Of a stretch of 64,000 bases of DNA, positions 1 through 64,000 are shown piece after piece. Each line of letters begins with the position of its first letter. The first letter of the stretch is position 1. The notes under the pieces were generated by a model that made no database searches, had not been told where the DNA came from, and was given only the letters and a program-made list of their open reading frames with translations. The stretch comes from Vishniacozyma victoriae (Eukaryota; Basidiomycota; Tremellomycetes; Tremellales; Bulleribasidiaceae), in contig JADPYG010000094.1 of NCBI GenBank assembly GCA_017654735.1, positions 62,001 through 126,000 of the forward strand, written 5' to 3'. The translations under genes and the position numbers were made by a program.

Positions 1-729
1 TATGACCGTCTGTGGGAGGAGGCTGAGCGATACGCCAATCAACACGAAAGGACAGCCGAAGGTCAAGATCTCCGCCGTCGATTGGAACCCTACGTCGAAT
101 GCCGAATTAGCTACATGAGATACCGTCTTATTCATTTCCGCACCAGGGAGCAAGAGGGGTCAGAAGCCTGGGCTAAACGGGTGGTAGATCGGGTGTTGGA
201 AGAGCAGGCAGAAGCCGATGAAGCGGAAGAAAGAGCAGAGGCTGCGAGGAACGCGGAAAGAGCGGCGGCAAGGAACAGGACTCTTGCGAGAAGGCTTGCA
301 GCACAGGCCCGGGAACAGGAGAGGAGAACACTGGTCAGGGAGGGCCGAGAGAGGCGGTTGGCGGAAGGACAGGTATTGATGCAGCTCAAGGAGGAACTCA
401 GGGACTTGGACTCTGAAGGCGCTGCTCTTCGAAGAGAAGATCGGGACCTCGTCAGTGAGCAAGAAAGTCACAACGGCTCCCCTACGCGCCGAGTCGAAAT
501 TGGAGTACGCCGAGAGGAGGTCAGTATCGCCCTCTGGTTCAATAACGAAAGGCAGTTGGCAAAGGTGAGTACATGAACTGAAAATCACTTTGCGGTTGAG
601 CTGACTTGCTTCTAGACCGCTGAAATCGAGACTCACCGGGCAAACGTCGCTCTCGAATATGAAAGGGAGCGACGCGACATCAATCGACTCACTTCACGAA
701 GTCGGCTCCTCAAACGTGGACGACGTTGA
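1..729 (+). CDS. 3' part of a coiled-coil protein of unknown function
   Basis: The gene enters from the left edge already in frame (first codon at base 1). Two exons are visible, 1-564 and 616-729, separated by a 51-base intron that starts GTGAGT and ends CTTCTAG; the downstream reading continues in frame to TGA at 727-729. The protein is extremely rich in Glu, Arg, Ala and Gln, with runs such as EQAEADEAEERAEAARNAER, which predicts a long charged alpha-helical coiled coil. No catalytic motif, signal peptide or membrane segment is seen in this part. I do not recognise the family, and a structural or scaffold role is only a guess because the N-terminus lies outside the window. Confidence 0.75.
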
Positions 730-1948
730 ACCTACACTTCCAGAATCGACATTCTGTACTGTGCCACGCTCGCTCTTCAATCTTTCTGCTTTCTCTCTAT
801 ACAGTATACATATTTACCCGGGTTTATAGGATTTGCCAGTCAATTTTGGGTCTAGTCAATTTTGGGTCTCTTTGTTATGTCTCGATTTCTCTTTCTCATA
901 CTTTCTCATGATGCACTGTATATATACATATTCCAGCATTCTGAACTCTAACATGAAATGGTCAGTCCAATGTCCCTTCTTAGCAAGCACTGGAAGACGC
1001 TAACGATCATGTGAACCTCCCTTCTTCCCCCCGCCGAGATTGGATGCTACAACCACCACTCGATCTTTTGGAACACATCATCATCATCGTCTCTGGAAAC
1101 GCGTCGAGGTCCTGCCGAATGCCAAATATATTAGGTCAACATGCATGTCATTTGTCGCCATGATGTCAGCAGTGAGATGGTTGTCGTGGCGACTTGTCGA
1201 CGACTCGGTATAGGTGGCCGAAGCTTTGTCCAGGGTGATAAGTGATACAGTCGTAAAAGAGTTGACCCATTGACGGACTTTTCAACGACCTGGGCTTAGA
1301 GTCCCGGGGAAACAATCATAGACGACTGTCAGAAACCCACCGTCTTTGATACACTGCTATGCTTGCTGCTTCCTGGGATCTATAGTTTCTCAATACGAGT
1401 TGACAACAATATTGATTCTTCAAAGAAGAAAGAAGAAAGTCTACCTCACCAGCCCACAAGTTATATACCTAAGCAATGCACTCGGTAGCCGAGTCCGTAC
1501 CTCGATATTCTACCCCTAAAGAAGAACCCTGACAACAATGGTGTCGTCACCCAGGCTTGACCTTACATTCCTTGAATAGGGGTGAAGGTGACTTGATTCT
1601 ATTCACATATTCATAGGTCTACTTGGGAACAAAGCCGACTAGTTGTGTGTGCCAATATTCCAGTGCTTATACATTATACAGTACAATACAATTCGGTGTT
1701 CAACGTGCTCCCCTTGTTACCGGCGTAATTTTCAATTGCTACGATCATTCTCAACTCCATCATATCTGATTACCGTACGCAAGCATGTACCATATGCAGG
1801 CAACAGTAAAATCGATAAACTTCTTTCAAAGTTCTCCCATCGCAATTGTTTCGAAAATCCTAAGTTCGCTCCACTGAATCTCGTAAAATCGAACCCATCA
1901 TAAATGATTGTTGTTATGTAAAATGCTTGAAATGCATAAAATCTATAA
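730..1948. other. Intergenic region between two convergent genes
   Basis: About 1.2 kb separate the ends of two convergent genes. Apart from the 16-bp tandem repeat, I see only short open frames with no recognisable protein content and AT-rich stretches consistent with 3' UTRs. No RNA gene was recognised. Confidence 0.6.
838..869. repeat. Two-copy tandem 16-bp repeat
   Basis: The 16-mer AGTCAATTTTGGGTCT occurs twice head to tail with no spacer, just past the end of the coiled-coil gene. It probably lies in the 3' untranslated or intergenic sequence. Confidence 0.8.
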
Positions 1949-4365
1949 TCACGTTCTAGGAGCAACAGAAGAATCGATAGCCCGCTTTGAATCCTGGTAA
2001 CCTCGAACGATCTCGTCTGTAACAGCTTGACGTCGCTGCATATCAGCTTCAATTTCGGGTGTTCATCAATTGATAGCAAGGAGCGTAGGAGAACGAGAAG
2101 CGAGGAAGCGCACCGAGGGAGGGTTAAGAAAATAGAAGGAAGAAAAAAGATATAACGAGAAAGGAAAGAACAAGAACTGGAATGATAGTTTGAAAATTGG
2201 AAAATAGACATACACCCTGGAAACCAGCGACAACCTCCTGAACCTTCTCGATACAAGCTTCCTTCATCTGACTAGTCGATAAAGTACCAGCTCGATATTC
2301 CTATTACTCGTCAGCTTTGTCGATTTCCTATGAGGATGAGCTGACCTTTGCAAGCGTCCCCATCTTTTCATCATCATCCTCAAAGAAACTGAGGTACTGG
2401 TACGCAACATCAATATCGGGGTTTCCACCATTTGCCTCGTGTTCTTCCCTGGAGGCTCCACCACCAGAGAATGCGTGGGATTTGATCTTCTTTGCGATTG
2501 TTTTGGGGTCGTCGGTCATGAAGATTGCTGAATTGACGTTGGACGCTGACATCTTCGTACTAGCTCCCTGGAGAGCTGGGAGGAATTTAGTATGAAGAAG
2601 AGCGGGTTTCCTGTATCCTAGTCGATCGGCTGCGTCACGGGTGAAGAGGAACTGGACATCAGCTGAGCGTTCTACCGAGTGACATCGAGGGTAGCTTACG
2701 TATGGATCCTGATCGATAGCACAAGGGATCAAACAGGGAATATCATCCTGTTCCCCAAAGATCTGAGGGAAAGAACTAGAGAAAGAAGGAGCAGCTTGGA
2801 CAGCAGCGAAATGGTACATTCCAACATTATCACTGTTTTCATCAGCTTGGATACTTTCTGGAACAGCTGGAATCGACATACGATTCAGAGAATCCAAATA
2901 TATTCTTGCTTTGAGATAATGTTAACGTCTTTGCTAGCAGCACAACATTCTCGTAGAAAGCACCACTGACTTATCAGCTGAGATTTCGCTGCGACTCCGG
3001 TAGCTTACCCCATCTGCATGAGGTCCGAGCAAATGAACGTCTTTGCTGGATCAAATCCGCATGCGATAATATCCTTGATGTTCTCTTGACCCATTTGCTT
3101 GTAGTGCCGCAGTAAATCGATAGGTTTCGATTTCTTGCTTCCTTTTGGTTTTGCTTTATCGAGCTTCTTGAGCATTTCCGCTTGTTTCTTGGAATCTCTC
3201 TCCAAGAGGTATTTCTCGTCATCTGATAATCAGCTCGTTGCCGCTACATGAGTGGCGAGGAGCTTACCTGTAATCTGGATAACAAGGGGGCAGTTGAATA
3301 CTCGTTGTAACCAACTGATTATTAGCTTTGAGATTGAGACAGAGGAGCAAGCTGACTTACGCGGTGAATTGGAATGGAATGAGATGACCGAGGTGCATGG
3401 AATCGCTACTAGGTCCACGACCAGTGTAGAGGTAAAATGGTAGTTTCTTCTCGTATCGATCTAGAATCAAGCCTAGATCACTGAATGTCAGCTCAGACTC
3501 GGATAATCATGAGTCAAGAAGCTTACCGGTGTGAGAAGAATGTCCCTCTTCGTAATAGCGGGTCTGACCTTTGTCCCGTCACCCGCTCGAATCTCTCCAG
3601 GAGCTCTTTGTCGATGAGCTTGGCTCCAAATTGCTTGACTAGTTTCTCGTAGTTACTGGGTGTCAGCTCTAACATGCCATACTGCAGAATGAAGCTTACA
3701 TTCCGGTCGACTTGCCCGAGGCGTCTGTACCACCTTGAACGTCGAATGGAGTGATCTTCTGCTCGACTTCCTGTCCTTCGGCTGCTGGCATCTCGGATGT
3801 CTCGGGGATGGTGGGTGTTCTAGGAGGTAGAGCAAATTCACTACTTGTCAGTTGATCGACAAATCGACGAGTCGAGGTCAACTTACGCCCGACTGGTATT
3901 CCTCGAATGAGCCATCCTCTTTGGCTCCTTGACAGCTTCCGGGATTTCATCGTCCAACTTGAGTTTATCCCAATCATCCTGAGTAACACTCCCTCGATGT
4001 TTGTGTCCCCTCTTGGCAACTTCATCCTCTCCCTCATCCGGCCCAAAGATCCTTTCAGGTTGAGGTAACCTCATTTCGGCCAGTTGAGCAGACAGCTGTT
4101 CCGACATGGATTCTGATCGAGCGTGATTCCTCGCTTTGATGATAGCTTCGGGTTCTGGACCGGATAGATCCCCGGTATCGTCTGTACCCGCCGACATGGG
4201 AGAAAGGGGGTTCGAGTGGAGGTTGGAAGATGGGAGGTTTAACCTCAAGCCGGATGGTGCGGGTAGGTCGAGTTTCGAGAATTGAGTAGCGATACCTCCT
4301 GGCGTCATTGTCCCTGACGCTGATGCTGTGCTTCGACCATCTGGAGTAGCTGGTGGTTGTGACAT
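1949..4365 (-). CDS. WRS1: Tryptophan--tRNA ligase, cytoplasmic
   Basis: Class I aminoacyl-tRNA synthetase that charges tRNA-Trp with tryptophan in the cytosol. Eleven exons on the minus strand (4365-3887, 3840-3700, 3655-3527, 3480-3361, 3314-3268, 3222-3009, 2965-2882, 2832-2700, 2651-2346, 2300-2216, 2046-1949) join in phase to 611 residues. The adenylate-binding HLGH box (about residues 279-282, in [10 protein letters not shown]), the KMSAS loop (about 482-486), GRGPSS and HAFSGG are all characteristic of eukaryotic TrpRS. All introns are 43-49 bases except the last (169). The first ~150 residues are a Ser/Pro/Thr-rich extension that does not look like a WHEP domain, making the protein far longer than yeast WRS1 (432). 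It is divergent from SEC11 across a 202-base promoter. Confidence 0.96.
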
Positions 4366-4567
4366 TGTGCTAGGTATAAAAGGATAAGTATAGAGGTAGG
4401 GGTGAATTGCGTTGAGTACTGTTCAGTTGAGTCGTCGCGCTCTGACCTTAGATGACGTGTCAATTTGTGTCACCCTCTAGTATGGACGTGTCTGTCTCCC
4501 TTGTCCACTCTCTCTATCTATACCATATACTATACCTCCAATAGCCCTAAAGGGCATACATACAATC
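4366..4567. promoter_or_regulatory. Shared promoter of the WRS1/SEC11 divergent pair
   Basis: Only 202 bases lie between the two opposed start codons, so both genes must share this region. It holds pyrimidine-rich tracts and TATA-like ACTATACC/CCATATAC sequences but no motif I can assign to a factor. Confidence 0.5.
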
Positions 4568-5367
4568 ATGTTTGGTGAGGAGATAGCACGTATAAGGAAG
4601 CTGGGAGTACAAGGGGTAAGCTATAAAAGCCGTTCGTCGCTACACAGCTAACATCCAGCTCCTATTCCAAGCTCTCAACTTCCTAACGGTCATCGCGTCC
4701 GGACTGATGATGTGGAAGGGACTATGTCTAGTCACCAATTCCGAATCACCCATAGTGGTAGTACTCTCGTATGTCAGCTGTTCCAAGCTAGTGAATTGAG
4801 ATCTGACAGAACAGGGGATCAATGGAACCAGCATTCTACAGGGGAGATATCTTGTTCCTAACGAATCCAAGTAGTACGCCATATGAGATAGGGGATATTA
4901 CCGTCTACAAAACGTAATCAGCTAATAATACTCTTTCTTCGTATGAGCTGACGAATAGACCGGGAACAGGAGATATCCCAATTGTCCACAGGGTGATTGA
5001 GTCGCATACCACGTTAGTCCTTTGTCCTCTTTTTGCGTAATACTGATGGGCAGGAATACAACTCAGCTCCTACTCACTAAAGGAGATAACAATACACAAG
5101 ACGATTTCAGTCTGTATAGAGGAATAGAGTACCTAGAGAGAAAACATATTATCGGGAAAGTCAGGGGGTAGGTCTTTCTCGCCTGTATGGTCGATGATAA
5201 TTGATGGATAGATTCCTGCCTTACGTTGGATACGTTACGATTGCTATGGTAAGCTAATCGTTCCGCAATAGAGTCAAGCTGAAGTACAGAATGATTTCCC
5301 TCAGTTGAAATATGCGTTATTGGGTTGTGTAGGATTGTTCCTCCTAGTTCAGAAAGAGACTTCATGA
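4568..5367 (+). CDS. SEC11: Signal peptidase complex catalytic subunit SEC11
   Basis: Endoplasmic reticulum membrane serine protease of family S26 that removes signal peptides. Seven exons (4568-4615, 4659-4768, 4815-4913, 4959-5012, 5054-5167, 5212-5248, 5290-5367) give 179 residues, the usual size. An N-terminal membrane helix ([19 protein letters not shown]) precedes the catalytic box SGSMEPAF with Ser55; the catalytic His is His96 in IPIVHR, and the family aspartate is in TKGDNN (Asp115). The C-terminal [14 protein letters not shown] and KYALLG segments are standard for SEC11. The start is supported by the [15 protein letters not shown] opening typical of the family. The next gene downstream on the same strand, a SNARE, is also a secretory-pathway gene, though nothing shows they are co-regulated. 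Confidence 0.96.
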
Positions 5368-5714
5368 TGCATTTGTTGTGATTCTATGACATTATTGGAT
5401 GACTGATACCTCTCAGTTGTATGAGTTATGCTGTCCCGTCTACTTTGTACTGCTGCATGCTCTTCTTGCCATTCCGTCATAAGACCACCAATAACTATAC
5501 TAGACGCCACTGATCGACGGGGCGTCGCCGCGTCGCATCAACTACACACTCTTTTCATACATCCATACCTTTTACATCCCATAAACTCAAGCATCCGTCA
5601 CTAATAACCTTACTACGGAGTGTACAACGAAGCTACCATTCGTATAATCGATTAGAAGAGAAATAGAGTGAAGCGGCAACCTGAGTACCGGTTTCAATAG
5701 GCAAACAAGTCATA

Positions 5715-6412
5715 ATGCCAAGGTCCGTCTTTTCATCGTATCATATGCCCAGCTGATGATATCAGCGCAACAGAAAGAACACTGGAGAACCAGAATGAGG
5801 AGGAGATGCAGTCTCTACATGGGAAGATCAAGGCTCTGAGATCAGTAAGTCGAAGAAGGGGTGAGGGGTACGACGAAAATAGTGAGAACCTAAAATCCGG
5901 AGTTGGTCGTAATCCTATGGATAGGGCAGGAAGAGATGATACGAGTGGATTACGGACAGGAAGGGGGCTAGAGATAGTCAGAGCTGATGAGCAGGTAACG
6001 ATAGATATCCTAGACGACTCTTCGCGGCAGAATGACGGGGTAAGTTCATCACCTTGAACGAACGAGGGGGAATAAGCTAACATACAGCTCGACCGTACGG
6101 TAAGTCTACTCGCAACCTATCCTCCCGACCGCAATCTACATCGACCAGATACCCATCAAGCCAATAATCTCTATGGACCTGGAGGGAGGATATCTGACAA
6201 TTCAGACAAATTCATTTTCACAATTCACAAATTCCCTATTCTCCACTTCCCGCCATCATTCTAGGACGATGGCCCAATCATCTACATTACGTCAATATCG
6301 AACTATCGCATATATCGTCCTAGCACTCGTTGGGTTCTGGTTATTGCTCAAGATTTGGCATGGAGTTGGAGGTGGTGGTGGGGTTCCGGAGGTACCTACG
6401 GGGGGATTGTAG
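5715..6412 (+). CDS. Small Golgi/ER v-SNARE of the BET1/SFT1 (GS15) type
   Basis: Tail-anchored Qc-type SNARE for ER-Golgi or intra-Golgi membrane fusion. Five exons (5715-5722, 5766-5844, 5995-6039, 6088-6099, 6206-6412) give 116 residues. The SNARE core reads TERTLENQNEEEMQSLHGKI, then KALRSVTIDILDD, then SSRQNDGLDRTTNSF, with the zero-layer Gln in RQNDGLD; spacing to the Phe matches human GS15. A single membrane helix (AYIVLALVGFWLLLKIW) follows. Unusually, a luminal Gly-rich tail of about 20 residues follows the anchor; BET1-type proteins normally end close to the membrane. Exon 4 is only 12 bases. I cannot decide between BET1 and SFT1 from sequence alone. Confidence 0.88.
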
Positions 6413-6864
6413 ATTATGGGAGGGATGTTGTATGCTATGGATGAGTGGACTCTTTGAGCGGATCTGAATGTTCACAGGTACTTATGCAAGCTGATCGTGA
6501 CATGACCAGGCCGAGGGTGATCATTGGACCGAAAACTGTGATGTCTCCGTTCGAAGAAGGGTACAGTATCGAACCTGCTGACCTGCTGATGTGACATTGT
6601 TATACGGTCGGGTCATTACAGCCTCACGGTAGAGAATACAATAACACTCCCGATGGTCTTCACCGATTACTATGCAAGGCTACTGGAGATGAGGTGAGCA
6701 GAGGATAGTTACACGATATCAGGTACTGATTGATCGTCGTGACGGGTTGTTGGGGACCCTGAATAGGTAGCTGGATGTTACGATCCAGGTGACAAGAGAT
6801 ACATTTGTGAGGATAGTACTCTACTATCCGAACTATATACGGTACGCTGGACTCCGGGTCCATG
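6413..6864. other. Intergenic region before the NUMT
   Basis: No convincing coding exon, RNA gene or repeat was seen between the SNARE stop codon and the start of recognisable mitochondrial rRNA-like sequence. Confidence 0.5.
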
Positions 6865-7404
6865 GATCAGGGCTTAAGGAACTCGGCAAACTACATCCGT
6901 ACACTCGATGATAAGGATGACCAATGATTATGGTCATTGGTGGCACACAATTGAGAGGCATAACTGTTTACCAAAAACACAGGCATCTGCTATATCACAC
7001 GATGTTGTATAGGTGCTGAATCTTGTCCGATGTCATGAGTATAACACAGGTGCGACTATCGACACTTGTGGCACCTCTGATCAATGACAGTCTTAACTAC
7101 AAGGATACTAAGGTAGCGAAAATTCCTTGGCCGTTAAATGCGGTCCTGCATGAATAGAGTAATAATGCCTCTGCTGTCTCATATAGTATCTCAGTGAAAT
7201 TGAATTAGCCGTGAAGATGCGGGCTAGGTGTGGGTTAGACGGGAAGACCCTATGCAGCTTTACTATAGCCAGTCATCGTTCTGGGTTGAGTTAGGTGTAG
7301 AGTAGAAGGGAGTCGTAAGACGTTAATGAAACACCTTTGCTAACATCAAATTGGAACGTATCTCAATAGGAGACAATGACTGGTGGGTAGTTTAACTATC
7401 CGGT
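6865..7404 (+). pseudogene. Nuclear copy (NUMT) of part of the mitochondrial large-subunit rRNA gene
   Basis: About 540 bases match domains IV-V of LSU rRNA in the sense direction. Universally conserved helices are readable in order: AAGGAACTCGGCAAAC near 6874, ACTGTTTACCAAAAACACAG near 6963, ACTAAGGTAGCGAAAATTCC near 7106, GTGAAATTGAATTAGCCGTG near 7194, GACGGGAAGACCCTATGCAG near 7240, CTTTACTATAGC near 7258 and GACTGGTGGGTAGTTTAACT near 7378. The AT-rich wording (for example TTGGCCGTTAAATGCGGTCC) is that of fungal mitochondria and not of nuclear 25S rRNA. The match stops abruptly in the stem after GTAGTTTAACTATCCGG; the rest of the peptidyl-transferase domain is absent, and nuclear genes lie on both sides, so this is a transferred fragment and not a working rRNA gene. 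Confidence 0.9.
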
Positions 7405-7593
7405 CATGACATTGATATCAAAATGAACAACATATTGCGGTGTTTGACTACATCGACCACATACGAAATCCCTGGCCGACGTCTACCACATGGTATTCCA
7501 TCATCATTCGCAATCCAGCAGACCGTTACGATTCCTCGCAACATGCATATCCAAAAAAAGGTAACATGCGACTCAATGACACTGATATCTACA

Positions 7594-9461
7594 TTACAAA
7601 TACTTGTGGGGTTCATCCATCTCGTCGTTGTTCCCCTCCATCTTGTGATACTCGTGGGTCGATATGAAGCTAACTTTCCCATGAGCCTCCTTCCTCTTGA
7701 TTTCTATCTCTTTTCTAGTCATCTGATACTTTTGCCCATCCTTCCACCGCTTTGCCGTAACGATATACTTGGGCGGTTTCCTCTCCCTTCGCTCCCGACG
7801 CCAATAAGCCTCTTCCGGGTCCGGTTCAGCCTCTCGCTCCGCCTTGACAATCACAAATTCTTCAACGAGATCGTCGTCACTAATTGGAATTCCGGGAAAG
7901 CTACAACCGTACTTGCAGTCCTTGTCGCATGAGTGGGTTTTGTACCAGTTCTTCACCTCTTTCTGTCGACTTTTGGCTCGTGATTCGAAAATACGTCGTT
8001 CAAAGTCCTCTCTACCGCGCCACTTGCCCTTCTTTTTCTCTTCGTCCCAGTCCCTGATAGGGATGCGGGCATCAAGTAGACAGTCTATCCATCGATGAAC
8101 TAGTGATTCGATGACTGAGACCCGCCTTTCGACCAAAGAAGTCGCCAGTGGCAGAAGCTCTTCCTTGATGTCCAGAGGTAAGGTCGCTGACACAACTTTC
8201 CCGTTTTGTCCATAACATGCGTTTCGGTATGCGGCAATGTCTTCCCTTTTCTTCTTTTGGTCTTCCTCCTCTTCCTCCCCTTCACCATCACTGAGGTCCA
8301 TTCCATCGTACACCTCATGTATGTCTCCATCGCGATCACGCCAACAATCAGGTAGCCTGTCATCGTATCCTCTATCGTGAACCCAAACGCCTCCTTTTGG
8401 TAAGATAAGTCCATGCGGCTCGATTGTGCATTTTTAACCTTCCTTGGTCTTGAATTGGGTACATGATGGGGATACTTTGGTTGAAGATTCGCCAGAGACA
8501 TGTCGTGCTTCTCGAGACCTTTTGCATGAAGTGCCAATTGATCGACACCTCCGATATGTATTCTGGTTTTGTCGCGGGCCAATAGGATGAACTTGGCCAT
8601 GCGATAATAGATGTTGGATCGAGGCTGTTTGCAGTCTTCTGGGATGTAGGCGACCCTGGATTTATCTTTGGAATCCTGGCCGATATCCTCGTATCCATGT
8701 GGAACTCTCCTTTGCTCGAATAGCACAATAATCCGCCGCGGATCGAAGTGTTCGGGGAAAGTACCGATTTGGCAACTGCGATAAGGTTCATCGTAATCGA
8801 GGGAGATGACCAAGGTCTCGACGTTCGAAGACAACAATCGAGTCGGAGTACAAAGCCTACAAATCATTCCAGGACAAACGTCGTCAAGAACGAGGCGAAA
8901 CGGGTGTCGAGGCAAGAACGCGCATTGCTCCATGGGTCTTGTGGGGTAGCATTGATTATCGTGTGACCCCCGGGCAATGACGGTGCGGACGTTGGGGAGC
9001 GGATGGGTCTCGGCGAGCCGGTCGCAGGCGTCGTGGTACTCGACCGTCACGACGCGGACATGCTCGTATAACCTTTTCATCATCGTAGTCGCTGGGTACC
9101 AGGCTCTGATATTGACAGGCGCCCTTCGCATAAAACCCCAGTCTAATCCAGGTTCCATCGCTCGATGTGCCGTACAGCCTGCCGGTGTCCTATGTTGATA
9201 TGGCATCTCACCTTTGCATGACACGCAGTCTCGATCGTAATAGTGTCCTCTTGGCTTGGTCACGTTAAATTCGTAGAGCGGTACCTCGATTCGCCGACAA
9301 AGTCTTGCTGCCGAGGCATCAAAGAACGCCTGAGATACTCGCAGAATGTGAACTAAGTCGGTAGCGCTGCCGTTGTCCAGATGACTGACGATTTTCGAAA
9401 GCAGTTCCGGATTACCGAAGACCTCCTGTACACACGCGAGCTGTTTAGTGGAGTCGGACAT
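7594..9461 (-). CDS. F-box-like family protein, copy A (frame break or cryptic intron)
   Basis: First of three tandem paralogues. The N-terminal frame starts at 9461 and opens with an F-box-like helix bundle (EVFGNPELLSKIVSHLDNG, then LRVSQAFFDASAARLCRRIE), a Cys pair CVSC, TAHRAMEPG, and a CRLCTPTRLLSSNVE motif. The C-terminal half lies in another frame from about 8430 down to TAA at 7594 and carries VERRVSVIESLVHRWID and the family ending EGNNDEMDEPHKYL. The frame must change near 8370-8480. Homology to copy C continues upstream in the second frame (HDRGYDDRLPDCWRDR), which favours a one-base indel, but phase-compatible introns of 104 or 32 bases can also be drawn. F-box proteins usually select substrates for SCF ubiquitin ligases; the substrate is unknown. 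The rest of the family looks lineage-specific. Confidence 0.65.
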
Positions 9462-10457
9462 AGCGAAAGAATCCGGTTCAGCTGTAATATGTTACGGATA
9501 GTGGTTCAATGGGGGAAGAAGAACAAGACGAAAACATAAAGAAGCCCGTATTATTATACGATTGCATAGTGATGACTTGTTTGTTGGAGGCTCAGGGCAC
9601 TTACAAATGTCCGTTGACTTGATTCACTTCGAGTCGAAACAACAGCATTTTGTATCCGCCCAAGATTCAAACCTAAATTCCAAGTCGCCGAAGTTTAACA
9701 CCGCCTCGACCGATCCGATTCCCTCTCCCATCATTGCATGGTCTCTGGCGGTGTTTTGAGCGCTTACTGACTACCCAGCGGAAAGGAGAGAGTAGCGAAA
9801 ATGTTGAAAGACACGCTCTATGAGAGGTTTGGCTTGCATAGCCAGAACCCAAATGATCAATGCAAGACATTGGCGTATTAGATTATTACTAGTAAGCAAC
9901 AGGTTACTACCCTTAAATCAGCCCATATGATATTATCGGTTAGTAACCTTGGCAGTAGTACAATCAGATGACACACACAGTAGGTAGCCAGTCTTGTAGC
10001 GAGTACATGTATCTCTTCCGATATAGACTTAACAGGAAACGCATGCAGACAACCGGTATTGGCGACACATGTGTGTACGTACGAGTCGTAGCGTCTTGAA
10101 CTGTCGTGGTCGTAGTCGATCTAAGTCTGGATAGCAGCGAGTGAGTGGAAGTAGGTTCAAAGTGGACAAGAGATCCATCAGTGAGGTCATAGTCAGGGGC
10201 TCAGGTTACGAGATATCGGTAATGACATAATCAAGTGACCGGCGGTTTCTCGATGTTGGAGACCCACCCTTTTCTGCTCGAGGAATACGTGTAGACTTAT
10301 TGGGAGCGTTCTCGCATGTGTTTCTGAATATGCGCTCGCTACCAAAATTCATTTTCTACATGGATTCTATGGCTAGCAGTACAGATACACCCAATCAGGG
10401 TCGGACATACTGACTGTCTCCACGTCCCAAGCGAGGACCAAGACCCTGTCATGGCAA
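9462..10457. other. Spacer between F-box copies A and B
   Basis: Nearly 1 kb contains the promoter of copy A and the 3' flank of copy B. Short open frames here show no family similarity, and I see no mobile-element signature or RNA gene. Confidence 0.5.
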
Positions 10458-12374
10458 CTACAAATACCTGTTTGGATCGTCCATCTCGTCATTATCCCCT
10501 TCGGCCTGATGGTACTGGTGCGTGGTCATAAAACTGATGTTCTTATGCCTCATCATCCGCTTATATTCAATCTCTTCCCTAGTCTTTGCCCAGACTCTCC
10601 CCTTCGCTTTGCCCTCAACAGCTTCCAGCTCATCCTTTCTCTTGAGGTCTTCCAGCCGCACCTGCCTCTTGAACCCCTCCACCTCCTCCTCTTTGCTCAG
10701 TTTCTTATCCAATCGTTCCCAGTCACTCATCTCATCAGGATCATTTCGCCAAGCCGACCAATCTCTCTCGTCATCGTCCTCTTGCTTGTTCTCCCATGCA
10801 TCCTGATATTCGATCGTGTTCTCTCCCTGGTCACTCTCTGGGATATCAGGCGAATAAGATCGGCAACGATGACCGCATTTATGATTTTGATGCCAAATCT
10901 GCTGATCCTGTAACGAGTTTTGATCGTTCAATTCCGCCAAGTACGTCTCGAATGCCTCCCGATCTTCAAACTTGTCCTTTTCATCTTCGAAATGAGCTGC
11001 GGGTAGGCGAGAATCGAGAATATAGTCAATCCAGCGATGTAGGATACGTTCCATGATCTCGACGCGAGTGTCGACCATGTGTTGAGCGGCAGCCAGGTGA
11101 ATGGGCGGAATCCGCCCCCGAGGTCGAATCGCAGAAACTAAGCTACCGTTCTGGTCGAAGCACGCATAAGGAAAAGTGTGATTGTCGGTCCATTTGTCTT
11201 CATCCTCATCGACGACGACATCTGCTTGTTTGTCCGAATCGGTGTTGTTTGGATTTCGCAGACGTTTTTCGAAATTGTACCTGTCTTCAGGCCCTTCTGG
11301 TCTTGGGAAAAGCGGTTCAAAAGCGTCCAGACTAGGGTCTTGAAGCTCGAAACCTCGCATATGCAGAGCCCCGTGATCCGCCCCGACTATGTAGATCTTG
11401 CATTCGTTCCCGACAGCGAGACAAAGCTTGGCGAGCCGATAAAAAGTGTTCGACATCATGTCGTACTTCTTGGTGTGACCGTGTCGTCCCTTCTCTGGAT
11501 CAGGTTTGATATCCCCAGGCCCTAATGCCCACAAGTGATGCTCCCCAGTCGTCTTGTCTTGCATATTCAACACAGGCTCCAGAGTTTCGCAAGGAAAGAA
11601 AATGACCAATTTTGATGGATTAAAGTCGGAGGGCAGTTTCATCGTGTCGCAATAGAACCGCTCGAGTGAATATCGGATCCTGAGCACAAGGGTCTCAACC
11701 ATGGGCGAAAGAAGTCGGAATGAGGTACAGTCTTTACATAGCATCGCTCCACATAGGCCGTCGAGTATTAGGCGGAACGGATGAGAAGGCAAGAACCCAC
11801 ATCGTGAGCCAGGTTGGCGGGGATTACAGACTGACTTATGTCCGCCGCGAACGATCACGGTTCTCACGAGCGGGATGGGATGAGTTACCGCTAGCTGATC
11901 ACATGCATCGTGCTGCTCGATTGTGACCACCCGGACGTGACCGTACATTTCCCTCATCTTTGGCGTCGCCGGATGTTCACGTCGATAACTGAGGTGGGTT
12001 CGCTTCGTATTTCGCCTACTTAGACCGGGTTGGACCGATCGATGAGCGGTAACGCCTTTGGGTCGCTTGTAGGTAATTGGTTCGTCCCCGTAGCAAGACA
12101 CGCATGGCTTGGCGTACAGAACCTCGTCCCGGTGCTTTGTCGCACTATATTCGTATTGAGGAACTTCGATTCGTCGACAGAGTGTGGAAGCGGCCCCATG
12201 GAAGAAATCCTTCGATACCCGCAAGGCGGTGACCAAATCTCGAGCGCGACCATCATCAAGATACCCTAAAATCCTTGAGAGAAGCACTGGATCCTCCAGA
12301 ACCTTAGCCACAGCCTGAGGCTGGGCTGCTGGCTTCGAGTCGACCGCGAGATCAGTCTCGGATAGGGCGGACAT
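10458..12374 (-). CDS. F-box-like family protein, copy B (intact)
   Basis: Uninterrupted 638-residue frame, the only intact member of the array. I chose the ATG at 12374 (MSALSETDLAVD) over one 99 bases upstream because copies A and C begin MSDS and MSES at the same place. Order of features: F-box-like segment at about residues 22-70 (VLEDPVLLSRILGYLDDG, LRVSKDFFHGAASTLCRRIE), CVSCYGDEP, TAHRSVQPG, CGFLPSHPFRLILDGLCG, CKDCTSFRLLS, then HRWIDYILDSRLP, a CxxxC pair in HKCGHRCRS, a highly acidic charged region, and the ending EGDNDEMDDPNRYL. The paired cysteines could bind zinc, but that is inference. Likely an SCF-type adaptor or a divergent relative; function otherwise unknown. Confidence 0.85.
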   Translation of the reverse strand: MSALSETDLAVDSKPAAQPQAVAKVLEDPVLLSRILGYLDDGRARDLVTALRVSKDFFHGAASTLCRRIEVPQYEYSATKHRDEVLYAKPCVSCYGDEPITYKRPKGVTAHRSVQPGLSRRNTKRTHLSYRREHPATPKMREMYGHVRVVTIEQHDACDQLAVTHPIPLVRTVIVRGGHKSVCNPRQPGSRCGFLPSHPFRLILDGLCGAMLCKDCTSFRLLSPMVETLVLRIRYSLERFYCDTMKLPSDFNPSKLVIFFPCETLEPVLNMQDKTTGEHHLWALGPGDIKPDPEKGRHGHTKKYDMMSNTFYRLAKLCLAVGNECKIYIVGADHGALHMRGFELQDPSLDAFEPLFPRPEGPEDRYNFEKRLRNPNNTDSDKQADVVVDEDEDKWTDNHTFPYACFDQNGSLVSAIRPRGRIPPIHLAAAQHMVDTRVEIMERILHRWIDYILDSRLPAAHFEDEKDKFEDREAFETYLAELNDQNSLQDQQIWHQNHKCGHRCRSYSPDIPESDQGENTIEYQDAWENKQEDDDERDWSAWRNDPDEMSDWERLDKKLSKEEEVEGFKRQVRLEDLKRKDELEAVEGKAKGRVWAKTREEIEYKRMMRHKNISFMTTHQYHQAEGDNDEMDDPNRYL

Positions 12375-13095
12375 GATAGGATCGTGGTAGAAAGTGAATG
12401 ATAAAGTAAGGTTAGTACAATGAGCTACACGACTGTTTGTTCTTATACCATATTTGATACACAATCGAGTCAAAGCTATGCAGAAATAGTTCTAACAAAC
12501 GATCGGCTCCGAGGGTCCATCAGTCCAGAAAGATCATACTGGAAATGACACAGAGACCCATTACATGGTGCCAGGTCCCTGCCCTGTCGCTGCTCTGCCC
12601 AACTTGAAACGGCGACAACCGGGTACGTATACAAGCTGTGAAATGTGATACAAACCAGACTAGAGTCATGCAGTAGATTGGATCTCGATAGTGGCCTGAT
12701 CTGATCTTGCACCTTTGCTAGTATGATTGGCCAGTATGAGACTGCGAAGCCAATCCACCTCAACCCGACAATGTGCACCTTCGACTCGAATTATGTCTCC
12801 ATTTATAGCAATAACAAACAGACATGTAAGATACGTATTTGACGGCTGCTATCGATACCAGTATCATTTGTAAATGGATAAGCATATATGCATCGTCAGC
12901 GTTTGTATCACATTGGCAGCAGATCAGATAGGCACCTGGTAATACGCGGAAACATTTAGGGAAGCTGATCCCAGGTTCGGCGTACTGGAACAAAGTTCGA
13001 ATGCACAGAAGACCAGTAGTAGTGAGATCTGCATTCATGTTGGAACCCCGAACCCGTACCAATGAGGGCAAAATGTGTTAAAGGCACCTACATGC
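12375..13095. other. Spacer upstream of F-box copy B
   Basis: About 720 bases hold the presumed promoter of copy B and the 3' flank of the DUF962 gene. No coding exon, repeat or RNA gene was recognised. Confidence 0.5.
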
Positions 13096-13560
13096 TCAGT
13101 ACCCCCTCTGTAACGTAACGACTTCCCACCACAATTTCAGATCCCCCCTCAAGCTCCATACAGGATAAGTGAATGTGGCTGGCCTGTTCTTCTCCACGAA
13201 GAAGTGGGCGGTCCATGCGAAGGCGTACGCCGAAATGACCCCTCCCATTACCATTTTCAATGATCCGTCTAAACGCCACGCCATGGTACGCATGAGGGCC
13301 TGCTCAATTATCTTATGAAGTGTACCACCCTCCAGGGGCGATGACAAAATCATGTCGCGGATGACCAGGATGAAGCGAGGAGCAAGAGAAGCTACTGCTC
13401 GGGCGGAAGCGAGCAAGGCGATGGTGGTGCCGACCAGATGTAGGCGTCGTGTGGTAGGTAGGGAATGTTCACCCAGATAAAATGGGTAGAAAGCGGCAAA
13501 GCTTTTAAAGCCTTGATGGGGCTGACTGACAGGCGTATATTTGGGATTCTCTATGGGCAT
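13096..13560 (-). CDS. DUF962 / Mpo1-like membrane protein
   Basis: Intronless 154-residue protein. The family signature is clear: FAAFYPFYLGEHSLPTTRRL with HLVGTT near the N-terminus and FAWTAHFFVEKNRPATFTYP followed by WSLRGDLKLWWEV at the C-terminus. These His/Glu-rich motifs and the hydrophobic segments between them define the DUF962 family, whose yeast member Mpo1 is a 2-hydroxy fatty-acid alpha-dioxygenase of the ER; the closer resemblance here is to the short bacterial-type DUF962 proteins, so the substrate is uncertain. It lies inside the F-box array on the same strand but is unrelated to it. The middle of the protein is longer than usual and weakly hydrophobic. Confidence 0.8.
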   Translation of the reverse strand: MPIENPKYTPVSQPHQGFKSFAAFYPFYLGEHSLPTTRRLHLVGTTIALLASARAVASLAPRFILVIRDMILSSPLEGGTLHKIIEQALMRTMAWRLDGSLKMVMGGVISAYAFAWTAHFFVEKNRPATFTYPVWSLRGDLKLWWEVVTLQRGY

Positions 13561-13800
13561 GGTGAGGAGGCGAGATTGTCAAGATCGAGAGATGCGGTCA
13601 ATCGGGCGGGCGCTTGAAGGTGGAGACTGGGTTGGAGACTTTGCGAGTTACTCTCGACATCATCGTTGGTCCCATGACCGGCTTACCGGTTATGTGCCTC
13701 GATACCAAAATTGATTCCGCTAGGTCACGTCCTCTGTTGGCTATCTCAGAAGGTGAAAAGGGATTCAGTCTTGTAAAAATGAAAAGAGGGACTACCACAT

Positions 13801-13930
13801 GCTAAAACACGGGAAGAGATCGAGACAAAGCGAACAAGTTGGAAAGATTATCAGATCCATCATGTTACACGCATACAATCTAGCAGAGGGTAACAACGAC
13901 GAATTGGATAATCCTCCGAGATATTTGTAG
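13801..13930 (+). pseudogene. Inverted 3' remnant of the F-box-like family
   Basis: On the strand opposite to the three paralogues, 130 bases encode the family's C-terminal end in two frames: AKTREEIETKR from 13801, then after a frame break EGNNDELDNPPRYL and TAG at 13928-13930. Copies B and C read AKTREEIE and EG(D/N)NDEMD(D/N)P(N/S)(R/K)YL at the same distance from their stops. Nothing upstream shows the rest of the gene, so this is a truncated, frameshifted relic. Confidence 0.8.
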
Positions 13931-14081
13931 CGTAGAAGCGCCGATTTCCGGTCATATAATGCAACGCTATTGCATGTGCATGTATCGACTCAAGTGATGA
14001 GCGTTCTATAGAATCAAAGACTACAATTGGGGTCACGACAGAGCTGGCTTGACGGCCGCTTATGGAAACTACTTTTCTGAT

Positions 14082-15844
14082 CTACAAATACTTGGACGGA
14101 TTGTCCATCTCGTCGTTGTTGCCCTCCATTTTATGGTACTCATACGTAGAGATGAATTGAATACGTCCATGTTTGATCTTCCTTATAGCCTCTATCTCCT
14201 CCCTTGTCTTTGCAAACTTCTGCCCTCGTCTCCATTTCTTTGGCTCTACGATCCGCTTTGATCCATCCCCTAGTCGCTCCTCCCATGGCCGTCCGTAATC
14301 TGCCCATGCATTCTCAACGATGAGATTCCCATCCTCATCTTCGTCTTCGCTGTCCGGAACTTCAGGTGTGTAATCTTCTTGACATCCAGCCCAGCACATG
14401 TGGTTGTTGTGCCATTTCTGGTTCTTCTCCTGATCCTTCTTAGCTTTCAGGTGATGAAGATGCCTTTCGAACTGATCCCGATTATCCCATTTCCTCAATC
14501 CACTCTCGTCTACTGAGTCTTTCTCATCTTCCCAGTGCTCCAAAGGCATCCGGGAGTCTAGGATGAAGTCGAGCCATTTGTGAACCAAGGTTTCGATTGC
14601 CCCGACTCGTTTCTGGATCATGCTTTCGGCCACAGGCAAAAGTGCGGGAGGGATTCGTCGAGGCCTGATAGATGACATGATTTGACCGTCTTGGCTGTAG
14701 CAGGGGTTGATGGCAAAGCCAGATTCACCGGTACGATCGCGCCAGTCGTCCTCTTTCTGTCCGTGATTGTCGTCGTAGCGTCGCTCGAAGAGCCCTGGTT
14801 TCTGGGGCCCAGGAGCCTGAGATCGACACTCATCTAGGGGGGTCTCGAAGCGGTCGAGCCCTTTGAGATGGAGCGCGGCCTGATCCGCTGCAACCACATA
14901 GATCTTGCAGTCATTGCTGACGAGCAGACACATTTTCGCGATTCGATAAAACATGTTTTCCAGCGTATTCCCCCCCTCACCCGGACCCAGCGCCCATGTG
15001 CTATCCTCCCTCCCAACTCCCCATTGAACAGCGTGATCTAAACTCTTGACCAGACGCTCTTGAGGGAACAAGAGAACGAGCCGTTTGGGGTTGAAGTGTT
15101 TCGGCAAGTTGCGCGTTTCGTGATGGAAGCAATACGGGTGGTGTTGTAGACGGAAAACCACGGTCTCGGCGTAAGGAGATAGGATTTGAGGGGATGTACA
15201 GGTTCGACAGATGAGACCACTGCAGAGTCCATCAAGGATCAATCGGAAGGGATGGGACGGCAGGAATCCACATGTAAGTCTGGCTTTGAAGTTTGACAAA
15301 CGTTATCATCTCCACCTCGCACAACGACGGTCCGGACCAGTGGTAGAGGATGATCGATTGCCATGCGATCACACAATACATGCTCATCCACAGTGACCAT
15401 TCGAATATGCTTGTATAGCTCCTTCATTGTTGGCGTAGCGGGGAATATAGCTCGATACGTGGATTGAATGGATTTGACTAGATCCTCCGGTACTCCAGGC
15501 TCCAAGGCTCGGTGGGCAGTGTCGTTGCGGGATCGCCCATAGTGGGATCGCCCATAGTAATCTATTCCGTCACCAATACAGGACTCGCATTCATATCCAT
15601 ATCGGACCAGAGCCTGTTCTCGTTCTTTGGTCCGGTTGAATTCGTAGTGTGGAACATTCACTCGGCGGCACAAGGTCGTGGCAGAAGCATGGAAAAACGA
15701 TCGAGAGACTTGCAAAGCGGAGACCAAATCGCGAGCGCAACCGTTATCGAGATTTCGAACGATGTTGGCAAGTATTTCTGCGTTCCCAAATACCTCTTGG
15801 ATGGGTTTTGAAGTGGCTTTGACCATTTGTGGTGATTCCGACAC
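14082..15844 (-). CDS. F-box-like family protein, copy C (frame break or 32-base intron)
   Basis: Third paralogue. The first frame begins at 15844 (MSESPQMVKATSKPIQEVFG) with the F-box-like segment, CESCIGD, TAHRALEPG and VVRGGDDNVCQTSKP, then stops at 15239. The next frame picks up the family reading at TCGFLPSHPFRLILDGLC (about 15275) and runs through CRTCTSPQILS, HKWLDFILDSRMP, the CxxxC pair in HMCWAGC and the ending EGNNDEMDNPSKYL at 14082. Both paralogues read straight across the junction, which points to a one-base indel; a 32-base GTGGAG...CAAAG intron would restore phase but delete about ten conserved residues. Either a recent pseudogene, a sequencing error, or a minimal intron. Confidence 0.65.
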
Positions 15845-16458
15845 GTTTGGATTCGATTAATAGATATGTTGAGCAGGTAAAGACTGATATATACGAATAA
15901 AGAGTAGAGAAGAAAGAGGGAAAATGGAATCTCGTTGGATGTCAGATGTTATTTATTATGTATCTCCCCTTTGCATCTTGTTGATCGACTCGTTTGGAAA
16001 ATAGCGCAAGAGCGCTAACATGCATCCTGTGGGTTAGCGAAATGTCTTGGATGGCACAAACTCACCTTGTAACCCGCTTGAGATCTAGATCTGAGCCTAA
16101 ATGTTCAAAGCTTGTTCCCATGTCGACCTTACTTCTCCATGTCCAATCGCATGGCGTTACTTTGCCCAGTCTGGCCTGACGCACTACTGTGTCTACAGTT
16201 GGTGTGGTTGTGGCGTGTTGTGCAATACCACATATGTGACCCCATGCATATACATCGTACAGCACCGAGCACAATATATTCATGACGAGAGAAGCTAGGC
16301 CCGCGCAGAAGGAATTAGGCACATGACACCTACAACGCGCGTTCGTTGTAATCGTCACTGTCAGCTCTATTCTATTCCTACTTTCTCTTCCTCTACTTAT
16401 ACATTACTTTCCTTCTTTAGCTAGCTACTATAACCCCCCATACAGTAGCTAATCAATA
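15845..16458. promoter_or_regulatory. Divergent intergenic region between F-box copy C and RPN1
   Basis: This 614-base region separates two opposed start codons and must hold both promoters. The 100 bases before RPN1 are rich in pyrimidine tracts (TTCTCTTCCTC-type) and end CAGTAGCTAATCAATA just before the ATG. No PACE-type proteasome element was recognised with confidence. Confidence 0.45.
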
Positions 16459-19400
16459 ATGTCAGACGATAGAGAGAAAGGAGAATGGTCTATTCCAGTC
16501 TTATCAAAAGATCCAGTAAAGGAAGATGAGAAACCGAAACATGATGGTAGTAATGACAAACCATTAGCGAACGGTAAAGATGACAAGAAGGACGATGCTG
16601 AGGCTAATGATATGGTAAGCTTCTACCGTCTTTTCCTACGAAGGGGCAAAGCTGACCCGTAGTCGGAGGAAGATCAGCAATTGAAGGCAGAGTTGGAATT
16701 ACTAGTTTCACGATTAAGGGTATGTCCAAGCAGAGTCAGCGTCAGCTAGCCTGACTCTATCCCCTACTTTGAGAAGTGATGAGCTGATGAACAGGAGGAC
16801 GATTACCGATTAATGATGCCTGCCTTACAAGCTTTACGGACATTCATCAGGACATCAACTAGTTCAATGACTAGTGTTCCAAAACCACTTAAATTCTTAC
16901 GACCTTTCTATGAGGAGTTGGGGAAGATTAGGAGGGTCTGGCACGCTAGTATGGTTGAAGAGAGGGTGAGTCTTTCCTCTGTTTTTCTGAGATGAAGGGG
17001 GAGGTGGATCGAGGGTTGATGGGAGCGATGGAATCGCTGGAACGTTCTCTCTACCCCTATCCTTGATCCCTCTCTCGGTCTTCTTGCCGATCTAATCTCC
17101 ATCGGGCGTGTCCTCCTGAACGTAGAGCTAACATTTAGTCACTCCTCGCATCCATCCTATCCGTCCTCGCCATGACCTACTCCGACAACGGCAAACGCGA
17201 TACCCTCTACTACCGCCTAATATCCAAATCAACCGAAGACGCAGGAGACTGGGGACACGAATACGTTCGACACCTAGCAGCAGAGATCGGTACCGAGTAT
17301 TCTCATCTCACCGAGGGTACAGCCGATGTTGAAAAGGACGAGGCAGCATTAGAGGAGCAGGCGATCGAGGAGAAACATGGAGAATCTAGGACATTTACTC
17401 CTGAGGTGTTGCAGAAGGCAGCGGAGGATTGTGTTGGATTCTTTTTATCACATAATGCCGAGGCGGACGCTGTTGATTTGTTGATGGAGGTCGAGAGGAT
17501 TGAGGAGTTGCCAAAATGGACGGATGATGAGACTTACGCTAGGGTCTGTCAGTACCTCGTCAGGTGGGTCCTTTCCTTCCATTCTCATCCGTTCTCTTTG
17601 GAAAGTAGAGGATAGAGCTGACGAATAGCTGTGTCCCTCTTCTCACTCCACCCGATGATGAGGCTTTCCTACAATGTGCCGCTCACATTTACTCGAAACA
17701 TGATCGATACCCCGAAGCGTTGGCTCTTGCTGTTAGGCTGAATAACAAGGACTTGGTCCAAAAGTACTTTTCGGCACCTACCAACCCGTATGTCCCCCCA
17801 CTATTGGCGTTGACTAAGACCACGGACACAGCTGACAAACAGGGTGATGCGAAAACAACTATCCTACTTCCTCGCTCGATCCCAGATCCCTCTCCAATGG
17901 GTCCACTCGAACGGAGACGCTCCCTCGGAAACCATTGCTGAAGAAGGATCCGAACCCGACGTCGCCCCACCTGTCCAACCTGAAGATATCCTCGCTGCCC
18001 TCGGCAACCAAAGTCTGTCCAAGCATTTCCGGAACTTTGGTAAAGCCGTTGGTGTATCCGAGCCCAAATCAGTTGGAGACATCTACAAACTCCATCTCGA
18101 AGCTGGTCGTGCTCCTGCTACAGCTCCTGCTCTCAACTCGTACCGAGAGAACCTCGCTACCACCTACGTCAATGCTTTCGTCAATGCCGGTTTCGGAAAC
18201 GATAAATTACTAGTTGGAGCTGCCGAGGGAGAGAGCTGGATCTACAAAAACAAGGACGCTGGTATGAAGGCTGCTACCGCTTCTATTGGAATGTCTTTAC
18301 TCTGGGACGGAGAGAATGGGATTGATCAAATCGATAAATACTCGTATTCGTCCGAAGAACAAATTAAAGCTGGAGCCTTACTCGCTACTGGTATTCTACA
18401 CGCCGGAATTCGAGGAGAACCCGATCTAGCATGGGCATTACTTGAAGATCACGTTCAATCACAATCGAAATCCCTCAAAATCGCCGCTATGATGGGAACA
18501 GCCGTTTCTCACGCTAATTGGAGAAGGGAAGATATTGCTACTGTTATGCTTGGCCACATCGCCGAGGAAACATCTATCGAGATTTCAGCTATGGCTGCTC
18601 TTACCTGTGGATTTACGTATGTGGGTAGTGGAGATGGAGAGATTTCCAATACTATTCTACAGAGTTTGATGGAGTGGGAAGAAAAGGATTTGGATTCGGA
18701 ATGGGCTATTTTCTATAGTGTTGCTCTTGGGCTGATCTTTATGGGTGAGTTCTCCTTGTTCAATCTCAAACTCGATTGGGATTCAGCTAACATCCAGGCG
18801 CCCAGGATTACGCAGAGACAACGATCCAGACCCTCAAAGCTATTGACCATCCAATGGCTCGATCTGCCGAGATCCTAGTTGATGCCTGTGCATGGGCAGG
18901 AACCGGAAACGTCCTCAAGATCCAGCAAATGCTTCAAATCTGCTCCGAGCACGCCGTCGACTTTAGCGCCAAGAAAAAGGAAGAAGTTCCCGAAGAAGAG
19001 GAAGTATCGGAAGAAACGGAGGAAGTTTCTACTCCCGGTCCCGAACCTGAACTTTCCTTCCCTACACCAATTCCTCCTCCTCTAACACCTGGATTTACCC
19101 CTACTGGACAAGAAATGGAAATTGATCAACCGACTCAACCTGAAACTCCAGCTACTGCTACTGCACCTACTCCCGCTGCTGCGCCCACCCCAAACTCTGC
19201 CCCTCCTTTCGTCAGTGAGGAAGAAGAGAGGAAATTGAAGGAAGCGAAGCAGGAGAAGGAATTGAGGAAACAGGGTATTGCAGTTATTGGGATTGCACTT
19301 GTTGCTATGGGTGAGGAGGTTGGTGCAGAGATGGCATTGAGGCATTTCCAACATCTTGTACGTTAATTTCCATCTTCGCTTTTCCTCCCCTACCCTTTCT

Positions 19401-21163
19401 TCCTTGACTTCTGGGTTATCAATGGTCACTGTCATCACAGAGAAGACAGTTGTCCTTGATCCCTTTACCCTCCACCCAGGGCGTTGTCAAGCCTGCTACC
19501 TCCTGACTTATCACCCCTACCATCACCTACCCTCTAGCCCCTCGCCCTCACGCTCCCTTGACTGCGTCAAGATCGCTAACGCTCGCTAGATGACATACGG
19601 TGAACCCAACATCCGAAAATGCGTTCCCCTAGCTCTAGGTCTCATTTCAGCCTCGAAACCCCAATTACCAATAATAGACGCTTTATCCAAATACTCGCAC
19701 GATCAAGATCTCGATGTCGCCCTAAACGCAATCTTCGCAATGGGTCTCGTAGGGGCTGGAACGAATAATGCTAGATTGGCTCAAATGTTGAGGATGTTGG
19801 CTGTTTATTATGCTACTCAGGCGGATTGTTTGTTTGTTATTAGGATCGCTCAGGTACGTCTTCTTTGGCCGTCAGGCCGACTTCTATCCCCCAGGCCGAT
19901 AGGCCGTCATCCTTATCTCCCTTGATTCCCTGACCCATCTTTGGGCGGTCAGGTGTCTCATCCTACCTTGATCATTCCTTGCCCCTCCCTCGATGATCGT
20001 GTCAGCTGGGATGGTGGTCTTGCGGATAGTCATACCTTTGTCCCTTCCTGTTCAAGGTCCAACTCCAATTCTTGAACACTTTCGTCCCACCTCGCACATC
20101 CCCCAATCCACCTTCATTCCCCAATATACTGCTCCTTCACTTCTCTGTACTAATAACCAGGGTCTAGTCCATATGGGTAAAGGAACAATCGGTATCAACC
20201 CATTCTATCACGATGGAACAATCATGTCGCATGGCGCCATGGCGGGTCTGTTGAGTGTGATTATTAGCTTCACCGATGCTAAATCTTGTAAGTCTTGCTT
20301 CCTTTCTTTCTTCCCCCTTCTCGCTTTTGATGTAGGCCCTCTGCCATCTTGCTTCGGCCGTTTGACTTTGGCTCAGATGGATTGGGCAAGTGTGGAGATC
20401 TGGACTTTGGGGTAGCTTGGATATGGGTCTCACACTTACTACATCGACGCTTCACTGGTGTCTCGCCCCTACCCTCTGATCCCTCTCCCCAATACACCAC
20501 CTTCTATCTCCTCTCCCTTGCTTCTTCCCTCCATTCCCCATTGGGAAGCATCTGTACTCTGGAATCCATGTCGCTCGCTTCCTTCGTCCAGCCCGCTACA
20601 ATCACACTCTCTTGCCCACTCGCTACAGCTGCTCTCTCTCTCTCTCTCGCTCTGCTCGTTCGAGTGCTAATTCCATAGTCATCCTAAAAGAAAACCACTG
20701 GATGCTCTACTGGCTAGTAACAGCCATGTACCCTCAATTCCTCATTACACTTGATGAAAACGACGAGGAACAAGATGTAACAGTCCGAGTTGGTCAGGCT
20801 GTTAATACTGTTGGATTGGCTGGTACTAGGTCTGGGATTAGTGGGGTGAGTGTTTTCTTGATCTCTTGCCTCCTTCTTACCCTCCCTACCTCCACTTCCC
20901 CTCACCTTAGACGATCCTCGGTATTGGCCCATTTGTATCTTATCTCCCTTCACCTTTACTATATACCCCTTTCGCCTGATTTATCTTATGCCCACTATTC
21001 GACCTATGCTAACCCGCAGTTCCAAACGCACCAAACTCCCGTCCGAATCGCTACTGGTGACCGAGCTGAACTTGGTACCAACGAGTTTTTCCCATACCAA
21101 CCTGTCCTTGAGGGATTGGTAGTGTTGAAGAAGAACGAGGGGTTTAGCAAGGACGACAACTAG
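16459..21163 (+). CDS. RPN1: 26S proteasome regulatory subunit RPN1 (PSMD2)
   Basis: Non-ATPase base subunit of the 19S regulatory particle; it docks ubiquitin receptors such as Rad23/Dsk2 and Ubp6. Eleven exons (16459-16614, 16663-16719, 16795-16965, 17139-17563, 17629-17787, 17843-18744, 18798-19357, 19590-19853, 20161-20287, 20679-20845, 21020-21163) join in phase to 1043 residues. Proteasome/cyclosome repeats are obvious, for example [53 protein letters not shown] and [17 protein letters not shown]. The C-terminus ([38 protein letters not shown]) matches human PSMD2. A Pro/Glu-rich insert (about residues 680-760) lies between repeats. The last four introns are unusually long (174-391) for this genome. 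Confidence 0.96.
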
Positions 21164-22371
21164 TCGTTGATGTCATTGCGAGCATTGCGAGCATCGCGAG
21201 CAATGATAGGTGGTGAGTGGTGAGGGTAGTCTGGAGTGAGGAGTGAGAGTCGTAGTCAATGGAAGTGCTTGATTGAGTAGATGAATAGTAGAAATGCATA
21301 TGGTAATGACTGCTGTGCTGTAGACTGAGCCCTCTCTGTACCCCTCTGTACCCTCTAACGCTGTATATATGCTATATGCTACCCTACACTGTATATGCTA
21401 CTATACTCTAGACTGTACTCGCTTGGCTGGTCTAGTGGAGTATAATTTGGTGCCACACAGTGACGTCAAATGGGATAAATGGGACTCCACTTATTACCCA
21501 ATAATATATTTACCCTGAGTATATTACCCCATGCGGGAATTCAGGGCGGCAGTGTAACAAGTAAGGTAGCTCCAATGCGGGTAAGGTTACGCTAAGGTTA
21601 AAGGACATCCTTCCCTTCCTTCTTATTACTATACATATACACTATACATATACTACATACTATACTCCATTCATTCAGCTACTACAACAGCTGAATATAC
21701 GTTAGAAGGATAGCATACAGTAGTATCAGGTATGTCACTCTCCATTCATCTCAGTCGTGGGGTCAAAGGAGTCAGGACAGGACTCGGAATATCTCATGGG
21801 GCAGAATATACCAGAGACAATATGGACCGCAACAACAAGGGTATTTGTGATGGGGACAAGACGATGGGGCAGGTCATTGAATGCGCGATAAATAATACCT
21901 ACTCTGCGTCATTGAACCAAACAACTCCATCCAACTACCCGCTACCCTGCCCCCATACCATTGCCCTGTTTCATGTCTACCAAACTTTCACATTTTACCA
22001 CCGCACCGCTCCACCTACAAACTACCACCTTCTCCATAGCCTCATCACATTTCCATCAGATCGTCCCATATCCCCCTTGGTGATCTATCAGACGGAATTC
22101 AATCGGACATGAACAAAGTGAACTGCAACTAACTCTCCTCTAGTGTCAAAGCCCGCTTTTTCTAAAAACGAAACTTAAACGTCCCGTATCACCTTAAACC
22201 TGCTTGCTCCATCGATTGCTTGTTTATCGCGCATTGAATTATTGGGGGAAAAAAGGAGACTGGTTCAAAGATATATAAACCGCTCAGAATCGACTCTGTT
22301 CTTCAATTCACCCATCTACCTTTTCATCACTACTCTACTCTTCCAATACCTAAACTACAAAACTCGATACA
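21164..22371. promoter_or_regulatory. RPN1 3' flank and glycogen synthase promoter
   Basis: Just past the RPN1 stop a short repeat of GCGAGCAT(T/C) appears three times (about 21178-21202). Further on are AT-rich runs with repeated CTATAC/TATATGCTA words. An ATATATAAA box at 22271-22279 lies about 95 bases before the glycogen synthase ATG and is a good TATA candidate; pyrimidine-rich CTACTCTACTCTTCC follows, as is usual just upstream of fungal start codons. Confidence 0.55.
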
Positions 22372-25300
22372 ATGGTTCGATCAGTCGAGAACCCTCTATT
22401 GTTTGAATGCGCCTGGGAGGTTGCTAATAAGGTCGGAGGTATTTATACCGTCATCAAGACCAAGGTTCCTGTTACCGTCAAGGAGTATGGGGATCGGTAC
22501 GTCTACCTCTCATTGACTCTTTTCTGCTGGGATATGGTGCTGATGAGATAGAGCTTGCTTCATCGGTCCATTGTCCTACAAGACTGCTCCCATGGAGGTC
22601 GAGTCTGAGGAACCGTGAGTCCCCTTCCCTCTTACTATCCATCTCTAAAACTACAATCACCTACCTCTACTCGCTCTTACATCTCATCATCCACCATTAC
22701 AGTCCCACGTCTATCGTCTCTTTTCTTCTCCTACACACACTAACGGTCAGTGAACCCAACACTCCTTTCGCCGACTCTATCAATGCCATGAAGGAGCGAG
22801 GTGTTAAGCTCATCTACGGTCGATGGCTCATTGAAGGTGCTCCCCGAGTCCTCTTGTTTGACACTGGATCTTGTTACGACAGGTACGTCTATTTCTGATC
22901 TCCATCACTACATCTCAACCACACATCCTTTCCAGTCCTCATCACACGCCGACTCGCCCACCACCACCACAACCCGTCAATCCCCATCTCCCTCGCGGTC
23001 GATAGATGCTGACATCCAGGATGGACGAGTGGAAGGCTGATCTTTGGAACCTTGCTGGTATCCCCTCTCCACCAAATGACCACGAGACCAACGAAGCTAT
23101 TGTCTTTGGATACATTGTCGCATGGTTCCTCGGAGAGGTATGTCTCTCTCTCTTTCTCCTTCATCTTCCTTCGATATACCTATCTACATCACAATGCTGA
23201 TATTCAGTTCGCATCCCGAGAATCCAAGACCGCAATCGTAGCCCATTTCCACGAATGGCAAGCCGGTCTCGCTATTGCTCTTTGCCGAAAGCGACACATT
23301 GACGTAACTACCATCTTTACCACTCACGCTACTTTGCTTGGTCGATACCTCTGTGCTGGAAGTGTCGATTTCTACAACAACTTGCAGTACTTTGATGTTG
23401 ATCATGAGGCTGGAAAGAGGGGTATCTACCACCGGTACGTCCCTCCCATTCCAAACAGGTCGACATGGCTGATGAACAGATACTGTATCGAACGATCTGC
23501 TACCCACTGCGCTGATGTCTTCACTACTGTCTCGCATATCACTGCTTTCGAATCCGAGCATCTCCTCAAGCGAAAGCCCGGTATGTTTTCCCTCTCTTCA
23601 CTTAACCTTACCCAACGCCCAATCCCACCTCTCCTCATTTCCATCTGATCTACCGCCCTCGCTGTCGCTAGTCCATCTCCTGTCGTCGATGGGATCTACT
23701 GCGCTTGTGCTGACTACCAGATGGTGTCCTCCCCAACGGTCTCAACGTCAAGAAGTTTGCTGCCATGCACGAATTCCAAAACCTCCACGTCCAGGCCAAG
23801 GAGAAGATCAACGACTTTATCCGAGGTCATTTCTATGGTCATTACGATTTCGACCTTGACAACACGCTCTACTTGTTCACTGCTGGTCGATACGAGTTTA
23901 GGAATAAAGGTGTTGATATGTTTATCGAGTCTCTTGCTCGTGAGTCCACTCCCCTTTCTCTCATCCCCCCCTTGCCTATACGGTACACAACCACATGCGC
24001 CGCTTAGCAGCGGGACATCTCGGCCTCAATGCTGTTCGCAGCTAACAACTAGGACTCAACGCCCGACTCAAGGAAGCTGGATCCAAGACTACCGTTGTCG
24101 CTTTCATCATTATGCCCGCTGCTACCAACTCGTACACTATCGAGGCATTGAAGGGACAGGCTGTTACTGCTCAATTGAAGGAGACTGTGAACCAGGTTAC
24201 TCAGCGGGTTGGAAGGAGGATCTTTGAGCATGCGCTTAGGTACTCTGGGTACGTTTCTTTTCTTGACTTCTTATCACCTTTCCCCCATTCCTCACCGCCT
24301 GTCATACCATACCTTCGCAACCCTACTGCGTTCCTCTTCCCTCCAAGTCGAGAACGACTAGTACTTCTACCGCCACTCTCCTCGCTTCGCTCGTAGAGGC
24401 TAACATTCAGTGAACACGGAACCGAAATCCCCAACTCCGAAGACCTCCTCTCGAAGGAAGACAAGATTCTCCTAAAACGACGAGTCTTTGCCCTTAAACG
24501 AAACTCCCTACCCCCAGTGACTACCCACAACATGGCCGACGACGCAAACGATCCCATTTTGAACCAGATCCGACGAGTTGAATTGTTCAACAGGTCTACT
24601 GATCGGGTTAAAGTTGTTTTCCATCCTGAATTCTTGAATTCAAACAATCCTATCCTTGGTTTGGATTACGAGGAGTTTGTTAGGGGTTGTCATATGGGTG
24701 TTTTCCCTTCTTACTGTATGTGCTCTCTCCTTTTCCCTCCTTTCCTTCTCCCCTCTTATCCGGTCTCCTTCGTCGTCCTTCTCCGCTAGGACGTCGTCAC
24801 GCTTGACTTAATACCATGCCTACCTCTCCTCGCTCCGCTCGAATGCTAACCCACAGACGAACCATTCGGATACACTCCCGCCGAATGTACAGTAATGGGT
24901 ATTCCCAACATTACCACCAACTTGTCTGGTTTCGGATGTTTCATGGAGGATTTGCTCGAGACTCCAGAGGATTACGGTTGTTATATCGTTGATCGAAGGG
25001 GTCAGGGTGTTGAGGAGAGTGTTAATGAGCTTGTGAGTCTTTTTCTCTTTCTTTCCTTCACATTTCCACCCACTTGCCTCTTCCTTGCTTCCTCCTCCAC
25101 TCACCACCCCTACCCTCGGCCTTCGGCCTCGTACCGTCCTGTGGTCTGTGCTAATAGTAGACCAACCAACTCCTCTCCTTTGCCAACAAATCCCGACGAC
25201 AACGTATCAACCAGCGAAACCGAACTGAACGATTATCCGAACTCCTAGATTGGAAATCCCTAGGTCTCGAATACGTTAAAGCCCGTCAACTCGCTTTACG

Positions 25301-25855
25301 TCGAGCATACCCCGATTCATTCAATGATGAAGAACCTGATTTCACTGGAGTCAAGCGATTGGGCGCTCCACTTTCCGCACCTGGATCGCCAAGGATGAGG
25401 GGTGGAATGATGACTCCTGGTGATTATGCTACATTGACTGAGGAGATGGAACATTTGGGTACTCAGGATTATATGGGTGCTAAATCCTGGAGGGGAATTA
25501 ACGATGATGATGATGAGAACCATTATCCTTTCCCACTTGTACGTCTTTCTCCCTTCTTTCCGTCCCTCTTACCATTTTACCTGCCTTTCCCCTTTCCTCA
25601 CTCCCTCCGTCTCCCCGTACCCACCTCTGTTCCTTCTCGCTGGCTCCTCTCGGAGCCTTCCACTTGATTCTCCTCGCTTCGCTCGGAGACTAAGCTGACA
25701 AACAGGTCATGAAGCCAAGGAACCGATCCGATTCACTCGCATCCGCAATCTCTGGAACAGCGACTCCATCAGGCGGACGGAAATTGAGTGAAAAGGACTT
25801 GGAAAAGGCAGATGCAGCTCTAAGCTCAATGCACCTAAACGGTAATGGCCACTAG
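22372..25855 (+). CDS. GSY1: Glycogen [starch] synthase (GT3)
   Basis: Adds glucose from UDP-glucose to glycogen in the cytosol. Twelve exons (22372-22496, 22552-22614, 22751-22882, 23020-23137, 23208-23434, 23480-23580, 23721-23939, 24053-24248, 24411-24715, 24857-25032, 25161-25538, 25706-25855) give 729 residues. Landmarks: substrate-binding [15 protein letters not shown] at the N-terminus, [29 protein letters not shown]-like [37 protein letters not shown], the catalytic Glu pair in [18 protein letters not shown], and the Arg cluster ([15 protein letters not shown]) that senses glucose-6-phosphate in fungal and animal enzymes. The Ser/Thr-rich tail ([16 protein letters not shown]) is the likely phosphorylation region. 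Several introns are 130-170 bases and share a 3' motif. Confidence 0.96.
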
Positions 25856-25859
25856 GCCT

Positions 25860-25873
25860 CGACCGTCAGGTCG
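25860..25873 (+). other. Small hairpin just after the GSY1 stop codon
   Basis: CGACC-GTCA-GGTCG is a perfect five-pair stem with a four-base loop, beginning five bases past the glycogen synthase stop. A GGCC-GTCA-GGCC hairpin with the same loop lies in an RPN1 intron at 19867-19878. Confidence 0.6.
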
Positions 25874-26720
25874 GGACATACCAATAGGTGATTGGAGGCT
25901 AGATGCTAAATGCTAGAGGATAAGACGATGTGAGAAATGAGGATAGAGAGGGGGGGAAAAGGAACGAAAATCAGAAAAAAGGAAACTCCAATAAAAAAAA
26001 ATTAACACCTCAAGTGATTCTCGTTTCATTCATTCAATTCATTCATTAAAAATACAATACAATACTTTCTCGTCTTTCAAATAATGCCGGTTCCGAATGA
26101 TTAGATAGGTTCTATTTCCTTATGTCATGCATCTATCCGTGTCAAACCATCCATGAACAAACTACCACTTGACGTCGTCATTCAGATATCACGTCACGTC
26201 TTCAAGAAACTCGACTCCACTCTCTTTTGATCTTGAGTGCCTCCATTGTCACAAGCACCGCTGTCTACATTACAACACAACATCCTCAACCGGCACTCTC
26301 CGTCAACTTGACCATCACCACTGGATACCGGGGTAGGCTCCTCGGTAGAGATGACTGCGTGCGGAATCCCAGAAACGAGGTCGATTGTGAAAGGGAGGAC
26401 ACATGCGCTGTGAATAGGTCCACTTGATCGCTGCTGTCACCACGGTGTCATCAGCCAAAGCTCGGCCAGCTGGATGCGAGCAAGATATAGTAGGTCCCAC
26501 TGGTGTCAGTTGATTAGGCGTGTACATGTTTGAAGTCTGATCCCTTGCCGGAACAGTAGGTACAAAGTAAGACATTCTTTCTCTCATGTCAGAGTTGCTG
26601 GTACTGACACTCGTCATCCGATTTGGGCAAGTGTTTCAAAAACGTGGGTCTGCAGTGTTCTGGACCGATATGCCGAGCGCATCAATACATGGTCAACTTC
26701 TTGATCGTCCTTTCCCTAAC

Positions 26721-27121
26721 TTGGGCTCAATTCACCAATCTCGTCACGATGGATGATGTTAAGAATGATGGTCGTACTCGTACCCATGATCATGGTGGCT
26801 GTGATCAGCATGTAGCCAGTGCCACCAGCTGGAAGTCTCTTCTGGGTCGGCCGAATGGTGGGATTGATGATGATCAGTCGGAAGAGGCTGATAGCTCCGA
26901 GGCCTGCTGGTCAGTCTCAATCGAGAGAATTACAGGATGACATACCCTACAAGCATATCGTCCCAGTTGCGTTCGGTTTCCCTCAAACAGATGCACAGAG
27001 CCACAATGAGAGCTCTGTCGACCCCAGGAGCGACCGATATCTCGTACTTCAGATTCAGCATGACGGTAAACAACAATGTCAAACAACTGAGAGCAAGCTC
27101 ACCAAAGGCTTCCCCGCACAT
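26721..27121 (-). pseudogene. Probable decayed or partly modelled multi-pass membrane protein
   Basis: Two minus-strand pieces, 27121-26946 (CGEAFGELALSCLTLLFTVM, VDRALIVALCICLRE) and 26903-26721 (LGAISLFRLIIINPTIRP, then GGTGYMLITATMIMGTSTTI), read as hydrophobic helices separated by charged loops, and GT...AG borders flank the 42-base gap. The phase is wrong by one base across that gap, so either the splice sites are different from those I chose or the gene is broken. I do not recognise the family; it resembles fungal multi-pass proteins only in general hydrophobicity. Confidence 0.35.
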
Positions 27122-28546
27122 ATCGATAGACAGCTGGCAGTTTTTGTGGTGATACGCGCCATCTCCCGATTACTGCTTGTCGAAATACTGGTCCGTCCCC
27201 ACCAGCCTTTTCTGACTTTAAGTATCGTACCCTGTTCATCATTTGAGCGAGTGTTGAGTTGCGCTTTGAAACAGCGGGACCATGCTATGTTTGTCAATTT
27301 TATATCAAGCTGGACGGCAATGGACTGCGAGTGTATCACGCTTACAAGTGAATTCCTCGGAGAGGGTGAATAAGATAGAACCATCCCTGCTTTCGGCTTC
27401 AAAATTGAAGCCCAGTGAAAGTGACTGGTGGTGAACACGAAAGAGCTGTGTCCCATTCATTGCTCTGATGACTGCTCAATTAGATACTGTCATTTCGGGA
27501 TGGACACTGGACCTACCTTTGGGAGCTCCTCCTATCGAGGAAGCCCCTCCCCGACATTTGAGGAATGGTTCGCCATGCTCGTCAAGTATGATCAAGTCAT
27601 CCTATACTTGTTGAGCGTCATCAACTTAACTTGGACAGGAAGGAACATACCCCTGACCACGAGAAGCCTTCATGGTCAAGGCTTAGGATTGTTTCCTGGT
27701 CAGACGCGTATTCGGGATAAATCCCCAAGACCTGCATTGGAACCGCTATCTTGAGGTTTCGTACGCCACTGCTCGACCGAATGTCGGTGAACCTAGTGTC
27801 TCCTAGAGCCACTGTCCAGTAGTCTCCTGGTCGATCGGCTTTGGAGTGTTAGAGATTGTAGATGTATAGCTACACCGAGTAAAGCACGAGCGGTAAGTTA
27901 GACGCGCGTCTCTTTGCGTCATAGAGGATGACAGGCTTTCACCGCTTTGGGTAAAAGCCTAGGTTGATGGAACTGCTTGGCAGCAATACACCATTGTTGA
28001 ATGCCAGAGATCTGACACGGCCATACGCATACATTGGGCCGGATGGGACTGTCTTTGCCTGGCACAATATCATGGCGGCCACGCATATTCTATTCTACAT
28101 GTCTGGTCCCATGCGCTCCATCGGCGTTCCCATTGCTCATCGGAGCGAAGCACGAGCGTAGCACCCTTGACGCCCTCCAACAAACGCGTGTTTCCACTTA
28201 CTCGGCACTTTGGAACACGGGTATCACTCGACCCAATTTTCGGGCCATCGCGTTTGCCGTTGTGAAAAGGTCCTTTTCACTGATGTTGAGATGACGCGAA
28301 ACCACGTACAACTTCTCGATGAATGTTTGGGAACAGAAGGCCACTCGACTCGACATACACCCAGCCGTGCTGTCTCATATAACCATACCTCCCTAAGCGT
28401 GAATCGAAGTGTGCAACCATGAACCCTTTTGCACACATATTACTATTCATTCTCTGTTTTGAACAATCTTTCATTGGATGAAAGCTCTCAGTCCCTATGT
28501 CCGAATCCCTGTCCCACAAGCGCCGACCATCTGCCTGGTTTCCATC

Positions 28547-30452
28547 CTACGCACTGGGTTTATCATCTTGCGCCGACTGTATAGCTTCTTGCGAAGATGT
28601 GATCTCTCTCGAAAATCTCCAGGCGGGTATTCGTCGCTCGTACAACTCGTCGAGCTCGGCGTATGTCCGTCCCATTGTTTCTGGAACAGTGAACCATACG
28701 AGCACTGTAAAGAGTGCTGCTAGAGGACCGAAGAAGAAACCGATTTTTGCACCCCAGCCAGCGTACTGTGGCGACAACATGAGAGGTACTGTATAATTCT
28801 GAAGTGGTCAGTCTTTGCTGCCTGGATGATACAGTGTACTTACAAAGACAACTCCGCTGCAAGATTGCATGACCGCAGCAATACCTGCCGTTTGGGCTCG
28901 AAGCATGGGCGAAGAATTCTCCACGAGCGATAACCACCCTATGGGAGCAACAGATAAAGCATAGGCAAACACCCAAATACAGCACATGGCGACCAGTAAT
29001 CTTCCGATGGATTCGGTAATGTTGGTGAATCCGATACCTCCGACGACAAAGACGCATGATGACATGACTGCACCTCCACACAACAACAGTGGTCGTCGAC
29101 CAACCTTATCGACCAACAGGAAAGACAACAGGATACCGGCAGTGAGGACACCTGTGACGATAAGATTGCTGGAAAAGGCGATATTTTGTAGTCCGACCAA
29201 AGAGAAGAAATAGGGGACGTTAAACATGAGTGGTCCCCCAACAAAGTTCTGCAGAGTATCAGCATTGAATAAACAAGACAGCGACCGATGAACTCACCTG
29301 CATTGAAAAGGGAATGGTAGAGACCAATGTACGGCGGAGATTGGTTCCCTTGAAACAGGCGACAAAGCCGAGCTTACTAGACTTTTGGGTAAGGACCAGC
29401 GAGGCGTCAATCTCTTGCTTTAGTACAGCATATTCTCTGTCCCAGTCATAGCCGTCCACGGATCCAATCAATCGACGCAGAGACTTCTGGGCTTTTTCAT
29501 GTCGGCCCTTTTTACATAGCCACGCGGGTGACTCGGGCAGCCAGACCAGGATCGGCAACCAAAGACCGAGAATCGCAAACTGGGAATAGAAAGCACGTCG
29601 ATATTCAAGAGGTGCGGTCTATGGATCAGCACATGGGCCAAACCCTCTGGCAAGAGTGGCTGATGACTTACCTGTTGAATGACCTCGAGGGCGATTGCGC
29701 AAGCTCCTCCACCGATGGCATAGGCAAGGGAGAAAGCCGACAGGTGAACTCCACGCATCTTTGGCATGGTTATCTCCGAGGTATAGGCCATGACACTCGT
29801 ACCGATGAACCCAGCGGCGAAGCCACAGACGATCTTGGCGATCAGGTAGACATACCAGGTCCGAGCGATGATCTCGAGTATAGTGGCCTGATACGTCAGC
29901 TATGTTCACAAGGTTGCCCAGGATAGTGACTGACGAGAGTGATCAATGCTGTAAAGGTATACATATTTGCCTTCAAGCCGAATCGATTCGCGGTAAATGG
30001 CGAGAGAAATTGGAAGATGACTTGAGAGACAAAATTGATTGCGCTCCACAAGCCTACATATTGAGCATTAAGTTGTAATTCCCCTTGAGCATCGATGACT
30101 GTGCCAAATTGCTGAACAAATCCTGTTCCAATGTCAGATTACAGGCGAGATCAAGAAATGACAGCGACTCACCTTTGTTGGCGATGACAGATCCCGGTAC
30201 ATTAAGCGTAAAGCCCAGATAGATTCCACTAAAAGAGACGAGGAAACCGGCAATGAATAATCGCTTGAATAGCCTGATAGTCGCACCCGTAGTATAGTCG
30301 GCGTAGGCAGAGACGATCAAGGGCGACGAGTCATTACGTGGGTCGGTATCACTGAGCTCTTTGGAGACATCAATCTGTTCGATTTCGGTTTTGGCGTCGT
30401 GGGCAGTGACTGGCAAAAAAGCTGTCGAGTGGATGTCGTTGGGATCAGACAT
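28547..30452 (-). CDS. MFS sugar transporter (SP family, alpha/beta-glucoside type)
   Basis: Plasma-membrane sugar:proton symporter of the major facilitator superfamily. Six exons (30452-30173, 30122-29935, 29887-29672, 29618-29298, 29248-28844, 28798-28547) join in phase to 553 residues with about twelve membrane helices. Family motifs include FQFLSPFTANRFGLK after helix 2, PESPAWLCKKGRHEKA in the central loop, VDKVGRRPLLLCGG, and the C-terminal PETMGRTYAELDELYERRIP. A 90-residue charged N-terminal tail precedes helix 1. It resembles maltose/lactose-type permeases more than hexose carriers, so a disaccharide substrate is likely but inferred. It is divergent from a GH1 beta-glucosidase, which suggests it imports that enzyme's substrate. 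Confidence 0.9.
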
Positions 30453-31005
30453 GACTGGTAGTAGAGGCTGGTGTCAAGATAGGCAACGAAAGCGGGAGAT
30501 GTGTGGGGCCAGTGGGGCCAGCGGAGCAGTGGGGCAAGTGAGAGGATGAAGATGTAGATGGAAAATGTCTGGGGCCGTCAAAGAGTAGATTATATATCGA
30601 TGCAGACCGGATCAATTGGTACTATCGGACAGCACATCATGTACTGGAAGCTTACCGGCCGAAAGGAGGGTGAGCGAGCAGCGGATGAAGGGTCAGCTGG
30701 GTCCCCACTAGCCGAAATCCCGTCTTTGCGTGCTCGGTAGATCTAGATCGTCCGCTGAATACTACATTGGGATAAAACGGTCGAGTATTGGCGCTACACT
30801 AATGAACCATTCGTCCGGGTGGGGGTATTTACGGCATCGGCATCCGTTCCGACTACCGTCCATATTCGGAGATTGGCCGGAGAGATCGTCCGGAAGAGCT
30901 TCCGGTGGTCTCAGCGTTAGTGGAGGCACAACTGGCTGTATCTTTATAAACTTGGACCACTTGTCACTTGGTATCCTGTCATCTCCAGTCGCTGCACACA
31001 AGTCA
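30453..31005. promoter_or_regulatory. Divergent promoter of the sugar permease and first GH1 gene
   Basis: This 553-base region separates the two start codons. It is rich in CGG/CCG triplets, the half-sites of Zn2Cys6 regulators, and contains the dyad at 30890-30905. A TTTATAAA box at 30943-30950 lies about 60 bases before the GH1 ATG, and ATTATATATCG near 30590 is a TATA candidate for the permease. Confidence 0.6.
30890..30905. promoter_or_regulatory. Inverted CGG dyad, candidate Zn2Cys6 binding site
   Basis: CCGGAAG-AG-CTTCCGG is an interrupted palindrome with inverted CGG triplets 8 bases apart, about 100 bases before the GH1 start codon. Spaced inverted CGG triplets are the standard target of fungal binuclear-cluster factors, and such a factor is encoded 4.4 kb downstream. 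Confidence 0.55.
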
Positions 31006-32896
<1,891 letters not shown>

Positions 32897-33378
32897 TGAG
32901 CTTTGGACTAAGTGTTGTACAGCGTACATCGTGAAAGATTCTCGTAAAACGTAGTATGTGAGAGATGAAAGGTCCCTTAACCTTATCGCTATTATGCAGT
33001 ATTGGTGAAACACTTTCGGGCCGTCTCTGAGCCCCCATTGCATGACGAGGGCGCATAAACGATACGCCTGTGAGCAAGCAACCTGGGTGCCACGATCGGT
33101 GTGTCCGGGAATACCCGGTAATGCGCGGCTACTGTGTATTGTGCTCGGCGCAACTGTCGGACGATCTCAAGCAACACGTTAATCCACGACGAGGGGTAAC
33201 ATGGGAGCATATTGCCCTCAGCGGACGATCTTGTCCGTCTGCGCCGTTCCCGCACCCTTCTTGATCCTCCGGGCTCAGCTACTCTCACCAAAAATGCGTC
33301 CGACTGGCCGAGTGTATTATTTATGGGCAGTTCTGGTGGATTCCGATGCTGACTCTCAACTTCAACCAGCCGAACGCG
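32897..33378. promoter_or_regulatory. Region between the two GH1 genes
   Basis: About 480 bases carry the 3' flank of paralogue 1 and the promoter of paralogue 2. It includes the CGG dyad at 33222-33237 and a GTATTATTTATGG TATA-like sequence near 33311. No coding exon is visible. Confidence 0.5.
33222..33237. promoter_or_regulatory. Second inverted CGG dyad
   Basis: CGGAC-GATCTT-GTCCG is an inverted repeat with CGG triplets 10 bases apart, about 140 bases before the second GH1 start codon. A partial copy, CGGACGATC, lies at about 33159-33167. Confidence 0.5.
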
Positions 33379-35071
33379 ATGACAATAGACACTGAAAGTG
33401 GGGCATTAGGACAGGACTTTCTGCACGGGTACGCTTCCGCAGCACATCAAATTGAAGGAGGGTATGACAAAGGTGGACGTGGGCTCAGCGCCTGGGACGA
33501 GGCTCTGGTCGGAAAGGATAACGGGAATGAAGGATGTGCTTCATTTGACCGCTGGCGGGAGGATGTCGATCTACTTCGTCTTTATGGAGCAAACACCTAT
33601 CGCTTCTCGATCTCTTGGTCGAGAGTGATCCCTTTGGGCGGACGGCATGATCCCGTCAATCAAGCTGGCTTGGACTATTATTCGAATCTGGTACGTAACG
33701 TCTTGAGACGAAAGGCTCATGTCAGATCGATTCTCTGATCGAGGCAAACATCACGCCAATGATCACATTATTTCACTGGGATGTACCAGCCGGGATTGAC
33801 AAGCGTTACGGAGGCTTCTTGCCGGGGGCGCAAGAGGAGGAACTGTATCTCGATTATGAGCATTATGCCAGAATTTGTTTCGCAGCGTTTGGAGATAGGG
33901 TCAAGCATTGGATCACTCATAACGAGGTGAGAAAAACTTAGAGGAATGAACTGACGACAGCCGCAAGTTTTCACAATGCTGACGGCCGGAGTATTGCGCA
34001 AGGACACCTTTGATATGGCAATTGATCGCTGGAGGTAGGTAAATTAAAGAAACTGCACTGATATCAGTCTGGCACGCACCTTACTTCTCACGCATGCACG
34101 AGCGGTGAACGTGTATCGAAAAGAGTTCAAGGAGTCGCAGAAAGGTCAGGTCGGTATTACCCTTGTGAGCAACTACAATGCTGAACAGGAAGCTGACAAA
34201 AGAATCTTGAATGGGTCGAGCCTTTTGATGACTCCCCAGAGGCGATCGATGCCGCTCAGCGATGTCTTGATCTGATGGCCGGGCTGGTAAGCTGTCAGGC
34301 TGAGAGAAGGCTGACCTCAGTATGCCGATCCCATATACAAGGGGAATTGGAATCCGCGAGTTCAGGAGATCGCTGGGGATGCGTTACCGCCCTTTTCTGC
34401 AGAGGAGCAGGCGTTGCTCGCAGGATCATCTGACTTGTGAGTAGTCCCGATTTAAGAGCTCTCTGCTATGCTGGTCTGATTGCAGCTTTGGTGTGAACCA
34501 CTACTCGACGCGTTGGGCTACAGGCAAGGTTCTAGATTCGGCAGATCCATTCATTGCTTGCTTCGGAAATGTCGAGCATGTCACTGAGCGAGACGGCAAA
34601 CCCATCGGTACTAGGGGTCATAATGGGCACCCATACAATGTACCATGGGGATTCTATGCTTTGCTCAAGCACATCGACAAGACCTGGGCACAGGCAGGAG
34701 CCAATTGCCTGGGCCGGCAATTGCCCATCCTTGTGACAGAGAATGGCTACGCTGCCCAGGATGAAAAGGGCCGCTCCATGAAAGAGATCATCAACGACGT
34801 CGAGCGTATCGACTATTTTGCTGGCTACTTGGCGAGCTTGGTCCGGGCGAAAAAGGAGGGCACTCCCATCATCGGATATATGGCTTGGTCCCTGATGGAG
34901 TAAGTCGGACGTCGCACGATGTTTGCTGATAGTTTCAGCAACCTCGAGTGGTCTGCCGGCTATGGACCATGCTTCGGCGTGACACATGTAGATAGAGAGA
35001 ACGGTTTGAAGCGCACACCGAAGCAGTCGGCCTTTTTCATGCGAGACTTGATGAAGCGCTTGACGGAGTAG
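33379..35071 (+). CDS. GH1 beta-glucosidase, cytosolic, paralogue 2
   Basis: Tandem paralogue of the preceding gene. Eight exons (33379-33690, 33726-33926, 33961-34034, 34068-34164, 34203-34286, 34321-34436, 34486-34899, 34939-35071) give 476 residues; introns are as short as 33-35 bases. The acid/base Glu171 is in HWITHNEP and the nucleophile Glu380 in ILVTENGY. I chose the ATG at 33379 (MTIDTESGALGQ) and not the in-frame one 33 bases earlier because the paralogue starts the same distance before FLHGYAS. No signal peptide is seen. It lacks two introns found in paralogue 1 and has one paralogue 1 lacks (after MAGL), so introns have been gained or lost since duplication. Confidence 0.92.
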
Positions 35072-35307
35072 ATCTAGTTAGAAATATCATTTTTCCATAT
35101 TCATTGTGATGTGATGCGACACGGATCTTCTGGCATCTCTATCACACTCTTGGCATGCTTGCGCCTCACATATTTGCAAACAGATTGACGCTGTAAAAGA
35201 GCGGCTCTTGTGGTGCATGACGTGTCAATTGAGTGTCAGCCGATAGGACCCGTGGGGATCCGGCACAACCTCCGCTATCTTTCCGTTGTAACCTTGCGTC
35301 TATACAT

Positions 35308-37366
35308 ATGAGTGACAGTGCCAGTGGCAGTGGTGTGACCCAGGCCGGTCTGGCAAATAAGACAGTCTCCTGTGACGGTGAGTCATCCCCTCAAAGACCT
35401 GTAGCAAATGCTAAGCAATAGCTTGTCGAGCGAAAAAGTAAGCTATGTTGGCTGCATCAGCTGATTTCAGGACGAAATGCGTGAGAGCGGGAGATAATGT
35501 GGCTTGCGAATCGTGTACTCGAACCCGCATCGAATGTACGCTGATATGCTGAGAATTTTCGCTGATCTGTAGGCATCAGTACACATAAGCCGAAAAGGCC
35601 AGGCCCGAAACCGTCCAACAGGAGTCGAAGACCAACAGCGAATTATGACCCGAGCCCCACTGATCCGCCGGTGATTGTCAGCCCTGGCGTGCTCAATGCT
35701 CAGCACATTTCTCCTGTTGCAGCCAATCAATCAGGTGCGTCTGGATCGAGTGAGGTGCAATAGCGGGCTGATGACCCGAAGAGTCGCACAATCCTTTTTA
35801 CGCCGATGTTGATTTCTCCCCCTTGAACCCGCCCGCCCCCTACCAACACTTCAACCCGCTCGATAAAGTGTTGCCTCGGACGATGCTGATGACTATCCTC
35901 GGATTCTTTCGCGACTACGTCTTTTGTATCGTGCCGTATCCCTCATGGTCTGGCTTGATGCAGGATTTGGCGGGAAAGCGAGAGGAGAAAGCGGGAGAGG
36001 AAGAGTGGGTAGCGATGGTGCTAGCGTTGGTTGCTTTTGTGTCGGTTCAGGTGCCGCATCAGCTGTTTCCCACGGACAAAGCTGGACGTAGGGCAATGGT
36101 GGAAGCATGCGCCTCGGCTGTGCGGTCATTTCTGGTGCGACCGTATCGCGTTGTAACTCTGAACAGATTGTTCATTACTTATTGGTAAGTATCTACATGG
36201 GTGCTCGTCGCTGATCATCAGCCTCGCCTTCGTGTCGTATACCTCTGGTGAATTAATGATGTGTCGACAGTATCAAGGCATCAACGTGGCTCTCGCTCTC
36301 GCCCTCAATCTCCATCGGGAAGAGACGTATATCCAGTGGGCTCCTGCTGAAGCGGAAATGTTTAGGCTTATATGGTGGTTGATCTATACTGGAGATCGCT
36401 CGGGTGCCCTGATAGACGGACAAGGTTTCATGCTCCCGGCAGATCCATTGATCACGACTCCAGAACCTGGCTCTCAGTAAGGATACTCGTCGGCGAATAC
36501 TGAATATAGGCTGTATAGACCATTGGAGCCCAGCGGGGACGATCACTTGATGGACGGTTTCTCATTGATCACAAAGATATGGAGGAGTGAGTTGCAGGCT
36601 GGTTAAACCGCTGATGGCAGTTGCTGGTCGTATACATTCACTGCGCTTGCTCGATTACGGGCAACCCCCAGGAGGCTCTGGGATCGCGTTACGGCAAGCC
36701 GAGCTCTCGGTCATCTTGGACGAGCTAAGTCATGCTCTTGATGATTGTCCGGCGCACCTTGTACTCTCGAGTAATGCGTTTAGGTCGACTCAAGCTAGCG
36801 TCTTTCCAGATGGCCTGTTCAACGAGATACCCGACTTCTCGCAGGGGTCCCGCGTAACACTGGAAGACCCGAGACGCGGCTTCTTTATACAGCAAGCCAA
36901 TCTCTACATCACACAGGTATGCCACCCTTCACATATGGCAAGCTGACCTCAGCTGTGTGTCAAGTTTGCCGGGATACAGCACCAAGAATACCTGTTCAAG
37001 CTTGCACATCCGGAAATCTCAAATAGATCCCATCTGCATGAGGCCAAGGATGACATACTCGCCGGCTTACTTCGAGTGATCCAATCACTGCCGCTCGAGA
37101 TGATTGGTGAGTTTCATAGTAGCCCGGAACAAATGCCCAGACGCTAAAGCGAAGCCGTGAACTCCATGCCGGCCGTGGCTAAAATACGCTTTGTAGCCGC
37201 CACACTATTGGAAGACCTGGACGAGACGCAGCCCTCGGACAAAATCGGTCGAGCGCAGCAATACCTCTGTACGTCATTCGGCGAAACGTATTCACTAACG
37301 CTATTAGCGCAATACTTCTTTTTCCTCTCACGTATAGAGGCACTGTACAGTTTGTCCGACGAGTGA
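35308..37366 (+). CDS. Zn2Cys6 transcription factor with fungal-specific regulatory domain
   Basis: Likely local regulator of the sugar cluster. Eleven exons (35308-35377, 35422-35437, 35471-35535, 35573-35734, 35782-36184, 36222-36476, 36510-36586, 36621-36916, 36953-37106, 37155-37268, 37308-37366) give 556 residues. The binuclear zinc cluster CDACRAKKTKC then VRAGDNVACESCTRTRIEC has spacing 2-6-8-2-6 and is spread over four exons, one of 16 bases; the last cysteine codon itself is split by an intron. The linker KPKRPGPKP is basic. The middle region (SYTSGELMMCRQYQGINVAL, ALNLHREETYIQWAPAE) is the fungal transcription-factor domain. It lies directly between the GH1 pair and the secreted hydrolase, all on one strand. 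Targets are inferred from position only. Confidence 0.9.
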
Positions 37367-37514
37367 GGATCATCGGCCGATCTCACACGTGAATCCTGGC
37401 TATCTCTCCGAGCTCTCAACCTATTTAGCCGAAACCTTTTCTTGATGCCGTCAGTCTTTTTACCCCGCTTGCCCCATTTTCAATTCCAACTTCCCCACTC
37501 ATCTTATTCGCACC

Positions 37515-39201
37515 ATGATCTCCGTCATGAGTTTACGACTTTGGCTCGTCTTCTTCTTGCCGTCAATCATCAGCACGCCGGTCAAAAGATGGTCAAACGA
37601 ACATGCTCAATGCCGATTCTCGCCAACCTTCTCCCAAGAGAACGTATTATCCGACCCCGATTCATACGCCTGGGAGATGATGTACTGGGAAGGACAGTTC
37701 CACGCCAATGATATCGGTTATAACACCGACAATGGCATGACATACGACGGTACCTTGATTGACCCTATCACTGGACGAAACAATGTATCCGAGAAGCACG
37801 TCTTCTCCGCCGCTAGCAAGGAGGCTATCCAAATTATGATCTATGCCAAAGCTCTGGCGGGCGATGAGTATGCCGGTCGATTCGTCAGCCCTACCGATCA
37901 CTCTCAAGGGGCAGAAAAGGCCGCGAGTATCATGCGAACCAAGTTGGCAACCTATCAACGATTCAACGCAACATTTCCTGGCTACGGGGGTCTGTTACCT
38001 TGGTTCTATTCCAACGAGACGGATATACGGCCCTCGGCTGACTGGGTGAACAGGATTCCCGCACTTGACAACGGGGAATTGTTGTGGTCGGTTTATGCTG
38101 CGGTGAGCGCCATGGAGAATTCGAAGAACTCGCACTGGGATGATCTGATCGCCGGATGGAATGACTGGCTAGATTATACGAAGTCTACTGTCAAAGAGGT
38201 GAGTCAGTCGACGTCATTCCCGCTGATTGCAATAGCTGTTCTACCTTGGCAACGGCACCGTATGCGCAGTCACCCTCCTCAATCAGACCCTATCTCCCTT
38301 CGATCCGGCTCAAAACATTACCTGCTCGCCCGGTGATGGTAATACATTGAACGACCCATATGAAGGCGAACTCGTCACGTGGTGGCTTTATTTCTATGGA
38401 AATCTATCATCAGCGGAACAAGACGACCTGTGGAAAGTCAAACGGCCGCAGCTTAGATCTGTCGAATATTCTGGGTCAACCGTCAATACCTCTTATGATC
38501 AATCTGTCGCGGCCAACTATACCGGGCTTCCCGTCGTCAGCAAATCGATCGCACCGATTACCGTCCAGGAGGGCTTCTGGTTCTCGTCACACGAGCAGTG
38601 GAAGGTGTTGCAAATGCCCTACTATGACGACCCACTCGTCAAACGACTTTTCGTTAACGCCGAACGGGTAAGGACGTGCAACTCGGTCTTGATGGGACAG
38701 AACGCTGGTCTTTTCGCATCCGTCAACAACGTCACCGACTTGACGACGGGCCAGATTGACGGGTACATCTCTTACGCCGGTATACCTTCTATCGCTCGAC
38801 AGACCACCCAGGAGCTCGATGTTATCACCCCTTACGGTGCTTTCCCCACGATATTGGTCGACAAGGCGGTCGGACTGGCTTGGTACAAAAACATGCTGGA
38901 CGCTCCGGCGATGCAGAATCCATATGGATCTTCCGAATCCATCCGCCGAGACGGATCAGCCTGGTCGTCTTTTGTTTCCTGGGATTCCAAAATTCTCAAC
39001 GTCGCGGCGGTCCTCGGCGGCTCGTCAGATCTGGCTCGGGACAAAATGCAGCGGGAAGGTGTGTACGACGAGTTCCGGCGAGTGTTGGATAGGGAGTACC
39101 GGGCAGTCTTTTCCGATGTCAAGGGGGAAGATGTGGAAATGTGTTTGCCCGATTATCAGGTGCCGACCGGTTTGATACACGATTATTCCGAATGTCGATG
39201 A
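37515..39201 (+). CDS. Secreted glycoside-hydrolase-like protein, alpha/alpha-barrel type
   Basis: Two exons (37515-38198, 38236-39201) give 549 residues. The N-terminus (SLRLWLVFFLPSIIST) is a signal peptide, and ten N-glycosylation sequons can be counted (NVS, NAT, NET, NGT, NQT, NIT, NLS, NTS, NYT, NVT), so it is secreted or on the cell wall. Motifs such as GYGGLLPWFYSNE, VNRIPALDNGELLWSVYAAV, EGFWFSSHEQWKVLQMPY and DVITPYGAFPTILVDKAVGL recall helical-barrel polysaccharide hydrolases with repeated acidic loops; a fungal endo-beta-1,2-glucanase-like (GH162) protein is one possibility I cannot confirm. Its place beside a beta-glucosidase, permease and regulator cluster suggests it frees the oligosaccharides they use. 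Confidence 0.75.
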
Positions 39202-39364
39202 ACACCTCGAATTTCGGCAATGTGGACAAGGGACTAGATAGCTTCGCTCGACTGAAGACTAGTTCACTTCATTAATGATCCTCTAAATTATGCAATCAAT
39301 CTAATTACAAAGTTGTCACGCTCTTCTTTCGTATCCCTCGACTCGCTTACGTCCCTCGGAGCAA

Positions 39365-40466
39365 CTACTGCAACGAGATAGCCATACCCCCATCAACCAA
39401 CAAACTAGCCCCATTCACGTACCTAGCTAGATCACTCGCAAAGAAAATACAAGGTCCAGCTAGATCCTCTGGTTGACCTAATCTACCAAGTGGTACGCGT
39501 CGTTCTTGATCTGCTTTCTTCGTTGGGTCCGATAGGTCTTCTTTGTTGATGTTTGTTAGGATCGTTCCTGTTATTAGCCAGGTTCGGGCCTACGATATGT
39601 AGATGAAGATGAAGGAGAGGGTCGACAGGCAGTTTGGGTGATTGTGATGTTAAGGCACGCTCGGATTCACGGGCGTCGCTACTTACCTGGTAATACCGAA
39701 TTACACCTAATCCCAAGAGGCCCCAAAGCAATAGCTGTGCTCTCCATCAGACTCTTGATTCCAGCTTTGGTAGGCGTATAATGACATTGTTCTCCACCGC
39801 CCATCAACGCCGAAATAGACGATATGGCGACTATACTCCCCCTTTGCCCTGTCGCTTCGTTGATCTCTTGAGAAGCCATTTGGTTCGCGGCGGCTTGGAC
39901 GATGTAGAATGCTCCGTTAAGGTTCACTTCTTGGACCTGTCGCCATAAGGAGTGAGGGAGGTCGAGGAAGGTGTGGAATGGGCAGATACCGGCGTTGGAG
40001 ATGAGGACGTCTAGTCTTTGAAAGGTTGAGACTGCGGCCGAGATGATCTGCATGTCAGCGAGAACTGAGCCGAATCAAGTGGTAGAGAATGGTGACCGTG
40101 ATTACTTGTCATGATAGGATATTACGACATACGTAAGGTCTTGATGGAAGTGATGGTCACGATTTGGAGGAAGGTAGACTCACATCTTTCGCAGTGTCCG
40201 GCTTGGCAACATCCCCAGCGACAATCACAGTCTTGGCTCCGGCAGCCACACATTCCTTCTCAACCTCTTTGATGTCACTCAAAGTAGAGTCTCCGAAATG
40301 GTGCAAGACCATATTGGCTCCATTCTGAGCGCACCCTGATTGTCAGCCTTTAAGATCCAGTGTAGAGCAGGAGAGACGTACCGATTGCAACAGCTCGACC
40401 TATACCAGTAGAACAGCCAGTAATAGCAACGACCTTCCCTGGGAGTAATCTCGATGCGAATGCCAT
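39365..40466 (-). CDS. LRA1: L-rhamnose 1-dehydrogenase (SDR family)
   Basis: Short-chain dehydrogenase that oxidises L-rhamnose to L-rhamnono-lactone, first step of the fungal non-phosphorylative pathway. Four exons (40466-40382, 40335-40184, 40047-39687, 39567-39365) give 266 residues. The Rossmann TGxxxGIG loop is ITGCSTGIGRAVAI, NAG is in LISNAGICPF, and the catalytic Ser, Tyr and Lys are in SISALMGG and HYTPTKAG. The whole reading, including GDVAKPDT, LPGTILTNINKEDLSDP, RVPLGRLGQPEDLAGP and YVNGASLLVDGG, parallels yeast L-rhamnose 1-dehydrogenase. It is divergent from L-rhamnonate dehydratase, the third enzyme of the same pathway. Lactonase and aldolase genes are not in the window. Confidence 0.88.
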
Positions 40467-40731
40467 TATGAGCTTGTTTGAGTATAGAGCTAGTCCAATG
40501 GTCGATGTAGGCTATATGTTAAAGTCAAAGTCGGTTGGATAGGGTTGACCCGGAAGAATGATATTCCGGACTAAACATCTTCCGATATTCAACAACCGGT
40601 CAGGAGTCACCGGTCACTTGCCGGCCCGTCTTCATACCGCATTAGAGTCAGTATCGGTATATAGTCTGTCCATCTATATATATACCCCCCTCAGCTGTTC
40701 TCTTACTCTTTACTATCATATAGACTTCAAT
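40467..40731. promoter_or_regulatory. Shared divergent promoter of the L-rhamnose genes, with symmetric sites
   Basis: In 265 bases two kinds of repeated site are visible. At 40550-40569 CCGGAA and TTCCGG face each other across 8 bases (an inverted CGG dyad). At 40595-40602 and 40609-40616 the octamer ACCGGTCA occurs twice, 14 bases apart start to start. TATATATATACCCC near 40675 is a TATA candidate for the dehydratase. These are likely binding sites of a rhamnose-responsive regulator, by inference. Confidence 0.6.
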
Positions 40732-42880
40732 ATGACTTTCCCTACTATCGTGAGTCCGTTCTTCACTTGACCAAACCGAGTTGATGGGTAGGAAAAACTA
40801 GAGACCTTTATCCCCTCTGCTCATGGGTCTGGGGGTGATTATCACCGGTAAGTCCCTGCTGCCAGACCCAGGACACGGCTGACGAATCCAGACAAGGTGC
40901 CGAGCACTGGAGTGAGTCTTACCCTCCTGTTTCACGTTAAACTCCACCTCTTCTGTTGCAGACTCGGGATTGGCGTAGTGCGAGGGATGGTCCCGCTTAT
41001 TTGGCGTCCCCCTCCTCGAGTATCGCGATAGCAGGATCGCCTCTATCACTCCAGACTTCCCACATGATCACCTGAGCTAGCTAGCAACCACCGTCAATCC
41101 ACATCAAATCCGCTCCCTCCCTTCTCTCCTCTCTCACTCGTCTAGTCGGTCTTCCCGCTAACCAGCAGTCGTGGCCGGTAACATCTCCTGCCCAATGCAC
41201 AAATACCCAGAATACAAAGTATCCCGAACTTCCTGGGGTATCGGAGTCCTAGGATCAATCTTTGTCAAATTGACCGCATCAGACGGAACAGTCGGTTATG
41301 CAACTGGTTTCGGAGGTCCTCCAGCTTGTTGGTTGATTGAGGAACATTATCGACGATTCATCATTGGACAAGATCCTAGGGATACCAACAAGATTTGGGA
41401 TCAGATGTTTAGAGCCTCCATGTTTTATGGTCGAAAGGGTAGGTCAATTCATGCCATGACGCTAGTCATGAGTCCATAATTCAATGTCATGGATGATACG
41501 GTGAAGGAGAATGAGCTAATGACAGGTCTACCCCTTGCTGCAATCTCCGTAGTCGACCTCGCAATCTGGGATCTAATCGGTAAAATCCGTAAAGAACCAA
41601 TCTACAAGATGATCGGAGGACGAACCAAGAAAGATATCCCACTCTACCTAACAGGTCCCAAACCCGAAGTAGCCCAAAAACTAGGTTTCTGGGGTGGAAA
41701 GGTCCCTTTACCTCATGGACCATCTGATGGACACATTGGGCTGAAACAGAACGTAGAGTTCTTGAAGGCCCATAGGGAGAAGGTTGGACCTGATTTCCCG
41801 ATTATGGTGGATTGTTACATGTCGCTTGATGTTGTGAGTCCTCCTTCTCTTTGTCGCAATCACCCCATCGCCCTTCGTTATTCTATACCCCTCCCTTCGA
41901 TAGATATGTCCTCTCAATCGCGAACTCTGTATTATTCCCTGATCCTTGTCGTGCCCCTCGAGACCTCCGCTTACTATCAGCCATACACGATCGAACTGGT
42001 CAAAGCAGTAGAAGACGCAGGCGTAAAGATCTACTGGTGGGAAGAATGTCTCCATCCAGATGATTTCGATGGACATCTCAAGTTGAACCAGGCATTGCCG
42101 CATATCAAGTTTACGACCGGTGAACACGAGTATTCCAAGTGAGTCTTTCTCTTATCTCCATCTCTTCTTTTCCTACAACTTTCCCAATATATCTCGCGGC
42201 TCCTACAACACCCAATGTAGCTCGCATGGCTCGCTACTCGCACACGCTCTTCGCTCATGATCTCGTACTGATGATAGATACGGTTTCAGGAAATTGATCG
42301 AGAATCGATCTTTGGCTATCATCCAACCGGATGTAATGTGGTTAGGAGGTTTGACCGAGTTGATCAAGGTCGCTTCGTGAGTTTTACCCGCTCCTCCAAC
42401 AGTCTTAGTTCATCTTTTTCACTTTACCCCTCCTCGTAGTCGATCCAATCACAAGACACATGACTCCGCACTGCTCCCTCTGGTCAGGATGCTGATAATA
42501 GAATGGCCGCTGCATACGATATCCCCGTCATCCCCCATGGATCAGGCCCATACTCGTTCCAGGCAATCATGACTTTCCCAAACTCTGATTTCTGTGAATA
42601 CATCGTGAGTCTTCAGTCTCCCTTGTCCTTCATTCTTGAACAATGCAAGTCATTTCGGTCAGGAGCTGATAAATAGGCAAACTCCCCCGATGGAGAATCA
42701 ATCCAACCCTCATTCGGAGAACTCTTCCTCAACGAACCACTACCAACCAACGGCAGGATTGATCTCACCGACGAGCCTGGATTCGGTTTGATCTTGAACC
42801 CAGAAGCAAAGATGGTTCCTTATTCATCTTTCTTCAAGGCTGAAAAGGGATTGGGAAGTAATGGTGAAGCTACCGATTAG
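40732..42880 (+). CDS. LRA3: L-rhamnonate dehydratase (enolase superfamily)
   Basis: Converts L-rhamnonate to 2-keto-3-deoxy-L-rhamnonate in the cytosol. Nine exons (40732-40749, 40804-40847, 40892-40911, 41169-41438, 41526-41833, 41981-42138, 42278-42376, 42502-42604, 42677-42880) give 407 residues. Family landmarks: SGGDYHRQGAEHW, TSWGIGVLGSIF, ATGFGGPPACWLIE, MFYGRKG, LGFWGGKVPLPHGPSDG, and the Mg2+ ligands in MVDCYMS, WWEECLHPDD and TTGEHEY; the C-terminal His is in VIPHGSG. The first three exons (18, 44 and 20 bases) are tiny and are placed by homology; the third intron is 257 bases. It pairs with L-rhamnose 1-dehydrogenase across a shared promoter. Confidence 0.92.
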
Positions 42881-43144
42881 TCCGTAGTCCGTAGTCAGTG
42901 ATTAGTGATTAGTCGTTGAATAGGAATGAAATAGGTTGTTTGAAATGTACACTTTCTCCTGATTCGCTTGTTTGCATTCCTAGGTTGATGTACTTCTTTT
43001 CTCTACCCTTGATTTTCCTTATACAACTTACATATCTTCAGCGATTCCCTGTTGCTTCTCCACAAGTGTTCCATGCCGCCAATCGACATCCAGCTTTACA
43101 CCTGCTATCTCGAGTTCTGAGGTGAATCCTCCAACGCTCCATCC

Positions 43145-45586
43145 TACTCAGCGGGAATAGGCAGGAACTGCCCAATAACGACAGAAGGTAAATCGAAAAC
43201 CTACAATCAGCTCAACACCAGATGCGCATAGACAATTGAGGACGAGAATCAAGTAGTCAAGGTAATCGAAGGAAAAGTGATCGGTGCGGGGTAGAACGAA
43301 AAGAAGAGATTACGCAAGAAAAACTCACATCACGTCGAATCGTATAACAACATGAACAATCAACCATTCCCTCTCCAATGGTCAAACTCGTAGGTTGAAA
43401 GAAATTTTGAGTTGTATTTTCGAATGCGTGTAATGAGAAGTTTTCCCAGTATGTGATTATCCTTATTATCAGCTTTCATCCCCAACGTCTTTCCCCTCCC
43501 CGATGTTTGCTGCTCTCCTCCGCCTCGACTTGACTGGCGTAGTCACAAAGGCAGGGATGGAGAATTGGGATTGATGAGATGAAGCTGATGGAGGGACATA
43601 CGAAGGTTTCGAGAATAATTGATAGATATACTGTTTCTCCCCGTCCCGCTGACCTTGTAGTAAATCACCCTCGTTGCGTTTAACAAGCGAACAGAATTCG
43701 GGGTTCGCATAGCATATCTCCCCCGTTCTGCGCCATACGGCGGTAGGAGTTGCCGAGTATGATATCAGTTTCTCAAGTTCCTGCATATCAGTTTCTATTC
43801 CTGAACCTTCCATCTATTCAGGGTAGTAGAGATAGGTGGAGAGAAGGAAAAAAGGGGGACATACGATCAAAGTTCTCTGGAACGATTTCTCTAAAAACAC
43901 TTCATCTTCTTCACTCATTGGCATTCTACCATTAGCTCCATGTTCAGTGGAAATGGGAGGAACATACTGCAGAGCAATAAGACTTGGTCTATAGGATGCT
44001 AGGGAATGCACGACCCTTAATATCTCTTGACGTTCGAAACTACAATCAGCCCCATCCTCGATAGGTGGACTTACTTTTTCGTCAGATACTCCATTAAAGC
44101 ATGATATCCTTCTGTATAGTCACTATCCATCAGCTCTTGCAACGAGTCCAACATATAGGTCCGACGTACTAAGGTTTCACGACTTTCTTGTAGACTTCAC
44201 TACTGCTCATAGTCTGTTTCCCGTTCCCATTCCCATTCCCGATCAACCCGTCTTCCGGGATCGGCACCTGGGTTTGGCCTTGTAAAGTCCCTTGGAGCCA
44301 AGTACTCCAAGGTGTCCCAGGAGCATCGAATTGAGTAGGAGTCGACAACATATTCATATTTTGGTTCTGGGTTTGGGTTTGATTTGGAAAGGAAGTAGGA
44401 TGTACGGGAAGTGATTGAGATTGAATGTTTTGGGTATGGTTTGTATCGTTATTGTTATTGTTGTCCCAGTTTGGGATGAATTGTTGATCTAGTGTATCTA
44501 GGTTTCCTAGGCCTGGGAATACTGGGTCCATTGCGAACATGCTATCTAGCATTGCGTATTCGGAAGTAGCAGCCGTCATTCCGTTACTGTTGAATCCTGG
44601 CATCAGTCTAGTCCTACGCATGCCTTCCTGAGTACAAAAGGGGTAGCAGACTCGATGAAATCCAGAAGTAGAAGGGGAAGAGGTAAAGATGAGGAAGAAG
44701 AGTTAAAGAAGAGACTCACCAGTACTAGCACCCATCCCATCCATATTCACCCCTGTCGAATTCCCAAACCATAATCGATTATCAACCCCACTCAATCCAA
44801 TCCCGTTATCACCCTCAAGCGGTGGAGCAAGCCAAATATCATCGCTCCGGACCAGCGGCTGATTTTGTAATGATGGCGGTAAATTACTAACACCCTGTTG
44901 GAACTGAGAGTAATCAGGTTGATTGTGGGTCGAGTGGTGAGGTGATATTGATACGGATTCGTGTTGGCGTGCATGTTGGGCTAAGAGGGATGTTGATGAT
45001 GATGATGCTGTTGCTTGGGGTTCTAGTGCTACTATCTTGTAAGCTCGTGCTTATGGTGGTCGACATACATTTTTCATCCTCTTCGAGAAGATACTTTGCT
45101 TTCTTCCTAACTCCTTCCGTACACTGTTGTCCTATACCCTTCTTTACACATCGAGTACATGGTCGTTCTACTATCAGCCCTTCTTGTACGTAATTTCGAA
45201 CCAGTGAGCAAGAACAACTGACTATCATCACAGGTAACATGGCTCTTCTGACAAGCCAAACAAGCTTTCGCAACCTTCTTCCTGCCCTTCTTTTCTCCGC
45301 CCCTACTACCCTCCCCAGCTACTGCAGACCCAGAAGTAGCTCCAAAACTACTACTCATCTGCAATTCGACCGGTCTAGAAGGCGACCGTGATCCACTCCC
45401 TGATCCACTAGTAGAACCACTGGCCGAAGCTGATCGAGCAGCTCGACTCCATGCATCTTGTCTCGCATGCATCCGTTTGACTGCTTCCAGATATTCTCCT
45501 TCAGTTGGTTCCTTCTCTTCGTCTTGTTGATATGGGTATGTATGATGTTGAAGTAGAGTGGAAGAGGTATTCGTATCTCGCGTCAT
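43145..45586 (-). CDS. ERT1: Zn2Cys6 regulator of gluconeogenesis with PAS domain (ERT1/AcuK type)
   Basis: Nuclear transcription factor that activates gluconeogenic genes such as PCK1 and FBP1 in other fungi. Nine exons (45586-45223, 45167-45069, 45031-44720, 44596-44170, 44122-44075, 44039-43865, 43780-43602, 43461-43329, 43201-43145) give 597 residues. The zinc cluster CLACQKSHVTCDDKRPC then TRCVKKGIGQQC, followed by TEGVRKKAKYLLEEDE, is diagnostic of the ERT1/AcuK/RDS2 group. The PAS part (YDYTEGYHALMEYLT, FERQEILRVVHSLASYRPSL, TPTAVWRRTGEICYANPEF) and the end IRRDVFDLPSVVIGQFLPIP agree. The middle is Asn/Gln-rich low complexity. Its position beside rhamnose catabolic genes fits regulation of growth on non-glycolytic products. 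Confidence 0.92.
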
Positions 45587-47346
45587 TCTATCGAATTAGG
45601 TTTGAGCGGTAAGAAGCGGTTGTATTGGTTTCCCACCAGTCGGATTCGAATTCATGCGTCGTACTTGTACTTGATGATGTCGAGTTTGGTGCATACCAGA
45701 GCTGATCGCTATTCTAGTAACCAGTCGTATGGATGCAAGCAGATGGGAGGATGGACACTGTTTCCTGCAATCTCGTTTCCAGCTTAATCTGATCGTGGCC
45801 CGGACTGCGTTCACACAATTGCTATAAAGATGGACAAGGTGGACTCAAAAAGTGGATAAAAACACACTCATCCGCCCTATCACACCATATAGTGTACCCA
45901 CTACCACACCTCGGCCCGTGACTTTTTTCAATCACATCGGAATGACTTTCGCAATCATCCATATCTATTCCGCCCGACATCACCAATACAATAGACCTCG
46001 TACTACCACTACTAGCTTTGGCGTCCGACGAGAGGTCTTAAAGCGGTCAAGGTACAGGCATCCCCGCTTTTTCGATCCAAACGGGTTGGCTGACGATCAA
46101 TTATGCAGGGAGGAGCAGGGGGGCAGGAACGTATCGTTCTAAGATCTGACACGGCAGAGTCGTACGGCAAGGCAGCTTTACTGCTGATACTACGCTTTTT
46201 CTCGATTTACATCGGAAAAACCTCGTGTTAAGCGAGCTGCAGGTCTGATAGATATCCTTGGCAGTCCCCCTGTTTGACCTGGAATCAGCTATCGGCATTG
46301 CCAGTCGTACTCCCTGGCTTCGATGTTGATCCTGTCAGCAGGGCAAGATGACATGTCGACATTTGCACAAAAGATCCACCTCTTCGGAATCATGTTTATT
46401 CACTAGGGACGGTCCTGGCAGGGTAAGCGAGGTGGATAGATAAAGTTCTCTGGTATTGCCTTCGGCTGAGCCGCTTCGGTTTTCGCAGTTTCGACAGACA
46501 TCATTCCGGAGAGTGCGACTCTACCTTGCTATTGATTAATCGGGCGCCCGGCCACGCGTCATAGTGGACCTTTCGGGCAAGGATGAACGTGTGAAGAGGT
46601 ATGTCGGTAGAAGATGATGCTCGGGGGCAAAACAAGTGCTTGTGTGTGTGCGTGTATGAATGGTCAATGACCAGCCTGTTACGGGTCAAGGATTTTGATA
46701 AGGCGTTGCTGCTTGCGTCTTCATGACTGGTCGTCATTGGACGAGGTGTTCTGTGTGCCCTCAATCTCAAGCAAAGAGTCTGTATCCGCGGAACCTGGCA
46801 CCTGGATGGGATGCACCTCTTCTTTTCTAAGCTGGGTTTACTTGCTCTAGAATTGAAGTAGCACATGCTGTCCTCAGATCAGTATAAGGGAAGGTCCGGG
46901 TAGTCAGTATCTCCCACTTTGATCAGCCTTACGGATGGACTAGAAAGACTTTCATATTGTGCTACCTCCATTCGGTGTGATAGTAGTCAGAGCTGAACGA
47001 TGTATCTATCGCACGCAGTATGCTCTGATGCATGATTCCCCCGCATATCCCTAGCTAGGACAACGGGATTATCTATTTAATCAAAGAGATAACTCCGTGA
47101 TTACGTAATTGATGTCCACGTGGTGCACCGGTTATCTCCCCCTTTGTCTCCCCGCATCATTAATCATTTCATCATCATCTACTCTGAGCTGTGCTATCAC
47201 TCTTTGTATACGAGCACATACAATTCTACAATGACTTGAGCATCACTCTTGCATATCTTCTAACTCACTTTGACTGTACTGTTTGTAATATACCAAGACC
47301 TTGTATACGACTCGACTACTGTATCATACCATCAGACTAAAACACC
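45587..47346. promoter_or_regulatory. Long intergenic region upstream of ERT1-like gene
   Basis: At 1.76 kb this is the longest featureless divergent region in the window. It holds the promoters of the regulator and of the next plus-strand gene. CTTTGTATACGAG and CTTGTATACGAC near 47210-47300 are similar words, and a pyrimidine/ACCATCAGACT leader runs into the start at 47347. Short open frames look non-coding; no RNA gene was recognised. Long upstream regions are common for regulatory genes. Confidence 0.5.
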
Positions 47347-48397
47347 ATGCCGATCGGTGTACCCCTCATCATTTGCGGCTCGATAGCCCTAGTCGGATCA
47401 GGATACGCATTCAAGAAAGTGAGCTCACTATCTTATCCATGGTCCAGCTAACAGATAGCTCGTTTACGACCAACATCTAGCTCACTACATCGAGGCGTTT
47501 ATCGCTAATCATCTCCCTTCCTCTGAACCTCGACTCGCCGCCCCAGTAGCCTCTCGCTCAGATCACGAAGAACGATCTACAGGATCAACAAGCGCCTGGT
47601 CAAAGGGTTTCAACCGTCTTCGACGTCGGAAAGCCTCTCGAGAAGATGAGGAGCCTCTAATCTCTTTGGAAGAACGACCAACGCCCATTGACCTCCAAGG
47701 ATCCCGTACTCCACCACCAAGAGTCCCGTCGCCAGCTGTTCGTCCGACCCTTGCGCCATACGATCAAAAAGAACCAGAGAAGACAGATACGGAACCATTG
47801 TCTATGCTATATGAACACAGCGGCCCCAACTCTCATGACGACGAGATCAAATCATCCATCTTCAACATCCCATCATTATCAAATCAGTCGGGCAATGTAT
47901 TCGGAGAACGACAATTACAACCACCAAATCAGGACGCCGGACCATCAGGGACATTCTCATTCCTCTCCCTCAGTCAGGTCTCGAGCCCAGAAGCCCCGGC
48001 TGCGATGTTGGATTCGATGACTTTCTCGCATCTCGGGTCGGGAATTGGTAGCTCGATCGTTGGAACAAGTGAGGATGGTGTCGAATCCAGGGAGAGGGAT
48101 AGAAGGGATGAAATCATGTCTATGCCTGATACGGGATATAGCACAGAGGCATTCTCGAACCTCTCCTCCCCCAGATCTGGATATCGATCACCACCAAGCG
48201 GTGAAAGGAGGCAGACTGGCGGTTCGAGCTCGGGCGGAACTGGAGGAAGAAGGGAAGAAGGAGGTGGACTCGGACTAGCAGTAGAGGATCTTGGGATGTC
48301 GTTCGTCCCCCTGAGACGACAGGCGAGCGTGGTCAGTATGAGTGAGAGTGTGGGAGGAAGCGACTGGGAGAGGATCAGCGTAGCGCGATCCACCTAG
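47347..48397 (+). CDS. Hypothetical membrane-anchored, largely disordered protein
   Basis: Two exons (47347-47418, 47459-48397) joined by a 40-base intron give 336 residues. The first exon is almost entirely one hydrophobic helix (PLIICGSIALVGSGYAF) followed by lysines, a signal anchor. The next part, LVYDQHLAHYIEAFIANHL, could be a short amphipathic helix, then basic RLRRRKASR. The remaining ~240 residues are rich in Ser, Pro, Gly and Glu with a likely disordered character (SSSGGTGGRREEGGGLG). The end VPLRRQASVVSMSESVGG and SDWERI reads like a conserved linear motif containing possible kinase sites (RRQAS). I do not recognise the family; it could be an organelle outer-membrane or ER protein with a cytosolic tail. 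Confidence 0.75.
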
Positions 48398-48606
48398 GTC
48401 AGGGGTCCGACAAGGCTGACAAGGGCGGTGAAGGCGATAAAGATTATCCAGATCAGAAAGAAGGACTTCACCAGGGAGTCATGTAGGATTAAGAACTTCG
48501 GAAGAAATGGACCTGCTGGCGGGTCATGGGAATACATTGGTGTTCGCTGATTCTAATGTACAATCTATTTTATCTATCTGTATGTTGTGTTGGTATGTAT
48601 ACACGA

Positions 48607-50810
48607 TCATTCCAAAGTGATTGATGTCCGAGGCATTCGGACGAAGAGAAGTAAGATGAAACCGACTATTGCTATACCCTACTGATTAGCTCATATACCA
48701 CTGACAGGCTGCCTCTTCTCCTTTTCGTCCTCCACAATCACGGCATCTCTTCTTCTTCAGGTTGATGTATGATGATAGAGATAGAGGAGGATACCAAGAG
48801 AATAAAGAAGGAAAGAGAAGAAGACTTACCCCATTGGCTAGGAATACAGCTGTTGGATATCCTTTTTCTGATAATAGGGAGAATATGAATCCAAACAGTG
48901 AAATTGTGGATACTTGCGCTTGTCGTCAGTCTTTTCACCTCTCTCGATCCTCATTGATTGCATTCATTGTATTGTATCGCCCAGCGATTGTAGGAGATAG
49001 CTCGGGGAAGAGAGAGAATGAATGAAGGATAAGAAATGGTATGGTAAATTGAACAGAGGACGTACCAAGTTTCTCAACCAACGCAATCCCACTCAAAGCA
49101 TCGGCCTTTTCTTCCCCACCCACCAAGTCCATGACCACACCCTTAACGGCACTCCCAGTCCCACTCGCAAAAGGTAAGACGCCAGCAGCAATATAAATAT
49201 GCGTTCCACTCGACGCAAAAGTGACAAGTGAAGTAAGAAGACCATCTAAGAAAATCGAAAATTGAAGGAAGAGTAGATCGAACGCTGAACCATGTTGAGT
49301 ATCTGTTGGTTGTTCTACTGGTTCGGAAGTAGGTGGAAGGAGGTTGGATGGGTGACCTTCGATAGGTTCGGGTTCTTCGATTGGCGGTTGCGGGGGTAGT
49401 GGGGTGTGGGTGGGTGATAACCATTTCCTGCCTGATGCTATGATTCGGGGGAAGAGGATTGAGAGGAAGAATGCCCTCATTGATAGGTTCAATGACTGTC
49501 ATCAGCTCCATCCTCGCATGTCCCTTCGATATCCCATGCCTCCCTGATTCCTTGAGGCCCCGATCAGACCCGATACCATCTATGCCGACCAGTGAGATGC
49601 TGCTACTGCAGCTGTAGACTCACCAACATCAACCCACTATCTCCCGGTCTAAATCCAAAAACGTTCGTAGCAACCAACTGCAACCCCATCCCCACATATC
49701 CAGTAGCTAGGACACTAAAGAAAGCCCCACTCGCGAGGAAAAATAGATTGAAATCCCATTGCCCCTTTCCGTCCACCATTTTCCGTTTCGGGATGAAGAT
49801 TTTCAAAGGCGTCAAGAGCGATTGTTTCTTTTTCTTTGGATCTGTTTCAGTTGTCGAAGGTGATGTGAGGGGAGGGGTTGGATCGATGTATGGTAAGAAG
49901 AGTGCTGCGAATATGGTTGTGAATACCAACAAGAGGAAAGCGATTTGAAAGGGGAGTAACATCCCGCCGTAATCGAATGCCATTCCTCCAACTATCCGTC
50001 AGCTACGTCCACCTCAGGCTCTCCCACGATGGCTCGGCAACTCACAGATGTATCCCAAAGCAGCACCCAACATCCTCACACCCAGCAAAACACCAAACAT
50101 CCCAGTCCTCTCCTCCCCAACACATAACTCAGCAATATAAGCCATACTCGCAAGCTCATATCCACCCCCAGAACCAAGGACATTAATCAGTTGGGTAATT
50201 GTGATCATGGTAATCCCGAATGAACCACCGATTGAGAGTGCGTATATTTGAGTTAGGGAGCGTAGGGAAGCCCAGAAGGTTTGTTGAGTCATTGAGGTTT
50301 TTATACCGAATTTCTTGAACCAGTGTGAAGTTACGAAGAGGTTTAAGATCGCTGAATATCAGCTGATTCTTCGTGTAGTCAAAGCCGACGAAAGTGTGTA
50401 GAGTCGTATTACAGGTGATAATTTACGGGGATAGTGTACTCAGGACACCGAGAAGTAGGATAAGAGGGTGACGTACAGCAGAAAGTAGTCATGGTAGACA
50501 TGATAGCAATAGCCCTTGCTGTGCGACCTTCAATGACAGGTATAGAGCATCTATCCTTTCCACCGCTCATCATTCCAGGTCCGTCTCCGTCTGCAATGCC
50601 ATAGTCAGACCCAGAAGATCCATTATAATGAGGATGATCATAGTAGTCGTCACATGTCATCACTCTAAAAGCGTAAATCAAGGATGTCTGGGTAAAAGCG
50701 AAAGAAGCAGCGGAAACCAAAGCGACAAAGAGGACCCGTCGAATTGGGGAGAAGTATGCGATTTTGTACACATGATCTTCTTTCGGTAACAGAACATCGG
50801 TCTCGGACAT
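48607..50810 (-). CDS. MFS transporter of unknown substrate
   Basis: Polytopic major-facilitator protein. Six exons (50810-50477, 50351-50046, 49991-49624, 49495-49066, 48912-48830, 48678-48607) join in phase to 530 residues. The start MSETDVLLPKEDH precedes helix 1; a long luminal loop (TCDDYYDHPHYNGSSGSDY) follows it. ELASMAYIAELCVGEERTGMFG and GVRMLGAALGYI form the MFS motif region of helices 4-5, and a charged cytosolic loop with KKKKQSLLTPLKIFIPKR divides the halves. This layout recalls SLC46/proton-coupled folate-type fungal transporters more than sugar permeases, but the substrate cannot be told. All five introns after exon 1 except one exceed 120 bases. An upstream in-frame ATG exists 120 bases earlier but lacks support. 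Confidence 0.85.
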
Positions 50811-51430
50811 GGTCCCAAGTCTATAAGGGTAGGGTATGAATGATAATGTAATTGATAGAACCAAGGATGATAAGGCAGAAGCTAAAATGTGGTCATGGTT
50901 ACGCCATCGGAGATGACCGAAGGTGGTCACGTGAGTAATTGAGTATGGCGGATAGATCCAGCAAATGTTGAAGGTCGTTCGGGCATGAGGTGAGGTCGAG
51001 ACCTGATAGACGAGAGACGAGCTGAATTTCCCAACTGAGACTACAGGTAGAGATCCGAGCTTGACGACGTGGATCCGCCGTGCTCCGGAGAGTGGTCGGT
51101 CAACCGTGTGTACGACGAGTACTGCATCGCATAACCAATTTTACTTACTCTTTGAATCTCAAATCCGTCCCACGTTTCGCATCACCACTCTAATTGCCCA
51201 CAGTCCTTCTCCCAGCCGGTATGACTCAGCTCGGAAAACTATGGCGCCTGATATACTTTACTCGGTAATTTCTCCACGACTTAAATTGGAGCCATCCGGC
51301 TCGTCCTTAAATAAATACTCTTGAATCAAGTTCTCAGTCTCAAAACATCTGGTCGGGGCGCGACCGATCAGGGCGCATCGACTACCAAGTTTCAGCCTGA
51401 AGTCATAGCATGAATATGTGGAATGGGAGC
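50811..51430. other. Intergenic region
   Basis: This 620-base stretch contains the MFS promoter and the 3' flank of the small hypothetical gene. I see no RNA gene or repeat. Confidence 0.45.
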
Positions 51431-51871
51431 TCACGCCTTGATTTGTTCACGGGTCACATACTCCTTCTGCTCCTCCTGGAGTCCATCCCCTTCAATCAAA
51501 AAGGTGTTATCCTCGTATCCACGCTTGTAATCATTCAGACTTTGTTGCAACAGATCGGCCTGTTTCCTCAAACCGTCCATCTCCTCCTTCCTGGATTTAC
51601 CAGCTCCATTTGTCTCTTCCGTTTCGATGAAGCTCAAGAGTTGTGACCTTGTTCGAGAGACCGCCCGCTGTATTTGGGACGCCTCCATCCACATGAGGGA
51701 TGGTACATTGGACCAGCCTGGTCTGACTGTAAGAGTGAGATTTTGATTGGGTGGGTAGCCTGGTTCAACAGTTGATATTGAGCCGGTCACAGAGGTACCA
51801 CCGGGCTTTTTGATAAATTCTGCAAGACTGACGAGGCTGACACTGTCTGAAGAACCGTTGAGTGGCTCCAT
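51431..51871 (-). CDS. Small hypothetical coiled-coil protein
   Basis: Single open frame of 146 residues starting at 51871 (MEPLNGSSDSVSLVSLAEFI). The first half is neutral (GSISTVEPGYPPNQNLTLTV); the second is charged and helical (QIQRAVSRTRSQLLSFIETE, EEMDGLRKQADLLQQSLNDY), suggesting a coiled coil. The family is not recognised. The stop codon overlaps a good splice donor (AAGGC|GTGAGC); if used, a 45-base intron ending CTTCAG would replace the last residue and add about 45 codons down to a TAA near 51281, so the true end is uncertain. Confidence 0.55.
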   Translation of the reverse strand: MEPLNGSSDSVSLVSLAEFIKKPGGTSVTGSISTVEPGYPPNQNLTLTVRPGWSNVPSLMWMEASQIQRAVSRTRSQLLSFIETEETNGAGKSRKEEMDGLRKQADLLQQSLNDYKRGYEDNTFLIEGDGLQEEQKEYVTREQIKA

Positions 51872-53127
51872 TGTGATGATGTGTGCTGGTGTTGGTTTAG
51901 GATGTTAAGACGAGAGAGATAGAAATGATGGCGAAAAAGAGAGGAAGATTCGCCTTCAAATGTGTTACATCAATATCGTACACTGAATCAAAGGGAGGAC
52001 GTCGACTCCACCAATCAAAGGAATTGACAGGGGCTCATACTAGCTTGACCGGTAGAACCTTTCAGCCTGTGAACCGTAAAGCCAAGGAGCACCTGGAGCA
52101 ATCATCGAAGGGGGGTACAAACCTGAAACGCCAGTGCGCATTGATCTATATCGTTGGTCACGGAGAGTCGGGGTATGGTAGATGCTCATCGTAGGCTCTC
52201 GTACCCGTATATGCACCAAGCCGACGGGTGAGGTGCCGACATGAAAGGATCAGTGAATTTCGGATGATTGTGGTTGCTGACGGCCTCGTCTCAAGCCACT
52301 AATTTCGAATACGTCGATGGTCGATCATGTCTGATGTCCATCGTCGACGACAGAGTTCTATTGTTGCCGCTATACTCGAGCGCCTATTGTCATTGTTGTT
52401 GGACCATCTAGTCCAATCGGAATGGGGAGTAATGTCATGTTTGCGTCACCCTTACCGTTAGTCCCAGTGTTCGTCTTGCAATCGCTGTACCGTCTTCACG
52501 CAGGAATAACCTCCGATAACCGTCGCAAGTAAAGGTGACCGCCGACAAAGTTGCTTGGCGACAACTTACACCTCGTGAGTTTCCGCCAAGCTTCCTTTTC
52601 AATTCCGGGAGGCTTGCTCCGATGAGTCATTACTGTTGAAAGTGATGAGTCATGTATGTGGGGAGCGTTGGGAATAAAACAACTCTTCAGTCATCATTGT
52701 TATTCGCCGACTTGACCCAGCACCGGCGCCGAGAAGCCGATCGCGGTACTTTAATTGGACAGCACATAATTCATGGGCCGTCTATAACCCGTTCTTATTC
52801 TAGAAGAATGGCAAAGAAGAGAACAAGATGCTTCAGGTCGGAAAACGGAGAAAACGCCAAGTGACCGATCAGGGTTTTGTATCACTTGGCGCTTTTGAAA
52901 CCGTGACCCCCCTGGACATCATGACCTCGCCCAATCCCTCATCAATGATGGTTATGAGCGGGATTGCGAGTGGGGCACATTGACTCCGGCTCGGGGCAAA
53001 TGGGGTTTCTGAGCGGTATAACAAAATAACAAATGGCCCGACTATAGCCTCTTGCCGTTTCTGTTCTATTAAATATAAATGCCCCTTGTCTCCTTACCAT
53101 AGAGCCCGCGTACATCCCACACTTACG
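51872..53127. other. Intergenic region upstream of second sugar permease
   Basis: About 1.26 kb without a supported gene. A TATTAAATATAAATGCC box near 53068 lies 60 bases before the permease start and is a good TATA candidate. The sequence CCGGCGCCGAGAAGCCGATCG near 52722 is GC-rich, otherwise unremarkable. Confidence 0.5.
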
Positions 53128-55444
53128 ATGAGCGACAACAAATTCAACGAGATTGAAATGTCGGAAGACAAAAACACAGCACGACACCTCGACCATCGAG
53201 ATGAAGGAACACGAGTGGGAAATATAGCAATAACACCCCACATGACGGCGGAGGAGAAACAAGCTGCTATTAAGCTTGCTAATGAAGCGGATCCGGGACC
53301 TTCTATTACTAGTTGGAGATATTTCAAGTTCCTAATTACTGCTTTCTTGGTCATTCTGAATTCCGGAGATAACGGTACGCCATGCGCCATTCACTCTGCC
53401 CTTTGGTTTCCCGCAGCAACGAGCGAATGAGCTGATAGTAGGATTCGACGGTACGGTCATGAGCTCAGTCAATTCAATGGAACAATTTCAAACCTACTTT
53501 GGTTTGCCGGGACCTTTAGCAGGAGGTACTTCTCTCGTCTTTGTAGGTCATCATCCTGTTTTCCACTTGATTACCCTTCACCGCTCTTTCAGAACAACAC
53601 GCTGAGAACTTCCAATTACTTGTTTTCAAGATTGGTCATTCACCTGGAAGAGACTGACAAATAGGGGATGTACACCCTCGGAGGAGTTTGCGCTTTCTTT
53701 CCAAATATTTACCTCCCAGACAAGTTCGGAAGGCGATGGGCCATGTTCATAGCCAATCTCATTCAAGTGTAAGTATTTCCCCTTGACTCCAACATCTCTC
53801 CTTCTATGCTACAACATCTCCAACCCAGTTCGTACAAGGATTACATCCATCATCTGTGAAACCAAATCCTATACTAGCTAAACTGATATCAGAACCGGAG
53901 CAATCATCACGGCAAATGCTTTGAACATGGGCATGCTCCTATTTGGCCGATTCATCACCGGTCTTGGGACTGCTGCCTCTGCTACTGCCGCCAAGAGTTA
54001 TTTAGCTGAGGTTACCCCAAATAGAAGTAGGGGTAGGTATATGGGGATTCAAAATTCGTTCTATTACGTTGGCCAAATTCTTGCTACTGGTATAACTGTA
54101 CGTCTGTGACCACCTCATCTCTCTCATCCTGACCCATTCATTACTCTACTTTATGATGGACTTGCCTTGAGACGAGTATTGATGTTAGATCCCCCTTGGT
54201 CTACTGCAAAACAACAATTCCTGGCGGATCCCATTCGGTATCCAATGCGTTCCAGGAGGTACCAATATGCTGTTCATCCTATTCTGCTGGGAATCTCCAC
54301 GATGGCTATATGCCCGAGGTCGAAAAGAAGAAGCACGAAGGGTTTTGGCAGAATTTCACACCCGGGATGGAGATTTACATTCACCCATTGTGGAAATTGA
54401 AATTGCTGAATTCGAAGAGAACATTTCGTTGGAAGGTGGTGATAAAAGGTTCTGGGACTTTAAATGCTTGTTTAAGGATTTTGGAAGTCGATATAGGTTT
54501 GGATTATGTGTTCTTGTCTCTATTTGGGGTCAATTGTCGGGAAATGGTCTCGTTACATGTGAGTCGTGATTCCCCCTATCTTCCTCCCCTTTCCTCTACC
54601 TCGTCCCTCTTCTTCACCTTACTCGATTGGAACTGTGTCCATGTGAAGAGTAGCGTTGACGGCAGACTTTCTCCCCGCCCTCCTTGGTCTAGCTGGAATC
54701 ACCGATACAAATCGACAGCGAGAATTGAATCTAGTCAACTCGGTGACATCCATGATCGGAGCCCTCACCGGATCAGCCATAATCGACCATGTCGGACGCC
54801 GAAAGTTGATGTTGTTCGCCTCATGCTCAGCAATGATCGGGATGCTTATTGTCGGTGGACTATTGTCACCCGCAGGAGAGGATAACAGTATCCGAGCAAA
54901 TGCTGGTATCTCCTTTATCTGTATGTCGTTCTGATATCACGTGGGTAGTACTGAATAATAGTCTTGTTCATGGTATTCTTTTCGTTCGGATGGACCCCGT
55001 TGCAAGGTCTATATCCCGCCGAAGTACTTGCGTACGAGAATCGAGCCAAGGGTTTAGCACTGCAAGGCTGGTGTACTAGTGCAGCTTCTCTGATCAATAC
55101 TTTCGGAATGCCGATCGCTTTGAGGGATATCGGATATATCAGTAAGCCCGGTTTACTGCATGGTGCAATCGTGGCTGATCCCAGATTACTTCATTTTCTT
55201 CGCCTGGGATGTGGTAGGTGTAGTGGTAATCTACTTGTTTGTCGTCGAGACCAAGCAGGTAAGTACTCTCAGCATAAAGAGGTTCAGTTCTGACCGCCAG
55301 TTGTCTCTCGAGGAAATCAATGAGGTCTTTGATAGCCGACATCCCAAAGCGAGATCCTTCGAGCTGGCTAAAGATGCTCGAACTCGAGCTGCGGAGCAGA
55401 AACAGCGAGTCGAAGCACTTGCTACGGGTGTACAAAGCGGATAG
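53128..55444 (+). CDS. MFS sugar transporter (lactose permease-like)
   Basis: Plasma-membrane sugar symporter. Nine exons (53128-53374, 53442-53542, 53665-53768, 53893-54097, 54189-54558, 54666-54920, 54962-55141, 55185-55258, 55301-55444) give 559 residues. Start chosen at MSDNKFNEIEMSED, the later of two in-frame ATGs, because the charged N-terminal tail of this subfamily begins so. Motifs: LPDKFGRRWAMF after helix 2, GRFITGLGTAASATAAKSYL, AEVTPNRSRGRYMG, PESPRWLYARGRKEEARRVL, DHVGRRKLMLFAS and YPAEVLAYENRAKG. The C-terminal tail (SLEEINEVFDSRHPKA) is typical of the LAC/cellobiose-permease group. Substrate is inferred as a disaccharide. It is far (12 kb) from the GH1 cluster and stands alone. 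Confidence 0.9.
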
Positions 55445-56104
55445 TGGAGCTAAGTCGCCGTAATTCTAAAAATGGTCGTATGCAAAGCGGATCGCATTTC
55501 CCGCAGATCTACGTACAAGCTTTCAAGGCGGTCAAGCCAGCGCATGTGATTCGTTGAGGCGATGCTATATGCGTATGCATCCGTGACTAGTTCCTCGGCA
55601 CCAATGAGCCACATGGTCATGGTGTGACTCACAGTTTCGGCATGGCTGTCTCGCTTTTCCTAGTTTATGCCGATCACCGGTTCTTGACTGACGATCTCAA
55701 TTTGTGGAGAATATGGAGATACAGTGCTTACCTTTGATCTGGCGTCATTTACACACAGTTTACCCTGAAGTCAGTGGATTCGGTGGCCCCTTGGGTAGAT
55801 CATTGTCCGATCGCTGCTCTTGCCCCATTTACTTTTGATCGTTTACCCTGAGCAATCTGTTGAATAACTCTAATTTACCCTCAATCGAATCTCCACCAAC
55901 GTCATGACGCCGGATTCCGTTTTCTCAAAAAGAGGTGGTGTATCCTGGTTCTCATACCACTTTGTCTCAGCGATTATTAGTCATCTCTCACATACGTCTC
56001 AAAAAAAGCTGCATTGCGCCCACATATTCGCTGGTCTAGATACACTCAGCTATCAACCAATCAATACCCACCTCTGAGATCGACCCACGCATAAGTCGCC
56101 CAAC
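55445..56104. other. Intergenic region upstream of the aquaporin
   Basis: About 660 bases without a recognisable gene. GTTTACCCTGA occurs twice (about 55759 and 55841) with two further TTACCCT words nearby, a short dispersed repeat of unknown meaning. Confidence 0.5.
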
Positions 56105-57401
56105 ATGCTCATCAAGAAACACAAATTCGACAAGCAGACCTTCATGGATGACATCAAGCTGGACTTGGTAGCTGCTGCCGTGAGTCATTGACAGTCGTTC
56201 GTATGTATACCTGCTGACGATCCAGGGAGAGTTCATCGGGACAGTAAGCAAACGCGTCATGTCAAGACGCAATCAACTAACCACCTAGATCTCCTTCCTC
56301 TTCTTCTCCCTTGGAGTAAGCCTTCCTTTTCCTGACTTGCCCTCAATACTGATGAATTAGGCAGTTCAAGTAGCTGGAGCTTCCAACAACTCTCTAGAAG
56401 AAGCCTCAGGAACGACACCACAAGGAACAGCTACTCAAAACCTCCTAGTAAGCTGACGCTCCCCAGCTTGTCGTGGGCCAGCTGATTCCTAGACTTACTA
56501 CTACATCTCGTGCTCCTTTGGTTTCTCGCTGGTTGCCAATGCTTTCGGTCAGTCATCTAATCCTTCTCGCGTGAGCATAACATTGACAAGGTAGTGTTTT
56601 ACCGATTCACCGGATCTATCTTCAACCCCTCGGTCTCACTCGCATTGTGTATAGTCGGAGCGATCAAGCCAGTCCGGTTCCTTCGTAAGCTTTCAAACCC
56701 CTTGATTCGACTGTGCTGACGATCAGTGGTATCTCTCGGTCAGATGTTGGGTGGTATCGTCGCCGCTGCTCTCCTCGATGCCCTCACACCAGGCCAACTA
56801 TCCGTCGGTGTCTCGCTTGGTCAGGGAGCAAGCAGGACACAGGGGTGAGTTCTACAATGTGTACTTATAACTGACATTAGTCTATTTATCGAAGCATTTG
56901 CTACCGCCAGTTTGACTATTGCTGTTCTCATGCTCGCTGCTGGTGAGCTCTCCTCTCCTCGCTCGGGACCCGCTGACAGTATCCAGAGAAGAATCGATTG
57001 ACCCCTCTTGCTCCCCTCGGATTCGGTCTCATCTTGTTCGTCGTCATGATGATGTCGGTCGCATACACCGGTGGTGCAGTCAAGTATGTCCTCCACTCCA
57101 TACCCAGTCAACACGCTAATAATTAGTACCGCACGTGCATTCGGCCCAGCCGTTGTCGAGGGATTCCCCAACTACCACTGGATCTACTGTATGTACCTCC
57201 CACCGTCCATGATATGAAGCTGACACAACAGGGCTCGGACCAACCCTCGGTTCCTTATTGGCAACTGCCTTCTTTTACTTCCTCAAGACCATCAAGTACT
57301 GGTACGTCCATCATCTCTTTTCCATCATGAAGGATAGAGCTGATGCATGCAGGCAGGTCAACCCTAACCAGGATTCTACCGATGTCAGCCACTCCATCTA
57401 A
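56105..57401 (+). CDS. Aquaporin (MIP family) with altered NPA boxes
   Basis: Six-helix water (or small solute) channel. Twelve exons, several tiny (56105-56179, 56226-56243, 56289-56315, 56361-56447, 56493-56547, 56595-56684, 56727-56844, 56881-56942, 56987-57083, 57127-57188, 57232-57301, 57353-57401), join in phase to 269 residues. The two pore half-helices read GSIFNPSVSLAL and GGAVNTARAFGPAVV, so the NPA boxes are NPS and NTA; the selectivity-filter Arg after the second box is kept. GEFIGT in helix 1, GQMLGGIVAAALLD, YTGGAVNTAR and HWIYWLGPTLGSLLA are aquaporin landmarks. The short tails resemble orthodox fungal aquaporins more than long-tailed Fps1-type glycerol channels. The changed boxes may alter selectivity. 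Confidence 0.9.
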
Positions 57402-57809
57402 ACGTCTCATACCGAGACATCCCAATCATAGCCCTCCTTATAATACAGTGCATAGTGTTACTCAGTTACTTAACGATGTTGATAGATCCATGCATACACA
57501 TATTGCGCCTCCATCTGTTAGCGTCCTGAGCGCCTTGGATGTACCATACTCTCTGGCCGTCGTGTATAGGCAGTTCGTACTAGGGGATATTAAGATTCAG
57601 GGCAAGTCTTCGCCAAGATCGGACCGGTCTTTTCGGGAACACCGTTCAGTACATCTCTTCATCTTTCAATTAGCTATCTCTTGAATCACATTCATACAAA
57701 GTCGACAGGGCAATATCATCGGTAGTACTACGACCCATTGTAGCCGACTAGACGCTGTGACACCAAGAGATGTAGCTCGAAAGCCAGGTGACTCCCATCA
57801 TATTTTAAG
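57402..57809. other. Intergenic region between aquaporin and RCH1-like gene
   Basis: A 114-codon open frame overlaps the aquaporin end but has no protein-like features and is on the same strand as the last exon; I treat the 408 bases as 3' flank and promoter. Nothing else was seen. Confidence 0.5.
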
Positions 57810-59125
57810 ATGCAGCCAGTCGAACCGACAGCATCGCAAGTCGCCATAGCCGGCGTAGAATCGCTACCCACCCCCGCGCAAGACACCCGAACACCTAGAC
57901 GCTGGCTGCTCATACTCAAGACGATCACCTCATTCTTGCTCGACCAATGGCTTCTCCTCGCCATGGGATTGCTCATTCTCTTGGCATACTTTTTCCCAAG
58001 CGTCGGGAAGCGCGGAGGACACATTCGATCCGAATATACTATCACCTACGGCGCTGTCGCTTTAATCTTTCTCTGCTCCGGTCTCACCCTTCCATTCGAT
58101 AAACTAGTCAAGCATGCGCGAAATATCCGCCTACATATAATTGTTCAAATCACTTCGTTCCTCATTACTTCCTCCGTCTTTTTCGCCATAGCATGTGCAG
58201 CCTCGACAAATGCGTCCATCGAAATCAGTATACTCGTTGGATTTATCGCAACGGGATGTCTTCCTACAACCATCAACTCGAATGTTGTCATGACTCGCCA
58301 AGCCGGTGGTGACGTCGCAGCGACTATGGTGTCTGTGACGGTGGGTAACCTTCTCGGGCCATTCATTACACCACTATTGATGGCCAAACTCTACCTTCCA
58401 GCGACATCTCAATTTTCCGAATGGCTCCCTGCTGAAGCTCTAAACAATCTCCCAGCACTCTACAAAAACGTCATGTTTCAAATGGGACTCAGCGTATATC
58501 TACCCCTTGTCGTCGGTCAGATATTGCGAGCAATATGGACAAAGAAAGTAGAATGGATAGCTGTAAAATTCAAACTGGGCAAGGTCGGCTCAGTGTGTCT
58601 ACTGGCACTGGTTTGGTAAGCCAAGCTTGTCGATCACGTCGGTGGCTAATCAACAGGGCTACCTTCTGTACAGCCTTCGCTTCCGGAGCTCTCCAAACTA
58701 TGACACCTCCCACCGTCGCATTCATCATCATGATCAATTTCATCGTCTGTATCGCATTCACAATATTCTCATATTACTGTTCCCGACCGCCATCCTTCTT
58801 GAACAACCTATCCCCACGCATATTCCGCCAAATCAGCAAGGAAGAAACTATCGCAATATGTTTCTGTGCCCCCGGGAAAACCCAGGCACTGGGTATCCCG
58901 CTTATATCAGCGATGTATGCTTCGTCAGACGACCAAACGAGGGCGCTTATTCAGGTTCCGATGATTCTGTATACTGCCGAAAATATTCTTGTTGGCCAGG
59001 TGCTCGTTTGGTTGTTCAAGCGATGGATTGCAAAGGATCAGCGGGAGGATGAGGAGGTGTCAGTATCGGTCGAACCGGCTGGGGAAGAGATTGGTTCGGA
59101 ACAAGACGAAAAGTCATACAAGTAG
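57810..59125 (+). CDS. RCH1: RCH1/SLC10A7-like membrane protein (SBF-like family)
   Basis: Ten-helix plasma-membrane protein of the bile-acid:sodium symporter-like group; in Candida and baker's yeast Rch1 restrains calcium uptake, and human SLC10A7 does likewise. Two exons (57810-58615, 58657-59125) give 424 residues. Landmarks include FLLDQWLLLAMGLLILLAYF as helix 1, VALIFLCSGLTLPFDKL, FIATGCLPTTINSNVVMTRQ and AGGDVAATMVSVTVGNLLGP, the crossing-motif half-repeats of the fold, and AICFCAPGKTQALGIPLISA with an acidic cytosolic tail. Whether it transports an ion itself or regulates a channel is unsettled even in yeast. The start is supported by the short hydrophilic tail typical of family members. 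Confidence 0.9.
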
Positions 59126-59753
59126 ATCATGGACCGCATTTCAAGTCTCCACGGTATGCTATGGGCGATGGTGATCCGCAGAAGAGATTACAGGTACTGT
59201 GGCCGTATAGGCAAGAAATCATCGCCCTGAGGCGACGTCGACGCAACCTCGCCACCGTCTAAGCTATTCTCTCGTTGCATTTGTTGTATTTCCCCGCGAC
59301 GGAGTATCATATCCGCCGAAAGAGCATGTCGCATGCATGGAACATGCAGAACACCCTTTCAAGACGTCAATAGATGTCGCCATCGAGAATCAGAAGCACG
59401 AAATTCGCTAAAAATAAGCGAAAGAAGGCACCGAAATAGAGAAATTGCACCACATCACTTGGCGCCGGCGACATGTATTGTCGGCTGTCATTCACGTTGT
59501 TGATCACCCTGATATACTGATATATAGCCCCTACTGGTGGGTATCGCGCCGCATTCCTCGACTTGTGGTTACGCATGCTACCATATCCAATCGCTAGGTA
59601 CAGAGCCGCTTTGACCGCATGGAACATGCAATGAAGCCCATATCACGCGATATGAGATCTTGTTGGCGACTATTGGAGACGCTGAAAATTTCAGACATTG
59701 ATATATAACACTGCAGAAATGAGGTCAAGATACTTCCCAACCGCCTACCGAAA
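59126..59753. other. Intergenic region upstream of OPT gene
   Basis: This 628-base stretch holds the 3' flank of RCH1 and the OPT promoter. GATATATAACACTGCAG near 59700 is a TATA candidate 55 bases upstream of the ATG. No coding exon was found. Confidence 0.5.
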
Positions 59754-62404
59754 ATGCCCCCTTTTGTGGGTCTCAACAACATTGCGCCGGAAGGATTAGA
59801 GCCTCAAGTCGCAATCTTGCCCGACGTACCGGATACAGCGGAACAATTTGGCGAGAAAGATGGACACTACGGGGACTCTGATAGTGGTGATGGGAAAGAT
59901 ATTGTTCCAGAGCTCGCTCGCAAAGTCACCGGTCCGGAGTTTTCGGACCTAGATCTAGATGATCCAGACAAGATCATTAAATCTGGAGCAGATGCTGCTC
60001 AATATATGCTGTCAGATCGTGATGATGGCGATCCAGCGGTCACTGTGAGGAGTATGGTGATTGGCACAGCCTTTGCTGCCTTTTACGCTTCCATCAGTCA
60101 GATTTACAAGGTGAATCATCTTGCTTACTAGCTAGCCAAAGCTAATGAATAGTTTAAACCGACTACTGCAACTATCGGTGGATCCTTCATTTGCTTGATC
60201 ATTTGGTTCGCCGGTCGGACATGGGCTGCGGTGCTACCTAGGGGTGATCGATTGGAAAAGAGGTGGAGAGAGAACAGCGAGAATCAAGATGCTCCATTAT
60301 CTCGACGCATCAAGATCGCCAAACTATTCAACAACGGGCCATTCGGCCTGAAAGAGCACGCTGTGGCAGCTATCACCGCCAGCTCCGCTTCAAATGGAAC
60401 GGCTTCGATCGAGGTCTTTACCACTCAGAATCTCTACTATCCCGACAACCCTCTATCCCCTCTGCTCGTCATCCTAGCGACCCTCTCGATCGGTCTGTTT
60501 GGTTACGGACTCACAGGTCTCTTTCGTCCCCTAACCGTCGACAATGCCGAATCCGTCTATTGGTCCCAGATCCCCTTGCTCTCGCTCTTGCAAAACCTTC
60601 ATTGGTCCGACCTACGAACTTCCAAGAAGTTGAGGTGGTTCTGGTACGCGTTTGGGTTCATGTCGATATACCAGATCATCCCTGGCTACATGTTTCCTTG
60701 GCTCAACTCGGTGTCGATTCCATGTCTCGCGGCCATGCATGCTACCGGTGCAAAAGCATCCATACTCACCAACATATTCGGAGGTTCTTTGAATAACGAG
60801 GGACTTGGAATTCTGAACTTTAGTTTCGATTGGCAATATGTGAGTACTCAACCAGTCAACGTGAGCTGACGTTCTAGATCACCTCGTTCTCGACGTCTCT
60901 ACCATTGGTTCGACAGGCCAACTTGACCGTCGGTATCCTGATTTGTTATGTCGCCATGATCGCAGTGTACTACGGCAACGCTTGGGGAGGACGCTCTTTA
61001 CCCTTCATGTCCACTAGGTTACTGCAGCAGGATGGCTCGCCATATGTTGTCGCGTCCGTCTTTGATGCGGGTGTTTTGAACCGGGCCAAACTCGATGCGT
61101 ATGGTCTTCCGTGGCTTACATCGACCTACACCTGGGCTTCTGTTGTCGGAAACATGGCTGTAAGCCGCCTCCCTCTTGATCTCGATTATATCACTGACAT
61201 CCCAGATTGGCGCCCTGATCGGACATTGTATCTTCTTCTGGGGTCCACAAATCGTCAAGACCGTCAAGGATCTGCGACAAGGCGGTTCACCAGACCGACA
61301 TCACCTGGCAATGAAGCGATACAAAGATACTCCTTGGTGGTGGTACACCATCATCATGGGTATTGCGTTTGTGTTTGGGCTGATCGTCGTTCTCAAGTCG
61401 AACGTTGGTCTCGGTGCTGGTGGATTCGTCGCTGCTCTCGCCGTAGGAGCTGTGATCGCACCTTTCGTAAGTGTTCAAATCACCAGAAATCCTCGAGAAT
61501 CGCGAGATCTCACGCTGATCGTTGTAGAGTGCTATTCTTTGGGCATTGCAACCAACCAGTTGTGTAAGATGCTTGGTGGTGTGATCATTCCTGGCCATCC
61601 GCTGGGTAATCTGTACTTTACTGCTTGGTCGCACAGCGTCATTTCGCAGAGTCTTAACTTAGCCGGTGATCTGAAGCTTGGCTCTTACCGTAAGTCTCAC
61701 ACCGCCTCTACCGTTGGCTAAGAGCTCACAAACTAGTCAAGATCCCATACCGAACGATGTTCTTGACCCAGATCTGGGGCACAGTATTTGGCGCCTTTAT
61801 CAATTACGTCGTCATGATCTCTATCGTCAATCAGCACCGAGACTTGCTGCTCAACTCGAACGGTAACTACGCCTGGAGTGGAGCGTACTTCCAATCCCTC
61901 AATAATCAAGCTACAACCTGGGCATTATCGGCCGATTTGTATTCTGCAGGAAGTCGATACATCTTGTTCCCGTTGGGTTAGCGCTCGAGTTTGCCGCTGT
62001 GTTCTTGCACCGAGTCATTGTTCACATAAGCTTGCCCAATTGCCGCTGAGAATCGAGCTGATCGATAGTTCAAACCATACATCCGCGGCTTTGATCTTAG
62101 GGACATCAATCTTCCAACCCTAACCGTCTACTCTGGTCTCCTCGGTTTCCAGCAAACTCAAACATCGCCAGTCTCGAGTATCATCTGTTCGGGTCTATTT
62201 GTTCAATACTATCTCCGAAACTATCGACCTAGAATCTTCAAGGATTACTCTTATCTGGTCACAGCTGCTTTGGATGGTGGAAGTTTACTTTGTATTTTCA
62301 TCCTGTCGTTTGCGGTCTTTGGCGCTGCTGGATCACCACACCCGTTCCCAAATTGGTGGGGTAATGCCGAGGGGTATCCAGACCACTGCCCTCAGAAAGA
62401 GTAG
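59754..62404 (+). CDS. OPT-family oligopeptide transporter with one frame break
   Basis: Proton-coupled importer of small peptides or related molecules. Exons 59754-60110, 60153-60839, 60878-61159, 61206-61466, 61530-61689, 61737-62013 and 62069-62404 reproduce the family from the acidic N-terminal tail through FYASISQIYKFKPTTATIGG, NNEGLGILNFSFDWQYI, YYGNAWGGRSLPFMST, KYKDTPWWWY-like RYKDTPWWWYTIIMG, QLCKMLGGVIIPGHPLGNLY and the end ALDGGSLLCIFILSFAVFGA. Inside exon 6 the frame must shift by one base: DLYSAGSRYI is in one frame and LVPVGLALEFAAVFLHR in the next, around 61935-61975. A 65-base intron can be drawn but would remove the conserved FQSLNNQATTWAL segment. The copy is therefore a recent pseudogene or carries a sequencing error. 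Confidence 0.8.
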
Positions 62405-62581
62405 TATGTGGTGATTTGGCATCGAGAATCGTTCCAGGATATATTACAATATGCATGCCTTTCCCACACTCTGCCCAATTTAGATCCAGCGGCGCGCCTG
62501 GCCCACTCAATACGCCATTCCAATATACATGGACATTGGATTCTTACGTTCACCCAACTTCCCCGCGCTCCGCAGCGAACC

Positions 62582-64000
62582 CTAGACCTTCTCGATATCC
62601 TCAGATCTCTCGTCCTCGTGCTTTTCATTGTATGATAACCCCTCAGGATGAGCTTGCGCGCTAGGTAAGACGGCGCTGGGACCATCGAAAATCTCGGCGA
62701 CTTCCTCCAACATACGCCCTTTGGTTTCTGGATAAAAGAAGTAGATACAGATGATCGAGACGATCAAGACACCAATGTAGACGAAATAGTATTTCCAAGC
62801 AAGTGCTTCAAGGGCGATGGGGTTAACGTATTGATTGAAGAACAAAGCGCCGTAGATGAAGAAATTGGATACGGCGAGTCCTTGAGCCCGTAGAGCGAAT
62901 GGGAGGATTTCGAGGACGTATGATACGGTGAGACCGGTAAAGGCGATGTCGTAGAATCCAAAGTATATGAATAGGAACGCCATGACAGCTCGCCCTGCTG
63001 CAACGGCTTCGGTTTTCGCATAAACGGCGGAACAGGCGGTGATGACGATGAAAGATGCAAGCATACCACAAGCCGAAGTAAGCCAGAGAAAACGTCGGCC
63101 GAGTTTTTCGGAAGCCAAGGAACCTGCTACAGCAGCCAGCCAATTGAAGATTTGGAGACCGCCGTTGAAACCAGCCTGTGAAGAAGGGTCGGTGATACCG
63201 ACGGACGTAAGAATCTTGGCCAGGTAATACGAGATGATACCGTTTCCCACCCACTGGGAGAAGAAGGCCACACACTAGAGCAAGTCAGCAGAGTCTCAAC
63301 CATTGGTTGGGGTTTACTAACAATCAGAATCAAAAGTCGGTGCCTATTGCCCTTGGTCTTAGTCAAAGTCCAAACATTGACATTGGCAGTGGCGGCCCGT
63401 TCCGCGGCGATGGCTTCTTTGATCTCTTGATATTCGAAGTTGACAAGCTCGTCGTTTTCGTCACCGTTTCCGTGATACTTGGCTAGAACGCGCAAAGCCT
63501 TCTCCTCTTGACCTTTGCTGATAAGCCATCGAGGGGATTCCTCGCAGAACCAAAGGCCAACCAGCTGTATAGCGCAGGGAACGGCTTGAATCAAGCAGCA
63601 AATTCGCCATGACCAAGATGATGCAATGTTGAGAGCACCGAATGTGGTCCAGGCCGCGATAATTGATCCGATGTACCAGCAAGTGTTGATGAGAGCAGTC
63701 GCTTGGGCCCGGTTTCGGGGATGCGCGACCTCGGCGACAAGAGGCCCTCCTCCGATACCTTGGAAAGAAGCGCCGAGACCCACTACCAATCGTCCACCGA
63801 GCATTGCGTTACCGCCAGTGGTGAAAGTCTGTACCATGGAGCCGGCGATGATAATTGTAGCACCGCAAGCGATGGCAGCTCTTCGACCATACTTGTCGGC
63901 GACCCAAGGAGCGGGAACGACACCGATGAGCGCTCCCAAAGAATACGCAGCAGATATGATGCCAAGCTTGTTTCCATCAGGGTTGTCGATGGCAGTCACG
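62582..64000 (-). CDS. MFS sugar transporter, 5' end outside window
   Basis: Two minus-strand exons, from the right edge to 63322 and 63274-62582, joined by a 47-base intron (GTTAGT...CTCTAG). About 457 residues are present, lacking helix 1 and the N-terminal tail. Motifs: VADKYGRRAAIACGATIII, GRLVVGLGASFQGIGGGPLV, AEVAHPRNRAQATAL, EESPRWLISKGQEEKALRVL, SEKLGRRFLWLTSA, and the tail FFYPETKGRMLEEVAEIFDG. It belongs to the same lactose/cellobiose-permease-like group as the gene at 53.1 kb. The Lys/Glu-rich C-terminus (EKHEDERSEDIEKV) could carry ubiquitin sites for endocytosis. It converges on the OPT gene with only 177 bases between stop codons. Confidence 0.9.

Follow-up and report, generated by a model that had tools for sequence, protein, structure and literature searches.

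In the window, i.e. the complete 64,000-nucleotide stretch of DNA analysed, five adjacent genes located within 28547-39201 (10.7 kb) probably constitute a co-regulated catabolic unit for β-1,2-glucan. Their products are a sugar porter of the MFS type, a tandem pair of GH1 β-glucosidases (GH1A and GH1B), a Zn2Cys6 transcription factor and a secreted GH162 enzyme. At the sequence level, this reading builds on the gene structures, the GH162 and GH1 family memberships with their catalytic residues, a promoter motif common to several of the genes and the adjacency of MFS and GH1 genes in one relative; beyond these, we infer what the porter and the GH1 enzymes act on, that the factor binds the motif, that the genes are induced together and where the glucan comes from in nature. 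The shared promoter word is new evidence for one unit.

Organization of the gene cluster

The gene models were built by hand, and in their spliced form all five are intact, with every frame open and GT..AG introns. The MFS sugar porter of the SP family (30452..28547, minus strand, 6 exons, 553 residues) is transcribed divergently from GH1A (31006..32896, plus strand, 10 exons, 489 residues), which is followed on the same strand by GH1B (33379..35071, 8 exons, 476 residues), the Zn2Cys6 factor as candidate cluster regulator (35308..37366, 11 exons, 556 residues) and the GH162 gene (37515..39201, 2 exons at 37515-38198 and 38236-39201, 549 residues). The intergenic gaps along the cluster amount to 553, 482, 236 and 148 bp. 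As in fungal catabolic clusters, non-homologous genes presumably serving one pathway thus lie side by side. The grouping was judged to be more than chance because searches of the genome sequence found a single GH162 gene and about six GH1 genes, and because a rare word is common to the promoters. The SDR and enolase-superfamily genes further downstream (about 39.3-42.9 kb) were rejected as cluster members, since they carry no exact motif copy and have no role in glucan breakdown.

The first-pass annotation had listed the same five genes at this place, which the spliced models bear out, and had compared them in logic with bacterial polysaccharide utilisation loci, a view corroborated by the gene content of secreted depolymerase, importer, cytosolic glucosidases and regulator. 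Bacteroidetes-type loci are marked by a SusC/SusD pair; such a pair is absent from the five models, and the likeness is one of logic alone.

The GH162 enzyme

Homology argues strongly for the secreted protein being a GH162 endo-β-1,2-glucanase, as the first-pass annotation had conditionally guessed. A Pfam scan assigned no family, the Pfam copy used apparently lacking the PF26157 model, which is carried by the 120 homologues listed of 332 matches. The assignment was then settled by a PDB sequence search (phmmer), in which query residues 30-307 and 332-548, i.e. nearly the full length, matched 6imu/6imv/6imw with an E-value of 1.5e-176. We take these entries (PDB 6IMU/6IMV/6IMW) to be TfSGL. 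TfSGL from Talaromyces funiculosus is the fungal β-1,2-glucanase on which GH162 was founded, and was found by growing the fungus on linear β-1,2-glucan as sole carbon source (PMC11842490). Its residues E262 (acid), D446 (base) and H316, whose catalytic roles are given in PMC12102758, correspond to E271 (acid), D478 (base) and H347 of the window protein and are kept in all nine rows compared. The N-terminus is hydrophobic, as judged by hydropathy only. The window enzyme thus resembles TfSGL in near full-length homology, conserved catalytic residues and fungal origin; it differs by an insert of about 20 residues and by lying in a gene cluster, of which we found no report for TfSGL.

The insert, located between the RPQL and ITVQ segments, is present in 12 of the 46 testable rows (of 121), including the window protein and both Tremellales. 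Its distribution fits common descent in Tremellomycetes, but it also occurs in one Elasticomyces row and six unnamed rows. A tree was built from the window protein and 54 homologues picked by hand among the 120 listed. In it, the window protein and two metagenome rows sit on a long stem; this group is placed beside the two Tremellales at weak support (69), inside a starred set of 10 rows. Horizontal transfer of the gene was considered because ascomycetes provide the best named matches among those listed; it is not claimed.

The GH1 enzymes, the MFS porter and the Zn2Cys6 factor

GH1A and GH1B share 58% identity, match PF00232 (E 5.6e-115 for GH1B) and retain the catalytic NEP and TENG motifs, in line with an assignment as GH1 β-glucosidases. 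Neither has a hydrophobic N-terminus according to hydropathy alone. The N-x-[DE]-W segment contains E in 8, D in 30 and another residue in 2 of 40 GH1 rows; E is found in GH1A, GH1B, Kockovaella, Vanrija albida and four ascomycetes. In the bacterial GH1 enzyme SGR_2426, which prefers sophorose, the +1 subsite position is occupied by Gln229 (PMC12369401). The E of the N-x-E-W segment may fall near this position; nothing was concluded from it about the specificity of GH1A and GH1B, Glu being found in the segment in four ascomycete rows as well. BGL-1 of T. amestolkiae, a fungal GH1 as are GH1A and GH1B, cleaves both sophorose and cellobiose with a fivefold preference for the former; in contrast to the window enzymes it is described as a 619-residue member of the secretome (PMC7288487).

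The MFS porter, searched against PF00083 minus its last 4 residues, matched with an E-value of 1.6e-64 and reveals 9 rather than 12 membrane-helix-like stretches in a crude hydropathy count. Its homologues bear names such as "general substrate transporter" or "Alpha-glucosides permease MPH3". It is a candidate importer of sophoro-oligosaccharides or β-glucosides; a fungal MFS carrying sophorose has been described (PMC10790555). No characterised close relative of GH1A, GH1B or the porter was encountered; their substrates could be any β-glucosides. The Zn2Cys6 factor scores 23.8 bits with Fungal_trans (PF04082), just over the cut-off of 23, and 20.6 bits with Zn_clus (PF00172), just under the cut-off of 21, the cysteine pattern being present. 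Its other matches in the genome are weak.

A shared promoter motif

Another feature of fungal catabolic clusters, a shared cis-regulatory site, is provided by CGGACGATCT and its longer form CGGMCGATCTCAM. The window contains four copies of CGGACGATCT, two in the 553-bp divergent promoter between the MFS and GH1A genes (30453..31005; copies at 30745-30754 and 30883-30892, both on the minus strand) and two in the GH1B promoter (32897..33378; copies at 33158-33167 and 33222-33231, plus strand). Genome-wide, 26 copies occur in 11.58 Mb versus 12 for the reversed control, and the 22 copies outside the cluster are all single. CGGACGATC likewise has four window copies, all within two cluster promoters, a number reached in one of 100 window shuffles. 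On shuffling the four promoters, any 10-mer attained four copies in 1 of 5000 trials and any 9-mer in 6 of 5000, figures to be read with the motif having been picked out after the fact. Once one mismatch is allowed, the window shows no enrichment of the motif 9-mer, with 25 matches versus 18 expected and 10 of 100 shuffles reaching this number.

CGGMCGATCTCAM has six matches in the genome versus two for its control. Three of them lie upstream of GH1B, of GH162 and of an unlinked GH1 gene on contig C3; the GH162 match is CGGCCGATCTCAC at 37374-37386 in the 148-bp promoter (37367..37514, plus strand). The other three are situated in an amidohydrolase-like ORF (L025), under ORFs in L043 and just before a glucosidase-II-like ORF (L044), the ORF names at L025 and L044 being assigned by eye. 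Inspection of the 22 outside CGGACGATCT copies, by ORF listing and eye only, revealed no clear regulon member. Fourteen of them fall in stop-to-stop ORFs of at least 110 residues versus 64% of random positions, a measure that separates nothing because the cluster copies also fall under such ORFs. The promoter of the regulator gene itself contains no motif copy. The Zn2Cys6 factor would be the protein that binds the motif.

Linkage in relatives and alternative interpretations

The first-pass annotation had named scattered orthologues in all relatives as the finding that would speak against a cluster, and the outcome is divided. In Vanrija albida the two genes remain neighbours, the MFS homologue Q8F55_001224 (58%) and the GH1 gene Q8F55_001223 having consecutive locus tags; this is one of four species with readable tags or contigs. 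A linkage of GH162 to GH1 was seen in none of the three comparable species (Thelonectria olida, Aspergillus lucknowensis and Tremellales sp. Uapishka_1, the last with an assembly of short contigs), the genes residing on contigs of different length; GH162 and MFS apparently share a contig in one of the three. Since no GH162 of Vanrija albida is among the 120 listed of 332 matches, its MFS-GH1 pair may serve without GH162.

This pair speaks for a rather unlikely alternative, namely a general β-glucoside cluster of the known MFS-GH1 kind acting on cellobiose, laminaribiose, gentiobiose and aryl glucosides, with GH162 as an optional addition and β-1,2-glucan as a minor substrate. The names of the porter's relatives as general or α-glucoside permeases and the dual activity of the T. 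amestolkiae enzyme point in the same direction. However, GH162, which alone among the products of the unit is a secreted hydrolase, comes from a β-1,2-glucanase family, and its gene carries the longer motif form; no secreted cellulase or laminarinase is encoded by the five genes. An accidental position of GH162 next to a β-glucoside module would agree with the missing GH162-GH1 linkage in the three species, but it is improbable in view of its distance of only 148 bp from the regulator gene on the same strand and of CGGCCGATCTCAC in its promoter, two other CGGMCGATCTCAM matches preceding GH1 genes. In the least probable alternative, the unit would serve not the polymer but smaller sophorose-containing compounds, for instance sophorolipids or plant sophorosides. 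GH1 enzymes often cleave aryl and alkyl glucosides. This alternative has a parallel in the bacterium with the sophorose-preferring GH1, for which a use of alkylated sophoro-oligosaccharides was speculated (PMC12369401), but small carriers need no endo-enzyme and GH162 is, by its PDB molecule name, of the endo-type on β-1,2-glucan chains.

For the favoured β-1,2-glucan unit we propose the following scenario: Sophoro-oligosaccharides would be released by the secreted GH162 from β-1,2-glucan, most likely of bacterial origin as rhizobial cyclic glucans or osmoregulated periplasmic glucans. The MFS porter would take up the short products, from which the tandem cytosolic GH1A and GH1B would release glucose at the non-reducing end. 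The Zn2Cys6 factor might switch on the unit via CGG(A/C)CGATCT sites in the MFS-GH1A, GH1B and GH162 promoters, and perhaps also controls the unlinked GH1 on contig C3. The cluster likely arose stepwise, from an older MFS-GH1 β-glucoside module by tandem GH1 duplication and subsequent recruitment of GH162 under the same control.

Comparison with known systems

The first-pass annotation had regarded the use of sophoro-oligosaccharides as not described in fungi, which does not hold as worded: fungal β-1,2-glucanases, fungal growth on β-1,2-glucan (PMC11842490), sophorose transport by a fungal MFS (PMC10790555) and clusters of permease, endoglucanase and glucosidase for other β-glucans are already known. 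The latter are exemplified by the HXT-EGC-BGL clusters of the yeast Scheffersomyces (Pichia) stipitis, several of them divergent, which in contrast to the window cluster belong to an ascomycete and contain endoglucanases for other β-glucans, no cluster-borne Zn2Cys6 regulator being noted in the accessible part of the report (PMC2784038). The Streptomyces griseus SGR_2426 cluster similarly unites a β-1,2-glucanase-family member, an oligosaccharide importer and a GH1 (PMC12369401), but is bacterial and uses an ABC transporter and GH193 in place of MFS and GH162; moreover, GH1A and GH1B have a Glu near the presumed place of Gln229. The Listeria innocua lin1839-1841 genes, also bacterial, encode GH94, GH3 and an ABC binding subunit instead of MFS and GH162.

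In the literature searched, no fungal cluster for β-1,2-glucan that combines an importer, GH1 and a regulator was found. We put forward, tentatively and at slightly less than even likelihood, that this is the first eukaryotic β-1,2-glucan locus encoding all steps together: GH162 as the secreted enzyme, an importer dedicated to sophoro-oligosaccharides and belonging to a small MFS family, a fungal subfamily of cytosolic GH1 β-1,2-glucosidases characterized by a changed aglycone-site segment (N-x-E-W), and a Zn2Cys6 factor with a CGGMCGATCT regulon including the unlinked GH1. β-1,2-Glucans are made by bacteria and play a part in symbiosis, infection and osmoregulation. If the proposal is true, the yeast could feed on glucans of neighbouring bacteria. 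Such a locus would give a physiological context to GH162, which is found in many fungi, would name candidate fungal β-1,2-glucosidases and a sophoro-oligosaccharide importer, and would show a yeast assembling a unit like a polysaccharide utilisation locus around an older permease-glucosidase pair.

GH1 genes elsewhere in the genome

The count of about six GH1 genes was obtained after hand grouping of the matches, the single GH162 copy by searching the 11.58-Mb genome sequence. Three other GH1 loci (C17:137.9-139.8, C17:157-159 and C11:4113-4115 kb) were rejected as copies of the cluster, as they are devoid of CGGACGATCT within the stretches read and their summed tblastn scores are lower with GH1A and GH1B than with other rows. 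One CGGCCGATCT is located about 4 kb beyond the GH1 gene at C17:157-159 kb.

Results

The five genes of the cluster most likely work as one β-1,2-glucan unit. Manual splicing at GT..AG introns of 33–63 bp yielded an intact model for each: an MFS porter (30452..28547, minus strand) and, all on the plus strand, GH1A (31006..32896), GH1B (33379..35071), a Zn2Cys6 factor (35308..37366) and the GH162 protein (37515..39201), with successive intergenic gaps of 553, 482, 236 and 148 bp. The ends proposed in the first-pass annotation, 28547 and 39201, coincide with the outer ends of the spliced MFS and GH162 genes.

The secreted hydrolase

The suggestion that the secreted protein is of the β-1,2-glucanase type is borne out by homology, its best PDB match (E 1.5e-176) being to the endo-β-1,2-glucanase structures 6imu/6imv and 6imw. 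In an alignment to the T. amestolkiae homologue (P0022), E271, H347 and D478 match E262, H316 and D446, whose counterparts are present in 9/9 sequences compared. In the Talaromyces funiculosus enzyme TfSGL, E262 is the acid and D446 the base, and H316 corresponds to a Phe of the other families (PMC12102758). The N-terminus is hydrophobic according to hydropathy, and the protein contains 10 N-glycosylation sequons. Compared with TfSGL, the window protein has some 20 extra residues (residues ~307–331, window ~38470–38544), an insert present in 12 of 46 testable homologues, both Tremellales included.

Only a single GH162 was found across the host genome, one 11.58-Mb assembly of 17 contigs to which all genome-wide counts refer. 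Among 7996 scored proteins 332 homologues reached E ≤ 1e-3; in the 120 listed, the named ones are nearly all from ascomycetes and agarics, together with two Tremellales (52% identity) and two metagenome fragments (82% and 79%, covering <60% of the length). In the tree, the window protein and the metagenome sequences share a long stem, which lies beside the two Tremellales with weak support (69).

Glucosidases and candidate importer

GH1A and GH1B, 58% identical, lack a hydrophobic N-terminus (hydropathy) and form a sister pair (support 88) in a tree of 40 sequences, comprising both enzymes and 38 hand-picked from the best 120 of 7633 matches. They group with Kockovaella and Vanrija albida proteins (91) and then Tulasnella (99, starred), on a branch separate from the usual fungal BGL1A/1B group; a characterised member of this subfamily was not found in this analysis. 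At the N-x-[DE]-W segment 30 of the 40 sequences carry Asp, two another residue and eight Glu, the latter being GH1A, GH1B, Kockovaella, Vanrija albida and four ascomycetes. As a lead, this segment may fall near the position of Gln229 in the Streptomyces griseus GH1 SGR_2426, going by the published text on that enzyme and the general pattern of GH1 sequences. That enzyme is sophorose-specific, and its Gln229 lies at the +1 subsite (PMC12369401).

The porter matches PF00083 (E 1.6e-64) and shows 9 helix-like stretches in a crude hydropathy count. At least 36 of the 120 listed among its 178 matches have E ≤ 1e-100, and the family is therefore small by MFS standards; named relatives among the matches listed are annotated as general substrate transporters or α-glucoside permeases. 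The closest named relatives of the porter and of the two GH1 enzymes suggest a tremellomycete source for the window.

About six GH1 genes were grouped from genome matches, four of them on the 175-kb contig carrying the cluster, C17. By eye, a stretch of this contig (L016, G000:C17:136001-146000) resembles a second sugar cluster, with a GH1 gene (minus) divergent from an MFS porter (plus) and adjoining GH43-like and apiosidase-like ORFs.

Candidate regulator and shared promoter words

Cysteines spaced as in Zn2Cys6 proteins are present in the factor, whose Pfam scores lie close to the cut-offs; its other genome matches are weak. The word CGGACGATCT occurs four times in the window, twice in the divergent MFS–GH1A promoter and twice in that of GH1B. 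It is absent from the factor's own promoter and from the other GH1–MFS pair on C17 (C17:138-142 kb). The 9-mer reached four copies in 1 of 100 whole-window shuffles; with one mismatch it showed no enrichment in the window (25 vs 18 expected). Genome-wide there are 26 copies of CGGACGATCT vs 12 of the reversed control, and the 22 outside the cluster, all single, predict 0.002 copies per 1035 bp.

Because CGGACGATCT was picked after being noticed, it is fairly judged against words of any sequence. When the four promoters were shuffled 5000 times with dinucleotides preserved, one shuffle held some 10-mer at four copies or more and six held some 9-mer at that number. Elsewhere in the window, such a 10-mer occurred in 7 of 257 overlapping real stretches matching the promoters in total length, each time as the simple repeat AGAGAGAGAG. 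In an ORF listing none of the 22 outside copies was clearly linked to sugar use; 14 of them lie under ORFs ≥110 aa (random positions, 64%), a measure which does not discriminate, since the cluster copies also lie under such chance ORFs.

The GH162 promoter carries CGGCCGATCT (18 copies genome-wide, control 10). The longer word CGGMCGATCTCAM has six genome matches (control 2): at GH1B, at GH162, at an unlinked GH1 gene on contig C3 and at three other places. At C3, CGGCCGATCTCAC (L019:4624-4636; G000:C3:180624-180636) lies ~90 bp ahead of the GH1 ATG and is identical over 13 bases to the GH162 promoter. Among the fungal sequences compared, this GH1 is closest by summed tblastn score to P0131, P0130 and P0137, all of the GH1A/GH1B subfamily, and the gene is a candidate for inclusion in the regulon.

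Discussion

In the proposed scenario, secreted GH162 would cut β-1,2-glucan to sophoro-oligosaccharides, which the MFS porter would bring into the cell and GH1A and GH1B would turn into glucose, while the Zn2Cys6 factor would switch on the unit via CGG(A/C)CGATCT. The sequence itself shows the protein families, the catalytic residues, the hydrophobic N-terminus of GH162 that both GH1 enzymes lack and the shared sites; the MFS and GH1 substrates, binding of the factor to the site, and induction are inferred.

The best rival is a general β-glucoside module which acquired a GH162 gene. Linkage in relatives was judged by equal contig size, a stand-in for contig identity that is silent on gene distance. 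The MFS and GH1 relatives are linked in one of four readable species, Vanrija albida, with consecutive tags (Q8F55_001224 and Q8F55_001223) and contigs of equal size; the contigs differ in Apiotrichum porosum, Saitozyma podzolica (weak MFS match, 36%) and Thelonectria olida. Filobasidium floriforme, where they differ too, was left out because its records represent several members. GH162 and MFS contigs are equally sized in Microdochium trichocladiopsis and unequal in Leptodontidium and T. olida (1/3), and GH162 and GH1-subfamily genes sit on contigs of unequal size in T. olida, Aspergillus lucknowensis and Uapishka_1 (0/3), as also in Penicillium crustosum, left uncounted with records representing many members. 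Synteny, proposed at first pass as a check on the cluster, gave a divided answer in the species readable here: MFS–GH1 adjacency in V. albida speaks for it, and against it, no GH162–GH1 linkage was seen in the three species that could be compared.

The initial remark that such a system was not known to be described in fungi may hold for the cluster, within the literature searched, but not for its parts. TfSGL, the GH162 founder, was discovered via growth of T. funiculosus on linear β-1,2-glucan (PMC11842490), and a fungal GH1 preferring sophorose (PMC7288487) and a fungal MFS carrying it (PMC10790555) are known. Bacterial β-1,2-glucan clusters that combine an importer with GH3 or GH1 are known (PMC12369401). 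S. stipitis has permease–endoglucanase–glucosidase clusters, but for other β-glucans (PMC2784038). A fungal β-1,2-glucan cluster was not found in titles and abstract beginnings of the open-licence papers listed.

Surroundings of the cluster

Upstream, across ~2.9 kb without an assigned gene, lies a glycogen synthase gene (PF05693). The downstream neighbours (window ~39300–42900) are an SDR gene (minus) and a member of the enolase superfamily (MR_MLE_C) that by eye looks like an L-rhamnonate dehydratase; the two may make up a sugar-acid or rhamnose pair of their own. The gene at 43469–45595 (minus) encodes an ERT1/acuK family PAS domain (PF24990) and appears by eye to be a Zn2Cys6 factor. At 7594–15856, the minus strand carries a local family of three similar genes in tandem, F-box-like by eye in their N-terminal part.
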